Shown here: one piece after another, positions 1-64,000 of the stretch
How positions within the stretch are numbered: position 1 is the stretch's first letter
Layout: every line of letters begins with the position of its first letter
DNA from: Siphonodentalium dalli
Lineage: Eukaryota > Mollusca > Scaphopoda > Gadilida > Siphonodentaliidae
Length of the DNA stretch: 64,000 nt
NCBI GenBank assembly: GCA_032622095.1
Contig: CP136065.1
Location: 152,649,577 to 152,713,576 of the forward strand
Direction: 5' to 3'
Notes under the pieces: model-generated
What the model saw: the letters and a program-made list of their open reading frames with translations, nothing else
What the model was told of the DNA's origin: nothing
Databases searched by the model: none
Translations under genes and position numbers: made by a program

Positions 1-629
1 AGCTCAAACGGCACGGCCGGGTTTAATAACGTCATTATATATATATATGAAGTCAGAGTCTCCAGAGTTATACGGGAACAAACACGTGTTTACGTCGTCT
101 TGGGGGTCCACGATGGGAGTCTGACTTCAATGCAATGTTATCGCTCGAAACACGTGTTTACTTCGTGTTGAGGTTCACGATGGGAGTCTGACAATTGTTA
201 TCGCTCGAAATAGTACATTAGGACGGGTACGAAATGCATTTATCTCGATTAAAAAGGCAGATCTCGGAAACGGGTGGAGCTATCGACTTGAAAATTGCAA
301 TGTGAATGTATCTTGCGCCGGGTACAAATTTTATCGGGTCGCCGAGCCCATGCGACGCCCGTGCGACGCCCATGCGCAGACGAGATATCGGAAACGGGTG
401 GAGCTATCGACTTGAAATTTGCTATGTGAATGTATCTTGGGCCGGGTACAAATTTGATCGGGTCGCCGAGTCCGTGCGAAGCCAGCTTCGCGCATGCGCA
501 GACCAGATCTCGGAAACGGGTGGAGCTACCGGGTACAATTTTTTCTTATTGAAACGCGTGGAGCTAAAAATAAAAAAAAAATATAAACAATGTTTCGAAC
601 AAGCCGCCGGTGGCGGGCTAACCTGCTAG
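1..629 (+). mobile_element. Helitron, 3' part (family C, start outside window or decayed)
   Basis: It ends in a Helitron-type terminus: a GC hairpin (GCCGCCGGTGGCGGGC) followed after ten bases by CTAG at 626-629. Inside are diverged copies of the 122-bp unit (CGGAAACGGGTGGAGC, GTGAATGTATCTTG). Open frames here are read-throughs of the GC-rich repeat and not genes. A 5' TC end could not be located. Confidence 0.55.
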
Positions 630-2182
630 TACTATATATTTTGAGACTTCGTATATATGTGTGTATGTGTGTACTTCATAGAATCCAAAACGCGTGTACA
701 GATTGAGCTCAAACTTCCTATGTAAGTGTCAAATCCCACCGACACGACCGTGGTCGCAGTTTAGAAAAGCTCAGAGCACCCGTTCTCCAATCTCAAATCA
801 CCGCAAAGGCACGGCGTGGGTTAATCAAGTGATTATTTAATGAGCGTTTGTTTTTGATGCATCTCTATAAAGAGCGTCTGTTTGCCATTCAACGCTATTT
901 GCATCTGCAGAGAGATATACGGAATATACATTAAATTTTAAAAACATTTGTTTCTGACCAACCCTGCGAGCACGGATGGCGCGCTTTGTTTTTACAGTAT
1001 ATAGTTATATACCGAAATCATCCCAGATAATCACGAATATAGCATCAGATTTCTCCCCAGATATACCGTTATAAAAAGCTACTGGAATCTGCCAATCTAC
1101 GGGAAATTCCAGGGAATGCCGATTGAGCTCAAACTTGCTACCCACGGGAAGTGTCATATATATGAGTGTGTCCTTTATAGACTCGAACCGATTGAGCTCA
1201 AACTTGCTAAATAAGAAAATAGACCCCAAGCCGTAAATATCAACAACAACGATATTGCTACCTACGGGGAGCAACGTTATTAGCATCTGCAGAATTATGC
1301 AGAGAGAAAATGCTTTCCTATTTTTAGAACGCAACACATGTTTACGTCGCGTTGGTGATTGAGGTTCACAACGGGGTTAATTGACTGTCCGCTCTTTGCG
1401 ACGATGAGGTTCACGGCGGGGACTATTGACCAACACTCACAATTTCGTCTTTTGCATCAGATACCAACACCTCGACCGATCGGAACGAAACTTGGTACGT
1501 GAGTGTAGTTTGACCAGGTGGTCGTCGCTGTCGTATTGGCGAGCCCGTGCGACGCCCGTGCAGGGCATGCGCAGACGAGATATCGGAAACGGGTGGAGCT
1601 ATCGACTTGAAATTTGGTATGTGAATGTATCTTGTGCCGGGTACAAATTTTATCGGTTCTGCAATATAATTGCCTCAAAGTGTTCAGATTCATTGTTATA
1701 GTATGTATGACACTTAGGTCAGGGCTTAGGGGGGGTAGTTAGAGTGGATATAGGCATAATGCTTCTCAGAAATCCCGGCAGACGAGATCTCGGAAACGGG
1801 TGGAGCTATCGACTTAAAATTTGGTATGTGAATGTATCTTGCCCCGGATACGAATTGTATCGGGTCGCCGAGTCCGTGCGACACCAGCTTCGCGCATGCG
1901 CAGACCAGATCTCGGAAACGGGTGGAGCTATCGACTTGAAATTTTGTATGTGAATGTATCTTGCCCCGGACACGAATTTTGTCGGGTCGCCGAGCCCGTG
2001 CGACACCAGCTTCGCGCATGCGCAGGCCAGATCTCGGAAACGGGTGGAGCTATCGACTTGAAATTTGGTTTTTGAATAGCCCGGACAACGTCGGGCTCAT
2101 CATTAACTCATTAAAATAATTTTAAAAAATTAGAATTGTCATGTTTCTGACGATTGCCGCCAGTGGCGGGCTAACCTGCTAG
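630..2182 (+). mobile_element. Decayed Helitron region with family C 3' end
   Basis: It begins directly after the preceding CTAG with TACTATATATTTTGAGAC, a degenerate form of the 5' terminus of family A. It ends with hairpin GCCGCCAGTGGCGGGC and CTAG at 2179-2182. At 2072-2100 there is also a family-A hairpin (AGCCCGGACAACGTCGGGCT), so two elements have recombined or one sits in the other. Contents: three loose copies of a GATTGAGCTCAAACTT motif (704, 1118, 1189) and 122-bp units from 1560. No gene was found. Confidence 0.5.
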
Positions 2183-2692
2183 TCTCATATATATTTTGAA
2201 GACCTCTGTTTGTCTGTCTGTCTGTATGTATGTTTGTCTGTCATTTATACAAATCTACGATTCTCGACCGATCGGGACGAAACTTGGTACGTGTGTGTAG
2301 TTTGACCAGGCGGTGGACGTTGTCGCATTGGCGAGCCCGTGCGGCGCCCGCTTCGCGCATGCGCAGACGAGATCTCGGAAACGGGCCGCGCTATCGACTT
2401 GAAATTTGCTATGTGAATGTATCTTGCCCCGGATACGAATTTTATCGGGTCGCCGAGCCCGTGCGACGCCAGCTTCGCGCATGCGCAGACGAGATCTCGG
2501 AAACGGGTGTTGCTATCGACTTGAAATTTGCTATGTGAATGTATCTTGCCCCGGATACGAATTTTATCGGGTCGCCGAGCCCGTGCGACGCCAGCTTCGC
2601 GCATGCGCAGACCAGATCTCGGAAACGGGTGGAGCTATCGACTTGAAATTTGGTTTTTGAATAGCCCGGACAACGTCGGGCTCATCGGCTAG
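2183..2692 (+). mobile_element. Non-autonomous Helitron, family A
   Basis: The 5' end is TCTCATATATATTTTGAAGA and the 3' end is hairpin AGCCCGGACAACGTCGGGCT, then CTAG at 2689-2692. The terminal TC, the subterminal hairpin and CTRR are the Helitron signature. Both ends match those of the Rep-helicase element at 40385-48344, so this is probably a deletion derivative of it. The body is tandem 122-bp units. Confidence 0.82.
2235..2640 (+). repeat. 122-bp tandem repeat inside family A Helitron
   Basis: The core ATGCGCAG recurs at 2359, 2481 and 2603, exactly 122 bases apart. The unit contains CGGAAACGGG, a TATCGACTTGAAATTTG segment, GTGAATGTATCTTGCCCCGG and CGGGTCGCCGAGCCCGTGCG. The same unit recurs at 1-2066, on the minus strand at 3600-4340, and at 40480-40740. 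Its open frames on both strands are artefacts. Confidence 0.85.
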
Positions 2693-3125
2693 TCTATTAT
2701 ATATTTTGGAAGATCTGTGTGTGTGTGTGTGTGAGAGAGAGGGTGTGTGTAAGGGTGTGTGTGTCTGTGTGTTCGCGATGAACTCGAAAACGGCCGAGCC
2801 GATTTCGATGAAACTTGGTATGTGGGGGTATTTTCGACCGGGGGGTGGCATGGGCCTATTAATTTGTCAGTGCAACGTGACCTTGACCTTGAAATCGGGT
2901 CATTTCAAGGTCAAACGCCCGAATATCACGTGATTTCGATGAAACTTGATACGTGGTGGTACATTCGGCCGGGGAGTGGCATAAGCCTATTAATTTGCCC
3001 ATGCGACGTGACATTGACCTTGAAATCGGGTCATTTCAATGTCAAACGCCCGAATATCACGGGATTTCGATGAAACTTGGTATGTGGGGGTACCTTCGTA
3101 TGGGGAGTGTCATAAGCATATTCAT
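2693..3125 (+). mobile_element. Non-autonomous Helitron, family B, 3'-truncated
   Basis: It starts with TCTATTATATATTTTGGAAG immediately after the CTAG of the previous element. A (TG)n/(GA)n stretch follows (about 2713-2765), then segments such as CATTTCAAGGTCAAACGCCC repeated twice. The sequence breaks off near 3125, before any hairpin or CTRR, where the minus-strand array begins. Confidence 0.62.
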
Positions 3126-3143
3126 ATTATTATTATGTCTTAT

Positions 3144-3588
3144 TTAGAAGGTTAAGGTCAGGTCGGGGTCACGATTTGACCCGTCCAAAATACTCAGTGG
3201 ACAAAAGTAACCCTATGTATCAAATTTCGTGGAAATCCCATCAAAATTCGCGATTTGACCTTTAAATGACCCGATTTCAAGGTCAAGGTCACGTCGCAAG
3301 GGCAAATTAATAGGTTTATGCACTCCCCGGCCGAAGGTACCCCCACATACCAAGTTTCATCGAAATCCCGTGATATTCGGGCGTTTGACCTTGAAATTAC
3401 CCGATTTCAAGGTCAATGTCACGACGCACGGGCAAATTAATAGGCCTATGTCACTCCCCGGCCGAAAATACCCCCACATACCAAGTTTCATCGAAATCGG
3501 CTCGGCCGTTTTCGAGTCCATCGATTACAGACACACACACACACACACACACCCTCACACACACAGATCTTCCAAAATATATAATAGA
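3144..3588 (-). mobile_element. Non-autonomous Helitron, family B, internally deleted
   Basis: Read on the minus strand it starts at 3588 with TCTATTATATATTTTGGAAG and runs down to CCTTCTAA at about 3144-3151. Compared with 48345-49266 it lacks the 3' hairpin. It contains several AAGGTCA motifs and an (AC)n run at 3532-3551. Confidence 0.55.
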
Positions 3589-4088
3589 CTAGCCGATGAG
3601 CCCGACGTTGTCCGGGCTATTCAAAAACCAAATTTCAAGTCGATAGCTTCCCGTTTCCGAGATCTGGTCTGCGAATGCGCGAAGCTGGCGTCGCACGGGC
3701 TCGGCGACCCGATAAAATTCGTATTCGGGGCAAGATACATTCACATACCAAATTTCAAGTCGATAGCACCATCCGTTTCCGAGATCTGGTCTGCGCATGC
3801 GCGAAGCTGGCGTCGCACGGGCTCGGCGACCCAATAAAATTCGTATCCGGGGCAAGATACATTCACATAGAAATTTTCAAGTCGATAGCTCCACCCGTTT
3901 CCGAGATCGTGTCTGCGCATGCGCGAAGCGGGCGCCGCACGGGCTCGCCAATACGACAATGACGACCGCCTGGTCAAACTACACACACGTACTAAGTTTC
4001 GTCCCGATCGGTCGAGAATCGTAGATTTGTATAAATGACAGACAGACAAACAGACAAACAGACAGAGGTCTTCAAAATATATATGAGA
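3589..4088 (-). mobile_element. Non-autonomous Helitron, family A
   Basis: Minus strand: the 5' end TCTCATATATATTTTGAAGA is at 4088 and the 3' hairpin plus CTAG is at 3589-3592. It directly abuts family B (3588) on one side and another family A copy (4089) on the other. It carries about three 122-bp units. Confidence 0.8.
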
Positions 4089-4472
4089 CTAGCCGATGAG
4101 CCCGACGTTGTCCGGGCTATTCAAAAACCAAATTTCAAGTCGATAGCTCCACCCGTTTCCGAGATCTCGTCTGCGCATGCGCGAAGCTGGCGTCGCACGG
4201 GCTCGGCGACCCGATAAAATTCGCATCCGGGGCAAGATACATTCACATAGCAAATTTCAAGTCGATAGCTCCACCCGTTTCCGAGATCTCGTCTGCGCAT
4301 GCGCGAAGCTGGCGCCGCACGGGCTCGCCAATACGACAACGTCCACCGCCTGGTCAAACTACACACACGTACCAAGTTTCGTCCCGATCGGTCGAGAATC
4401 GTAGATTTGTATCAATGACAGACAGACAGACAAACAAACAAACAGACAGAGGTCTTCAAAATATATATGAGA
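4089..4472 (-). mobile_element. Non-autonomous Helitron, family A (outermost copy)
   Basis: Minus strand: 5' end TCTCATATATATTTTGAAGA at 4472, CTAG at 4089-4092. The base before its 5' T on the minus strand is A, as expected for an A|T target. It contains two 122-bp units. Confidence 0.8.
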
Positions 4473-4614
4473 TATATTCACCATATTCGTGATCATGCAG
4501 TCACTTATTGTATACGTATTCGCATCACCATTGGCCATACAATCTCTCCATATGTATATATTTGGCACACCCATGGTCCCATGGTCATATACATATCCAC
4601 TCAATATATACATA

Positions 4615-5190
4615 ATAGAAGGTGACCCGACTTCGTCCGGGCTTTGACCTTGAATTGTCCATTTTGAAGGTCAAGGTAAAGTGGGGTCACGATTTGACCA
4701 GTCCAAAACACTGCCCGGACAAAAGTACCCGACAAACGTGCCCGCCGAAATCCATCCGGTTTTACCCGATTTGACCTTGAATTGATCATTTTGAAGGTCA
4801 AGGTCAGGTCGGGGTCACGACTCGACCCGTCCAAAACACTCAGTGGACAAAAGATCCCTACGTATCAAATTTCGTCGAAATCCCATCAAAATTCGCGATT
4901 TGACCTTGAATTGACCCGATTTCAAGGTCAAGGTCTCGTCGCACGGGCAAATGAATAGGCTTATGAGACTCCCCATACGAAAGTATCCCTAGACATTAAT
5001 TTTCATCGAAATCCCGTGATATTCGGGCGTTTGACCTTGAAATGACCCGATTTCAATGTCAATGTCACGTCGCACTGACAAATTAATAGGCCCATGCCAC
5101 TCCCTGACCGAAAGTACCCCCACATACCATGTTTCATCGAAATCCCGTGATATTCGGGCGTTTGACCTTGAAATGACCCGACACAGACAT
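4615..5190 (-). mobile_element. Helitron family B, 5'-truncated
   Basis: Minus strand: the 3' end is hairpin AGCCCGGACGAAGTCGGG then TCACCTTCTAT (CTAT in place of CTAG) at 4615. The body extends to about 5190 with repeated AAGGTCAAGGTCA-type segments, then stops without a TC terminus. Confidence 0.58.
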
Positions 5191-6352
5191 CGCGGAGGAT
5201 AAGCGTACAGTACCATTCATTCGCGACAGCAAAAAACGTCTCAATGGTTAATAATAACAACTTGATTTTAGAGTTGTCCATCTTACACCCGCAATTTGTC
5301 CGTAATTTGTCCGTTTGAGACGTGGAAGTGGCCCACATCTCCAAAAATTAACACATTTCAAAAATCGATATCTGATCACCCTGAGCTTTGAAGGGTGGGT
5401 TCCTCGACTCGAATCAAATATTTTTTACCCCCAAAGCCAAGAAATAGTAATTTAGGAGCGTCTAATCGGATTGAGTACCTTTAAAGATGCATTATCCGAA
5501 ATAACGCTCCAAAATTATGTTTTCTTTGGCTTCGAGGGTAATAAATATTCGACAAGCCAACGGTCTCGGACCAAATTGCGTATGAAAATGGGTAACTCTT
5601 AAATCAAATGACTTTGTGTTAGATATATGACAATCCGGCCAGATTTCGTTGAACAAAATGTTGATATAAAATAACACGTTTTTGGGTGGGCAATTTTAAA
5701 CTAATAGTTGACCGTTGTTAGCATTATATTTCGGCAATTAAGCGATTCTGATAACTGAAGCGGCATTTAAAAAAAATGTTGTAAATTGTTGGAATCTGAT
5801 GATATGGGGACCATCGAATCGAATTGAGTACCTTTAACTGCATGGTATTCAAGATTCATACAGGGGGAGGGGGTGAAAACCTCACGAATGTTCTCCACAC
5901 AACCAACCAATTATGCTTCATATATAATCAGTGAGCAAACAAATTTGATCAGGTATACATTTAACTCCAGTATGTACGGATCGTCAATTTGTTGGATTGT
6001 CGAACCCTTTTCATTTGAGCACGAACTACATAGTGAAGTTCTTTTGGGAGATGTTCCTTGGGTGATTGTGAAGACCTCGTCTTTTGATGTCACCGGTTAA
6101 ATAAATTTTGCGTGACAACTCGGCGCGATGACTTGCCACAAAGGGACACGGTTTGGTATTATTGGGAACAAATAATCGAATTGGTGATTAAGCGTCAACT
6201 ATTCTCTGACATCTGTTTATTTTTAGTAATTGATATACATAAGGTGTGATGGGAATCACTTCTATGGACACGGATTCTCCACAAGGGGTCTTCAGGCGAG
6301 AGCCTTCGTGATTTAACATTTTTTTTCAAGGTCTTGATTTATTTGATATTCG
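5191..6352. other. Region upstream of exon 1, without gene
   Basis: It holds a right half-copy of the TTAA palindromic MITE (5246-5480, ending GAGTACCT then TTAA) and the end of a second, more diverged copy at about 5790-5833 (also GAGTACCT-TTAA). The short open frames here show no recognisable motif. The promoter of the exon 1 gene should lie here or further left, but I see no convincing TATA box or initiator. Confidence 0.5.
5246..5480 (+). repeat. Half-copy of TTAA palindromic MITE
   Basis: It matches the right half of the MITEs at 16763-17214 and 56873-57329, including TTGTCCGTTTGAGACGTGG and the terminal GGATTGAGTACCT followed by TTAA at 5481-5484. The left half is absent. Confidence 0.7.
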
Positions 6353-6416
6353 ATGGACACGAAATTGGAAATTATAATCATAGCATTGCTTCTTACGGAA
6401 ACGAGAACGCAAAATA
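6353..6416 (+). CDS. Exon 1: start codon and signal peptide
   Basis: ATG at 6353 opens 21 codons plus one base and ends at a strong donor, GTAAGT at 6417. The peptide has an acidic/basic start, a hydrophobic core (LEIIIIALLL) and then a polar stretch (TETRTQN), as expected for a secretory signal. An in-frame TGA lies at 6344-6346, nine bases upstream, so this ATG is the first possible start in frame. The exon ends in phase 1 (base A), which exon 2 completes with AT to an Asn codon. The join to exon 2 rests on phase and on protein logic only; it spans 26 kb of repeats, and another small exon in between cannot be excluded. Confidence 0.55.
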
Positions 6417-7985
6417 GTAAGTTAAATTATTTGTCGGCACGAAGATGGCACAAGAATTCAATATGGTGGTTGGCTGGTTGTTTGCACTGCACCAAATTTT
6501 GAATTTAATTTCACATAAACGTCATGTATTTTCCATTAAATGGCTAGATTTACGGCACATACGGATCACTTTAATTTTCATAAACTTGACATATATCGGT
6601 GATTCTCGCTTATGGGGAACAATTGCAGTTCAACAAATGTCAAAAAATGAAACTGCGCTAGGGCAATTGGCTATAACATTTTTTTGTTCTGTCGGATACA
6701 AATATTCACCAAAATAATTTTCAGCAACACCACTCAAAGGGATTCTAACATTTGGCTACTCCAGTAGAGGTGACACCGATACCGAAACTTGCGTCCCGAT
6801 ACCTACGTTACCAATTGGTTGATCTTCTGTTAATTGTTATTATGTTGAAGTTAACAAGAAATTCGACATGGGAAGCTAATTTATTTCAAAAGAGATACAG
6901 CTGGTAAACATCGATTTATATTTCCATCTGATTATGTGAAAAATGAGTAGCCTGTATACCCAGAGAATCATATTGATAGAGTACGAAATCGTCTAAAAAA
7001 CGACAAACATTTGTGAATTTTATAACTAAAAGTAGTTCAATTGACTCCTGGTTGACAGAGAACCACCTCTGTCGCACGGTTATGAGAAAATCTTATTCTG
7101 AGATACTAAGTTCGAATAAAATCACGGTGTTACTAATGACCCTGGCGTATGAGCTGACATATTTTACCTCGTAATGGGACAATACTTTGGTAACGTATGT
7201 ATCGCTGGGCAACTGCCCATGTTCACATGTGACACACATTGCATTGGAACATCGATTTAAGTTAAATGCTTATACATTTTCAATAAATAGTCAGATAATG
7301 TTGACTTTCTATATGCAATGTAGTTAGTTTTCGTACCAAAATACAATATATAACCAACAATTCACACGTTGCATGCACCAGGACATGCATAGCAAGTATG
7401 GTATGAAAACGCGTGTAATGCATATATATATAGACATATTCTTTAATATGTTACTTTTTCGTCGTATCTGATGAGATAATTTGAGAATCACTTATTGGAA
7501 TTCAATCTATATAAATTTAAACAATTTGGCGAATGACTTACATATATGTACATGGTAACGTAGGTAGCACAGTTGGTGGCACAGTGGATAATGAGATTAT
7601 GTATCATGTAATTTGTAGTTGATGATTAACTGAACTTTTGGCGAGTCTTGCACTTTTCAACTTGAATGTGTGGATATTCTTATTTTCAAAGTCATCGTTT
7701 CTAAAAACGATTCTGGAATCTGAATGACCGCGTTACTGCATTGAGAACGTCAACTGAGCTACACCCAGTGTGTTACACGTGCATGCTCGGCACAGTGCGT
7801 CCAACCAATATATATACAAGAGACATATATGTATAGTCAATATATGCAGACTTTAATTCGAACAAACGTTTAATTCAACAATTAAAACACAAAGAGAAAA
7901 AACATGTTAAGAGATCGCTGTCCAATAAACGGGCGACAATTACTATTGAACCATGCGCAAGTACCCAACGTGATACCATGTTTTG

Positions 7986-8037
<52 letters not shown>

Positions 8038-8631
8038 CTATATATATAGCTATATATATTAGTGTATATATACTATATATAATTATATATACGATATACG
8101 GTGCATTGAAATATCGATGTAAGTTATATATACATTTGAAAAATGGTATTTCGTTTATGGTTTTATTTTATGGCGCGTTCTATCGAGTATAGGTCAAATG
8201 TCACATTTTTCGTTGGCACCGTGCTACGGATCAAAGGGTTGTGAGTTCGAATCATGGTACACCTTCGACCTGCATAATGTACAACTTTTGTTTATATAAA
8301 CACATTTTAATCGTGCTAAAGTGACAATACCATTAAACTGAACCAAGAAGACATGCATGCAGCCATGCACTGATGTTTTCTCATTTGTCATAAATGTAAG
8401 TTTGATTCCCACAGACCTATAACAGCGGACTGACTATTAGTTCTTCACATACACTGGCAAAACAGAACCGGTATCCAGATATGCTAGTTCTATTTAATAC
8501 AAACTTGAGTGATTCATCTCAAACCTAATGTATATATTGTTTGCTGATATGTTGTGCTAAATTTCACATCTGTTTACGTGCAGCCTTTAATTAATCTGAT
8601 TATACGCGAAAAATGGAACGTTTTAGGCGAC
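6417..8631. other. Intron 1, first part: no gene seen
   Basis: AT-rich DNA with an (AT)n run at about 7988-8036. A GGTAACGTA-type motif appears on the minus strand at 6797-6812 and on the plus strand at 7189-7204 and 7554-7568. The open frames of 60-90 codons at 6445 and on the minus strand at 8224 have no recognisable domain. Confidence 0.5.
7988..8036. repeat. (AT)n microsatellite
   Basis: About 24 uninterrupted AT dinucleotides, continued to about 8100 by imperfect TATATAGC and TATATAC units. Confidence 0.95.
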
Positions 8632-8634
8632 TTA

Positions 8635-11600
8635 GGGTGGATACACACACGCATGTAATGTCTGTATGTAAAATACATGTATTTTACATGGTCACACCAA
8701 TCATTGATAGCATTAATCGCCTGCGCGCGATCGTTCCATTTCAACAGGCGAGACCGGTGAGTAGTTATAAGCCAAAATCAAACTAACTGTTATCAAGAGA
8801 TTTCAGGCCAGTCATAAACATGTCTTTATTCATGGGTGCCGAAATGAATAAATCCTGTCTGATATATGTTGCTGTTTTTCACGAGTTTTAGTTCATTTCG
8901 AAAAGTGGATTTGAGTCTGTCGATTTTATACTTGATTTGTTTCTCGTCATTTCTTGGAAACAGGGTCATCCAAAATAAAAATAAATGTGTAGACTTTTGA
9001 AGCTATTTTAGGACGATTGTGATACATGAGTGTTTAATGCCCCACACACTGACTCCCAATTTGATCTCGTCCAGCAGAACCCGAACGGCTTTCTGGCTCC
9101 ACATTTTGGAAGTGCTATATTAACCCTTTGAACCCGTAACACCGATATTTAGGTGCAAACGAACCGTGACTATATCCCGTAACACCGATATTTCGGTGCA
9201 GCGACGACATGATTCGGTAGCAAATTTATATATAGTATAACGAGCGTCAGACCCACTGATTTATATTTAAATTGCCCCCACATATGTCAGCGGCGCCCAT
9301 GGTGCGTATGGAATGGTTGACCGCTAGTATCGGGTAGAAATATATGCGCATGCGCATAGCCTTTAACCTACAAAAACATACGATATTTTAAGCGAACTGT
9401 GCCGCTATATTTACGGCATATCATTTCGTGTTCCCCGTGTGTGTACAGAACAGACATAATTTAGACACACAATTTCAGTTTAAATTACCCTCGCGTATAT
9501 TAACCAGTGTTCTGCTACATATGGGGAAGGGTCTATCGCATATGAAGTTGATTTATTCGCGCATGCGCAGACTAGCGCAATGACAAATAAATGGTTTATA
9601 ACGTACTTATACACGACATACCTACTAATATATATATTTAAATTGGCCTATTGAAGTCAGCGCTGGCAAAGGTGTCTATATGGATTGGCTGCCCACTAGA
9701 AACGGCTAGGAAAATATGCGCATGGGCGCAGGTTATAATTCATTTTTTTAAATGCGTTTAAGTGAAATGCGGCGCTATATATGACATTTTGTTGCATGTT
9801 TCACATGTTAGTACAGTAGACACAATCTAGACAGCTTACTTGAACAATGGGGCCACGATATGTTACGGGAAATTACGTTGTTTCTGGTCTATGTAATATC
9901 AGTCTCTGTTCTGCCACATGTAGTAAAAAGTCTATCGCATATCAAGTTGACTTACTCGCGCATGGTCAGGTATATCTTAATTTCACATTAGGATATTGGT
10001 TGCATCGAAACGTAATTCGCTGATGTATAATTACAACGTTATAAGCTAGAATTCGTTTATCCTGCAAATTTCGGGTAGTTGCATAGTAACCGTTTCTAAG
10101 GCGAGATCGGGTGGCAATGTCTCCCCATCTTACAATGATCAGTGGTCCGTGCATGCATATATCATGCCTGCACAGTTTCAGGTAGGTGTCCCCTTTCAAC
10201 ATAACCAACACCATGCGACTAGACATTGTCTAAATTAAGGCAAAACATACCACTGAATGGTTAGTGCAATTATGTCATTTGATCAGTTGTGGTATTTGCT
10301 TAGCAACCGTTGCTACCCTTAAATGGGATATTAGGTTCACTATTCTGGTCGGGTATATCTCAAATTTCACGTTAGGGTAGTACCTGCATCAAAAAACGCA
10401 ATCACTGAGGTTGAATTACGACGCTATATGCTATATTTACATTTTCCAGTCAATTCCGGGTAGTTGCCTAGCAACCGTTACCAAGGAGTTGCCGCGAGGC
10501 AAAGTCTCGCGATCTTATAATGATCGCTGATCCATGGGGGACAAACCTGTAAAGTTTCAGACCGGTGTCGCAATTTGAACATAATCAACACCATGCTACT
10601 AGACACTGTATAATTTAAGCGGACATACCACTGGGAGCCCCGGGTCAGGGTGTCGATCACTGTGGGGCGCCAGTGTTCAAAGGGTTAATACACATGGCAA
10701 TCAACTAACTCATACATGGTGAATTCCATGTTATAAAGTGATTTAGCCTAATCGGACAACGCCGAATCGAGTCAGGATAAAGATATTTGTTCCTCGACTA
10801 TGTATGGCCTCAGTTCAAATTTTAACAATCCGATATGGTGCTCTCATGCCTTGAATACAGGCATTGGAACATTAAGACAGACAATACTAGTTTGTTGAGA
10901 TTGCTCGGATAATATGAGGGCGAGCTCATGTGATAACTTTCAATTGGGATTTCTTTGTATATATCCATTACAGCGCCAAAAACATTAATGCAGGTACAAC
11001 GTTGAAAGAAAAAAGAGTCACCCCCCCCCCATTTTAATCCAGAATTTACAGAGCAGTATATGTTTCTCAGGCCAAAGGATGAACAAGTTCCTAACTGTCA
11101 CCATATTAGCCTGTACAGGCTTGACTTATCACATTTTGGACTATAATCCATGATTGGGGGGGAGGGGGCTGGTTCTCGAAAGTTTCGAATAACTAAGGGA
11201 TTTAGTTGAATGTATCGGCCGGGATTATCTGGGCAAGAATGTACAACATAATGTTTTACTTAAATATTCCATAGTTGTAAATTGTGTGTATATAACACAA
11301 GAGAGGAAAGGTGACGTAGTTGTGGACTCGTAGCTGGACAACCCTTTTCCCGAATGAAGACACACATGCAGCAACACCACCTTCTATATACCTTCAAATT
11401 TAAAGCTGTAATAATATGTTCATAATTATATGAATAGCATCAATTGCTGCATTGAGATTAATCACTCGTAGCAAACAGGCACGGCAGATATGACTGTCAA
11501 CTACAATATTTACAAATCAGGAGTGGCTTCGTGGCTTCAGGGGGGTAGGCCTCATGTTGCTGCATGCCCCCCTCCGGTCGATGAAATATGTAATGGTAAG

Positions 11601-11919
11601 TCCGGTAGCTTCCGGTATAATATAGCGCCTGCATTGTGGAAATCCTGGGACCATCACTGGTATACAACCAAGAGAAGACTGACAATGATTTATACAGAAC
11701 GTCCAACATTTGGGTTATCGCGCGAACAATTATTTTAAGCGGCCTGACGACTTCGTCCAGTCAACGACACTCTACACGTTCAGAGCGTTACTCACTGTGG
11801 TCAAACATAGCCGCAATGATTGGGTTATCAGCAGACACATATTACATGGTCTGTATGATCCATGTAAAACGCCAAATACACGATATTTACAGAGATTACA
11901 TGCATGTGTGTATCCACCC
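8635..11919. mobile_element. TTA-target DNA transposon with GGGTGGATACACAC ends (PIF/Harbinger-like), non-autonomous
   Basis: It has terminal inverted repeats GGGTGGATACACACACGCAT at 8635 and the complement of TGCATGTGTGTATCCACCC at 11919, and is flanked by TTA at 8632-8634 and 11920-11922. A second copy at 24255-27216 has the same ends and the same TTA duplication. A 3-bp TTA target points to the PIF/Harbinger group by established rules; no transposase was found. It is interrupted by a TTAA-target element at 9124-10684. It lacks the inner element present in the 24-27 kb copy, so it serves as the unfilled relative. Confidence 0.75.
9124..10684. mobile_element. TTAA-target element with CCCTTTGAAC ends (piggyBac-like, non-autonomous)
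   Basis: TTAA at 9120-9123 is followed by CCCTTTGAAC, and GTTCAAAGGG at 10675-10684 is followed by TTAA at 10685-10688. A TTAA target with CCC-starting inverted ends is the piggyBac hallmark. There is no transposase frame; the inside has two diverged copies of a roughly 350-bp block (about 9290 and 9640, sharing a TATGCGCATG core). It sits inside the TTA-target element 8635-11919. Confidence 0.72.
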
Positions 11920-11939
11920 TTAACAAAAAAACTTTAAAA

Positions 11940-12660
11940 TTTGGTAACGTATGTATCGGTAAGGTCGGTATCGATTTCACACTTCATCTGGGTACAGCAA
12001 ATACTACAATTGTATGTCAAAAGCAAGCCACCACCCATTATGATCCTTGATGGGTACCAGATCATATGTAACACAAATAAAATTAAAATATGTAGTTCGT
12101 TGTGTCATAATACCATGGTAACGTGGGTATCGATAGTTTTACAACCATTGGTTTCCTGACATATATATTGTAACACGCACAATGTGGAATATCAATTGTT
12201 ATATTTCATCACCCCTCCCGAAAAACAATTACATGTGGGTATTTGTGTATGGTGGTAGACATGTATTTATTGTGTTTGTTACAAATTACACCTCGTTGTC
12301 CTCGGTGGTAACGTAGGTATCCACATTCTGGCTTCAATGTATTCACTGGACTGAATTCTGATGTAAGATTTCTGACAGTTGCAACTCAAACGATTTCTGA
12401 AAGTTTGTACCGAGCGCTGTAATCTGAGGCGGTTCGAATAGCTCAGTGACTTATTTAGTCATGGAAAATCGTGTTGAAACACCTGAATGTAGTCTTGGCT
12501 TCAGTAACGTATGTATCGATTCTGCATACTGAAGCTGCTCTGGTCTTTGGGGGATTGACTATCGGGAAGTTATATTTTATTTTTTTGATGTCCCACACTG
12601 TACCTGAAATTCCCATATGCATTATTTCATGGCAACATGCACACATTTTATGCTAGATGT
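11940..12660 (+). repeat. Ladder of a GGTAACGTATGTATCG-type motif
   Basis: The motif is at 11943, 12117, 12307 and 12503, with spacings of 174, 190 and 196. Each is followed by weakly similar sequence (for example a TATCGAT-TT start). The sequence between copies has diverged almost completely, so this is either an ancient tandem array or a conserved short site. Confidence 0.55.
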
Positions 12661-12712
12661 CTGCTTCATCAATTGTTCCACATACGCGAGAATCACCAAT
12701 ATACGTGGGATT

Positions 12713-13765
12713 CAGGGATGTGGCTAGAGGGGGTGTTGGGGTGTCTCACCCCCCCCAACTTTGGTCAAAATTTTCAACAGTTGGAAATTTCATACCTGCC
12801 AAAACATTAGTTGGAAATTTCACACCAACAATAGGTTGAAAATGTTCTTGTAGTTTGATTTTCAAACAACTTGTTGGGGGAATTAATTGTTTTTGGACCA
12901 ATATTTGTATATTTTCCTATTTTCGGTCACAATTTTTAACTAAAATGGTCATCAGTTGGAATTTGTCCAAACTTAGGGGGTGACAGGTTGGAAATTTCCA
13001 ACACTTGGAAAGCTTGTGTCCTGGTCCCTCCCCCGTGGCCAGTCAAAACTGCTAGTTAATTTAAGAAAACAATATTGTCATACATTTGGTCAACATTGTC
13101 ATTGGAATTGTCAACATTTGGAAATTTTCCAACCTAAGTGGGGGGGGGTGTCAGGTTTAAAATTTCCAACTCTAATAAGACTTGAGGCTAGTCTAGATGC
13201 TAGGATTTTGCGATTTTCTTGTTCAGATTTCAAAATTTTCTAACACCGGGCCGAACCATGGTCGGCCCGGTGTGTCGCTGTCCCTCCCCCGTGACCAATA
13301 CAAAACTGCTAATTAGTTTAACAAAACAATAGTTTAGTACATTCGGTCAAACTTGTGAACTGAAACGGTCATCAGTTGGAGAATTTTCCAACCTGATGGG
13401 AAGTATGAGGTTTGAAATGTCCAACACTATATAGGAAAGCTTCAGTTGAGGCCAGTCTAAATGCTAGGATTTGTGATTTTCTTGTACAGTTTTCAAAAAA
13501 AATTCTCACACTGCGCTGAACAACAATGGTAAGCCCGGTGTGCCCTGGTCTCTTGTCCATAGCCGTGTGCATTTGTCTGCATTTAGACCACTAGATGTTA
13601 GGATATTAGGCCTGAACACTAAGGTGCAAGGGGGTGGTGCAAATGGAATTATGTAAAATTTGTGTTTTGTCTGATTCTGATTCAATGGGGGTGCAGTTGT
13701 AATTTCTCAAGGTGGCCGGACACCCCCCCCCCCCCCCCAACGGAGGCCCTCTAGCCACATCCCTG
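12713..13765. mobile_element. hAT-type non-autonomous element
   Basis: It starts CAGGGATGTGGCTAGAGG and ends in the complement (CCTCTAGCCACATCCCTG), flanked by GTGGGATT at 12705-12712 and GTTGGATT at 13766-13773, an 8-bp duplication with one mismatch. CAGGG ends and an 8-bp target are typical of hAT elements. The interior repeats GGAAATTTCCAAC-like blocks three times and contains poly-C/poly-G runs; there is no transposase. Confidence 0.78.
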
Positions 13766-13799
13766 GTTGGATTTACATGCACGTATTCTTCCACATTTA

Positions 13800-14090
13800 C
13801 GAGGGATTTGCGTGTACGTTCGATTTAAAAAATACGTGCAGTTTACGGATCAGTTATTTTCGAAATAACACATTTAAGGATTCGTTAAATTTCAAATGTG
13901 CAATTTACGCGAATTTATATTCCAAATAACACAATTATGGATGCGTTAAATTTCAAATATACGTGCAATTTACGTGCATTTATATTCGAAATATAACACA
14001 TTTATGGATGCGTTAAATTTCACATATACGTGCAATTTACGTATATATTATATTCGAAATAACACATTTCTGGATGCAACCCAGATCTGC
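13800..14090 (+). repeat. Four-copy 61-67 bp tandem repeat
   Basis: GGATGCGTTAAATTTCA (first copy GGATTCGTT) recurs at 13878, 13939 and 14006, with a partial copy at 14072. ACGTGCAATTTACG and TTCGAAATAACACA follow in each unit. Confidence 0.8.
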
Positions 14091-14550
14091 GTGCCGTTTA
14101 CGAGAAACTTAACATATTGCAATGCTATGCATCTTTAAAAGATAATTGTAAGATATTTATCATAAAATAGAGGGAAATATGTAAAGTTGGTGTGATAAAA
14201 TGATAAACAATGTCCAAAAGTATGACAACGCTGCAAAGTGGTTATACACTGAAACATAGGAAGAGAAAATATAAGTTATACGCATAAATATTTCTACATT
14301 TTTTCACCCTCGCTTCAAATTAACCGTTATTTGCAGAGTATAGTGCATTCGTGCCTCATGGTGATTGGCTCTAAACTCTTTGTGAATTAAATCATTTTCT
14401 CCATTATATGAGTCTGACACAGCCCGCATGTCCATCTGTTATTACATCACTCTCACAACCGTGCATGCATAATATTGTTATGGTTGTATTATTTATGTGG
14501 CCGGCGTCTTTGCAAATCTCCAATCCTGATAACAGACCACTTATTGTACC

Positions 14551-14667
14551 AAACTCCATGCAGGGTTTACCTCCCTTGATGACTCGGTACAAACTCCATG
14601 CAGGGTTTACCTCCCTTGATGACTCGGTACAAACTCCATGCAGGGTTTACCTCCCTTGATGACTCGG
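14551..14667 (+). repeat. 40-bp minisatellite, three copies
   Basis: AAACTCCATGCAGGGTTTAC recurs at 14551, 14591 and 14631, and the copies are identical except at the last edge. One inverted single copy lies at about 54676-54712. Confidence 0.92.
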
Positions 14668-14679
14668 CAATACCGCTGC

Positions 14680-15200
14680 AACCGGCGACATTTCACCCAC
14701 ATTTGGTGGACTTCCGCGAAAATAAGATAGATACTAAGCGAACAGAGCAAAATGCTGCCCTTGTTAAGCACACAAAATATCGAACAAAATTTGTACAAAT
14801 TTTGAGCCTTAAGTTTGAAAAGTCCCACTAAAACCGAAGAACTATATTTCGAAACGGTGTGATTCGGTTCTCCGATTATTTTATCACCACAAAAGTCAAA
14901 ACGCACATGGCCGACAATGTCACGACAACACGCATGGCAAGTCAGACACAAGAGTTCTAATTTGCTCCAATTTTTATGAGTTGTTTGCGAAAATCGTCAA
15001 CAAAACTACCGCTCTGATCCTCCATTTTGTCATTAAGTTTTTAGTGCGGGAATCGTTCTCAAAGCACATAGGAAATTTGACTTTGGGGCGATCGTTTTCG
15101 CCATTTTGTTCGGAAAACCCCGCGCTAAATATAGAAACGGAAACTAGTACCCAGCCGGTAACAGAGTCGGAAAGGAAGTATGACTGGTGCGCTCTGGTAG
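14680..15200 (+). repeat. Dispersed repeat, inverted partner at 54170-54680
   Basis: Shared landmarks are ATTTGGTGGACTTCCGCG, CGGAAAGGAAGTAT and CAGCCGGTAACAGAGTC, all found reverse-complemented with changes at 54170-54680. It is probably an old transposon; the ends were not resolved. Confidence 0.65.
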
Positions 15201-16305
15201 AGATTGTTATTGTACACTGAAGTCATACAAGCGTGGTGTTAACTCAGCGTGATATCCAGTCAATTAATCTAAGAGCCATCAACAGAGACCTGAGTTATAT
15301 AACACCCGGCGCAATGAGATGTTAACAAATTGATATTGAGATATGCGATGCCAAAATTGCAGCCAGATGTAGGCGAATAATTGGGATTTAAAACAAATAA
15401 AACATCAAGAATACATAAAAATCCGTATTTAAGAATAAAAGCCTGGTATATTTCACTTTTATTCGATACATGAAAAATACGCGAAATCACCATATCTGTA
15501 TATAAACCTCAATTTTCGTCCAGTGTTGATTGGTTGATTTGATAGTTTCGTCCTTAGTTTGATTCGTTGTGGAATTATTGACCAATTGTTCAGTTTGCTT
15601 TTAAATATGTTTAGTGTGGCAGTGAGTGTCCATGTACAATCAATTGTAAATTCAAAACATGTTTATTGCACCATTGCGAGTTATGTGACATGGAGACGTT
15701 TCGCAAACGCACGGTTAGCAGTATAGTCTATAATTAAATAATAACGTACTACGTTATTCGAAAACCTACTCGTTCCAACTAATTAAGTACAATTGACATG
15801 GGTACAGTAACATGGTTTGGCACATATATTAAAGTGGTGTATATATACGTCTAGGAAATCTGAACATCTAAACAGTACCATATATTGATACCAGATTTAA
15901 ACCGATACATACATTTATTATCCATCCCTTAACTAACGTACACTATTTCTGATTGGGCAAGAGCCGCCACGTAGTAATCTGGGAAAAAGTCATATTGGAC
16001 TCCCGAATGTCATATTGGACTCCCAAGTGTGCCATGTGACTTTTTTATTAGGACTCTGTGACGTCACGAATTAACTATTGCTAAATTAATCGGTGAAATT
16101 GTGATGCGCGCGCAACACTGGTGGATTTAGCAGACGTTTCACTTCCGCGTTGTGGTTTTTTTTAGTTCCGTGTTTACTGTTCGAAAGCATGCTTTCTGAT
16201 GATCAAATACAGGCTTTTAAAGAGATCTAAGTGCCGACAAATACCAAAAGTAACCACTAAAGTTTTATTCCCAAAATTTGGATAAACATACAGACGGATA
16301 ATACA

Positions 16306-16475
16306 AATGTCATTATATAATGTTATATACAGTATGAGTTTTTCTTATACTCGTCAAGGTTGTGGTCAAAAGTCATATTGGACTCGACACTGCGTGTCTC
16401 GTCCAATATGACTTTTCACCACAACCTGGACTCGTACAAGAAAAACACATACTGTACACAACATTGTATAATAAC
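16306..16475. repeat. Fold-back repeat
   Basis: AGGTTGTGGTCAAAAGTCAT is followed 25 bases later by its near-complement ATGACTTTTCACCACAACCT. Outside these, TGAGTTTTTCTTATAC pairs with GTACAAGAAAAACACA. The GTCATATTGGACTC core is also present at about 15990 and 16010. Confidence 0.75.
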
Positions 16476-16762
16476 TTTATGTTATGCAACTTTGTGAATA
16501 TACGTCAAAGTATCATCCTGTGTGGGTACAATTGCTATTCACCTAATCTAATTGTATATCTACCCACCTGGTTAAACCAATGGCTACAAAACATATTTTA
16601 TGGATTTGGGTGGCCTAGAAATAGCATTTAAAACAACAACATATACCGATGTATTATCCAAGGAATTTCTCATTTAGATGTACTGTGTACCAATTATTAA
16701 AGTCCAACTTAATTTTCGAGTCACTGATTATGTTTTTATAGTGCCTTGATATACGGCTTTAA

Positions 16763-17214
16763 AGGTACTCAATCCGATTAAGCACCTCTAAATTACTATT
16801 TCTTTGGCTTCGGGGGTAAAACATATTTGATTCGAGTCGAGGAACCCACCCTTCAAAACTCAGAGTGATCAGATATCGATTTTTAAAATGTGTTAATTTT
16901 TGGAGATGTTGTCCACTTCCACGTCTCAAACCGACAAATTACGGGTGTAAGATGGATAACACTAAATTCAAGTGGTTATTATTGTTAATAATAACTTGAT
17001 TTTAGAGTTACCCATCTTACACCCGTAATTTGTCCGTAATTTGTCCGTTTGAGACGTGGAAGTGGACCACATCTCCAAAATTTAACACATTTCAAAAATC
17101 GATATCTGATCACTCTGAGCTTTGAAGAGTGGGTTCCTCGACTCGAATCAAATATTTTTTCCCCCGAAGGCAAAGAAATAGTAATTTAGGGGTGCTTAAT
17201 CGGATTGAGTACCT
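16763..17214. mobile_element. Palindromic MITE with TTAA target, copy 1
   Basis: The 452-bp near-perfect palindrome starts AGGTACTCAATCCGATTA and ends in its complement, flanked by TTAA on both sides (16759-16762, 17215-17218). The centre lies near 16985. Copies: 17660-18132, 22233-22705, 56873-57329, half at 5246-5480. Confidence 0.85.
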
Positions 17215-17382
17215 TTAATAACAATATATGCCATAAAATATGATTAAAATACTATAATTCATCACAATTTGAAACGTCTGTGTCTCAGAAGATGCCCATA
17301 GCGAAATGGAAAAAAGCTGAAATCATAGAAAGATTACCCACGTTTTGGCTCCCAGAATGCAACAGAATTAAAACTAAAAATG

Positions 17383-17449
17383 TATTTTCATTGGAAGGGG
17401 AATAAATCTATCTTTAAGGTTTAGACTTATTTCCCCTCCATTGAAAATA
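17383..17449. repeat. 28-bp hairpin at the left border of the tandem duplication
   Basis: Left arm 17383-17410 and right arm 17422-17449 pair with about four mismatches; the loop is TCTTTAAGGTT (17411-17421). The duplicated unit begins at the first loop base. Confidence 0.85.
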
Positions 17450-17659
17450 ATACAATTTGAACAATAATCCAGATGAAAAAATACGTCAATAACTCAACAA
17501 AAACAACATGTTCACAGTTTATTACAACGGATAAGTTGATAATACAATGTTTTGGAGCTTCCTCTTTAAGATGGTATATAATATGGCATATATTTTATAT
17601 GTGTGATCTGGGGTTCTAAATATCGATAAATTGATTCGCAAGTCAGAACAAACACTTAA

Positions 17660-18132
17660 AGGTACTCAATCCGAACAGAGGGTCCCCATCTCAACAGATT
17701 CCAACAACAACAATCCGATCAGAGGGTCCTATATTACTATTTCTTTGGCTTTGGGGGTAAAAAATATTTCATTCGAGTCGAGGAACCCATCAAACAAAGC
17801 TCAGAGTTATTAGATATTGATTTTAGAAATTTGTTATGTTCTCGAGATGAGTACTAATAATTGCCGTCCATTTCGTATCCTGCTCGAGATGTGTACACCA
17901 AAACAATATTCAAACAGACAAGGATGGATAACTATAAAATCAAGTGGTAATAATAACGCAATTTTGACTGAGTTCTGGGCCAGTCCCGATAATGAAAAAA
18001 AATAGATTTCTAAAATCGATATCTAACAAATCTGAGCTTTGATGGGTGACTTCCTCGACTCGAATCAAATATTTTTGACCCCCGAAGCCATTGAAATAGT
18101 AATTGAGAGGAGTTTTATCGGATTGAGTACCT
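17660..18132. mobile_element. Palindromic MITE with TTAA target, copy 2
   Basis: It starts AGGTACTCAATCCGA after TTAA (17656-17659) and ends ATTGAGTACCT before TTAG (one change from TTAA). It is more diverged than copy 1, and its centre has lost symmetry. Confidence 0.75.
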
Positions 18133-18436
18133 TTAGCTGAATATGAAGTCATATGTTATATTTTTCGCTGGCCAATCAGATCTTGGGATTTCCGCGCAGA
18201 CGGAAATAGATTTGGTGGTATACATTGTATTAGTCTGGCGGTAATTCGGGGTACGACAGTGCATGGACTTAGAATATACCATCGGAATAGAATTTGAACT
18301 AAGACATATATTAATTAATATCAATAACACATCATCTTAAACAAATTATTCAATTTTAATATCATACTTCGAACTAGTCCGTGAACCAGACTTTGATAAG
18401 CAGATAGATTTAGAATGGTCGGTTCACAGACTACAA

Positions 18437-18491
<55 letters not shown>
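18437..18491. repeat. (TTA)n microsatellite, LINE 3' tail
   Basis: About 17 TTA units; on the minus strand it follows the LINE 3' untranslated end. Duplicated at 23010-23064. Confidence 0.9.
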
Positions 18492-18493
<2 letters not shown>

Positions 18494-19678
18494 TTACATT
18501 TAAAAGCGCACTAGACAGTAAATTAGTTTCAATGCGCTTTATAATAGAAATACAGTTTAAAACAAAGAGATAACACAATATGATTCTAAAAGATATGTGA
18601 GTTTAAAAGAGGCCAAGGAGAATTAAAATACCACTTAAAACAGCGACGTACACAGCTAAAATGTAACGAATCTAGAATGTGCACAGCTAAAATGTAACAA
18701 ATCTAGAATCTAGAATCTATGAAAAATTAGTGAATGGAAAATAAGTGCGAACATTGTCAATTGGGCAACTGAAAACATTGACGAAAAAATATGTTTTCAG
18801 CAACGTTTTAAAACTTTCAACAGAGCGACAGCGCCTTATGTTCATTGGTAGTTTGTTCCATAACGCAATGGACACTTCCTGGAAACATAACATTCGATGC
18901 TTATTGCTCGGTTTGCCGCCGATGGTATTCAGGTCGCCTCATCTGTCACAGTAGCAAGAATGCAAACCAGATGTACAAACCACAAAACCTGAGATGCAAC
19001 CTTTAAAGGTACGGTTGGCCTTGGCGGTGGGTATACTGTGAAAATATTTCCACCCATCAAAAACCGCCACAAACAGAAAGAACAACAAAATGTAGACATA
19101 CTTTGTCGTATACAAATAAGAAATATCGCATAAACAGTATGTTATTGTCATATATTTGACCATTGTTATGTAAACAAAAGCATAAACAGTTACTTTTCTG
19201 GTGTTTGTTTATATTATGATGGTAAACATAAAGAGCGTTCTTTGTTGGTGAATTCCTGATATGGAACGAATAAAGAGCGTTTATGCCATTTGTGTGTGAT
19301 TAGCCAGCAGCATTGTGCTGTCTTCTGTAACACAATCAGGCTCTTGCTTAGGTAAAATATAATAAATCTTTATGATGGTCATGGTATATATGAACGAAAC
19401 TGTATGCGTTTTAATGTTTTTCTGTTTACGGTGATTGGAACAAATATGAATATTTTCGACAACTAAGGCCTCACGTGCCTTTAAACCCGAGATCACAATT
19501 AGTTATCAAAATGTCGATCTTATCCACATTCTCCTCTGTGATTGTAGTCAGTAGGGAGTTAAGACTGTCAATACGTGATACAATCAGCGACAGCACAGCA
19601 TGTTTCATTGCTTCTTTTGTAAGATGTGATCTGATTCTTCTTAAACATCGCAAGTGGAAATGCCCGACTTTTAGAATG
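18437..19678 (-). pseudogene. LINE (CR1/L2 type) 3' half, in duplication unit 1
   Basis: Minus strand. At 19475-19678 the frame reads HFHLRCLRRIRSHLTKEAM and SRIDSLNSLL, the usual reverse-transcriptase thumb region of CR1/L2 LINEs (consensus 'YHLRNIRRIRKFLT', 'SRLDYCNSLL'). At 18717-18950 it reads ALWNKLPMNIRRCRSVESF and LLKTYFF then TAG, the usual LINE C-terminus. The 3' end is a (TTA)n run, 18437-18491. Between 18955 and 19474 no LINE sequence was recognised; an insertion with TAAAGAGCG motifs lies there. Confidence 0.72.
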
Positions 19679-19681
19679 TTA

Positions 19682-21983
19682 GGGTGGATACACACATGCA
19701 TGTAATGTCTGTATGTAAAATACATGTATTTTACATGGCCACACCAATAATTGACAAAATTAATCACCTGCACGCGAGATGTCAATTTCACCAGTGAGTA
19801 GTTATAAGCCATTATCAAACAAACTGCCATCAAGAAATTTCAGGCCAGTCATAAACATGTCTTCTTTCATGATTGCCGAAATGAGTAATTCTTGTCTGAT
19901 ATATGTTGCTGTTTTTCTCGAGTTATAATTCATTTCGAAAAGTGGATTAGAGCCGGTCGATTTTATACTTGATTTGTTTCTGTCATTTCTTGGAAACAGG
20001 GTCATCCAAAACAAAAATACAATATGCAGAATTCTTTTATAGTATGATACCGGCTTGTTGAGATTTCTCTGATAATTTGAGAGCGAGCTCATGTGATAAC
20101 ATTAATTCAATTGGGATTGCAAATATTCATTATAGCACCAAAAAATAATGCAGGTACAGCATTGAAATTAAAAAGAGTGACACTCCCCCCCCCCCCCCAT
20201 TTATATATATGTTTCTCAAGCCAAAGGTAGAACAAGCTCCTAACTGTCACAAGCTTGAATTATAACATTTTCTACAATAATCCATGATTGGGGGAGGGGC
20301 TGGTTCTCGAAAGCTTCCAATAACTAAGGGAGTTAATTGAATGTATCAGCCGGGATTATCTGGGCAAGAATTACAATATGTTTTACTTAAATATTCCGTA
20401 GTTGTAAATTTTGCGTATACATGTATAACTGTATAACACAAGAGAGGAAAGGTGACGTAGTTGGGAACTCGTAGCTAGGCAACCCTTTCGCCGAATGAAG
20501 ACAAACAGCAACACCATGCATTCAAATTTAAAGCTGTATAATATGTTCATAATTATATGAATATCATAAATTGCTGCATATTAGATTAATCACTCGTAGA
20601 AAACAGACACGACAGACATGACTACGATATTTATAAAGCAGGGTGTCAGGACTCAGGGTGCTGCATGCACCCCCCCCCCCCCCCCGTCGAGGAAATATGC
20701 AATGGTGAATTCGGTAGCTTCTGGGATAATATAGCTCCCCGTGTATGTTGGGGGTCAGGCCCGTTCCAAACGACGGATTTTTGTCGACTCGAATCTAATT
20801 GTATTAAATCCGTCGGTGATGCGTCTGCGGTCGATTTTGTTACAGACGGACGCATCTTTGTCGCGTCGAATCTAATACATCGGTCGATTTATTTAAAGGT
20901 GGATTCCCGGTTACCGTCAAAAATTGGTCACGCGTAGATATATAGAGGCCTATATATACCGGTATATGTTATACATATATATACTAAAATACAGTATAAA
21001 TTATGTATATATATATGCGCGACTGCAGCGTGAATATATGTGCTCATGTATATGAGGATGTATATAGTACATACAGATATATAATATACTATAATAGGCG
21101 CTACAAATAAATGTTATATCGTGCAACCAATTGCCATCTATGTGTATACCATGCATGTAAATACCGGTATACAAGAATTATTATAAATCATAGACTACCA
21201 CCGCCTACCCCTTATAATAAGGAATACCGGAATATATTAATTATTATAATTCATAGGCTACCACCCTATATCCTTTATAATAATGAATACCGGTATATAT
21301 TAATTATTATAATTCATAGGCTACTATCCATACCCCTCATAATAAGTAATACCGGTTTATATGAATTATTCTAAATCTGAGGCTACCACTCTGCCCCTTA
21401 TAATAAGGAATACCGGGATATATTAATTATTATAAATCATAGGCTACCACCCTATATTCTTTATAATAAGGAATACCGGTATCTATGAATATTATAAATC
21501 ATAGGATATACTATCCCTACCCCTCATAATAAATAATACCGGTATATATCAATTATTATAAATCATAGGCTACCACTCTGCCCCTTATAATAAGTAATAC
21601 CGGAATATATGAATTATTATAAATAAGAGGTTACCACCCATTTACCCCTCATAACAAGTAATGCCGGTATATATGAATTATTATAAATCAGTGGTACCAC
21701 CCCTACCCCTTATAATAAGTAATACGGGTATATTATTATTATACATCAGATACTACCACCCCTATCCCTTATAATAAGGAATATCGGTATATATGAATTA
21801 TTATAAATCAGTTGCTACAACCCATATCCTTATATCGGTATATATGAATTAATATAAATCATTGATAATATATCCATTATAAGATGGGAGTCAGTGACAT
21901 GCCATGTTCGTTGAGAAATCAAACTGCCATAATAATTAAAATGTTCACAATGTTACCTAAGCAATTCTTATAGATAATATCTT
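19682..21983. mobile_element. TTA-target element, 5' part, cut by duplication border
   Basis: It begins GGGTGGATACACACATGCAT after TTA (19679-19681). The duplication ends before its 3' inverted repeat, which exists only once, at 27216. Confidence 0.8.
20758..21983. mobile_element. TCA/TTA-target element with GGCCCGTTCCAAACG ends, 5' part in unit 1
   Basis: It begins GGCCCGTTCCAAACGACGG after TCA at 20755-20757 and is truncated by the duplication border. Confidence 0.8.
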
Positions 21984-22232
21984 TCTTTAAGGTTTAGACT
22001 TATTTCCCCTCCATTGAAAATAATACAATTTGAACAATAATCCAGATGAAAAAATACGTCAATAACTCAACAAAAACAACATGTTCACAGTTTATTACAA
22101 CGGATAAGTTGATAATACAATGTTTTGGAGCTTCCTCTTTAAGATGGTATATAATATGGCATATATTTTATATGTGTGATCTGGGGTTCTAAATATCGAT
22201 AAATTGATTCGCAAGTCAGAACAAACACTTAA

Positions 22233-22705
22233 AGGTACTCAATCCGAACAGAGGGTCCCCATCTCAACAGATTCCAACAACAACAATCCGATCAGAGGGT
22301 CCTATATTACTATTTCTTTGGCTTTGGGGGTAAAAAATATTTCATTCGAGTCGAGGAACCCATCAAACAAAGCTCAGAGTTATTAGATATTGATTTTAGA
22401 AATTTGTTATGTTCTCGAGATGAGTACTAATAATTGCCGTCCATTTCGTATCCTGCTCGAGATGTGTACACCAAAACAATATTCAAACAGACAAGGATGG
22501 ATAACTATAAAATCAAGTGGTAATAATAACGCAATTTTGACTGAGTTCTGGGCCAGTCCCGATAATGAAAAAAAATAGATTTCTAAAATCGATATCTAAC
22601 AAATCTGAGCTTTGATGGGTGACTTCCTCGACTCGAATCAAATATTTTTGACCCCCGAAGCCATTGAAATAGTAATTGAGAGGAGTTTTATCGGATTGAG
22701 TACCT
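22233..22705. mobile_element. Palindromic MITE copy 2, duplicated with unit 2
   Basis: Identical to 17660-18132 at an offset of 4573; not an independent insertion. Confidence 0.75.
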
Positions 22706-23009
22706 TTAGCTGAATATGAAGTCATATGTTATATTTTTCGCTGGCCAATCAGATCTTGGGATTTCCGCGCAGACGGAAATAGATTTGGTGGTATACATTG
22801 TATTAGTCTGGCGGTAATTCGGGGTACGACAGTGCATGGACTTAGAATATACCATCGGAATAGAATTTGAACTAAGACATATATTAATTAATATCAATAA
22901 CACATCATCTTAAACAAATTATTCAATTTTAATATCATACTTCGAACTAGTCCGTGAACCAGACTTTGATAAGCAGATAGATTTAGAATGGTCGGTTCAC
23001 AGACTACAA

Positions 23010-23066
<57 letters not shown>

Positions 23067-24251
23067 TTACATTTAAAAGCGCACTAGACAGTAAATTAGT
23101 TTCAATGCGCTTTATAATAGAAATACAGTTTAAAACAAAGAGATAACACAATATGATTCTAAAAGATATGTGAGTTTAAAAGAGGCCAAGGAGAATTAAA
23201 ATACCACTTAAAACAGCGACGTACACAGCTAAAATGTAACGAATCTAGAATGTGCACAGCTAAAATGTAACAAATCTAGAATCTAGAATCTATGAAAAAT
23301 TAGTGAATGGAAAATAAGTGCGAACATTGTCAATTGGGCAACTGAAAACATTGACGAAAAAATATGTTTTCAGCAACGTTTTAAAACTTTCAACAGAGCG
23401 ACAGCGCCTTATGTTCATTGGTAGTTTGTTCCATAACGCAATGGACACTTCCTGGAAACATAACATTCGATGCTTATTGCTCGGTTTGCCGCCGATGGTA
23501 TTCAGGTCGCCTCATCTGTCACAGTAGCAAGAATGCAAACCAGATGTACAAACCACAAAACCTGAGATGCAACCTTTAAAGGTACGGTTGGCCTTGGCGG
23601 TGGGTATACTGTGAAAATATTTCCACCCATCAAAAACCGCCACAAACAGAAAGAACAACAAAATGTAGACATACTTTGTCGTATACAAATAAGAAATATC
23701 GCATAAACAGTATGTTATTGTCATATATTTGACCATTGTTATGTAAACAAAAGCATAAACAGTTACTTTTCTGGTGTTTGTTTATATTATGATGGTAAAC
23801 ATAAAGAGCGTTCTTTGTTGGTGAATTCCTGATATGGAACGAATAAAGAGCGTTTATGCCATTTGTGTGTGATTAGCCAGCAGCATTGTGCTGTCTTCTG
23901 TAACACAATCAGGCTCTTGCTTAGGTAAAATATAATAAATCTTTATGATGGTCATGGTATATATGAACGAAACTGTATGCGTTTTAATGTTTTTCTGTTT
24001 ACGGTGATTGGAACAAATATGAATATTTTCGACAACTAAGGCCTCACGTGCCTTTAAACCCGAGATCACAATTAGTTATCAAAATGTCGATCTTATCCAC
24101 ATTCTCCTCTGTGATTGTAGTCAGTAGGGAGTTAAGACTGTCAATACGTGATACAATCAGCGACAGCACAGCATGTTTCATTGCTTCTTTTGTAAGATGT
24201 GATCTGATTCTTCTTAAACATCGCAAGTGGAAATGCCCGACTTTTAGAATG
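23010..24251 (-). pseudogene. LINE (CR1/L2 type) 3' half, in duplication unit 2
   Basis: Same as 18437-19678. Here the 5' continuation survives at 27220-27610 on the far side of the TTA-target element (24255-27216). Joining the two across one TTA keeps the reading frame open. Confidence 0.75.
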
Positions 24252-24254
24252 TTA

Positions 24255-27216
24255 GGGTGGATACACACATGCATGTAATGTCTGTATGTAAAATACATGT
24301 ATTTTACATGGCCACACCAATAATTGACAAAATTAATCACCTGCACGCGAGATGTCAATTTCACCAGTGAGTAGTTATAAGCCATTATCAAACAAACTGC
24401 CATCAAGAAATTTCAGGCCAGTCATAAACATGTCTTCTTTCATGATTGCCGAAATGAGTAATTCTTGTCTGATATATGTTGCTGTTTTTCTCGAGTTATA
24501 ATTCATTTCGAAAAGTGGATTAGAGCCGGTCGATTTTATACTTGATTTGTTTCTGTCATTTCTTGGAAACAGGGTCATCCAAAACAAAAATACAATATGC
24601 AGAATTCTTTTATAGTATGATACCGGCTTGTTGAGATTTCTCTGATAATTTGAGAGCGAGCTCATGTGATAACATTAATTCAATTGGGATTGCAAATATT
24701 CATTATAGCACCAAAAAATAATGCAGGTACAGCATTGAAATTAAAAAGAGTGACACTCCCCCCCCCCCATTTATATATATGTTTCTCAAGCCAAAGGTAG
24801 AACAAGCTCCTAACTGTCACAAGCTTGAATTATAACATTTTCTACAATAATCCATGATTGGGGGAGGGGCTGGTTCTCGAAAGCTTCCAATAACTAAGGG
24901 AGTTAATTGAATGTATCAGCCGGGATTATCTGGGCAAGAATTACAATATGTTTTACTTAAATATTCCGTAGTTGTAAATTTTGCGTATACATGTATAACT
25001 GTATAACACAAGAGAGGAAAGGTGACGTAGTTGGGAACTCGTAGCTAGGCAACCCTTTCGCCGAATGAAGACAAACAGCAACACCATGCATTCAAATTTA
25101 AAGCTGTATAATATGTTCATAATTATATGAATATCATAAATTGCTGCATATTAGATTAATCACTCGTAGAAAACAGACACGACAGACATGACTACGATAT
25201 TTATAAAGCAGGGTGTCAGGACTCAGGGTGCTGCATGCACCCCCCCCCCCCCCCCGTCGAGGAAATATGCAATGGTGAATTCGGTAGCTTCTGGGATAAT
25301 ATAGCTCCCCGTGTATGTTGGGGGTCAGGCCCGTTCCAAACGACGGATTTTTGTCGACTCGAATCTAATTGTATTAAATCCGTCGGTGATGCGTCTGCGG
25401 TCGATTTTGTTACAGACGGACGCATCTTTGTCGCGTCGAATCTAATACATCGGTCGATTTATTTAAAGGTGGATTCCCGGTTACCGTCAAAAATTGGTCA
25501 CGCGTAGATATATAGAGGCCTATATATACCGGTATATGTTATACATATATATACTAAAATACAGTATAAATTATGTATATATATATGCGCGACTGCAGCG
25601 TGAATATATGTGCTCATGTATATGAGGATGTATATAGTACATACAGATATATAATATACTATAATAGGCGCTACAAATAAATGTTATATCGTGCAACCAA
25701 TTGCCATCTATGTGTATACCATGCATGTAAATACCGGTATACAAGAATTATTATAAATCATAGACTACCACCGCCTACCCCTTATAATAAGGAATACCGG
25801 AATATATTAATTATTATAATTCATAGGCTACCACCCTATATCCTTTATAATAATGAATACCGGTATATATTAATTATTATAATTCATAGGCTACTATCCA
25901 TACCCCTCATAATAAGTAATACCGGTTTATATGAATTATTCTAAATCTGAGGCTACCACTCTGCCCCTTATAATAAGGAATACCGGGATATATTAATTAT
26001 TATAAATCATAGGCTACCACCCTATATTCTTTATAATAAGGAATACCGGTATCTATGAATATTATAAATCATAGGATATACTATCCCTACCCCTCATAAT
26101 AAATAATACCGGTATATATCAATTATTATAAATCATAGGCTACCACTCTGCCCCTTATAATAAGTAATACCGGAATATATGAATTATTATAAATAAGAGG
26201 TTACCACCCATTTACCCCTCATAACAAGTAATGCCGGTATATATGAATTATTATAAATCAGTGGTACCACCCCTACCCCTTATAATAAGTAATACGGGTA
26301 TATTATTATTATACATCAGATACTACCACCCCTATCCCTTATAATAAGGAATATCGGTATATATGAATTATTATAAATCAGTTGCTACAACCCATATCCT
26401 TATATCGGTATATATGAATTAATATAAATCATTGATAATATATCCATTATAAGATGGGAGTCAGTGACATGCCATGTTCGTTGAGAAATCAAACTGCCAT
26501 AATAATTAAAATGTTCACAATGTTACCTAAGCAATTCTTATAGATAATATCTTTCTTTATAACAAAGAGAGCGTGCGACAAATGACGTCATGTGTGTATT
26601 TCCTTAGATAAGGGAAACTCCCTCATTATTATAGCATTATCATATCATTATCATATCATTTGCATTCGTTCTTCGGCAACTTTCGGCTCTTCTCGTCACA
26701 TGTATTAGATTCGAGTCGACAAAAATCCGTCGTTTGAAACCAAGACGGATTTCAGACGCATCACCGACGAAGATTCGTCTGAATTGGACGGAGATTCGTC
26801 TGTGGTGCGTCTGACACGGATCTAATTGTTTCAAACGTCGCATTTTAGACGCATTTAATACAATTGTGGGTCTGGTATTAGATTCGAGTCGACAAAAATC
26901 CGTCGTTTGGAACGGGCCTCATAGCCCCCTGCGTTGGGGAAGAGGCCATCACTGGTATTAACATTAATAGAAGACTGACAATGATTTAAACAGAACGTCG
27001 ACCATTTGAGTTATCGCGCGAATAATTATTTTAAGCGGCCTGACGACTTTGTCCCAATCAACGGCTCTTCAGCGGTTCAGAGTTTAACTCACTGTGGTCA
27101 AACACAGTCGCAATGATTGGGTTGTCAGCTGACACATATTACACGGTGTGTATGATCCATGTAAAACGCCAAATACACGATATTTACAGAGATTACATGC
27201 ATGTGTGTATCCACCC
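24255..27216. mobile_element. TTA-target DNA transposon, full copy inserted in the LINE
   Basis: Its ends match those of 8635-11919, flanked by TTA at 24252-24254 and 27217-27219. It contains a second element (25328-26918). No transposase gene was recognised. Confidence 0.82.
25328..26918. mobile_element. PIF/Harbinger-like element with GGCCCGTTCCAAACG ends, full copy
   Basis: The roughly 40-bp inverted ends (GGCCCGTTCCAAACGACGG, then TGTCGACTCGAATCTAAT) are flanked by TCA at 25325-25327 and 26919-26921. The interior is a roughly 75-bp minisatellite (25735-26430) with core AATACCGGTATATATGAATT. The related element at 8635-11919 has no insert at the matching site, supporting mobility. The 1591-bp length and lack of a transposase mark it as non-autonomous. 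Confidence 0.82.
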
Positions 27217-27219
27217 TTA

Positions 27220-27610
27220 GACACCATTGTGTCCATTGTCATATTGGAATCAAAATATGCACCTATAGGTTTCGAATTTTCTTTGATGAAGAAATTATGC
27301 TATCACCAAGTTGTACGTCGAAGCCGGAATCAACACAACCTTTCACTTCTGCCGAAAGTGCAATAAGGTGATATTTGGAGGCTATGACCAGAAATTCGGA
27401 TTTATCATCATTCAGCTTTAATTTATGATCAAGCATCCAGTTCTTGACATCACATACAGAAACATGTTTCTAAACGACGTTTGGCTTCATCGTATCCGCC
27501 GACTTCCTTATGATCAAATTCAACATATATTTGAATGGCATCTGCATGAAGATGATAACTGACAGCGCGATTATCAAAAACTATAACTGCGCACATGTAA
27601 ATTTTTGATC
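27220..27610 (-). pseudogene. LINE reverse-transcriptase segment upstream of the inserted element
   Basis: Minus strand. It reads SYHLHADAIQIYVEFD (the catalytic YADD box degraded to HADA), then EAKRRLETC, VKNWMLDHKLKLNDDKSEF and KIRNLGAYFDSNMTMDTMVS. These are the ordered palm-domain motifs of CR1/L2 LINEs ('YADDTQLY', 'W...NKLKLN..KTEF', 'RNLGV.FDS.L.M'). A frameshift lies near 27480. The lost Asp residues mean it is inactive. Confidence 0.8.
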
Positions 27611-30586
27611 GTAATTGTATTGGTGCCCGGAATGATTGACAAATAGAGTGTGCCGCTTTGCGGTAGGATTTAAATTGTCACCATGACCAAAAAAATCAAC
27701 ATCATTGGTGCTTTCTCTTTCAAATTATTGAATTACAAATACAAAAGTAGCGATGCATGGCAATATTTCTCATTAAATTGAATAACTTCACGATAGTCAT
27801 TACTAGTATCTCTTTTACTTTCATCAACATCGTCATGTTACTTTCATCAAACTAGCCGTATATATTCAATTCAAACTAAGTTGTGTGTATCTATATTCGC
27901 TGAATTCATAATTTTGCCAAACATGTTCACCGATAATCTAGCTATCAGCACTGGTAATAATCAGATAAATTTGAACTAACCATGCACCGTTGAAAAGACG
28001 AAGTTAGATCATTCCTCACGTCCAAGATGAAGCCTAATTTAATAATTAGCACTTTACTACTAAAAATATATTGATTGTTGTTGAATCATGATGATCATCC
28101 TCTTTTTCAATTCAATTTAAATTATTTATTATATTTTGTGTGAATTGTCCGGAACTTGGCGGTACAACCGGAAAATTAATGTTCTTTGTTAAATAATCTT
28201 CGCCAATGACAACAGTTTCTGTTGTTGGGCTTTGGGGTTGGAAAAGAGACTGGGGAGAATTGATATATTAGACTCCTTTTAACGATTGAATTCATTCAGT
28301 TGATCTAGTTGTATATATAGCCTTGTTAACTTACAGTAAATGTTTCATTGCATCGTGAACGACAATAACGAGGACCGTGCGCAAGATATGTTGCTTCGCA
28401 CGATCTACCACATTAATGGCCCGTCCACATGACGGGCAAGAAAATATCAGGTATGCCACATGTGACTTACTTGACCAATAAAACAAATGTACAGGAAAAT
28501 ATCCGATGGAGGCAGTGCAGTGGCATGTTATCGCCTGTGGGTGATATATATATGTTTTCAACTTGATTGGTGGTCATCTGTATCCGTTAAATAATCCCTA
28601 AGGGACATGCTGGTAACCGTTCACGCACTCGAGTTATGATCCATCATTATTATGAAAATTCCAACTAATATTGTGTCAGGTATGAAATTTCAAACTGGTC
28701 AAAACTTTGACCATAGTTAGCGGTGGTCCCATGTCCCCACATGCACACCTGTATGTTTGGTAACGTAATGTACACTACAGCCACACGAACGAAGCAAATT
28801 CCACAACTCTAGAACACTTCATATGGGGTCTCAATTGGGGTGGGGGTCATCCGATTTGCTACAAAACCATAATAACTTTTGTCACCTCACATATGCATGT
28901 ACTATGGAATTATATCAATGGCGTGTACCTATTTCCAAATAACTTGACCACTTTCTCAAAATATAGAAGATCCGTATGCAGGAGAGCAGGAACGTTGCTA
29001 CGGGTCGATTTTGGTGCCTCGTCCCACTCGACTACGGTAATACATGTCAATAGTTGGAAATTTCATAAAGTTCTGAATTGCCAATATGGACTATATATAG
29101 GTTGTTTACCGGACTCAGTTCACTTGAACCAACACGACTGATACTGTTCTGATTGCATGAGCTCAATCAACACCATCTAAACCGCCGCAATCGCATGGGC
29201 GTAATCTTTGCAGCAAGAACATATCTCTGTATACAATTGTACCTGATATTTTCTTGCAGATATTTTCTTGCAGCTGTATATGTGGACGCGCCACAATGGC
29301 GCGTACACATGACGGGCAAGAAAATATCAGGTATGCCCCATGTGACTTACTTGACCAATGAAAAAAATAATACAGGAAAACATCCGATGGAGGCAGTGAA
29401 CGGGAATGTTGTCGCTGTGTGTAATATGTGTTCACATTGATTGGTGGTCATCGGTATTCGTAAAATATTTTTTCAAAGGGATTCGCTGTAACCGTTCACG
29501 CACTCGAGTTATGATCCATCAATAGTATCGTCTGTTTCAACAACTGAGCTCGTATTTCCATTTTAGATGGGTTGACAGAATCGCTGAAGTATTATATTGA
29601 TATATAGAGGCGTATATCTATAGAGGGTTTCCGTCAATCCATGTGGGGTTTTCAACTGCACCCCCTTGAACCAGGCCAAACTCCCAACATCATATAATTC
29701 AATTTGCACCCCTCCCCATCGCCTTTGAATTTCCGACCTGGTACCTCACATGCCCTGTGTTTTTTTAACTTGAAATTTGAATGCACACCGGGGAGGGAGG
29801 GACCTAGAGGAAATCTCAAACCAATATTTTGACCAAAAGTAGGAAGATATGCAAATGTTGGTCTAAAACAACAAATTTGACATACATTACTGGTTGGAAA
29901 TTCAGGCAACCAGAACAATTTCAACCCATTTTTTGTGTAATATTGTGTCAGATATGAAATTTCGAACTGCATGGTGAACACTTTCTCATTATATACAAGG
30001 TCTTTGTGCATGAGAGCAATGTGGCTACGATAATACACGTCAACAGTTGGAAATGCCATAATATTATGAATTGCCCATATGGACTATAGGTTGTTTACCG
30101 GACGCAATTCACTTGACTAATACTGTTCTGATTGAGCTCAATCAATGCCATCCAACCCGCCGCGTTCTCACGGGCTTAATCTTTGCAATAAGAAAATATC
30201 AGGGTACATTTGTACCTGATATTTTCTTGCAGATATTTTCTTGCAGGTACATGTGAATGCACCATAAGGATCCGACGCACGTGTTTTGCAAAATCTCATC
30301 ATATTTAAAATTCAAAATTGATTTTCTTCAAATCTGTATGGAATTTCGTTTTGAAATATGGTACATGTGATTATTATGACACAATATTTGAGTACCCTTA
30401 ACTGGTTGGAAATTATATCCCCATTTACTATACTTTTATGGTACATATGGATGTTTTCAGGTTCTTAATGTCTTCTGCATGCAACAGGGGGTGTGGCCTA
30501 TATTTCCAATTGAATCGTCCCGGTTTGAGTGGACGAGGCTGCACACCAACATTTGTTTAAATTGAGCTGAAATGTTTGTAGCTGCT
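27611..30586. other. Intron 1 stretch with repeated blocks, no gene
   Basis: 28965-29290 and 29972-30255 are diverged copies of one block (TGTTTACCGGAC, ACTGTTCTGATTG, GATATTTTCTTGCAGATATT). 28430-28520 and 29305-29400 share ACATGACGGGCAAGAAAATA. Remnants of the hAT element (CAGTTGGAAATTTCATA-like) occur at 28655-28715 and 29640-29990. No coding sequence was recognised. Confidence 0.6.
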
Positions 30587-30589
30587 TTA

Positions 30590-32156
30590 GGCCCGTTCCA
30601 AACGACGGATTTTTGTCGACTCGAATCTAATACCAGACCCACAATTGTATTAAATGCGTCAAAAATGCGACGTTTGAAACAATTAGATCCGTGTCAGACG
30701 CATCACAGACGAATCTCCGTCCAATTCAGACGAATCTTCGTCGGTGATGCGTCTGAAATCCGTCTTGGTTTCAAACGACGGATTTTTGACGACTCGAATC
30801 TAATACATGTGACGAGAAGAGCCGAAAGTTGCCGAAGAACGAATGCAAATGATATGATAATGATATGATAATGGTATAATAATGAGGGGGCTCCCCTTAT
30901 CTGAGGAAATACCCACATGACGTCATTTGTCACACGCTCTCTTTGTCATAAAGAAAGATATATCTTTTAGCATTGCTCAGGTAACATTGTGCAAATTGTA
31001 ATTATTTTGGTAGTTTGATTCCTCAACGAACATGGCATGTCACTGACTCACATCTTATAATGGATATATTATCAATGTTTTAGAATAATCCATATATACC
31101 GGTATAAGGGGTATGGGTTGTAGCAACTGATTTATAATAATTCATATAGACCGATATTCCTTATTGTAAGGAATACGGGTGGTAGTCTCTGATGTATAAT
31201 AATTAATATTTACCGGTATTACTTATTATAAGGGGCAGAGGTGGTACTACTGATTTATAATCATTCATATATACCGATATTACTTATTATGGTGCGTAAA
31301 TGGGTGGTAACCTCTTATTTATAATAATTCAGTGGTAGCCTATGATTTATAATAATTTATATATACCGGTATTCCTTATTATAAGGGGTAGGGGTGGTAG
31401 CCTAGATTTATAATAATTCATATAAACCGGTATTACGTATTATGAGGGGTAGGGATGGTAGCCTATGATTTATAATAATTCATTGATACCGGTATTCCTT
31501 ATTATAAAGGATATATAGGTGGTAGCCTATGATTTATAATATATAATTAATATATTCCGGTATTCCTCATTATAAGGGGTAGGGGTGGTACGACTGATCT
31601 TATTTATAATAATTCATATATACCGGCATTACTTATTATGAGGGGTATAGGGGTGGTAACCACTTATTTATAATAATTCATACATTTCGGTGATCCTTAT
31701 TATAAGGGTAGGGGTGGTAGTCTCTGATTTATAATAATTCTTGTATACCTGCATTTACATGCATGGTATACACATATATGGCAATTGGTTGCACGATCTA
31801 ACATTTATTTGTAGCGCCTATTATATTATATGATATAACTATATGTACTATATACATCCTCATATACATATGCACATATATTCGCGCTGCAATCGCGCAT
31901 ATATTTATACATAATTTATACTGTATTTTAGTATATATATGTATAACATACCGGTATATATAGGCCGATATATCTACGCGTGACCATTTTGTGAAGGTAA
32001 CATGGAGTGCAACACCTTTAAATAAATCGACCGATGTATTAGATTCGACGCGACAAAGATGCGTCCGTCTGAAACAAAATTGACCGCAGACGCATCACCG
32101 ACGGATTTAATACAATTAGATTCGAGTCGACAAAAATCCGTCGTTTGGAACGGGCC
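30590..32156. mobile_element. PIF/Harbinger-like element, third copy, inverted
   Basis: It has the same inverted ends, flanked by TTA at 30587-30589 and 32157-32159. Its interior runs opposite to the copy at 25328-26918, with the minisatellite at 31080-31760. It is diverged by scattered changes and small indels. Confidence 0.83.
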
Positions 32157-32650
32157 TTATTCTTCGTTGTAATATATGGGAGTATACAATATAACTCAAC
32201 ATTACGACACAAATGAAGATTCCTCTCATAGAGCCAATACAATACGCTATTTGCTGATAGTTTTGTGTGTGAAATTATTCGTTATTCTCGCAGTTGTTGG
32301 TACATAAAGGGACTAAAAAGAAAACGGCATTTAAAACCTTTAAAATGATTTATAATCTATTGTTTTTGTCTCTTTTAAGTTATTGTTAGATACGCTTTAT
32401 AAATGTTCAAAACTGGACGATATAAAATTATAATACTATGGTAATAGTATGTTTGATCAACGGCGGCATAATTTTCAATTTGAGAGTTTGCCATAGAGTA
32501 ACACCTACTCTGATCTAGCACATGGAGTGATTGATTTAAGCTGAACGACCACTATCGGCCACCATTTAATAAAATGAATAACTGAACGATATGCACGGTT
32601 CACACATCATTACCGTATAATTTCGTAATCTGGTACGTGTGTTATTCTAG

Positions 32651-32725
32651 ATTGCTATAATGGACAACAGATAGGCGAATATCAAGCGGCACAAGGAGAA
32701 GAAGATGAACGTATGGGAGATGCAG
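32651..32725 (+). CDS. Exon 2: short Cys-containing acidic segment
   Basis: The acceptor TTATTCTAG ends at 32650 and the donor GTAAAT starts at 32726. In the frame imposed by exons 1 and 3 the exon reads two bases, 24 codons and one base with no stop. It encodes CYNGQQIGEY followed by a Gln/Glu/Asp-rich stretch ending ERMGDA. The trailing G joins AC of exon 3 to give Asp. It sits about 0.5 kb downstream of an inverted TTA-target element (30590-32156). No family was recognised for this piece alone; support is phase, splice sites and open frame. Confidence 0.6.
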
Positions 32726-34979
32726 GTAAATGATTATTTTTTTGGACTATGATTATTTTATTCATAACTCAATATAACATTGTGTTTACATAATTAATGT
32801 ATACAAACAGTGAGTTATTGGGGACGGCATAACCTGAAAAGACTGTCTTCCTGCTGTCCCCAAATCCGGAGGATATAAAAAAATCAAAGAATTATTTTAA
32901 TTATTTAAATAAATATAGAATGTTTACATTTGTTTCGAAAAGAAGAAACATACTAGTAATATTCGTCCATCGCTCAGCTGATAACATAGAATGTATTATA
33001 TCTGCACAATGTTTGGAGGAGGTGAGGACAAATTCGTTCATGATTGAGGTTCAAAAAAATTTCAGAATTTGTAGGCGAACATCCTAAAAGTCCACAAGAA
33101 TCAGAAGCGGGAATTTATGCTTTAGTAATTTCCCCATAGGGTGCATATTTCTGTGAAATAAAAAAGTGTTAACATGGTCACTGTTTATCACAGTCAACTA
33201 TATTTTATATATAACTGATTATGTATAGCCTATACTTATTTTGGGGATAGAAAGAAACAGTAAAATTTGCAATTTCTCCCAAAAAGAGCCGAAAAATTCA
33301 CCAAATGTCAATAATAAAAACAAAAAATTTATCATTCGGACTTTATTATTGGGCATTCAGGATGTTGCAAAAAACATTTTGAACTCGAACAGCCTGTCGT
33401 GTACTGATTGAAAATATCGACCCAAACCGACTAAATTGTAAGAGGTGTCAAACTTATTTTCAACATTTTTCATGGCATTAACATTGTTGAGTGTAGTGTA
33501 GTTCACTGCATTTATTCTGGCGATGGTTTAATATGGCTATTATATCCAGAGGCTCTTAACATTTTGTTGTTGATCAATGCCGAATCTAAAATGAACTGCC
33601 AGTTGACAGTTGCTTCACAAGAGTGGTGAGAGATCACACACATTCACACAAAATTACGAGTATACAGAAGTCTGGTGTCTGTTTTATGTATATAGGAACC
33701 ACGGGGTAATAGCTACCAGACTAGTTTCGTGCTTTATTTGAACAGTTTAGAAGTAACTACAGTAACAACGAGTGCATGGGGTTTGAAAAGCTGAGCCCCT
33801 GTACCCAATGGTAATGCATTTTAGTCTCTTGGCAAAATGTGATTAAGCAATGCACATGTATACGTACTTTACCCCATCCATTTGTGCACGTTTGCAGCCG
33901 AAGTTTGTGACAGTGAAATGTGATTTGGCTACAGGCGGATTGGGTGTTCGTCACATAAAACCACCCTTCCATTTTAAAACATCCCTTTTTCCGTTGGCGG
34001 CAGCCAGTAAATTGATGCTGCTATTTTATGTGTTGGGGTTATGCCCCATTTTCGACTTAGTTTTCACGATATTTTGGTTGTCTGAATTATGTCTTACGCA
34101 ATATTCATATTTAGTATGTGATTTAAATTTGACAAGTTGCAGGTTAACCTCGAGGAAGGACACGATCCGGTTATCACGCCCCCTTCGATTTAGAATTGAT
34201 CATGATTGCGTTGTCCGATTGATAAACTTGAATAATGCTCAACAGAATTTCATGGCATGTTATTAATTGGTATGTGGTTAATACTGGAATAGGATTGTGC
34301 CATGGTCGAATATTGTCACGATCTGGTAAATTTTGATGGAGAAATTGCCTTTGTCGACTTTTAATTCACTCTTTTGTGTTCGTCAAGGTAACGGCTTTAA
34401 CAATATATTCAGAATTCAATGGACTTTGATTTTTTTTCACATTTAGTAAGTAACAAGTCATATTCGATTATTGTTACGATTTGTTACTGAATAATACCGA
34501 TTTTTAAAATTAGAAATCATACGTTTTGTGCTCTCCGGGTGACAACTTGTGCAACACTGAAAACAGTTTCTTCATAATGGTGTTTGCTTCACATTTGAGA
34601 AGACGCAAATAACGGTCAATTTTGAATCACATTTGTTTGATCCAAGAATTGTGTCAGAATGTTTGTTTTCAAAGATATCCGACATTTTTTCCGGGGACGT
34701 GAGGTCAGTTACTTTTTATTTTGTGTTCTATTCACATTCCATATGCAATGCGTCGTCTGCTTTTGTTTCTATCGTATCATGTCACGTACTCAAACATGCA
34801 CTCACGCTGTGGAATTTGAATGCATGACGTGTATTGGTTAAAATCACGTCACTTGACGTCTCGCACAGTCCTACACTTGCTTCCATGTTGGATGGAAGCA
34901 ACTTTCGAGGGGCGACCAGAATATCGTTGGAATGGCGATGAATGCTCTTTTAATCTGCGGATTGAGTGAACATACACTC
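32726..34979. other. Intron 2, first part: nothing recognised
   Basis: AT-rich single-copy-looking DNA. A 138-codon open frame at 33850-34266 is the longest; its peptide has hydrophobic stretches but no recognisable motif, and I do not call it a gene. Confidence 0.4.
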
Positions 34980-37270
34980 TTAAAACGATAGGTACTCTGG
35001 AGTACATATGTCGGTACTGAACTTGTCCCGTTGGGAGTATACCAAACTGTTGATACTCTGGAGTACCAAAACTGTTGGTACTCTGGAGTACCAAATATCC
35101 AGGTACTGGTAATATGGAGTACCAAAACTGTTGATACTCCGGTTTGTGATTTATCGCTGACATATGTTTATGCGTTGGCACTAATGGGCTTGAACCTTAT
35201 AAACATATATCAGACATCTTCAACAGGTCTGGCTGAACCACCAATCGATCTATAATAGCTCAACTTATCGCAAACTACTTTACAATAAATCGCAAAACAA
35301 CTTTGCAATTAATTACAAAAATATTGGTAATAAATCACAAACTACTTTGCTATAAATCGCAATCTACTTGGTGAATTATCACAAAGGTTTGCGATTAATC
35401 GCAATGGTTTGTGATTTATCGCAGATATATTTTATGTGTTGGCACTAGTGGGCTTGAACCATATAAACACAAATAAGACACCTTCAACATTGGCTGGGTG
35501 AACCACCAATCGATCTACAATAGCACGGTCGGGCTAAATAGACTGATTGGTCTTTCTCAGGCAGCATGCATGTGGGATACGATCACTCTCAAACTACTTG
35601 GTGACTATCCTTTGCGATTTATCGCAAAGATGTTTGAGATTATCGCAAAAGTTTGATTTATCGCAGATATATTTTTATGTGCTGGAGTACCAAATATACA
35701 GGTACTGGTACTCTAGAGTACCTGTCTGGGTAGTCTGTCGTACCAAATATCAAGGTACTATGTGGAGAACTGTCCAGGTACTCTGGAGTACCAAATATCT
35801 ATGTACTATGCTGAGCATCTACCCAGATAACAAGCCCTCGAAATTACGAAAAATGTCCGACGACAAATTTAACAATGTGACATGTTAGATTCCAAATGAT
35901 GCCACAGCGATTACACATCGAATTAAGTACACAACCCCGATCGAGGTTCTTTGAGATCATGCTATCAGTAACACGTACTCCTGTATAATCCGAATTGTAT
36001 TACTTTTATTAGTATAGAACCTTGATCGTGTTTTATACTTAATTCAATGTTTAATACCTCGATTTCAGGATTTTCCTGAGCTGTTCCCTGCGTGTGGAGT
36101 AAACTTTGTCTGAATATCTAAAATAATCGGCCAAATTTCTTAATTGGTGTGTCATAATATTAAAGTAAACATAAATCAAACATCTTAAACAGGTCTGGGT
36201 GAACAACCTATCGATCTATAATAGCCCATAAATCAAAAACATGCTTGTGATAATTCGCAAACAACATTGCACTAAATCACAAACAATTGGCGATTTATTG
36301 CAAAGGTTTCGATTTATCACAAAGGTTTGCAATTAATCTCATTTGGTTTGCGATTTATCGCTGATATAACTTTTATGCGTTGGCACTAATGGGCTTGAAC
36401 CGTATAAACATAAATCAGACATCATCAACAGGTCTGGGTGAACCAACAATCGATCTGTAATAGCTCAATAAATCGCAAACTACTTTGCAATAAATCACAA
36501 AAATATTTGTAATAAATCACAAACTACTTTGCTATAAATCGCAATCTACTTGGTGATTTCTCACAAAGGTTTGCGATTAATCGCAATGGTTTGTGATTTA
36601 TCGCAGATATATTTTTATGTGTTGGCACTAGTGGGCTTGAACCATATAAACACAAATCACACATCTTCAACGGGTCTGGGTCAACCACCAATCGATCTAT
36701 AATAGCACAGTCGGCTAAAATAAGGGAATAAGGGATAAGGGAAGCAAACCTTTGCGATAAATCGCAAAACAACTTTGCGATAAATCACAAACACCTTTGC
36801 GATAACTCGCAAACCTGTGTGCTAAATCTCAAACATCTTTACGATAACTCTCAAACTACTTGGTGATTATCCTTTGCGATTTATCGCAAAGATGTTTGAG
36901 ATTATCGCAAAGGTTTGATTCATCGCAGATATATTTTTAAGTGTTGGCACTAAAGGGCTTGAACTGTATAAACATTATCAATCAGACATCTTAAACAGAT
37001 CTGGGTGAACAATCAATCTATACTAGCACAGTTGGGCTAAAATAGACCGATCGGTCTTTCACAGCCAGCATGCATGTGGGATAAGGGGAGCAAAACTTTG
37101 CAAAAACAACTTTGCGATAAATCACAAACACCTTTGCGATAACTAGCAAACCTTTGCGATAAATCTCACAAAGATCTTTCTTAACTCTCAAACTACTTAG
37201 TGATTATAGTTTCCGATTTATCACAAAGATGTTTGAGATTTGTCGCAAAGGTTTGTGATTTGTATGCGTT
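34980..37270. repeat. Complex satellite block in intron 2
   Basis: Three motifs alternate: GGTACTCTGGAGTACC palindromes (34985-35140, 35690-35810); AAACTACTTTGC and TTTGCGATTTATCGCAAA-like palindromic units (35270-35420, 35600-35660, 36235-36370, 36470-36620, 36740-37260); and GGTCTGGGTGAACCACCAAT followed by CGATCTATAATAGC at about 35226, 35497, 36200, 36435, 36680 and 37000. Open frames here are artefacts. Confidence 0.82.
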
Positions 37271-37380
37271 GGGTATTTTTTGCTAGTTAGTGCTAGTTCC
37301 AGGTTCACAGAAGCTCCCTAATATATCTGTGTATTGAAATGTATATATAATTATATATACTCAATATCAATAATTTACAG

Positions 37381-37590
37381 ACACGACCGTTATTCTGATG
37401 GACACGGGTGCTGGACTGACGCACGATCCCCCGGAGGGAACTATATCTTACACCATACCGTGTTGTGGCAGGGTGTGGATGTGGATTGTAGACTTCTCCA
37501 ACAACTTTGGTACCACCCAACTGCAAATATGGCGGCCTGAGGGAAATGACCAATTCAAGCTCGTGGGTGAGATGAGCTATGAAAACGACA
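37381..37590 (+). CDS. Exon 3: beta-rich extracellular domain, first part
   Basis: The acceptor AATTTACAG ends at 37380 and the donor is GTGAGT at 37591. The exon is 210 nt, open in the joined frame. The peptide has alternating hydrophobic residues, a Cys-Cys pair (IPCCGRVWMW), a QLQIWRP motif and KLVGEMSYEND. Invertebrate extracellular proteins often carry a beta-sandwich module with 'LQVWRP...LVG' followed by 'VQPGD.IGF'; exons 3-4 fit that pattern, but I cannot give it a database name. GC content and codon use clearly exceed those of the flanking AT-rich satellite. The exon ends in phase 1. Confidence 0.75.
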
Positions 37591-38709
37591 GTGAGTATCG
37601 TGGGATTCTGATGTATTTGAGGCATCAACCCTGTTTTAAGAAAGCCCCACATTATAATATTCGCAACTATAAATTTTGCAAACTCGAGTAATAGATCGGT
37701 TTTTGCAAACTCGAGAAATAGATCGGTAGGAATAAAAATGAAGCCGTTTCTTGTTAGCAGAAAAAGAAACTCGATACATTCATTAAAATTTCTTCTGTCA
37801 TTTAACTTCCCTGGTGACTAATGATAACCTGTCCGATTTAACACCCTAAATTCCTATTTCTACGGCGTTGGGGATGAACAATAATTGACTTGAGTCGAGG
37901 ATCACACCCTTCAACGTTCAGATCTATTAGATTTCGATTTTTGAAATATATCTATGTTCTATACCTAGAATATGTTATCAGCGCAGCAAAATTTCCAGTG
38001 GAAATATATACGGACATGCGCTGACGCCGTAACGATATAGTTGGGAAGTCGAATTTAACGGTTATCGAAAATTATCCTCGGAATAAAAAAAGAAAACAAA
38101 CATTATCACCACAAACATAATTGACTGTATCTTGTGATCGTTGGCATGCGGATATATAGCTATACTTTTCTCGGTTCAGTAACCATATTGGTTTTTTTTT
38201 CATAGACAAGTTATAATATCATTATCACAACGTTAAAGTCTTTGTTTTTTTTGTTTTTTTTGTGTTGGTTTTTGGTTTTGTGTTGTTCCGCTCTTAATTG
38301 TATTGACATTTTTATTTTGTGTTCTATAACTGTTTATAGCGTACTATGTCTTGTATTTCTTACTCTCTGTTGTTCGAATATTTGCTAGGGTTTTTCTTTT
38401 TCTAATTTTCTTGTTGATGCTTCTATAACTGTGGGTATGTGTCTCCTCTCTCGGTCAATTGTTTTCTTAGCATGCAAGTACAAGTGTTTCTAGTTTTAAC
38501 ATATTCGATTCCATTTTCTGTTTATATACTCGTTTCCATTTCATCAGTATGTTTCTCTAGTTAACTGTATATTCTGAACGTACCCCGTGTGCTCTAATCG
38601 TCAACAAAATTCCAGTAACCAGTAATCAAAGAGTTAGTTTGTCCATTCATAACTATATAGTGTCATAATTTGAACAGCTATATACATTCAAAATTCCTCT
38701 TTGGTGCAG
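37591..38709. other. Intron 3: no gene seen
   Basis: It contains a diverged left half of the TTAA MITE (about 37825-37965), a T-rich stretch (38190-38420) and a segment at 38030-38090 that also occurs inverted in the loop region of the 52889-53158 fold-back. Confidence 0.5.
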
Positions 38710-38776
38710 ATCAGACGCACATGAGACTTTCACCACCGACGGAGATCATGGTTCAACCAGGCGATAAACTCGGTTT
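38710..38776 (+). CDS. Exon 4: VQPGD motif segment
   Basis: The acceptor TTGGTGCAG ends at 38709 and the donor GTAAGT starts at 38777. The exon is 67 nt: two bases that complete an Asn codon with exon 3, 21 codons, and two bases (TT) that exon 5 completes to Phe. It encodes LSPPTEIMVQPGDKLGF, continuing the beta-rich domain started in exon 3. An alternative acceptor five bases downstream (TCAG at 38711-38714) would break the frame, so the first was chosen. It is too short to find without the neighbouring exons. Confidence 0.72.
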
Positions 38777-40100
38777 GTAAGTATATGAATCCTTTTCTGA
38801 AAATTTTAATTGCCGAATCAACGAATAATAATGATGGTTATTAAAGTGCAGTTGCCTGAACTATACATTTATATATATGACTTAGTCGTATACAATCACA
38901 TGAAAACGTCCCCTTTCTGTAATGGTGGCGAAATATAAACAGCACTACCTATTGGAATGTCCTGAATACAACGGTCCCACGGCTGAACTTCTGTCGCCAT
39001 GTCGAACGTTATCCTATCTGAAAATAACTTTGTGTGAGAATCACAGGAACACAGTCATCGTGAAAAGATTAAAATATTTGACGCTGTTCAAACATATATT
39101 TTGAAAACAAAGCAATTTTTGGTAATGCTGACATTTGTGGAAATAGTAGCGAAGAGCACTGAAATTCTGTTCACGAAACTATGCCATGCAGTACCCGGAC
39201 CGTCTGACATCTCGCGGCGACGGGCGTATCGATGACAAGAATGAGAAATTATATGTATCATTAATGGACAATGTTATATATGTATACACTGACCGGTACG
39301 TAAGCGAGTACACTGAACATCTTGTTGGCTAAAATGTCTACTCAACACGTTGAGCGGATTGTATTCAGCGGTTGAGTAACGAGAACTCAACAATGACAAA
39401 TCAGGATATCTGATTTAATCAACACGTTGATTTGGACTTATTTTGAAGATTCTCCGGATTTAACCAGTTGGAGGCATCTCCATATTCATTAACATCCACA
39501 TAAATACTATGTTCTAGATAGTTTTTATATATGATTATAGCTGCGTGTGCGTTCATGGACATGCCATACATGAAATACATGCCATTATTTATAGTGACAC
39601 TGTCTTGTTTAGGGTGTAGCAGGAAGACAGAACAGCAGGACTAGGTTACCCCAACAAATATACAGTATTACCTTGTTATATATGTTACTGACATTGTATT
39701 ATTCGTGTGTGTTTTGTAAATAAATTACCATATCCTATCCTATAACAATAGCATTAATAATCACCCCGATAACCGGAGTTTGTCGACTCTTTCATATGCT
39801 ATATAGATACATAGATAATGTTTATGGTATACAATCAGCGTTATACATCACCATGATTCAATAGAATGCACATAACTAATGAATTGTTTTTAGAAAAAGC
39901 TGACCTATCATAAGAATAAGTCGTAGAAATTACATGCAGGCCCAGTCTACCAGATGCTGCAGATCATCTGACACCATTAGTTAACGGCCATGTCACATAA
40001 CATGACCTCTCCTCCCTAGACCTCCAAATAATGGGCCCATGCACGACGGATCAACCACGTTGTCTGCACGATAATTCAAATACATGAGGGATTCCAAACA
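38777..40100. other. Intron 4, first part: nothing recognised
   Basis: AT-rich sequence with no clear repeat structure; short open frames lack motifs. Confidence 0.4.
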
Positions 40101-40384
40101 TAGAACAACCCAGTATGAAGTTATATTAATACATCCCAGACAATCATGTACATATATCAGGACCTGGCAAATATTCAATCGTAGAACGATTACAACCCAG
40201 TATGAAGTTATATTAATATATCTCAGACAATCACGTACATATATCAGGACCTGGCAAATATTCAATCGTAGAACGATTACAACCCAGTATGAAGTTATAT
40301 TAATATATCTCAGACAATCATGTACATATATCAGGACCTGGCAAATATTCAATCGTAGAACGATTACAACCCAGTATGAAGTTA
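40101..40384 (+). repeat. 87-bp satellite, left part
   Basis: CAGACAATCATGTACATATA recurs at 40137, 40224 (one change) and 40311, spacing 87. The array stops abruptly at GAAGTTA (40384), where the Helitron begins. Confidence 0.92.
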
Positions 40385-40934
40385 TCTCATATATATTTTG
40401 AAGACCTCTGTTTGTATGTATGTTTGTCTGTCTGTCATTGATACAAATCTACGATTCTCGACCGATCGGGACGAAACTTGGTACGTGTGTGTAGTTTGAC
40501 CAGGCGGTGGACGTTGTCGTATTGGCGAGCCCGTGCTGCGCCCGCTTCGCGCATGCGCAGACGAGATGTCGGAAACGGGTGGAGCTATCGACTTGAAATT
40601 TGCTATGTGAATGTATCTTGCCCCGGATACGAATTTTATCGGGTCGCCGAGCCCGTGCGACGCAAGCTTCGCGCATGCGCAGACCAGATCTCGGAAATTT
40701 TGTATGTGAATGTACCCGTGCGACGCCAGCTTCGCGCAGCCCTCGATACATGCACGAACATACATGTTATCAACTGGTCAATAATAACGAAATTGTGCCG
40801 TCATCATTCACAATACATGCACGAAAAGACACAAGACTTTATGTAATCAGATTCTTCCCACAACCACAGCACATTTCATCAACATTCATCCATTAATTAA
40901 TCAGAAGCATATCTTCCCCTATTCTGGCGTGAAC

Positions 40935-42260
40935 TGTGAACTGTGAAAATGCATTTATATTAGAATATCAAGCATGATATAGACGCTCTTTATTATTTCC
41001 ATATCAGGAATCCGTTCACAGATAACACTCTTTATATGTCTACCACACGCCACGAACTAACGTTTTGTGCATTTGTTGACATTATTGGGATGTACTTTCC
41101 TTGAATCAGAGCTTCGTGGAATATCTTTTCTGATTTCTTGATTACCATTGCAGTTCCATATCTCGGAAAAGGGTGGAGCTATCGACTTGAAATGTATTAA
41201 TCAGAAGAATATCTTCCCCTATTCGGGTGTGGATTGCTGCTCGCCTGCAAATCACCCGTCATAGAATCATATCTTCCCCAATAACTGTTTCATTGCAGTT
41301 AATCAACCGTCATAGAATCATATCTTCCCCTATAACTGTTTCATTGCAGTTACTGCATAGCTATCGACTTGAAATGTATTAATCAGAAGAATATCTTCCC
41401 CTATTCGGGTGTGGATTGCTGCTCGCCTGCAAATCACCCGTCATAGAATCATATCTTCCCCTATAACTGTTTCATTGCAGTTAATCACCCGTCATAGAAT
41501 CATATCTTCCCCTATAACTGTTTCATTGCAGTTACTGCCTTAACCTGTCTTTTCACGTATGTCAAGAACATTTTATCTCTCATTGTAATTACTGTGCATA
41601 TCTTCCCCTATTCTGGCGTGAACTGTGAAAATGCATTTCTATTAGAATATCAAGCATGATATAGACGCTCTTTATTATTTCCATATCAGGAATCCGTTCA
41701 CAGATAACACTCTTTATATGTTAGTCAGGAATTTTTATGTCTACCACACGCCACGAACAAACGTTTTGTGCATATGTTGACATTGCTGGGATGTACTTTC
41801 CTTGAATCAGAGCTTCGTGGAATATCTTTTCTGATTTCTTGATTACCATTGCAGTTCCATATCTCGGAAAAAGGGTGGAGCTATCGACTTGAAATGTATT
41901 AATCAGAAGCATATCTTCCCCTAGTCGGGTGTGGATTGCTGCTCGCCTGCAAATCACCCGTCATATAAGCATATCTTCCCCTATAACACTATCATTGCAG
42001 TTACTGCCTTAACCTGTCTTTTCTTATAATTTGCTATTTAAGCTCCCTAATTTATTTCGTCCACTGTGGATGTTCATTTCCACGTATGTCAAGGACATTT
42101 TATCTCTCATTGTAATTACTGTGCTAAAATCGGGTCAATAATAACGAAATTGTGCGTCATCCTTCACCGGCAGCCCTCGATACATGCAAGAAAAGACACA
42201 ATACTTTACAATATCTTCCCCTATTCGGGTGTGAACTGCTGGTCGCCCCTGACGAGATTG
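40935..42260 (+). repeat. Non-coding repeat block in the Helitron leader
   Basis: CATATCTTCCCCTATAACTG with TTTCATTGCAGTTA recurs from about 41276 to 42003; GGGTGTGGATTGCTGCTCGC recurs at 41225, 41408 and 41925. The segments 40935-41190 and 41600-41880 are near-copies. Its role is unknown; it could be accumulated tandem slippage upstream of the Rep gene. Confidence 0.75.
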
Positions 42261-42555
42261 GTCGCCCCTGACGAGATTCCACCATGAGAGAATCGAAACT
42301 TCACTTTAAATGCCCATCGTTGTAAGTGATGTCGGGCAATGTCCCACGCAAATTTACCTCAGAAATTTTCGAACTTTTCTTAAGTTTTTAGTATTATCTC
42401 GGTTCCCTCGAAGTTCATATAATTTGAACGGCCCTTCTGAGGGCCACTATTAGCGCAAAGGACTCGATAATACATAGAAAATGCCCCAGAAAAAGCGGAA
42501 GCTCATAGGCCGCAAGAGTATCAATACACGTGCGAAACAGATTTGTCGTGATAAC

Positions 42556-42970
42556 GAAACTGACGAACAGCGCCAGTTGCGGCTGGATGCCGATCGGCAG
42601 TCGACGGCCCTTTCCAGGGCGTCATAAACTGACGAACAGCGCCAGTTGCGGCTGGATGCCGATCGGCAGTCGACGGCCCTTTCCAGGGCGTCAGAAACTG
42701 ACGAACAGAGCCAGTTGCGACTGGATGCCGTTCGCCAGTCGACGGCCCTTTCCAGGGCGTCAGAAACTGACGAACAGCGCCAGTTGCGGCTCGATGCCCT
42801 TCGCCAGTCGACGGCCCTTTCCAGGGCGTCAGAAACTGACGAACAGAGCCAGTTGCGACTGGATGTCCATTCGCCAGTCGACGGCCCTTTCTAGGGCGTC
42901 AGAAACTGACGAACAGAGCCAGTTGCGGCTGGATGCCGTTCGCCAGTCGACGGCCCTTTCCAGGGCGTCA
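42556..42970 (+). repeat. 69-bp coding repeat, six copies, in the Rep N-terminus
   Basis: Units start at 42556, 42625, 42694, 42763, 42832 and 42902; the fifth is 70 bp and shifts the frame. Each encodes ETDEQRQLRLDADRQSTALS plus RAS, a charged, probably helical repeat. Related Helitrons are known to carry 'ET.EQR..RL' repeats at this place. Confidence 0.93.
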
Positions 42971-44325
42971 GAAACGGTTGCACAAACGGAATTGCGTCAA
43001 CGAAACGACCGAGTCGCTACTGCAAATGCCACAGAAGAACAGCAACGTCTCAGCGTTATTAGTTGGGGGAAAGCAGCCATGAATTACAATCCATCCATCG
43101 ATTATACATCTCACGACCCTTAGGTTTCTGCTGTTCTCGTGGGAAGGTCTCCCTTCCGATTCGTCCAGACCAACCACAGCCCCTGATAGGCCTACTTAGT
43201 GGCGATTCACCAGACTCGGAACATTTCCTCTACAACATCCGCCGATATAATTCGGCTTTCCAAATGACATCGTTTGGAGCTAATGTAATAACCGAGGGTG
43301 GTTTTATGCCAACATTCAAGGTTCAGGGCCAGATCTATCACAGAATTGGCTCGCTCCTACCTACAGCCGAACAACAACCCCGATTTTTGCAAGTCTACTT
43401 CATCGATGACCACCATGACCAGGCAAACCTTCGAGCATCCGATAACCTTAAACCTCATCTGATCATCGCAATCCAAGACATGTTGCACGCGGACAACTCT
43501 TACATTACTAGCTTCAAGTATGCCATTGAGTCAAATCCCGGTCCGAATCTCGATGTTGTCATCAATGCTGATAAAAAGCCTTCAGATGCACATCGTGGCA
43601 GGTTCAATGCCCCAGCTTGCAATGAACTTGCAGTGGTCATGACCGGGCAAGAACATGGGGCGCGAGACATAGTAATTAAGTCCCGTGATAACACAATCAG
43701 GATGATTTGCGAGACACACAGGTCATATGACCCTCTACAGTATCCTCTACTGTGTGTGCGTGGTGAAGATGGCTATCGCTTGGGGATCCAACATGCTGTC
43801 GGTCGAAAGAATGTCTCGTGCAATGAGTTCTATGCTTACTATTTCATGGTAAGGAGCAATTCTTTCAACCACTTACATCGGAGTAGGAATCTGTTCAATC
43901 AGTTTGCTGTCGACATGTATGCTAAGGTTGAATCTGAGAGACTGTTTTACATTCGTTCACACCAGCGTGAATTACGAGCAGATTCCTACATTCATCTCCG
44001 AGACAGCATCAATAACGATCAGACAGAAGGCCATGGTCAACTTTGTATACTTCCGTCATCATTCACAGGAAGTCCACGATATATGCAAGAGAAGACACAG
44101 GACGCCTTGACGTATGTGAAGAAATTTGGTCGCCCAGATCTCTTTGTCACGTTTACGTGTAATCCCAAATGGGAGGAGGTCAAGAGAGAGTTGTTCGAGG
44201 GCCAGGCACCAAGGGACAGGCATGATGTGGTTGCCCGTGTTTTCCGCCTGAAACTTCAGAAACTCATGTTTCTGGTGAAGAAATGTCATATCTTCGGGCA
44301 ATCATTATGTGACATGTACACCATC

Positions 44326-45097
44326 GACAAAAACTTCTCAATGTCATCTCACATCAGCAACCTATGCAGGTCCTTATATATGGAGCTACGGCGCATTTCG
44401 CATGTACGTCCATATATCTCCGAACAATCCACACAAATATTGATGTCCTCATTTGTGTTATCCAAAATCGATTACTGTAATTCTATTTTAGCAGGACTCC
44501 CAGATTATCAACTTCACAAACTTCAAAAAATTGTTAATATTGCTGCAAAAATTGTGTGCCGTGCAGGCAAATTTGATCATGTTACCCCACTGTTGTATAA
44601 ATTACATTGGCTTCCCATATTTGAACGAATTGTGTACAAACATGCTACTTTGTGTTATAGAAAGTCGGATATTGATAATGCTTTGCCACCATATATTGAT
44701 ACATTGTTGGTCAAATATGTACCTGCTCGACCACTTCGATCACAGGATGCGAATGCGATGGTTGTACCTAAACGTGATCTGATGTACTTTGGTCGCCGAT
44801 CTTTCGAGGTCTACGGGCCGACCATTTGGAACAACCTTCCCAAAGAGGTGAAACAGTCTGACTGTTTGGAAACATTCAAATCGGCCCTAAAAACTCACCT
44901 ATTCATCTCCCATTTCGGACAAATAACATCAGAAAACGTTGAGGAGACTTAATTATTGAAATACATGCATATTATTTATTGCGTATATGTTATAGTGTGA
45001 ATGTGTGTGACTGCGTTTGTGTGAATTGTTCAGCGCCATGAGCCATACGGGATATGGCGCTATACAAATACTCTATATTATTATTATTATTATTATT
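44326..45097 (+). mobile_element. 5'-truncated LINE (CR1/L2 type) inside the Helitron Rep gene
   Basis: The Helitron frame YTI is cut at 44325 and resumes with EWQKRGLPHSHI at 45098. The insert encodes the LINE C-terminal region (SKIDYCNSILAGLPDYQLHK, HVTPLLYKLHWLP, GPTIWNNLPKEVKQ, KTHLF) and stops at 44952. Its 3' end GGCGCTATACAAATA is followed by an ATT run, typical of L2-type LINEs. No clear target duplication is seen. The frame upstream is shared, so Helitron and LINE sequence form one open frame of 629 codons from 43063. Confidence 0.9.
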
Positions 45098-48000
45098 GAG
45101 TGGCAGAAGAGGGGCCTCCCCCACTCACACATCATATGGTTACATGATAAGATTTATGCAGACCAGATAGATAACATCATCTCGGCTGAATTGCCTGATC
45201 CCGAGCAAGACCAAACACTGTATGATTTTGTAAAGACGCATATGGTCCACGGACCATGCGGGCGGATCAATCCCAACTCGCCTTGCATGAAAGATAGCAA
45301 GTGCTCGAAGCGATATCCGAGACAGTTTTTAGCAGAGACCCAGACATCTAATGAAGGTTACCCTCTCTACAGGAGGCGTTCACCAGAAGATGGCGGTTTC
45401 ACTGCTAAAATAAGAATGAGAACTGGTGGAGACTTCGAAATCGACAACAGGTGGATTGTCCCTTATTGTCCTCTTCTGACGAAGTTATTCGATGCACATA
45501 TTAATGTTGAATTTTGCAGCTCTGTCAAGTCCATTAAATATGTGTGCAAGTATATAAATAAGGGTTCAGATGCTGCCATGTTCGCATTACGAGACTCGAA
45601 TGATGAGGTCAGCAAGTTTCAAATGGGCAGATATCTTAGCACAAGCGAGGCGTTCTGGAGAATATTTGATTTCCCTATTCACGACCGTCATCCTACAGTA
45701 GTTCGCCTCGCTGTCCATCTCGAAAATGGTCAGAGGGTGTATTTCACTGAGAATAATGCCCAGCAAGTAGCTGCTGCTCCACCAAAGGAAACGAGTTTAA
45801 CATTTTTTTTCACGACATGTCAAAATGATGAGTTTGCTCGGAGTCTTCTCTACCTTGAAATGCCCGCATACTACACATGGGCGAACAACAGATGGTCCAG
45901 GCGGAAGCGGGGTTCACCAGTTGATGGACAGGTTGGTGTCTTCAAGGACACGGCCCTGGGCAGACTGTACACGGTACACCCATCTCAGCATGAATGTTTT
46001 TATTTGAGGGTGCTCCTCTTGGAAGTTCGGGGTCCTGAATCTTTTGAAAGTCTGAGAACCATTGATGGTGAGGTATGCACGACTTTCCGCCAGTCTGCTA
46101 TCCAAGGAGGCCTTATTGAAGATGACAGACAATGGGAAGCAACTCTGTCCGAGGCTTCTGTTTCAAGAACGCCGAGGTGTATGCGTAGCCTCTTTGCTGT
46201 TCTGTTGCAGATGTGTGGAGTCTCAGATCCCAATGGTCTCTGGATGCAATTCAGAGAGGATATGTCTGAAGACTTCCGCTGGAGACAGCAGAGGCTCAAC
46301 CCAGATGTTGAGGTCGCCTTCAATGAAGATATCTTCAATCAAGCTCTCGTGGCCATTGAAGACAAGATTCTAGCACATGGAGGCCTTGAATTACACACTT
46401 TCGGACTTCCCCGAACTACCAGGATTGAAACTGTTCAACAACCAAGAGAAATACTTAGAGAGACGACATATGATAGAGATATCCTTGCTGATGTCATCGC
46501 TTCAAGTGAAGCGAAACTATTGCCAGAACAGCGGCATGTTTTTGACACAATTATGGGTTCTGTAAACGGTGTCGGTGGTATATTTTTCTTAGATGCGCCA
46601 GGTGGTACTGGTAAAACGTTTCTAATAAACTTAATTCTTGCCAGGATTCGGATTCAGGGGAAAATTGTCATTGCAGTTGCGTCATCTGGGATCGCTGCGA
46701 CATTGCTCCCGGGTGGTAGGACTGCTCACTCGGCATTCAAACTCCCGCTGAACTTAACAGTGAATGACCTGGCGACGTGCAATATAGCAAAAGGTACAGG
46801 GCTTGCGCGTCTACTCCGCAGTTGTGTAATGATTGTTTGGGATGAGTGCACCATGTCTCACAAACATGCTTTCGAAGCTCTGGACAGGACATTGCAGGAC
46901 ATTCGTGAGTGTAATGCGATCATGGGCGGTCTAACCTTGCTCCTGTCCGGAGACTTCAGACAAACGCTCCCTGTTATCCCTCGGGGAACGAGGGCTGACA
47001 TGGTCCGCGCATCTCTCATGTCGTCTTATCTTTGGCGGAGTGTTCGCTCTCTGCACCTGACAACCAACATGAGAGCCCATTCATATAACGACGAGATGGC
47101 CACCTCATTTGCAAGTGATTTGCTTCACATTGGAAATGGCGAATTTCATGGTAGCATAAATTTATCTGAATGCACCGACTGTTGTTGTGTCGGAAGTTGT
47201 GATGCATTGATTGGGGCAGTTTTCGGTGATCTGGTCAGCAACATGAGTGATTCTACCTGGCTATGTGAGAGAGCAATTCTCGCTCCTAAGAATGACACAG
47301 TTGACGCAATCAATCGTAAGATGCTGGCAATGGTACCTGGAGAGATCATTGCATCCAACTCTATAGATTCAATCCCAGATCCAAGTGACGTGGTCAACTA
47401 TCCTACCGAATTTCTCAATTCTTTGAGTCCCACTGGTATGCCACCACACGAGCTTTTCCTGAAAGAGGGTGTTCCGATCATGTTGTTGAGGAATATGGAA
47501 CCCCCCGAAACTCTGCAATGGCACCAGGCTCCTTATCAGGAAAATAATGCCTCATCTTATTGAGGCCGAGATTTTGACCGGGTGCGGCAAGGGTGAATAT
47601 GTGTTCATCCCTAGAATTCCCTTGATACCTACATACAGCACAATTGAGTTCCGAAGGCTGCAGTTCCCGGTTAAGCTAAGTTTTGCTATGACAATTAATA
47701 AGTCACAAGGCCAAACACTTAAAGTAGCCGGGTTGCAACTGGAGGAACCATGTTTCTCTCATGGTCAACTTTATGTTGCCATGTCACGAGTTGGTTGGCC
47801 AGATAACTTACACATCAATGCACCTGACAATGCAACAATCAATGTCGTGTACAGGGAGGCCCTCGGGTTATCAGAGATTGGTATGTGATCAGTGCTGGGC
47901 ATGCCTATTTAATGTATTGATCTCAGGAAGTATAATATGTGTATATAGTTCATTTAATTTATTGATCTCAGGAAATGTTCTTCGGTGATCGGTCGCCGGG

Positions 48001-48344
48001 CCGGAGAACATGTATATTGATGTACATTATGTATATACTATTTATTTAATTTATTGATCTAATGCTGCCACTGTCGGTCCCAAGCCCGAAAAACATTCAG
48101 GCCTTTGTTGTGATTTTAACTAGCTAAACTTTCTACCAACTAACAGAGGCCCGAATCGAAGCAGAGGGGGTCACACTTAAGCTATTATTACGGACGATTG
48201 CAAATCACCCGTCAAATATGACATAGGTTTACGTTTGGTGGCAACGATGAGAACCCTGTACAATGGTGTCGAAAATGACCTAGATCATATCTGATCTCTT
48301 ATATTTTGAGAAATAGCCCGGACAACGTCGGGCACATCAGCTAG

Positions 48345-49266
48345 TCTATTATATATTTTGGAAGATCTGTTTGTTTGTGTGTGTGTTTGTTTGTGTGTAA
48401 TCGATGGACTCAAAAACGGCTGAGCCAATTTCGATGAAACTTGGTATGTGGGGGTATTTTCGGGCCACGAGTAACATAGGCCTATTAATTTGTCCGTGCG
48501 AGGTCAACTTCTCACGTGCCGAGGTCAAATCTGTTTTTACGCTGTGTTACGGGACTTTCATTTGAGTTCGGTGCTTACAAATCGATTCGAAACAGCGCGA
48601 ATAATAACATGCCAGTCATAATAATGACACTATGAGAATCTTTCGTGTTTCCTCTTTCCAACGATATATAATATGTATGAATCCGTTTTAGTTATCTGCC
48701 TCAATTATTAAGAAGAAGTGGTACGATCTTCTATCAGGGTAAAAACAATGCGTAACTTCTATGACGTCGTTAGAGGTCATAAAGTTAGATCACGTTAACT
48801 CTTCTCCGGCCGATGCATTTGACTGTTTCAGACGTCTTGGCGATATCTCGGGCACCGATGGTAATTTATCTTTACGTTGAAACTTGATAATTAATGAGCG
48901 TGTGTATATGAGGCGCGTTTATATACTTCAGTGGAAATCAAATCGGGTTAAACTGGCGGATTTTTACGGACGAAATTTGATGCATAGGGTATCTCGGTAT
49001 CCGCTGGGCCGATTTCCCGGTATCCGCTGGGCCGATTTCCACCATTTTTGGGGTGTTGGTGTTTGACCCCACCTGACCTTGACCTTCAAAATGGTCAATT
49101 CAAGGTCAAATCGGGTAAAACCGGATGGATTTCGACGGGCACGTTTGTCTGGTACTTTTGTCCGGGCAGTGTTTTTGGACTGGTCAAATCGTGACCCCAC
49201 TTGACCTTGACCTTCAAAATGGACAATTCAAGGTCAAAGCCCGGACGAAGTCGGGTCACCTTCTAG
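48345..49266 (+). mobile_element. Non-autonomous Helitron, family B, complete
   Basis: It starts TCTATTATATATTTTGGAAG directly after CTAG of the autonomous Helitron. It ends with hairpin AGCCCGGACGAAGTCGGG and CTAG at 49263-49266, followed by the T of the satellite. It carries several AAGGTCA-type sites near its 3' end (49075-49110, 49200-49240) and no coding sequence. Confidence 0.87.
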
Positions 49267-49510
49267 TATTAATATATCTCAGACAATCATGTACATATAT
49301 CAGGACCTGGCAAATATTCAATCGTAGAACGATTACAACCCAGTATGAAGTTATATTAATATTTCCCAGACAATCATGTACATATATCAGGACCTGGCAA
49401 ATATTCAATCGTAGAACGATTACAACTCAGTATGAAGTTATATTAATATTTCCCAGACAATCATGTACATATATCAGGGACCTGGCAAATATTCAATCGT
49501 AGAACGATTG
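49267..49510 (+). repeat. 87-bp satellite, right part
   Basis: It resumes with TATTAATATATCTCAGAC, exactly the sequence expected after GAAGTTA within a unit, and continues for about 2.8 units. The left part (40101-40384) belongs to the same array. Confidence 0.92.
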
Positions 49511-50640
49511 TAAATCTAGTTTAATAAGAAATCGTTTGTGCGTTACCGACTAGTTAATTCGTGATGTCGGGCGTATGTCACAAGCTCTATCGGCCTCGAT
49601 ATCTATTCACCGATATATTCTCTCATCGATAGCCGTGAGCCAATAAACAAATATATGCTGTAGAGATTGTTCCGCCCCGTCGAATAACGTGCATAAGTCA
49701 ATTTTGATGCATTAGATAATTCTGTTGTTTGTATATTGTCATGCTATCTATACAATAAGAGGCTGAAATCGGCTAATGATCATGTCCCTGATTATGCCGT
49801 CCGTTTCGTTCGAGGTACTCTATGCTACGTTCAGACAAGTTACAACATTACTTGCTCTCTAAATATTGTTTCCACAAACAGAAAAAAAATCTTAATAGAA
49901 GAAATCACATGATCACTTGTTCTTACATAAGACAAATTGGCTTGTACTATAAACAGGTTTTCTTATAGCGAATACAAAGTTCTTTTTGACTAGAAAACAA
50001 TTCTAAATGTAAGAAAATGTGCTCCAGGTGGATAAGGTTTTCTTTATTATTTTTTTTCTCGAATAAGAAAATTATTTCTTAAAATGGAAATAAAATCTCA
50101 AAATAACACATATTTTCTTACCTAGAAAATCTGTTTTACAGTGTTATCAGTTCAGATGATTTGGGAAAATTGGTACACAGATGTAACTTTTAACGGGGAA
50201 TTTCATGCGATATGTGCCGTTGACTGAGGAACTACTAATTAGCAATAACGAGCGTTTATTATCAACTTAAATATAGAGGTAAACACTTTATCCGGATAGT
50301 GTCATGCAATAGGTAATGTTTATCTCGGGTGACAAATGATTAATTTAAATGGCTTGAAGGGGCACTAATAATTTAATCAATCTTTACCCGAGCAACGCCA
50401 GTACCACAGCAAGTATCAGATAAAGGGCTAAGTCTCTCAAGTCAAGGCCATGCTTTTACAGTAGCTCGTACCACTTAATCTTAGATGTTGGATTGCAATA
50501 GTGTTCGGCTGTGTATTTTACCCTCACATAACTCACATTGGCATCCACAACAAATGGTATCCATCACCCAGTTCATTTTTGCATTATGCCACATATTTCT
50601 TTTTTGTGTCTTTTTTTTCTTTTGCTCCTCCTATGGGCAT
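49511..50640. other. Intron 4, later part: nothing recognised
   Basis: AT-rich sequence with stretches of the form TTTTCTTA/AATAAGAAAA between 49870 and 50130. No gene or clear repeat boundary. Confidence 0.4.
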
Positions 50641-51380
50641 GACGTAGTCTATGGGAGGCCCTTTTCACGTTTATTATTTATTTACGCTTAAGCGCAAATA
50701 AAAATTAATATCCATTGATCCCCCCTGAATTAATTTTAAAGGGCACAGGCATAAACACATCACTCAAGTCTATATAGGCCCACCATGTGAGGGAAGCAAT
50801 CCCCAGTAACCCCTATATACCTTTTATGACTATGGAAATGGTATAGATCTGTGCAGGATATGTCTCTTTTATCAAATATACTAGATCTCTGGGATGGAGA
50901 CACAAATTATTGGGGACAGGGATGCTGATAATATGAAAATAGGGTTTTGTCCCCCTATTTCAAGTCAATAAGTACACCATATGAGGAAGCAAGCCCCCAG
51001 TAACCCCTAATTCCCTTTTTATTGCCATGGAAATGGTATATATCTCTGCTGGAGATTTCTTGGGACACCAGGGACAGAGATGCTGATATGCATATGGAAA
51101 TATGTGTTTTCTTAAACTTTCGAGTCTGTATGGGGCTTCTACTATGGGCCCATAATAATATACTATGAGATGGACTCCATCATTCACAATCAGAGGGAAG
51201 TAAGGAAGTGTTAGGTATTTGCGCTTAAGTGCAAATGATTTACGCTTAAGCGCAAATAAATTGATAGACACCTATTTGCGCTTAAGCGCAAATGATTTAC
51301 GCTTAAGCGCAAATGATTCACGCTTTTAAAAGCTTAAATAAATAATAAATGTGAAAAGGGCCTCCCATAGTCGTCGGCAC
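50640..51380. mobile_element. Inverted-end element with AAGCGCAAAT repeats
   Basis: CTATGGGAGGCCCTTTTCAC at about 50651 is mirrored by GTGAAAAGGGCCTCCCATAG at about 51351-51370. Inside, TTTACGCTTAAGCGCAAAT occurs once near the left end and four or five times near the right end (51215-51320). Two diverged copies of a CCCCAGTAACCCCTA block sit between. The target duplication was not resolved. Confidence 0.65.
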
Positions 51381-51721
51381 TAATTTGGGAACAATTCCAT
51401 ATTTTGCGTTCACCATTTTCCGGTTTGGGTATTTAACCATTTTCTATACCGAATACTCATTGCTGAGTAGTTCCCTTGGGGAAATGTTCACATGATAAAT
51501 TCAATAACGATCATTTGTCGTTTGTTGAACTTATTATTATTCTGCGCTTGTATTAGCTTATATAATATGAGCATCCCTCCAAATGAATAATAGACCAATC
51601 CTATGCATACTTTTTTATTACTGATGGGAGAATCCATTTCGCAAAATAAAGTGTTTTAGCCCTGATCATACCAAATTATAGCTCGACCAGGCGACAGGCG
51701 TAATCACTCACTCTGTTTCAG

Positions 51722-51912
51722 CACTGGGTATTCGATCGAATGGGACAAGAGCGATGTATATAGCAGCGACATGATGGGTCACGTGTTGAGCCAGAATGGT
51801 TTAAATCCCGTTGTTGGGTCGACGTTCACACTGGCCACAGAACACCCGAACGCAGACGACAATACGAAACCAGAAATGATTGGCTGGGCTCTGGAAATAT
51901 ACCTTCAAAAAC
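51722..51912 (+). CDS. Exon 5: extracellular domain, Trp-containing segment
   Basis: The acceptor TGTTTCAG ends at 51721 and the donor GTACGT starts at 51913. The exon is 191 nt and open in the frame set by exon 4. It encodes GYSIEWDKSDVYSS near its start and MIGWALEIYLQK at its end, with no Cys and one possible N-glycosylation site (Asn-Thr, context DDNTK, lacks a Ser/Thr at +2, so probably not used). It lies beyond the 12.9-kb intron that holds the Helitron pair. The ending phase is 1 (base C), completed by GA of exon 6 to Arg. Confidence 0.78.
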
Positions 51913-52104
51913 GTACGTGGATATTAAAGGCCCATTCGTAGGTTGTAGTCTGAATATTTAGAGAGTCTGTCTCAATTATGTGTGAACAAATAAAAACTTC
52001 AAATCAGCAATGTCAGATTACTAATATTACATTATTACAATATTAGATCCTGAAATAATTATCCCGCTTTGGTCTCACCCTGGTCCGGTTCCGGGGATAA
52101 CAAA

Positions 52105-52265
52105 TATGTTGATAAATACACACGTCGATATCTCAACAAAAACAACATATTTACAGTTCATTACACCGAATAAGTTGATAATACAATTTTTCGGAGTTCC
52201 TCTTTCAAATGGTATATAATATGGCATATGTTTTATATAAAATGATATGGGGTTCGAAAAATAAG
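52105..52265 (+). repeat. Dispersed repeat shared with 17470-17630 and 22043-22203
   Basis: Shared landmarks are CTCAACAAAAACAACAT, AAGTTGATAATACAAT and GGTATATAATATGGCATAT. The ends are unresolved. Confidence 0.7.
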
Positions 52266-52888
52266 TCTCATATACGGACTTTATATGATCTCATATGCCA
52301 TTTATTCAAGGAATAGAATTTTAAAAAATAGACTTTTTGCCAGCATGGAAGAATAAAGAGCGATCCTTCCTATAAGCATGATATGGTAAACACAAAGAGC
52401 GTTTAAAAACAACCGATATCCGTGCGTCCGTCCAGGTTGGTTTCCGGTTGCTAACTTAAGTTTTAATTATCCGATTGTTTCCAAATGTTCTGTGTGGAAT
52501 ACCCGCATGAAAATACATGCAAAGTTCGAATTTGGGTCTGGTCCGCCCTTTTTTTTTGCCGGAGTTATGGTCCTTGGCGCTTAGAAGATGCCGATTATTT
52601 TGCTTTCCGGATGATAACTTTAGTTACATTGATTGAATTGTTTTCAAATTTGGTATATGGATTAATCAAATGAAAATACAGGTAAAGTTCGAATTTGTGT
52701 TCGGTCTAATTTTTACCTGAGTTATATATAGCCCTTGTCGACTTAGAAATTGCCGATTATATTGGTTTCCAGGTGATAACTTTAGTTTCAGTTCTCTGAG
52801 TGTTTTCAATTTTGGAATATGGATTACTCACATCAAAAAAACTTATCAAGTTCGAATTTGGATTCGGTCTACTCATATTTACCGGTTT

Positions 52889-53158
52889 TACAGTAATTCC
52901 CAAAGTAATTGACCACTTAACCACAGCAGAATTATGGGTAATTGTTCAGGATTTAGTCGGAAATATGGCTTGTTGCCATTCATCGGAAAGCTCTTTTTTT
53001 ATTCTGAGGATAATTTTCGATAACCGGTAAACGCGACTTCCCAACTACGGCGAGAGCTTTCCGATGAATGGCAACAAGCCATATTTCCGACTAAATCCTG
53101 AAAAATTACCCATAATTCTGCTGTGGTTAAGTGGTCAATTACTTTGGGCATTACTGTA
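52889..53158. repeat. Fold-back repeat in intron 5, arms about 108 bp
   Basis: The left arm 52889-52996 and right arm 53049-53158 are near-perfect complements (ACCACTTAACCACAGCAGAA against TTCTGCTGTGGTTAAGTGGT), with a roughly 50-bp loop. The loop sequence also occurs at 38030-38090. Confidence 0.88.
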
Positions 53159-53739
53159 TGTACCTTGTTGACTTAGAATTTCCCAATTAGTTTGGTTTCC
53201 GTATGATAACTTCATAGAATTATAATTTACGTATTATGTTGCCTAATCAAATGAAACTAAGTATAGTACTGCTTGTTATGCATCTATTAGCCGTTGCTAA
53301 ACTTTCTATCTAATTAACAACATTGAAAGTTGGAAGCAAATTTTTATTAGTTTTTTTCCCAGAATCAAATTTTCATTTCTAAAAAAGCCACCGGTCAAAT
53401 TATGCCACCTTATTCTTGTGGCCTTTTATTAAAGTCCACATGTAGGTTATTATACCTTGTGCGTGTATCGACCTATATATATTTTGACCACCTTAAGATC
53501 TATATTCATGTCTGGTGGAAATTAGCGACATTTTTCAAAAATATTTGCTGAAAACATATTTATGTTCGCAATATAAGATATATACACACATTACATGCAG
53601 TTTAATACAGAGGAATTTCTCGGGTGATTCAATAATAATCTTAAAGCTTAAAATAAATGTTGGTGCCCCGTCTCCGAACCCAACTGATGTGTTTAAAAGT
53701 CAGTGATATATTACATTGGTAAATATTGTCTTTTTGTAG

Positions 53740-53916
53740 GAGACGACCCTGAGTGTTTGTTAAATATCGTTGCATCGTCGTTCCCCGCCGATACTCCCGT
53801 TGGTACAGTAGTAGCCACGATACAGACTAGCGTCCGTGTGGATGACGACATCCCCGGATATACATACGAACTCGTGTACACTGGTGGATTGAGCTTAAGT
53901 ATTGATACCAACACGG
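53740..53916 (+). CDS. Exon 6: cadherin-like repeat, first part
   Basis: The acceptor CTTTTTGTAG ends at 53739 and the donor is GTGAGT at 53917. The exon is 177 nt and open in frame. It encodes DDPECLLNIVASSFPADT, PVGTVVATIQ, a VDDDIPGYTYEL segment and LSLSIDTNTG at the end. Cadherin repeats typically show a Pro-x-Gly-Thr start of strand B, an acidic D-x-D region and 'F.ID..TG.I'; all three are seen, though the calcium-binding residues are not canonical. The repeat continues in exon 7 across a phase-1 intron that splits the Gly of the TG motif. Confidence 0.8.
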
Positions 53917-54169
53917 GTGAGTGGAACCGAGGAAGTTCCAATTAGTTCAGATACCTAATATTGCTTCCGCTTTCCCACGTCTGTGAGCACACCATTACGA
54001 TAGCCATGCCCGCTGAGTCAGTGCACTCATTTATTACATACCCATTGCTGTACTCTCAATATAGGTAATGGGTTTCAACTGTTGGTAATTTTCGACAGAA
54101 AACCCTAGCAGGATCCTGACGTTTTGTTGTGGAAAGCTACCAATCTCTACCCGAGCGCACCAATTATAC

Positions 54170-54680
54170 TTCCTTTCTGACTCTGTCACCGGCTGGGCAT
54201 GCACTAGTCTAGTCAGTGGTTTCCAGCCAATATGGCGAAAACCGATCGCACGAAAGTCAAATTTCCTACACGTAGGCCTATGTGGGCTGATAACAATTCT
54301 CGCACTATAAAATCTTAAAGACAGAATGGAGAATCAAAGCGGTAGTTTTGTTGACGATTTTCGCAAGCTACTCGTCAAAATTGCAGCAAGTTAGAACTCT
54401 TGTGTTTGACTTGCTATGCGTGTTGTCGTGACGATGTCGTCCATGTGCGTTTAGACATTTGTGTTGATAAAATAATCGAAGAACCAAAACACCGATTCTT
54501 TGGTTCTAGTGGGATTTTACAAACTTAAGGTACGAAATTACACACATTTTGTCCGATATGTTGTGAGCAAATAGGGAAGAATGTTGCTATGTTCGCTTAA
54601 TCTTAATATCGCGGAAGTCCACCAAATGTGGGTAAAATATCGCCGGTAGTGCTCAGCGGTCTTACTGATTCATCATGGGA
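54170..54680 (-). repeat. Dispersed repeat, inverted partner of 14680-15200
   Basis: See the partner copy; shared CTATTTTATC-type and GCGGAAGTCCACCAAATGTG sequences in opposite orientation. Confidence 0.65.
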
Positions 54681-55077
54681 GGTAAACCCTGCGTGGAGTT
54701 TGGAAAACTATGTCATGACGTTACTACGGGCGACGTAACGAGAATGTCTAATGTTTGTGATGACAACTTTGTTGCAAAACAACGAATTATATTCCATCGA
54801 AAAAACTTCTCATAATTGACAATTTCGTTTGTGATCGGGGGTATGTAATAAAAATAGAGCTTCACAGTTTTTGGACGGACGTTCGTTTTGTTGTGGAAAG
54901 CTACGGCATGACGTTGTTACATGCGACGTAACGAGAATGTCTTATGTTTGCGATGACAACTTTGTTGCAAAACAATGAATTTCTATCCAAAAAAAATTAT
55001 CATAATTAAGCATTTCGTTATTGCAATATTGGTGTATGTAATAAAAAGGGAGCCACACAGTTTTGGACGGGTGAGTT

Positions 55078-55159
55078 ATTTTCGCACTCGAGCGTTTCGC
55101 GGAAGGATACCCCGCGAGCCTTTGGGATTACCTTCCGCGAAACGCTCGAGTGCGAAAAT
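55078..55159. repeat. Perfect 29-bp inverted repeat, GC-rich
   Basis: Arms 55078-55106 and 55131-55159 match perfectly (core CGCACTCGAGCGTTTCGCGG), with a 24-base loop. It lies in intron 6. Confidence 0.93.
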
Positions 55160-55879
55160 CGCTTCCCAGTCCCAAAACTGTGAGACTCTATCTAAAAACC
55201 GATACCCGCAGCATAATTATATATCCTCTAGATCATGCCACGAATCATTACTCCGGCTATCGCCCGTAGAGATCATATTCCACCATTGCAAAACCTGGGA
55301 ATTATTTGAATTTTGACAGGGAACCTTATAAATAAGTCTTATAAAGTCGAAAAAATACCACATGAAATATATTTCTTAGTTATTATCTGTTCCTTAATTT
55401 AGTGAACTTCACTGTATAGGCGAAGGTAACAACTTGAAATTTCACGATTTAAGTGAATTTGTGAGCGATTTTGCTTTGCGTCGCTTACAATTATGGAATT
55501 TCTCCCGGGTAATTAATTCGATGTTTATTGCGATATTGGCTCAAAAAGTCAAAGAAAATCATGCAATTTTTGGGACCTTACCTACAGTGTGAAGTATATT
55601 ATTAGGGACCATTTAACAACTAAGAAATATATTCCCCACGTTAATTTTTCGACTTTATAAAGGTTCCCTGTCAAAACTTCAAAAAGTTCGAAGGTTTAGT
55701 ACTGGTGGAATATGATCTCTACGGGCGTTAGCCAGAGTAGAGATTCATGGCATGATCTATGATATTCTCCAATAACGACAGAGGTTCCGGTAATAGTGGA
55801 ACACGACACAAAGACTACTAATGATTAATTACGGTTGGTGCAGCATGCAGCGCAAAAGGTAGTCTGTGGTTGGCTCCCT

Positions 55880-56560
55880 TTATTCCGAAGTTCCGATACT
55901 CCAAAGATCCGATACTCCGATGTGTCCTATATTACGAAGGTCCAATACTACCAAGGTCCCATATTACGAAGCTCCCATACTCCCAATGTCCCATATTACG
56001 AATACCCAATACTACGAATATCCGATACTCCGAAGGTCCGATACTCTGAAGGTCCGATACTCCGATACGCATTCAGTGACGTCGCGACAGGGGATTGACA
56101 GAGTCCCAGTCCCAGGCACCTGGCCATGTGTAAAATACTAGAATACTAATACATGTATATACGATATGAGATATAAGGTACACAAGTCGCGTATTTAAAA
56201 CGGTATTACTGGAAATATGTTGAGGTTGTATTGAAAGACGATTTATTTGAACAAATAAACTAAATAGGTTGAACCAATCAACAAAAATTAAAACAAGAAA
56301 GAGGTTTTTGCTCGCCTGAGGCCCATTGGGACGATATAGAATCTCATAACCCCACATATAGTCACGGCAATGCACAATGCATATAGGTAGACCGATCCCT
56401 AAAAAATGTCGAGCAAAGGTATATGCACGCGGTGACAAGTCGTCAAATCAGAGCACATTCGGATACAACTTCATAGTATTAGACCTTTGGAGTACTAATA
56501 CTTCGGAATACAGGATCTTCAGAGTATTCATCCTTCGGAATATCGGACCTTCGATTCAGG
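55880..56560. repeat. Fold-back of 15-bp GGTCCGATACTCCGA-type arrays
   Basis: 55885-56065 is a run of about 11 imperfect units (CGATACTCCGAAGGTC); 56475-56560 carries inverted units (GACCTTTGGAGTAC, TTCGGAATATCGGACCTTCG). Confidence 0.8.
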
Positions 56561-56872
56561 TATGAAACTGCTGAACAATTTGAACAGAGTTTGTGGTGAG
56601 ATACCAAAATTAACTCCACTGTTATCACGACTATATGATCACATTACTCTTCAACATTTTCAACGGATGAAATTGTTGTTGTGCTTGCAACAACAACGGT
56701 TGAAAAGTAATTTTTTTTAGATCGTCCGGTTAGGTATTATTTTCAAAACGTTCTCCAATCTTTATGACAACGAATGTTAATAATATACCAAGAGTTCGTA
56801 CCATAGGTAAAATGGTAAACTGAGATCGCCTATAAGCTGGGAAACATGCTCTTATTATTATCGCCACTTTAA

Positions 56873-57329
56873 AGGTACTCAATCCGATTAAGCGCCCATA
56901 AATTACTATTTCTTTGGCTTCGGGGGTAAAAAATATTTGATTCGAGTTGAGGAACACACCATTCAAAGCTCAGAGTGATCATATATCGATTTTTGAAATG
57001 TGTTAATTTTTGGAGATGTGGGCCTCTTCCACGTCTCAAACGGACAAATTACGGACAAACTGCGGGTGTAAGATGGATAACTCTACAATCAAGTGGTTAA
57101 TAATAACCACTTGATTTTAGAGCTGTCCATCTTACACCCGCAATTTGTCCGCAATTTGTCCGTTTGAGACGTGGAAGTGGCCCACATATCCAAAAATGAT
57201 CACATTTCAAAAATTGATATCTGATCACTCTGAGCTTTGAAGGATGGGTTCCTCGACTCGAATCAAATATGTTTTACCCCAAAGCCAAAGAAATAGTAAG
57301 CTAAGAGCGTCTAATCGGATTGAGTACCT
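56873..57329. mobile_element. Palindromic MITE with TTAA target, copy next to exon 7
   Basis: AGGTACTCAATCCGATTA at the left, complement at the right, TTAA at 56869-56872 and 57330-57333. The palindrome is nearly perfect, so it is a young copy. The acceptor of exon 7 is at 57350-57351. Confidence 0.88.
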
Positions 57330-57351
57330 TTAATCTATTTTTTATTCACAG

Positions 57352-57488
57352 GTGTTGTCATCACAGCTGGGAACCTGACAGCGAAGCCTTCCGGGTCAAC
57401 CTTCACAATAACTGGCAAGACAATCGAGGAAATATGTCTGAAATACGGCACTTGTCGAGGAGATATCGTAGTGGACTTTGTCAATTAT
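57352..57488 (+). CDS. Exon 7: cadherin-like repeat, end
   Basis: The acceptor TTTTTTATTCACAG ends at 57351 and the donor GTAAGA starts at 57489. Its first two bases complete the Gly codon begun in exon 6, giving TNTG-VVITAGNL, a usual cadherin-repeat end of 'TG.I......L'. It goes on through STFTITGK, two Cys residues (ICLKYGTC) and DIVVDFVNY, ending in phase 0. A palindromic MITE with TTAA flanks ends only 22 bases upstream of the exon, so the acceptor's polypyrimidine tract is squeezed between the MITE and the exon. Confidence 0.77.
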
Positions 57489-58708
57489 GTAAGAGAACGT
57501 ATGCGCAGTTTATTCAAAATCGAACAAGGGTTGGCCTTAAATTTAACTTTGAAATTGTTCAATTCTGTTTTGCTATACATACGCTGTGCTATGCAAGTAA
57601 GGTGTTGACACCACATTTCGAGACGTTTATGGCTATTGCCTTTGGTTGAGTCTTATTAGATTAGTGACATGACTGACTATTCATTGCATGGATACTGGCG
57701 CGCACCATTTGTGCAGTGAACGGTACAGGAAATTTGGCAATATTCGGCATATTAGGCCGGGTTTACATTGCTGTAGATCTGTATAAAGATCTGTGTGAAG
57801 TCACGTGTCGCAGATTACTGTGATCACAATATGATTACGGATCGTGAACGCGCGCTCATCAGTACACTGGTAATTGACAATTCACTACAAGAAAACCAAT
57901 GTCAGAAATGGTAATCGTTTATCAAGATCGTTTATTATATACCCATGATTGTAATTATAGAATATAAAATATATTGGTTTTGCGAATGACCAACTCAGAA
58001 TTCCGTTAAAATAACAATATTGACCAGCACCTAATTAACGAACAGGCGACCGACTCGGCACACAACCCCCAGTGGGCTGCAGAACGAAAAATGTCTATAA
58101 AAGTTGAAATATAAGACTTACAAATTATATTTTCATTTCTTTTATTTGTAATTGGCATAGCTTATCACAAACCAAAAATCAACATTATTGACATAATGTT
58201 AACGACAATAAACGAAATTGAAATTCCCAAATACACCTTTTACCGGACTCGGCCTCCGGTTCGCAGTTCGACTTTAAATCCTCCCAAAAATTCCAAGTTC
58301 TATAAATAAAACCTCCATGCGCCCAGGCGAAACTAGAATCTCTACACTAGTATACACGCGGAGCGCGCGTAATGAATCCTGTCCGTTTAGGTCAGACAAA
58401 AAAAATGAAGCAACTAGCAGCAGACCAAAGCAGTTTATTCTTACACCAGTTGATAATGGTTCGAAGAAAGAATGAAAGTCGCATGAGAACAAATCACATA
58501 GGAATACACAATAAACAACAGTGTACACAAATAGAAATATGGCTGCTTCATATACGACCCCTATCACAGAAATGTGCGGAATTTCCCATCTAACCACAAC
58601 TTTGTGAGCATATAATAACAAAATGACCTAGATTATATGCTGCGCCAGTCAACGTCAGTGATAGCGGCCTTGTTATGCTATGCTTTTGCGGTCGCCCTGT
58701 TGTTCACT

Positions 58709-61700
58709 GAGTGTACTCACAGGGACTTTGTAGAAAATATATTTATAAAATATACATAAACAATACGACAAGGGGAGACACCTGTCGGCACCCAAAAACC
58801 ACAGTAGCGTTGAATTCCGACTAGCAACACCGATTTTGGTCGTGTAAACGGCAATTTCGCGTATATTTCGTCTAACAAATGTGATAGAAGCTCTCCTTAC
58901 CTTGTTAGATCATCAGAATATCCGTTTAAACGTGTTTTACAACTTTGAGGTGGGATAAAATCACCTTGCTTGACCATCAACATGCAGGGGAAATAACTCT
59001 ATCTATCATACCACAATTGGTCTCTCAGAATAGGTCCCTCTATAAGGCGGTGTATAAAAGAAATGGTAACATTTCAACCTCGCAGATCAAGACTATCTTA
59101 TATCATGTTCAACATAACAATTTTAACATTTACAGGTATGCTACATCATTTAACGAGACCAATATTTCAGTAGATTGCACATTGTGAATGGAGTGTTCCT
59201 TACACAAAGGAAGGACCTCACAAAAGAACAGAATATCACTGTGTAACGTTTGGATGTTAAAATATATTTTTCTGTTGTATGTTATTTTATTATCATAATA
59301 CAACATTTTAAGTTGTAATTAAAGTGTATACTAGTTTATATTATATTTTGATTTGAACGTTTTGTTATATATAAAATATTCTTACCTGTGATTTTCTTCC
59401 CAAAAACATATAATTATAAAACATGACACATATAGGCATATGCATAGGCTCACATGAGACTAGAAGGGAGGAAGATGATTTGACAACAAGCATCAGATGC
59501 GTGTATAGAGCCATCTCCTCAGAAAAGAACAGATTACATATAGTGGTCAGTGAGAAGTGGAAGAGTAGATTAAGCTAAAGGGATAAAGAGCATGATGAGA
59601 AGATTAATGAACTGATGGATTACAGTTGGGTAGAAGAGAGAAAAAACAATTAGCACATATATTTGCAATGATCAATTATCTTATGCATGATATGGTGTTA
59701 TATATGAAAAATTAGAACTATGTGTAGAGTGGATTTATCACAATGACAATAACTTTGTATGGCTTTTTGTGCAAAAAAAGTTACTGAAATTGTTACCACA
59801 TTGTTAGCTACATGTATATCATTTTCGATTTGTGTCTCTGAAGATTATCAAATTCAAGCAGGTACTTATTATGAATCAGAAATACAATTGGAAAACAACG
59901 AAATCGATTGCTAGTTAGTATAAATGCTTGAGTTGCATCAAATATATAGAGAGTAATCAATTGGTTCCGAGAATTACGTTAAATAATTCACGAGAGGCGA
60001 GAGACGTCGGCAAGAAACGAGTGCGCGTTTCTTACCCAAACGTCTCATGCCTCGAGCGAATTATTTAACGTAATTCTCGGAACTAATTGATTACTCTATT
60101 TATTACACTTCTACGTCAATTTGGTTCACCAAATATTATTAAAACTCGCAGAATTAATGCATGAAAGTCCCAATGTGGAGAAAGATAAACAATCGAAACT
60201 TCAGTCTAAATCAGTAAGCGACATCATCAATGACAATATTGGAGACTAATATACGGTATTCGGTCATATAAGTTATTGCCTGCTGGTATCACACCAGAGT
60301 GCAGCACCAGGAATGTAACTGCATGTCGTTTTAGTCGCCTCTGCCAGGCTCTGCTCCATGTTTTTAAAGTGATGTGATCACTCCAGTAGGGTGATCTATT
60401 AAAAATGTAGATTAATCTTGTTCAAAGTAGGTATTTTTTACAAATATTATATCCAAATTGACAATAAACACCATCATTCTTATATATTAATTGAATGCAG
60501 TGACTCTCGATGGCGAAATCACTTTCGTCAGTTTATCGCCGCGTTGTCTATGGAGTGGTACAGTCCATTTGCTTCAGATTACTGGTGATCTTCGTAGAAT
60601 GCTAAATTCCTACAGTTGGTATAGCTCCTGAATACTATCTGTTCAGTTTCACATACCCGAACAAGTACATATGTAATATTTTATTAATGCAACGTGACAC
60701 AGTAAACTACACAGTTCTGTTCTGAGGTCCTTCATTTGGTTACAATACATCAAATACAAATTAGTAGAGTGATTTCCCCTGGGACCCCCAAGCTAGGATC
60801 AGCATAAAAAAATTCTGGCAGCTGAATGGTCAATGATACATGGATGAAAAGTGCACGAAAAAATGCACAGATGTGTTTCCCGTCGAGAAACATCAAATAT
60901 AACCACATGGTAAATGGTTATGGCTGTGCAAGTGGCGAATAATTTATGGGAGGTGTTTGTGTTTTTTCGATGTCATTTTTTTCACAATTTTAAGGGTAGT
61001 GTGACGTTTGTCAAGCTCCAGTGTGATCTACCATGTTAACAAGTACTTTTTTGCACATTTCTGTGTGTCTAAAAGGACGTTCTTTAATTTCAAATACTCG
61101 TGCAGGTCAAAGCTTTGCAGCGAATATAGGCCAGCGGGATTTGTTAACACTGAGGCCTATGTAAATCATTTGGTGTATTGTAACCATTTGTGTTAGGAGC
61201 ACTCCATTCATAATTTGTAAACTACTAAATTATTGGTCTCATTAAATTACATATTTTATTATCTATAATTATATTATATATTATTGCATACTTGTAAATG
61301 TTAAAATTGTTGTTGAACATGATATAAGATAGTCTTGATCTGCGAGGTTGAAATGTTACCATTTCTTTTATACACCGCCTTATAGAGGGACCTATTCTGA
61401 GAGACCAATTGTGGTATGATAGATAGAGTTATTTCCCCTGCATGTTGATGGTCAAGCAAGGTGATTTTATCCCACCTCAAAGTTGTAAAACACGTTTAAA
61501 CGGTTATTCTGATTATATAACAAGGTAAGGAGAGCTTCTATCACATTTGTTAGTCGAAATATACGCGAAATTGCCGTTTACACGACCAAAATCGGTGTTG
61601 CGAGTCGGAATTCAACGCTACTGTGGTTTTTGGGTGCCGACAGGTGTCTCCCCTTGTCGTATTGTTTATGTATATTTTATAAATATATTTTCTACAAAGT

Positions 61701-61716
61701 CCCTGTGAGTGTACTA
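58709..61716. repeat. Inverted repeat with roughly 500-bp arms
   Basis: 58709-59215 and 61180-61716 are complements with few changes (CAAGGGGAGACACCTGTCGG, ACCATCAACATGCAGGGGAA, and so on). The central 2 kb holds the palindrome at 59950-60097. Confidence 0.85.
59950..60097. repeat. 148-bp palindrome
   Basis: AGAGTAATCAATTGGTTCCG to GAATTATTTAACG pairs with its complement ending CGGAACTAATTGATTACTCT; the centre contains GAAACGAGTGCGCGTTTCTT. Confidence 0.9.
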
Positions 61717-61862
61717 AGGTATTACAAAACTCTAAGAAGAACACATATTAATATGATATACTGTATATAGTAAAAACTTTACTTTAAGTACTTTGTCACC
61801 ACACGCAACAGCACACAGGTTCTCGATTACACAGTGTGAAATACATGGGTTGAAGAAAGATT

Positions 61863-63185
61863 AGGGTGCATTTACATTGCTATATAACTGTACACAGATC
61901 TACACGCAGACTAGTGTAAACGGGTTGATATAGAAATGCACACAGAAAGAAAACGGTATTAGTTCGTGTGAGCAAAAATCATGCCCGCTTTATGTCACGG
62001 TCAACGCCGAAGCATTGTGCCAGGCAAATCTGTTTTGATTAATTGTTGCTCGGGCTTGGCGAATGTGTTTAGCGTTCGTTGTCATTTGAACCCGTGTATT
62101 TCGAATATTGAACACGGACAGGGACGTGGCAACTTTGGTCAAAATTTTCAACAGTTGGAAATTTCATACCTGACACAACATTAGTTGTAATTTCCAAACC
62201 AACAATAGGTTGAAAATGATCTTGTAGTTTGATTTTCAAACATTATATTGGGGGGGTATTGTTTTCGGACCAATATTTGCATAATTTCCTACTTTTTATC
62301 AAATTTTTGGGCTGGAATGGCCATCAGCTGGAAGTTTTCCAACCTTATGGGGGCGGGTGTCAGGTTGGAAATTTCCAACACTTGGAAATATTGTTTCCTG
62401 GTCCCTCCCTGTGGCCAGTCAAAAACTGCTAGTTAATTAAAAATAATAATATTGTCCTACATTGGGTCAACATTGCCATTGGAATTGTCATCAGTTGGAA
62501 TTTTTACTACATTTGGTCAAATAAAGGGTGTTGTAGGGTGGATACCCATTCCACACAGATCCAAAATTGCCACCGCCCAGATGGTGTCAAACAGGAGACA
62601 TATAGATATATAGATGATCACCTGAAATCCTAAATATTGGTGGAATCGCCATCTAAAGCTATATGGGTGCTCTCCAGCCTCTTTATTTGTGCACACGGTT
62701 GTTTGTTGTGCATTCCTATGCGATTTTCATTCTTTCTTCGAACCATTATCAAGTTGTATAAGGATACACTTTAAATACATGCGGCACATACCAAATCGCT
62801 GTTGTCTGATGATAGTTGATACATTTTTATGTCTGGCCTAAACTGAAACGACTCGTAGTGAATTGTCAATTACCAGAGTACTGATCAGCGCGCGTTCACT
62901 ATTAGTACTCATATTGTGATCACAGTAATGCGCGACACGTGACTTCATACAGATCTGTATACAGTTCTATATCAGTGTAAATGCACCCTAAGCACATTCG
63001 CCAAGCCCGAGTAACAATTAATCAAATCAGATTTGCCTGTCGCAATGCCTCGGTGTTGACCTTGACTTATAACGGACACGATTTTTGCTCATACGAACGA
63101 ATACCGTTTTCTTTCTGTGTGCATTTCTATATCAACCCGTTTACACCAGTCTGCGTGTATAACTGTATACAGCAATGTAAACGAT
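61863..63185. repeat. Inverted repeat with roughly 200-bp arms
   Basis: 61863-62075 and 62993-63185 are complements with many changes (AAAGAAAACGGTATT, GCTCGGGCTTGGCGAATGTG). The end shared with the larger element is AGGGTGCATTTACATTGC. Confidence 0.7.
62105..62520 (+). mobile_element. Fragment of the hAT element (left end)
   Basis: CAGGGACGTGGC at about 62118 is followed by AACTTTGGTCAAAATTTTCA and CAGTTGGAAATTTCATACCT, matching 12713-13100. The right end is missing. Confidence 0.72.
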
Positions 63186-63600
63186 TCCTTAATAATTTAT
63201 TTTGGAATAGTGCGGGAGTGTTTCGTAGTGTTAATAAATTGACACGAGTCCATCCTAAGAAGCGAACTAACAATTGGTGTGACACATTCTGTGGCAAATT
63301 CATTTTTGTCAGTTAATTACATTTCAGTGAACATACATTTGGTTACAGTGTAATTGGATTTGAGTGTATTGTAATTCGATTATTTTATGCACTCTATTTA
63401 TCTCCACTTCAAGTAAATTGGATTAATTTGCACGTGACATTGAACTATCTTTCACTGCACTAAATTAGTTTTCACAACAGTAAATTGTTTTTCACTGACG
63501 TATACTCTTCTAGTTGAATTCCAGTGCAGTATGTGCAATGAAATTAAAGATGAATTATATTACATATAGAGTACCTTTACTCAACGAGCTCTTTTCGTAG

Positions 63601-63793
63601 CCAATTGAGATCACGAATCTACCAGCGGAAGTTAGCCTCATCGAATCAACTACATCCTCTGCCAGCATCTTCTTGTTGGAAACGAATGACCCCAACAGAG
63701 CGACATCTGTCGACATGAATCCAGAATGTTCGGTCACAAACAAGAATCCATCGAACGGGCCATTCATTACATCCAATGGAAAAGAGTCAACCC
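63601..63793 (+). CDS. Exon 8: start of a second cadherin-like repeat
   Basis: The acceptor CTCTTTTCGTAG ends at 63600 and the donor GTAAGT starts at 63794. The exon is 193 nt: phase 0 at its start, phase 1 at its end. It encodes PIEITNLPAEVSLIES, then SASIFLLETNDPN, one Cys and PFITSNGKEST. 'I.NLP..V.L.E.....SIF....ND.N' is the usual beginning of a cadherin-type repeat, with strands A and B followed by the D-x-N/D region. An opposite-strand open frame over the same bases is a shadow. Confidence 0.8.
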
Positions 63794-63867
63794 GTAAGTC
63801 CATAGTTCAGATCAACTGCGATTCTGAAGTTTCAAAAATCTTCATGAATTAAATTTTATTTCTTCAG

Positions 63868-64000
63868 GCCAGCTAGGGTTCGCGCTGTCGATGGTCAAAT
63901 TGGATAATAGCCAATTTTTTTTCCCGAAAATGGCCAAAAATAATTTCATTGGCCAATGTTTGTTTTACCAGAAATGGAGACGGAAATCTAATTCAAAGTT
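63868..64000 (+). CDS. Possible exon 9, cut by the window edge
   Basis: The acceptor TATTTCTTCAG ends at 63867, only 74 bases after the exon 8 donor, making a very short intron for this gene. The two bases GC complete the codon with the C left by exon 8 (Arg), then QLGFALSMVKLDNS is read and the frame stays open to 64000. An 'LD' after a short hydrophobic strand would fit a cadherin repeat. The A/T-rich second half looks less like coding sequence, and the donor may lie inside what is shown. Confidence 0.42.

Follow-up and report, generated by a model that had tools for sequence, protein, structure and literature searches.

Two unrelated Helitrons are joined head to tail in a single A/T site of an 87-bp satellite in Siphonodentalium dalli (a slash within a sequence or between elements marks a junction). 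It is likely that these elements, A and B, were inserted independently and one after the other, that newcomers target the A/TC at the 5' end of a resident Helitron, and that stacks grow in the 5' direction. Across the genome, Helitron 5' ends of this type that are preceded by CTAG or A adjoin the CTAG of another element in about half of the cases. The pair lies in a stretch of 64,000 nucleotides that we analyzed as a whole (the window, on contig C5 of genome G000). Exact patterns were counted across the genome, which comprises 2.23 Gb in 9 contigs.

Two unrelated Helitrons in one satellite site

The satellite runs from 40105 to 40384 on the + strand (97% matches by TRF) and resumes on the same strand from 49267 to 49509 with TATTAATATAT, which fits the TA-tract target described below; both segments were delimited by TRF and by joining the flanks. 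Between 40384 and 49267 lie Helitron A and Helitron B, with no spare base between them. The junctions read ...CAGTATGAAGTTA/TCTCATATATATTTTG at 40384/40385, ...CATCAGCTAG/TCTATTATATATTTTGG between A and B at 48344/48345, and ...CACCTTCTAG/TATTAATATATCTC at 49266/49267. If 40385-49266 (8882 bp) is deleted in silico, the joined flanks form a satellite unit that is identical to the preceding 87-bp unit. The restored unit leaves no target duplication at the A/T site, and insertion between A and T is canonical for Helitrons.

Both elements have canonical Helitron ends, with TC at the 5' end and CTAG at the 3' end. Each also has a 3' hairpin with a 6-bp GC-rich stem, at 48316..48333 in A (11 nt from its end) and at 49239..49256 in B (both on the + strand, from a hairpin search); such a hairpin, about 10-12 nt from the 3' end, is another canonical trait. 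The bodies of A and B gave zero BLAST matches to each other at E 1e-5. The locus, with its CTAG/TC junction at 48341..48346 (+ strand, read from the sequence), therefore consists of two unrelated Helitrons in a single A/T site, which is the arrangement expected of consecutive head-to-tail elements.

Helitron A (40385..48344, + strand, 7960 bp) was delimited by its end sequences, 5'-TCTCATATATATTTTG ... CATCAGCTAG-3', and by homology to short A copies. It shares 313 bp at its 5' end (about 94-95% identity) and 33 bp at its 3' end (94%) with the short A copies at 2183-2692 and 4088-3589, so the short copies were probably mobilized by A-type enzymes. A has homology to Rep and to PIF1-type helicases, as in the autonomous type of Helitron: Pfam's Helitron_like_N matches 43828..44355 (E 1.4e-46), a PIF1-like helicase part matches 46517..47146 in a separate frame (E 6.4e-68), and a C-terminal helicase piece at 47547..47888, in a different frame, is a weak match below the Pfam cut-off (all on the + strand). 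A is not an intact autonomous element, as a foreign fragment and a frame break interrupt the Rep-helicase frame. The foreign fragment is about 0.7 kb (44374..45096 on the + strand, with approximate boundaries taken from the sequence); it lies within the Rep frame, immediately upstream of the GLPHSH stretch, and it ends in (TTA)n. It had zero Pfam matches, and we take it to resemble the 3' part of a non-LTR element of the L2 or CR1 type. A second frame change lies at 47547-47563. TRF also found direct repeats in A on the 5' side of the coding part: a 69-bp repeat with about six copies (42556-42975) and a 182-bp repeat with two copies (41177-41538).

Helitron B (48345..49266, + strand, 922 bp) was delimited by its end sequences, 5'-TCTATTATATATTTTGG ... 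CACCTTCTAG-3', and by its relatives. We take it to be non-autonomous, as it is too short for coding. Eight relatives are 94.4-98.5% identical to B along its length. Seven of the eight private substitutions of B are clustered at its positions 796-877, and this cluster may be a patch of gene conversion or recombination between B copies.

An earlier note on this DNA, made from the sequence alone, had described most of this arrangement correctly: the excision of 8882 bp that restores a perfect repeat unit, the two Helitrons with zero bases between them, and the short Helitron with TC...CTAG ends, which is B. It also called A a complete Rep-helicase Helitron, which is accurate for the ends but not for the coding part.

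CTAG/TC junctions across the genome

The exact 5' end of B occurs 9195 times in the genome: 4825 times after CTAG, 4008 times after A, and 362 times in other contexts. The reversed-pattern control for CTAG plus the B 5' end gave 0 matches, so the junction in the window is not a chance occurrence. Among the 4370 non-stacked B ends, 4008 are preceded by A. The exact junction counts were 2412 for B/B, 1715 for A/B, and 284 for B/A. A is thus about six times more common above B than below it, which may mean that A is the family that landed later or that A-type enzymes prefer B ends.

We also counted an 11-bp core motif that the 5' ends share, with the spacing T-N4-TATATATTTTG. This core was found 24,565 times after CTAG (99 in the reversed control) and 23,662 times after A (904 in the control). 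Sites with a purine at position 2 are mostly not Helitron ends, and they account for 217 of the matches after CTAG (control 3) and 1341 of the matches after A (control 437). Without the purine-2 class, 24,348 matches after CTAG and 22,321 after A remain. If we extrapolate from the density of A/T sites in the window (10,864 sites in 49.1 kb, both strands), then we would expect 4.4 junctions between CTAG and a 5' end if insertions were at random A/T sites, or 69 if they were at A/T sites with a TA tract; the observed 24,348 includes junctions that local amplification added without insertion (as at L088 and L089, below).

The earlier note had named a CTAG/TC count at chance level as evidence against its reading, and the actual count is far above chance (24,348 vs. 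about 4). The note had also suggested that, as the first insertion regenerates an A/T, a second Helitron could land at the same A. Two independent insertions are supported (see below), but a regenerated A/T by itself predicts only about 4 junctions in the genome, so the excess requires that the resident 5' end be actively targeted.

Per site, there were at most 0.16 insertions at purine-2 sites and 1.09 at Helitron ends, which is a difference of at least 6.7-fold. This ratio is probably a lower bound because many of the 100 purine-2 CTAG matches that we listed resemble mutated Helitron ends or array copies.

We listed the first 100 of the 4825 places where CTAG precedes the B 5' end and grouped those within 10 kb of each other. 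This gave 65 loci. Of these, 51 have one junction, nine have two, one has three, and the remaining four are clusters of 4 to 13 junctions.

Evidence for independent insertion of A and B

To describe what lies upstream of B, we took 40 loci from the 100 listed places and left out most of the clustered ones. The upstream neighbor was A in 20 loci, B in 14, D in 4, and C in 2, and the neighbors have many different lengths. (L027 and L028, both with D, have a common 3' flank and are apparently a single locus that was duplicated.)

A search with the window's junction and 300 bp on either side gave 4400 candidates, of which 40 were scored. Among the 39 scored matches besides the window itself, just one covers all 600 bp, at 82% identity, and none has both full sides at 90% or more. 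The remaining matches extend at most 116 bp beyond the junction on the B side and at most 35 bp on the A side. Such partial matches have one element in common with the window's pair, plus no more than the conserved end of its neighbor.

The relatives of each element tend to have other neighbors. Downstream of six relatives of A's 3' part, we found a B-like end (1), an A end (1), another Helitron-like 5' end (1, where the CTAG is shortened), a C-like end (2), and host DNA (1). Among the eight B relatives, an A-type CTAG end lies immediately upstream of two, an A precedes five, and a T precedes one. The exact ends, the restored site, the unrelated bodies, and the different neighbors of the relatives together support independent and consecutive insertion of A and B in the same A/T. 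More broadly, most of the sampled junctions look like consecutive insertions, as the elements joined belong to different families or are not each other's nearest relatives.

Target sites and a possible mechanism

We collected 57 3' flanks with no assignment to a Helitron end (from L001-L089) and removed 10 duplicates and 3 that were misassigned, which left 44 (42 for B and 2 for D). All 44 begin with T, and 303 of the 308 cells for positions 5-11 contain A or T. The sequence ATATA is present within 12 nt in 40 of the 44 host flanks, as compared to 634 of the 10,864 A/T sites in the window. A TA tract thus lies roughly at +5 to +11 past the A/T in the sampled host sites. Helitron 5' ends (TCTATTATATATTTT and TCTCATATATATTTT) and the satellite site (TATTAATATAT) have the same layout. 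Within the satellite unit, the site that was used has the top score, by a position weight matrix (PWM) built from the host flanks, among the 15 A/T sites on that strand.

We considered whether mimicry of the TA tract could fully explain the preference for Helitron ends, and we dropped this idea. Relative to average A/T sites, the PWM gives the 5' end of B just 3.5 bits (about 11-fold) and that of A 1.9 bits (about 4-fold), and the score for C is -2.7; also, non-Helitron sites with the same core are used at least 6.7 times less. Because the scores are modest and the per-site rate at non-Helitron cores is low, some further feature of the resident end must matter. Most simply, this would be the terminal sequence where the transposase binds and nicks at the start of transposition.

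In the mechanism that we propose, the transposase would recognize A/TC together with the 5' terminal sequence as its best target. The same A/TC would be the site where the transposase nicks a resident Helitron to start its transposition. That A would be linked to the arriving element, whose own 5' end would become the next target. Stacks would then extend in the 5' direction, with the newest element on top. The single-strand transposons of the IS200/IS605 family, which move by a bacterial HUH enzyme, have as their target a sequence that is also needed beside their own left end. The target that we propose for these Helitrons would likewise be tied to the element's own left end; IS200/IS605 elements are bacterial and have a fixed short target, so they are an analogy only for the inferred mechanism.

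A wider version of this proposal is possible, but we hold it tentatively: target choice would use the recognition that starts transposition, each insertion would create a new favored site, and families would pile up in the 5' direction, which would keep about half of the new copies out of fresh host DNA and would seed satellite-like arrays. If so, then the front end of the element, as its own favored target, is a built-in safe harbor that spares host sequence, and self-targeting builds arrays that can become satellite DNA. The junctions of this genome make the target choice of a eukaryotic HUH transposase testable.

Order of insertion

Either order of insertion leaves the same final sequence, so the sequence by itself is compatible with both. 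The earlier note's suggestion that the B copy is the older of the pair is not shown by these data: B has 8 private substitutions in 896 positions and A has 9 in 1119, and over 300 bp, the nearest relative among those compared is 99.7% identical for both elements. We also dropped the converse idea, from the junction matches, that B is younger than A: those matches overran the junction and their identities were rounded, and the later values were 99.7% for both.

We then asked, for pairs of B elements, which member is closer to its nearest relative. With both 3' ends required to be exact, we found 53 B/B pairs; 51 of these had values, and 48 remained after we removed 3 pairs from L088. The upstream member was nearer to its closest relative in 26 of these pairs, farther in 16, and tied in 6 (Wilcoxon P = 0.041; sign test P = 0.16). 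For the 37 pairs with host DNA below the lower member, the upstream member was closer in 21 and the downstream member in 11 (P = 0.018). A set with looser ends (82 junctions, minus 22 without a located downstream 3' end and 2 of the other 60 without values; n = 58, with L088 kept) gave 33 vs. 19 (Wilcoxon P = 0.013), with a design that favors old lower members; with the mean of the three nearest relatives, this set gave 29 vs. 26 (P = 0.13). In a smaller earlier set, from which 3 L088 pairs were removed, the upstream member was closer in 12 of 17 pairs for 3' segments (P = 0.045), and 5' segments showed nothing (7 of 13).

Other comparisons were less clear. Crossover age tests with A/B and B/A junctions gave null results (P = 0.62 and 0.72; paired, 0.92 and 0.92, with 10 pairs each). 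The comparison of B ends that lie directly above a Helitron (98 ends) with those above host DNA (75 ends) gave P = 0.084 (L088 and L089 were removed, and 173 of 177 ends had values). By divergence from a single consensus, the downstream member was less diverged in 13 of 20 pairs for the 3' segment (6 opposite, 1 tie) and in 12 of 20 for the 5' segment (8 opposite). We set the consensus measure aside in favor of identity to the nearest relative because some subfamilies are up to 0.43 from the consensus.

We also looked for scars of 2 or 4 nt that a newcomer might leave. In the A/B/B stack at L086, TC is left above the top element, and the bottom element starts with TACTATATATTTTGAG, which is as expected if newcomers land just inside the resident 5' end; this is a single case, and family C frequently lacks TC after CTAG anyway. 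At L152, L156, and L157, which have TC-less junctions and whose top is visible, the expected scar is absent. With one fitting case and three without a scar, this idea is no proof. Overall, there is weak and mixed support for the upstream member being the newer one across the genome.

Alternative explanations

The main alternative is that stacks grow on the 3' side: a newcomer would attach at the resident's CTAG (a G/T site), where the transposase perhaps nicks to end transposition. The final sequence would be identical, the members of the window's pair look about equally old, and the consensus-based ages (downstream less diverged in 13 of 20 pairs) lean this way. Also, the part of the 2008 maize report that we drew on (PMC2267711) lists lines with the left element only and none with the right only, and one reading of this is a later insertion at GT. 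Against this, 4008 non-stacked B ends follow A and 362 are in all other non-CTAG contexts, so there is practically no use of G/T in host DNA; the nearest-relative test on B/B pairs leans in the opposite direction, and so does the scar at L086. We consider addition on the 3' side to be unlikely, and stacking on the 5' side is the better model, also because non-A contexts are rare in host DNA.

The other alternatives are all highly improbable. In composite transposition, the 3' end of A would have been bypassed and A and B copied jointly. Bypass of Helitron ends is known, according to parts of two reports (PMC4778049 and PMC5148889), but among the 39 other scored matches (of 4400 candidates), just one spans the junction, at 82%; moreover, the relatives of A and of B have differing neighbors, and the neighbors' families and lengths vary widely. 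We therefore rejected it and give it very little weight. Rolling-circle concatemers or tandem amplification in place could also produce head-to-tail junctions, and this does hold for some arrays (L088 and L089). For the locus in the window, this is refuted by the unrelated bodies of A and B. Elsewhere, the partner equaled or surpassed the nearest other element in similarity in just 6 of 51 B/B pairs, 3 of them in L088, and 51 of the 65 loci have a single junction. We give amplification about as little weight as composite transposition. We rate equally low a chance double landing in a TA-rich hotspot, with no mutual attraction. The satellite site does match the TA-tract target, and at L014, L034, and L047, a few bases of host-like DNA separate the neighbors. 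But the junction counts refute chance landing, even at TA tracts, unless most of the junctions are assembly artifacts.

Comparison with known Helitrons

Since 2007-2008, a few cases have fed a debate on whether head-to-tail Helitrons arise as rolling-circle repeats or by consecutive insertion. In Myotis lucifugus, perfect head-to-tail junctions without an extra A, like those described here, were read as tandem repeats (Pritham and Feschotte 2007, as cited in part of PMC2267711); in contrast, most of the junctions that we sampled resemble consecutive insertions. In maize, one CTAG/TC junction between different bodies was attributed to consecutive insertion, and the part of that report used here discusses landing between the host's A and the resident's T and considers both orders (PMC2267711). 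That was one case, with the order left open; here, the junctions are counted across the genome, insertions per site are compared, and the target sites are profiled. Head-to-tail junctions and tandem arrays of Helitrons are also mentioned for plants and bats in part of another report (PMC5876387).

For the laboratory transposon Helraiser, the sections of the report that we used describe an A/T target, a preference for AT-rich sequence that is strongest on the 3' side, and a run of AT-rich sequence close to where the 5' end is cleaved (Grabundzija et al. 2016, PMC4778049). The Helitrons of this genome also have an A/T target with an AT-rich 3' side. In those sections, the new insertions of Helraiser do not cluster around donor sites, whereas here, resident 5' ends are a main target. 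A preference for AT dinucleotides is reported in the part of a study of wheat Helitrons that we used (PMC13286980). The Helitrons of Fusarium have self-insertions, including insertions into 5' ends, and multiple 5' termini, but these are a few cases of the non-canonical Helitron2 type, with no dominant target choice in the portion of that study used here (PMC5148889).

Thus, the type of junction and the idea of insertion at the same A were already known (from maize, in 2008), and the scale and the preference for self-targeting are new. We did not find a genome-scale count of CTAG/TC junctions in the literature that we searched. As far as that literature goes, the new elements are the scale, the evidence for consecutive insertion at most of the sampled junctions, the lower bound on the preference per site, and the testable claim that the resident 5' end is a favored target. 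With about 2000 exact junctions between families (A/B and B/A) and the sampled pairs within a family, most of the junctions examined seem to be consecutive insertions.

Other stacks and arrays

The window contains two more Helitron stacks, in opposite orientations, at 2183-4472: C/A/B on the + strand and A/A/B on the - strand. In the former, Helitron C is on top (630..2182, + strand, starting with TACTATATATTTTGAG after CTAG), followed by a short Helitron A (2183..2692, + strand, by sequence and BLAST) and directly by a B 5' end at 2693. In the latter, a short Helitron A is on top (4089..4472, - strand), followed by another (3589..4088, - strand, by sequence and BLAST) and directly by a B 5' end at 3588. 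The segments 2183-3099 and 4088-3201 are inverted relative to each other and are 89.5% identical over 918 bp.

L088 (C1:16050600-16055300) is an array of B units of 803-927 bp whose 3' segments are 97-99% alike. In the nearest-relative comparison, the closest relative of these units is the array partner, and L088 looks like local tandem amplification. Arrays of this type, with units that are copies of each other, have the form of rolling-circle tandem arrays, and the A/B pair does not. L089 (G000 C3:109604135-109612365) repeats a stack of several A-type ends in tandem, in steps of about 1.37 kb, with a common variant 5' end that accounts for 7 entries among the purine-2 CTAG matches listed; it is a stack turning into a satellite-like array. 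In the window, TRF rows recur at 18374-27500 with an offset of about 4.57 kb (18440/23013 and 21160/25730), which suggests a large tandem duplication.

Family C mostly lacks TC after CTAG (CTAG/TACTATATATTTTGAG), as at position 630 of the window and at L012, L016, L029, L086, L108, and L113, and TACT predominates among 100 listed of the 2655 matches after CTAG. After a host A, family C reads A/TCTACT, with the TC present. Extra copies of TCTA are also seen (TCTATACTATATA, and TCTATCTATCTATCTCAT in L107). Ends that start with TT (TTTAATATATATTTTG) are found both after CTAG and after A, and from their sequence, they look like a further Helitron family.
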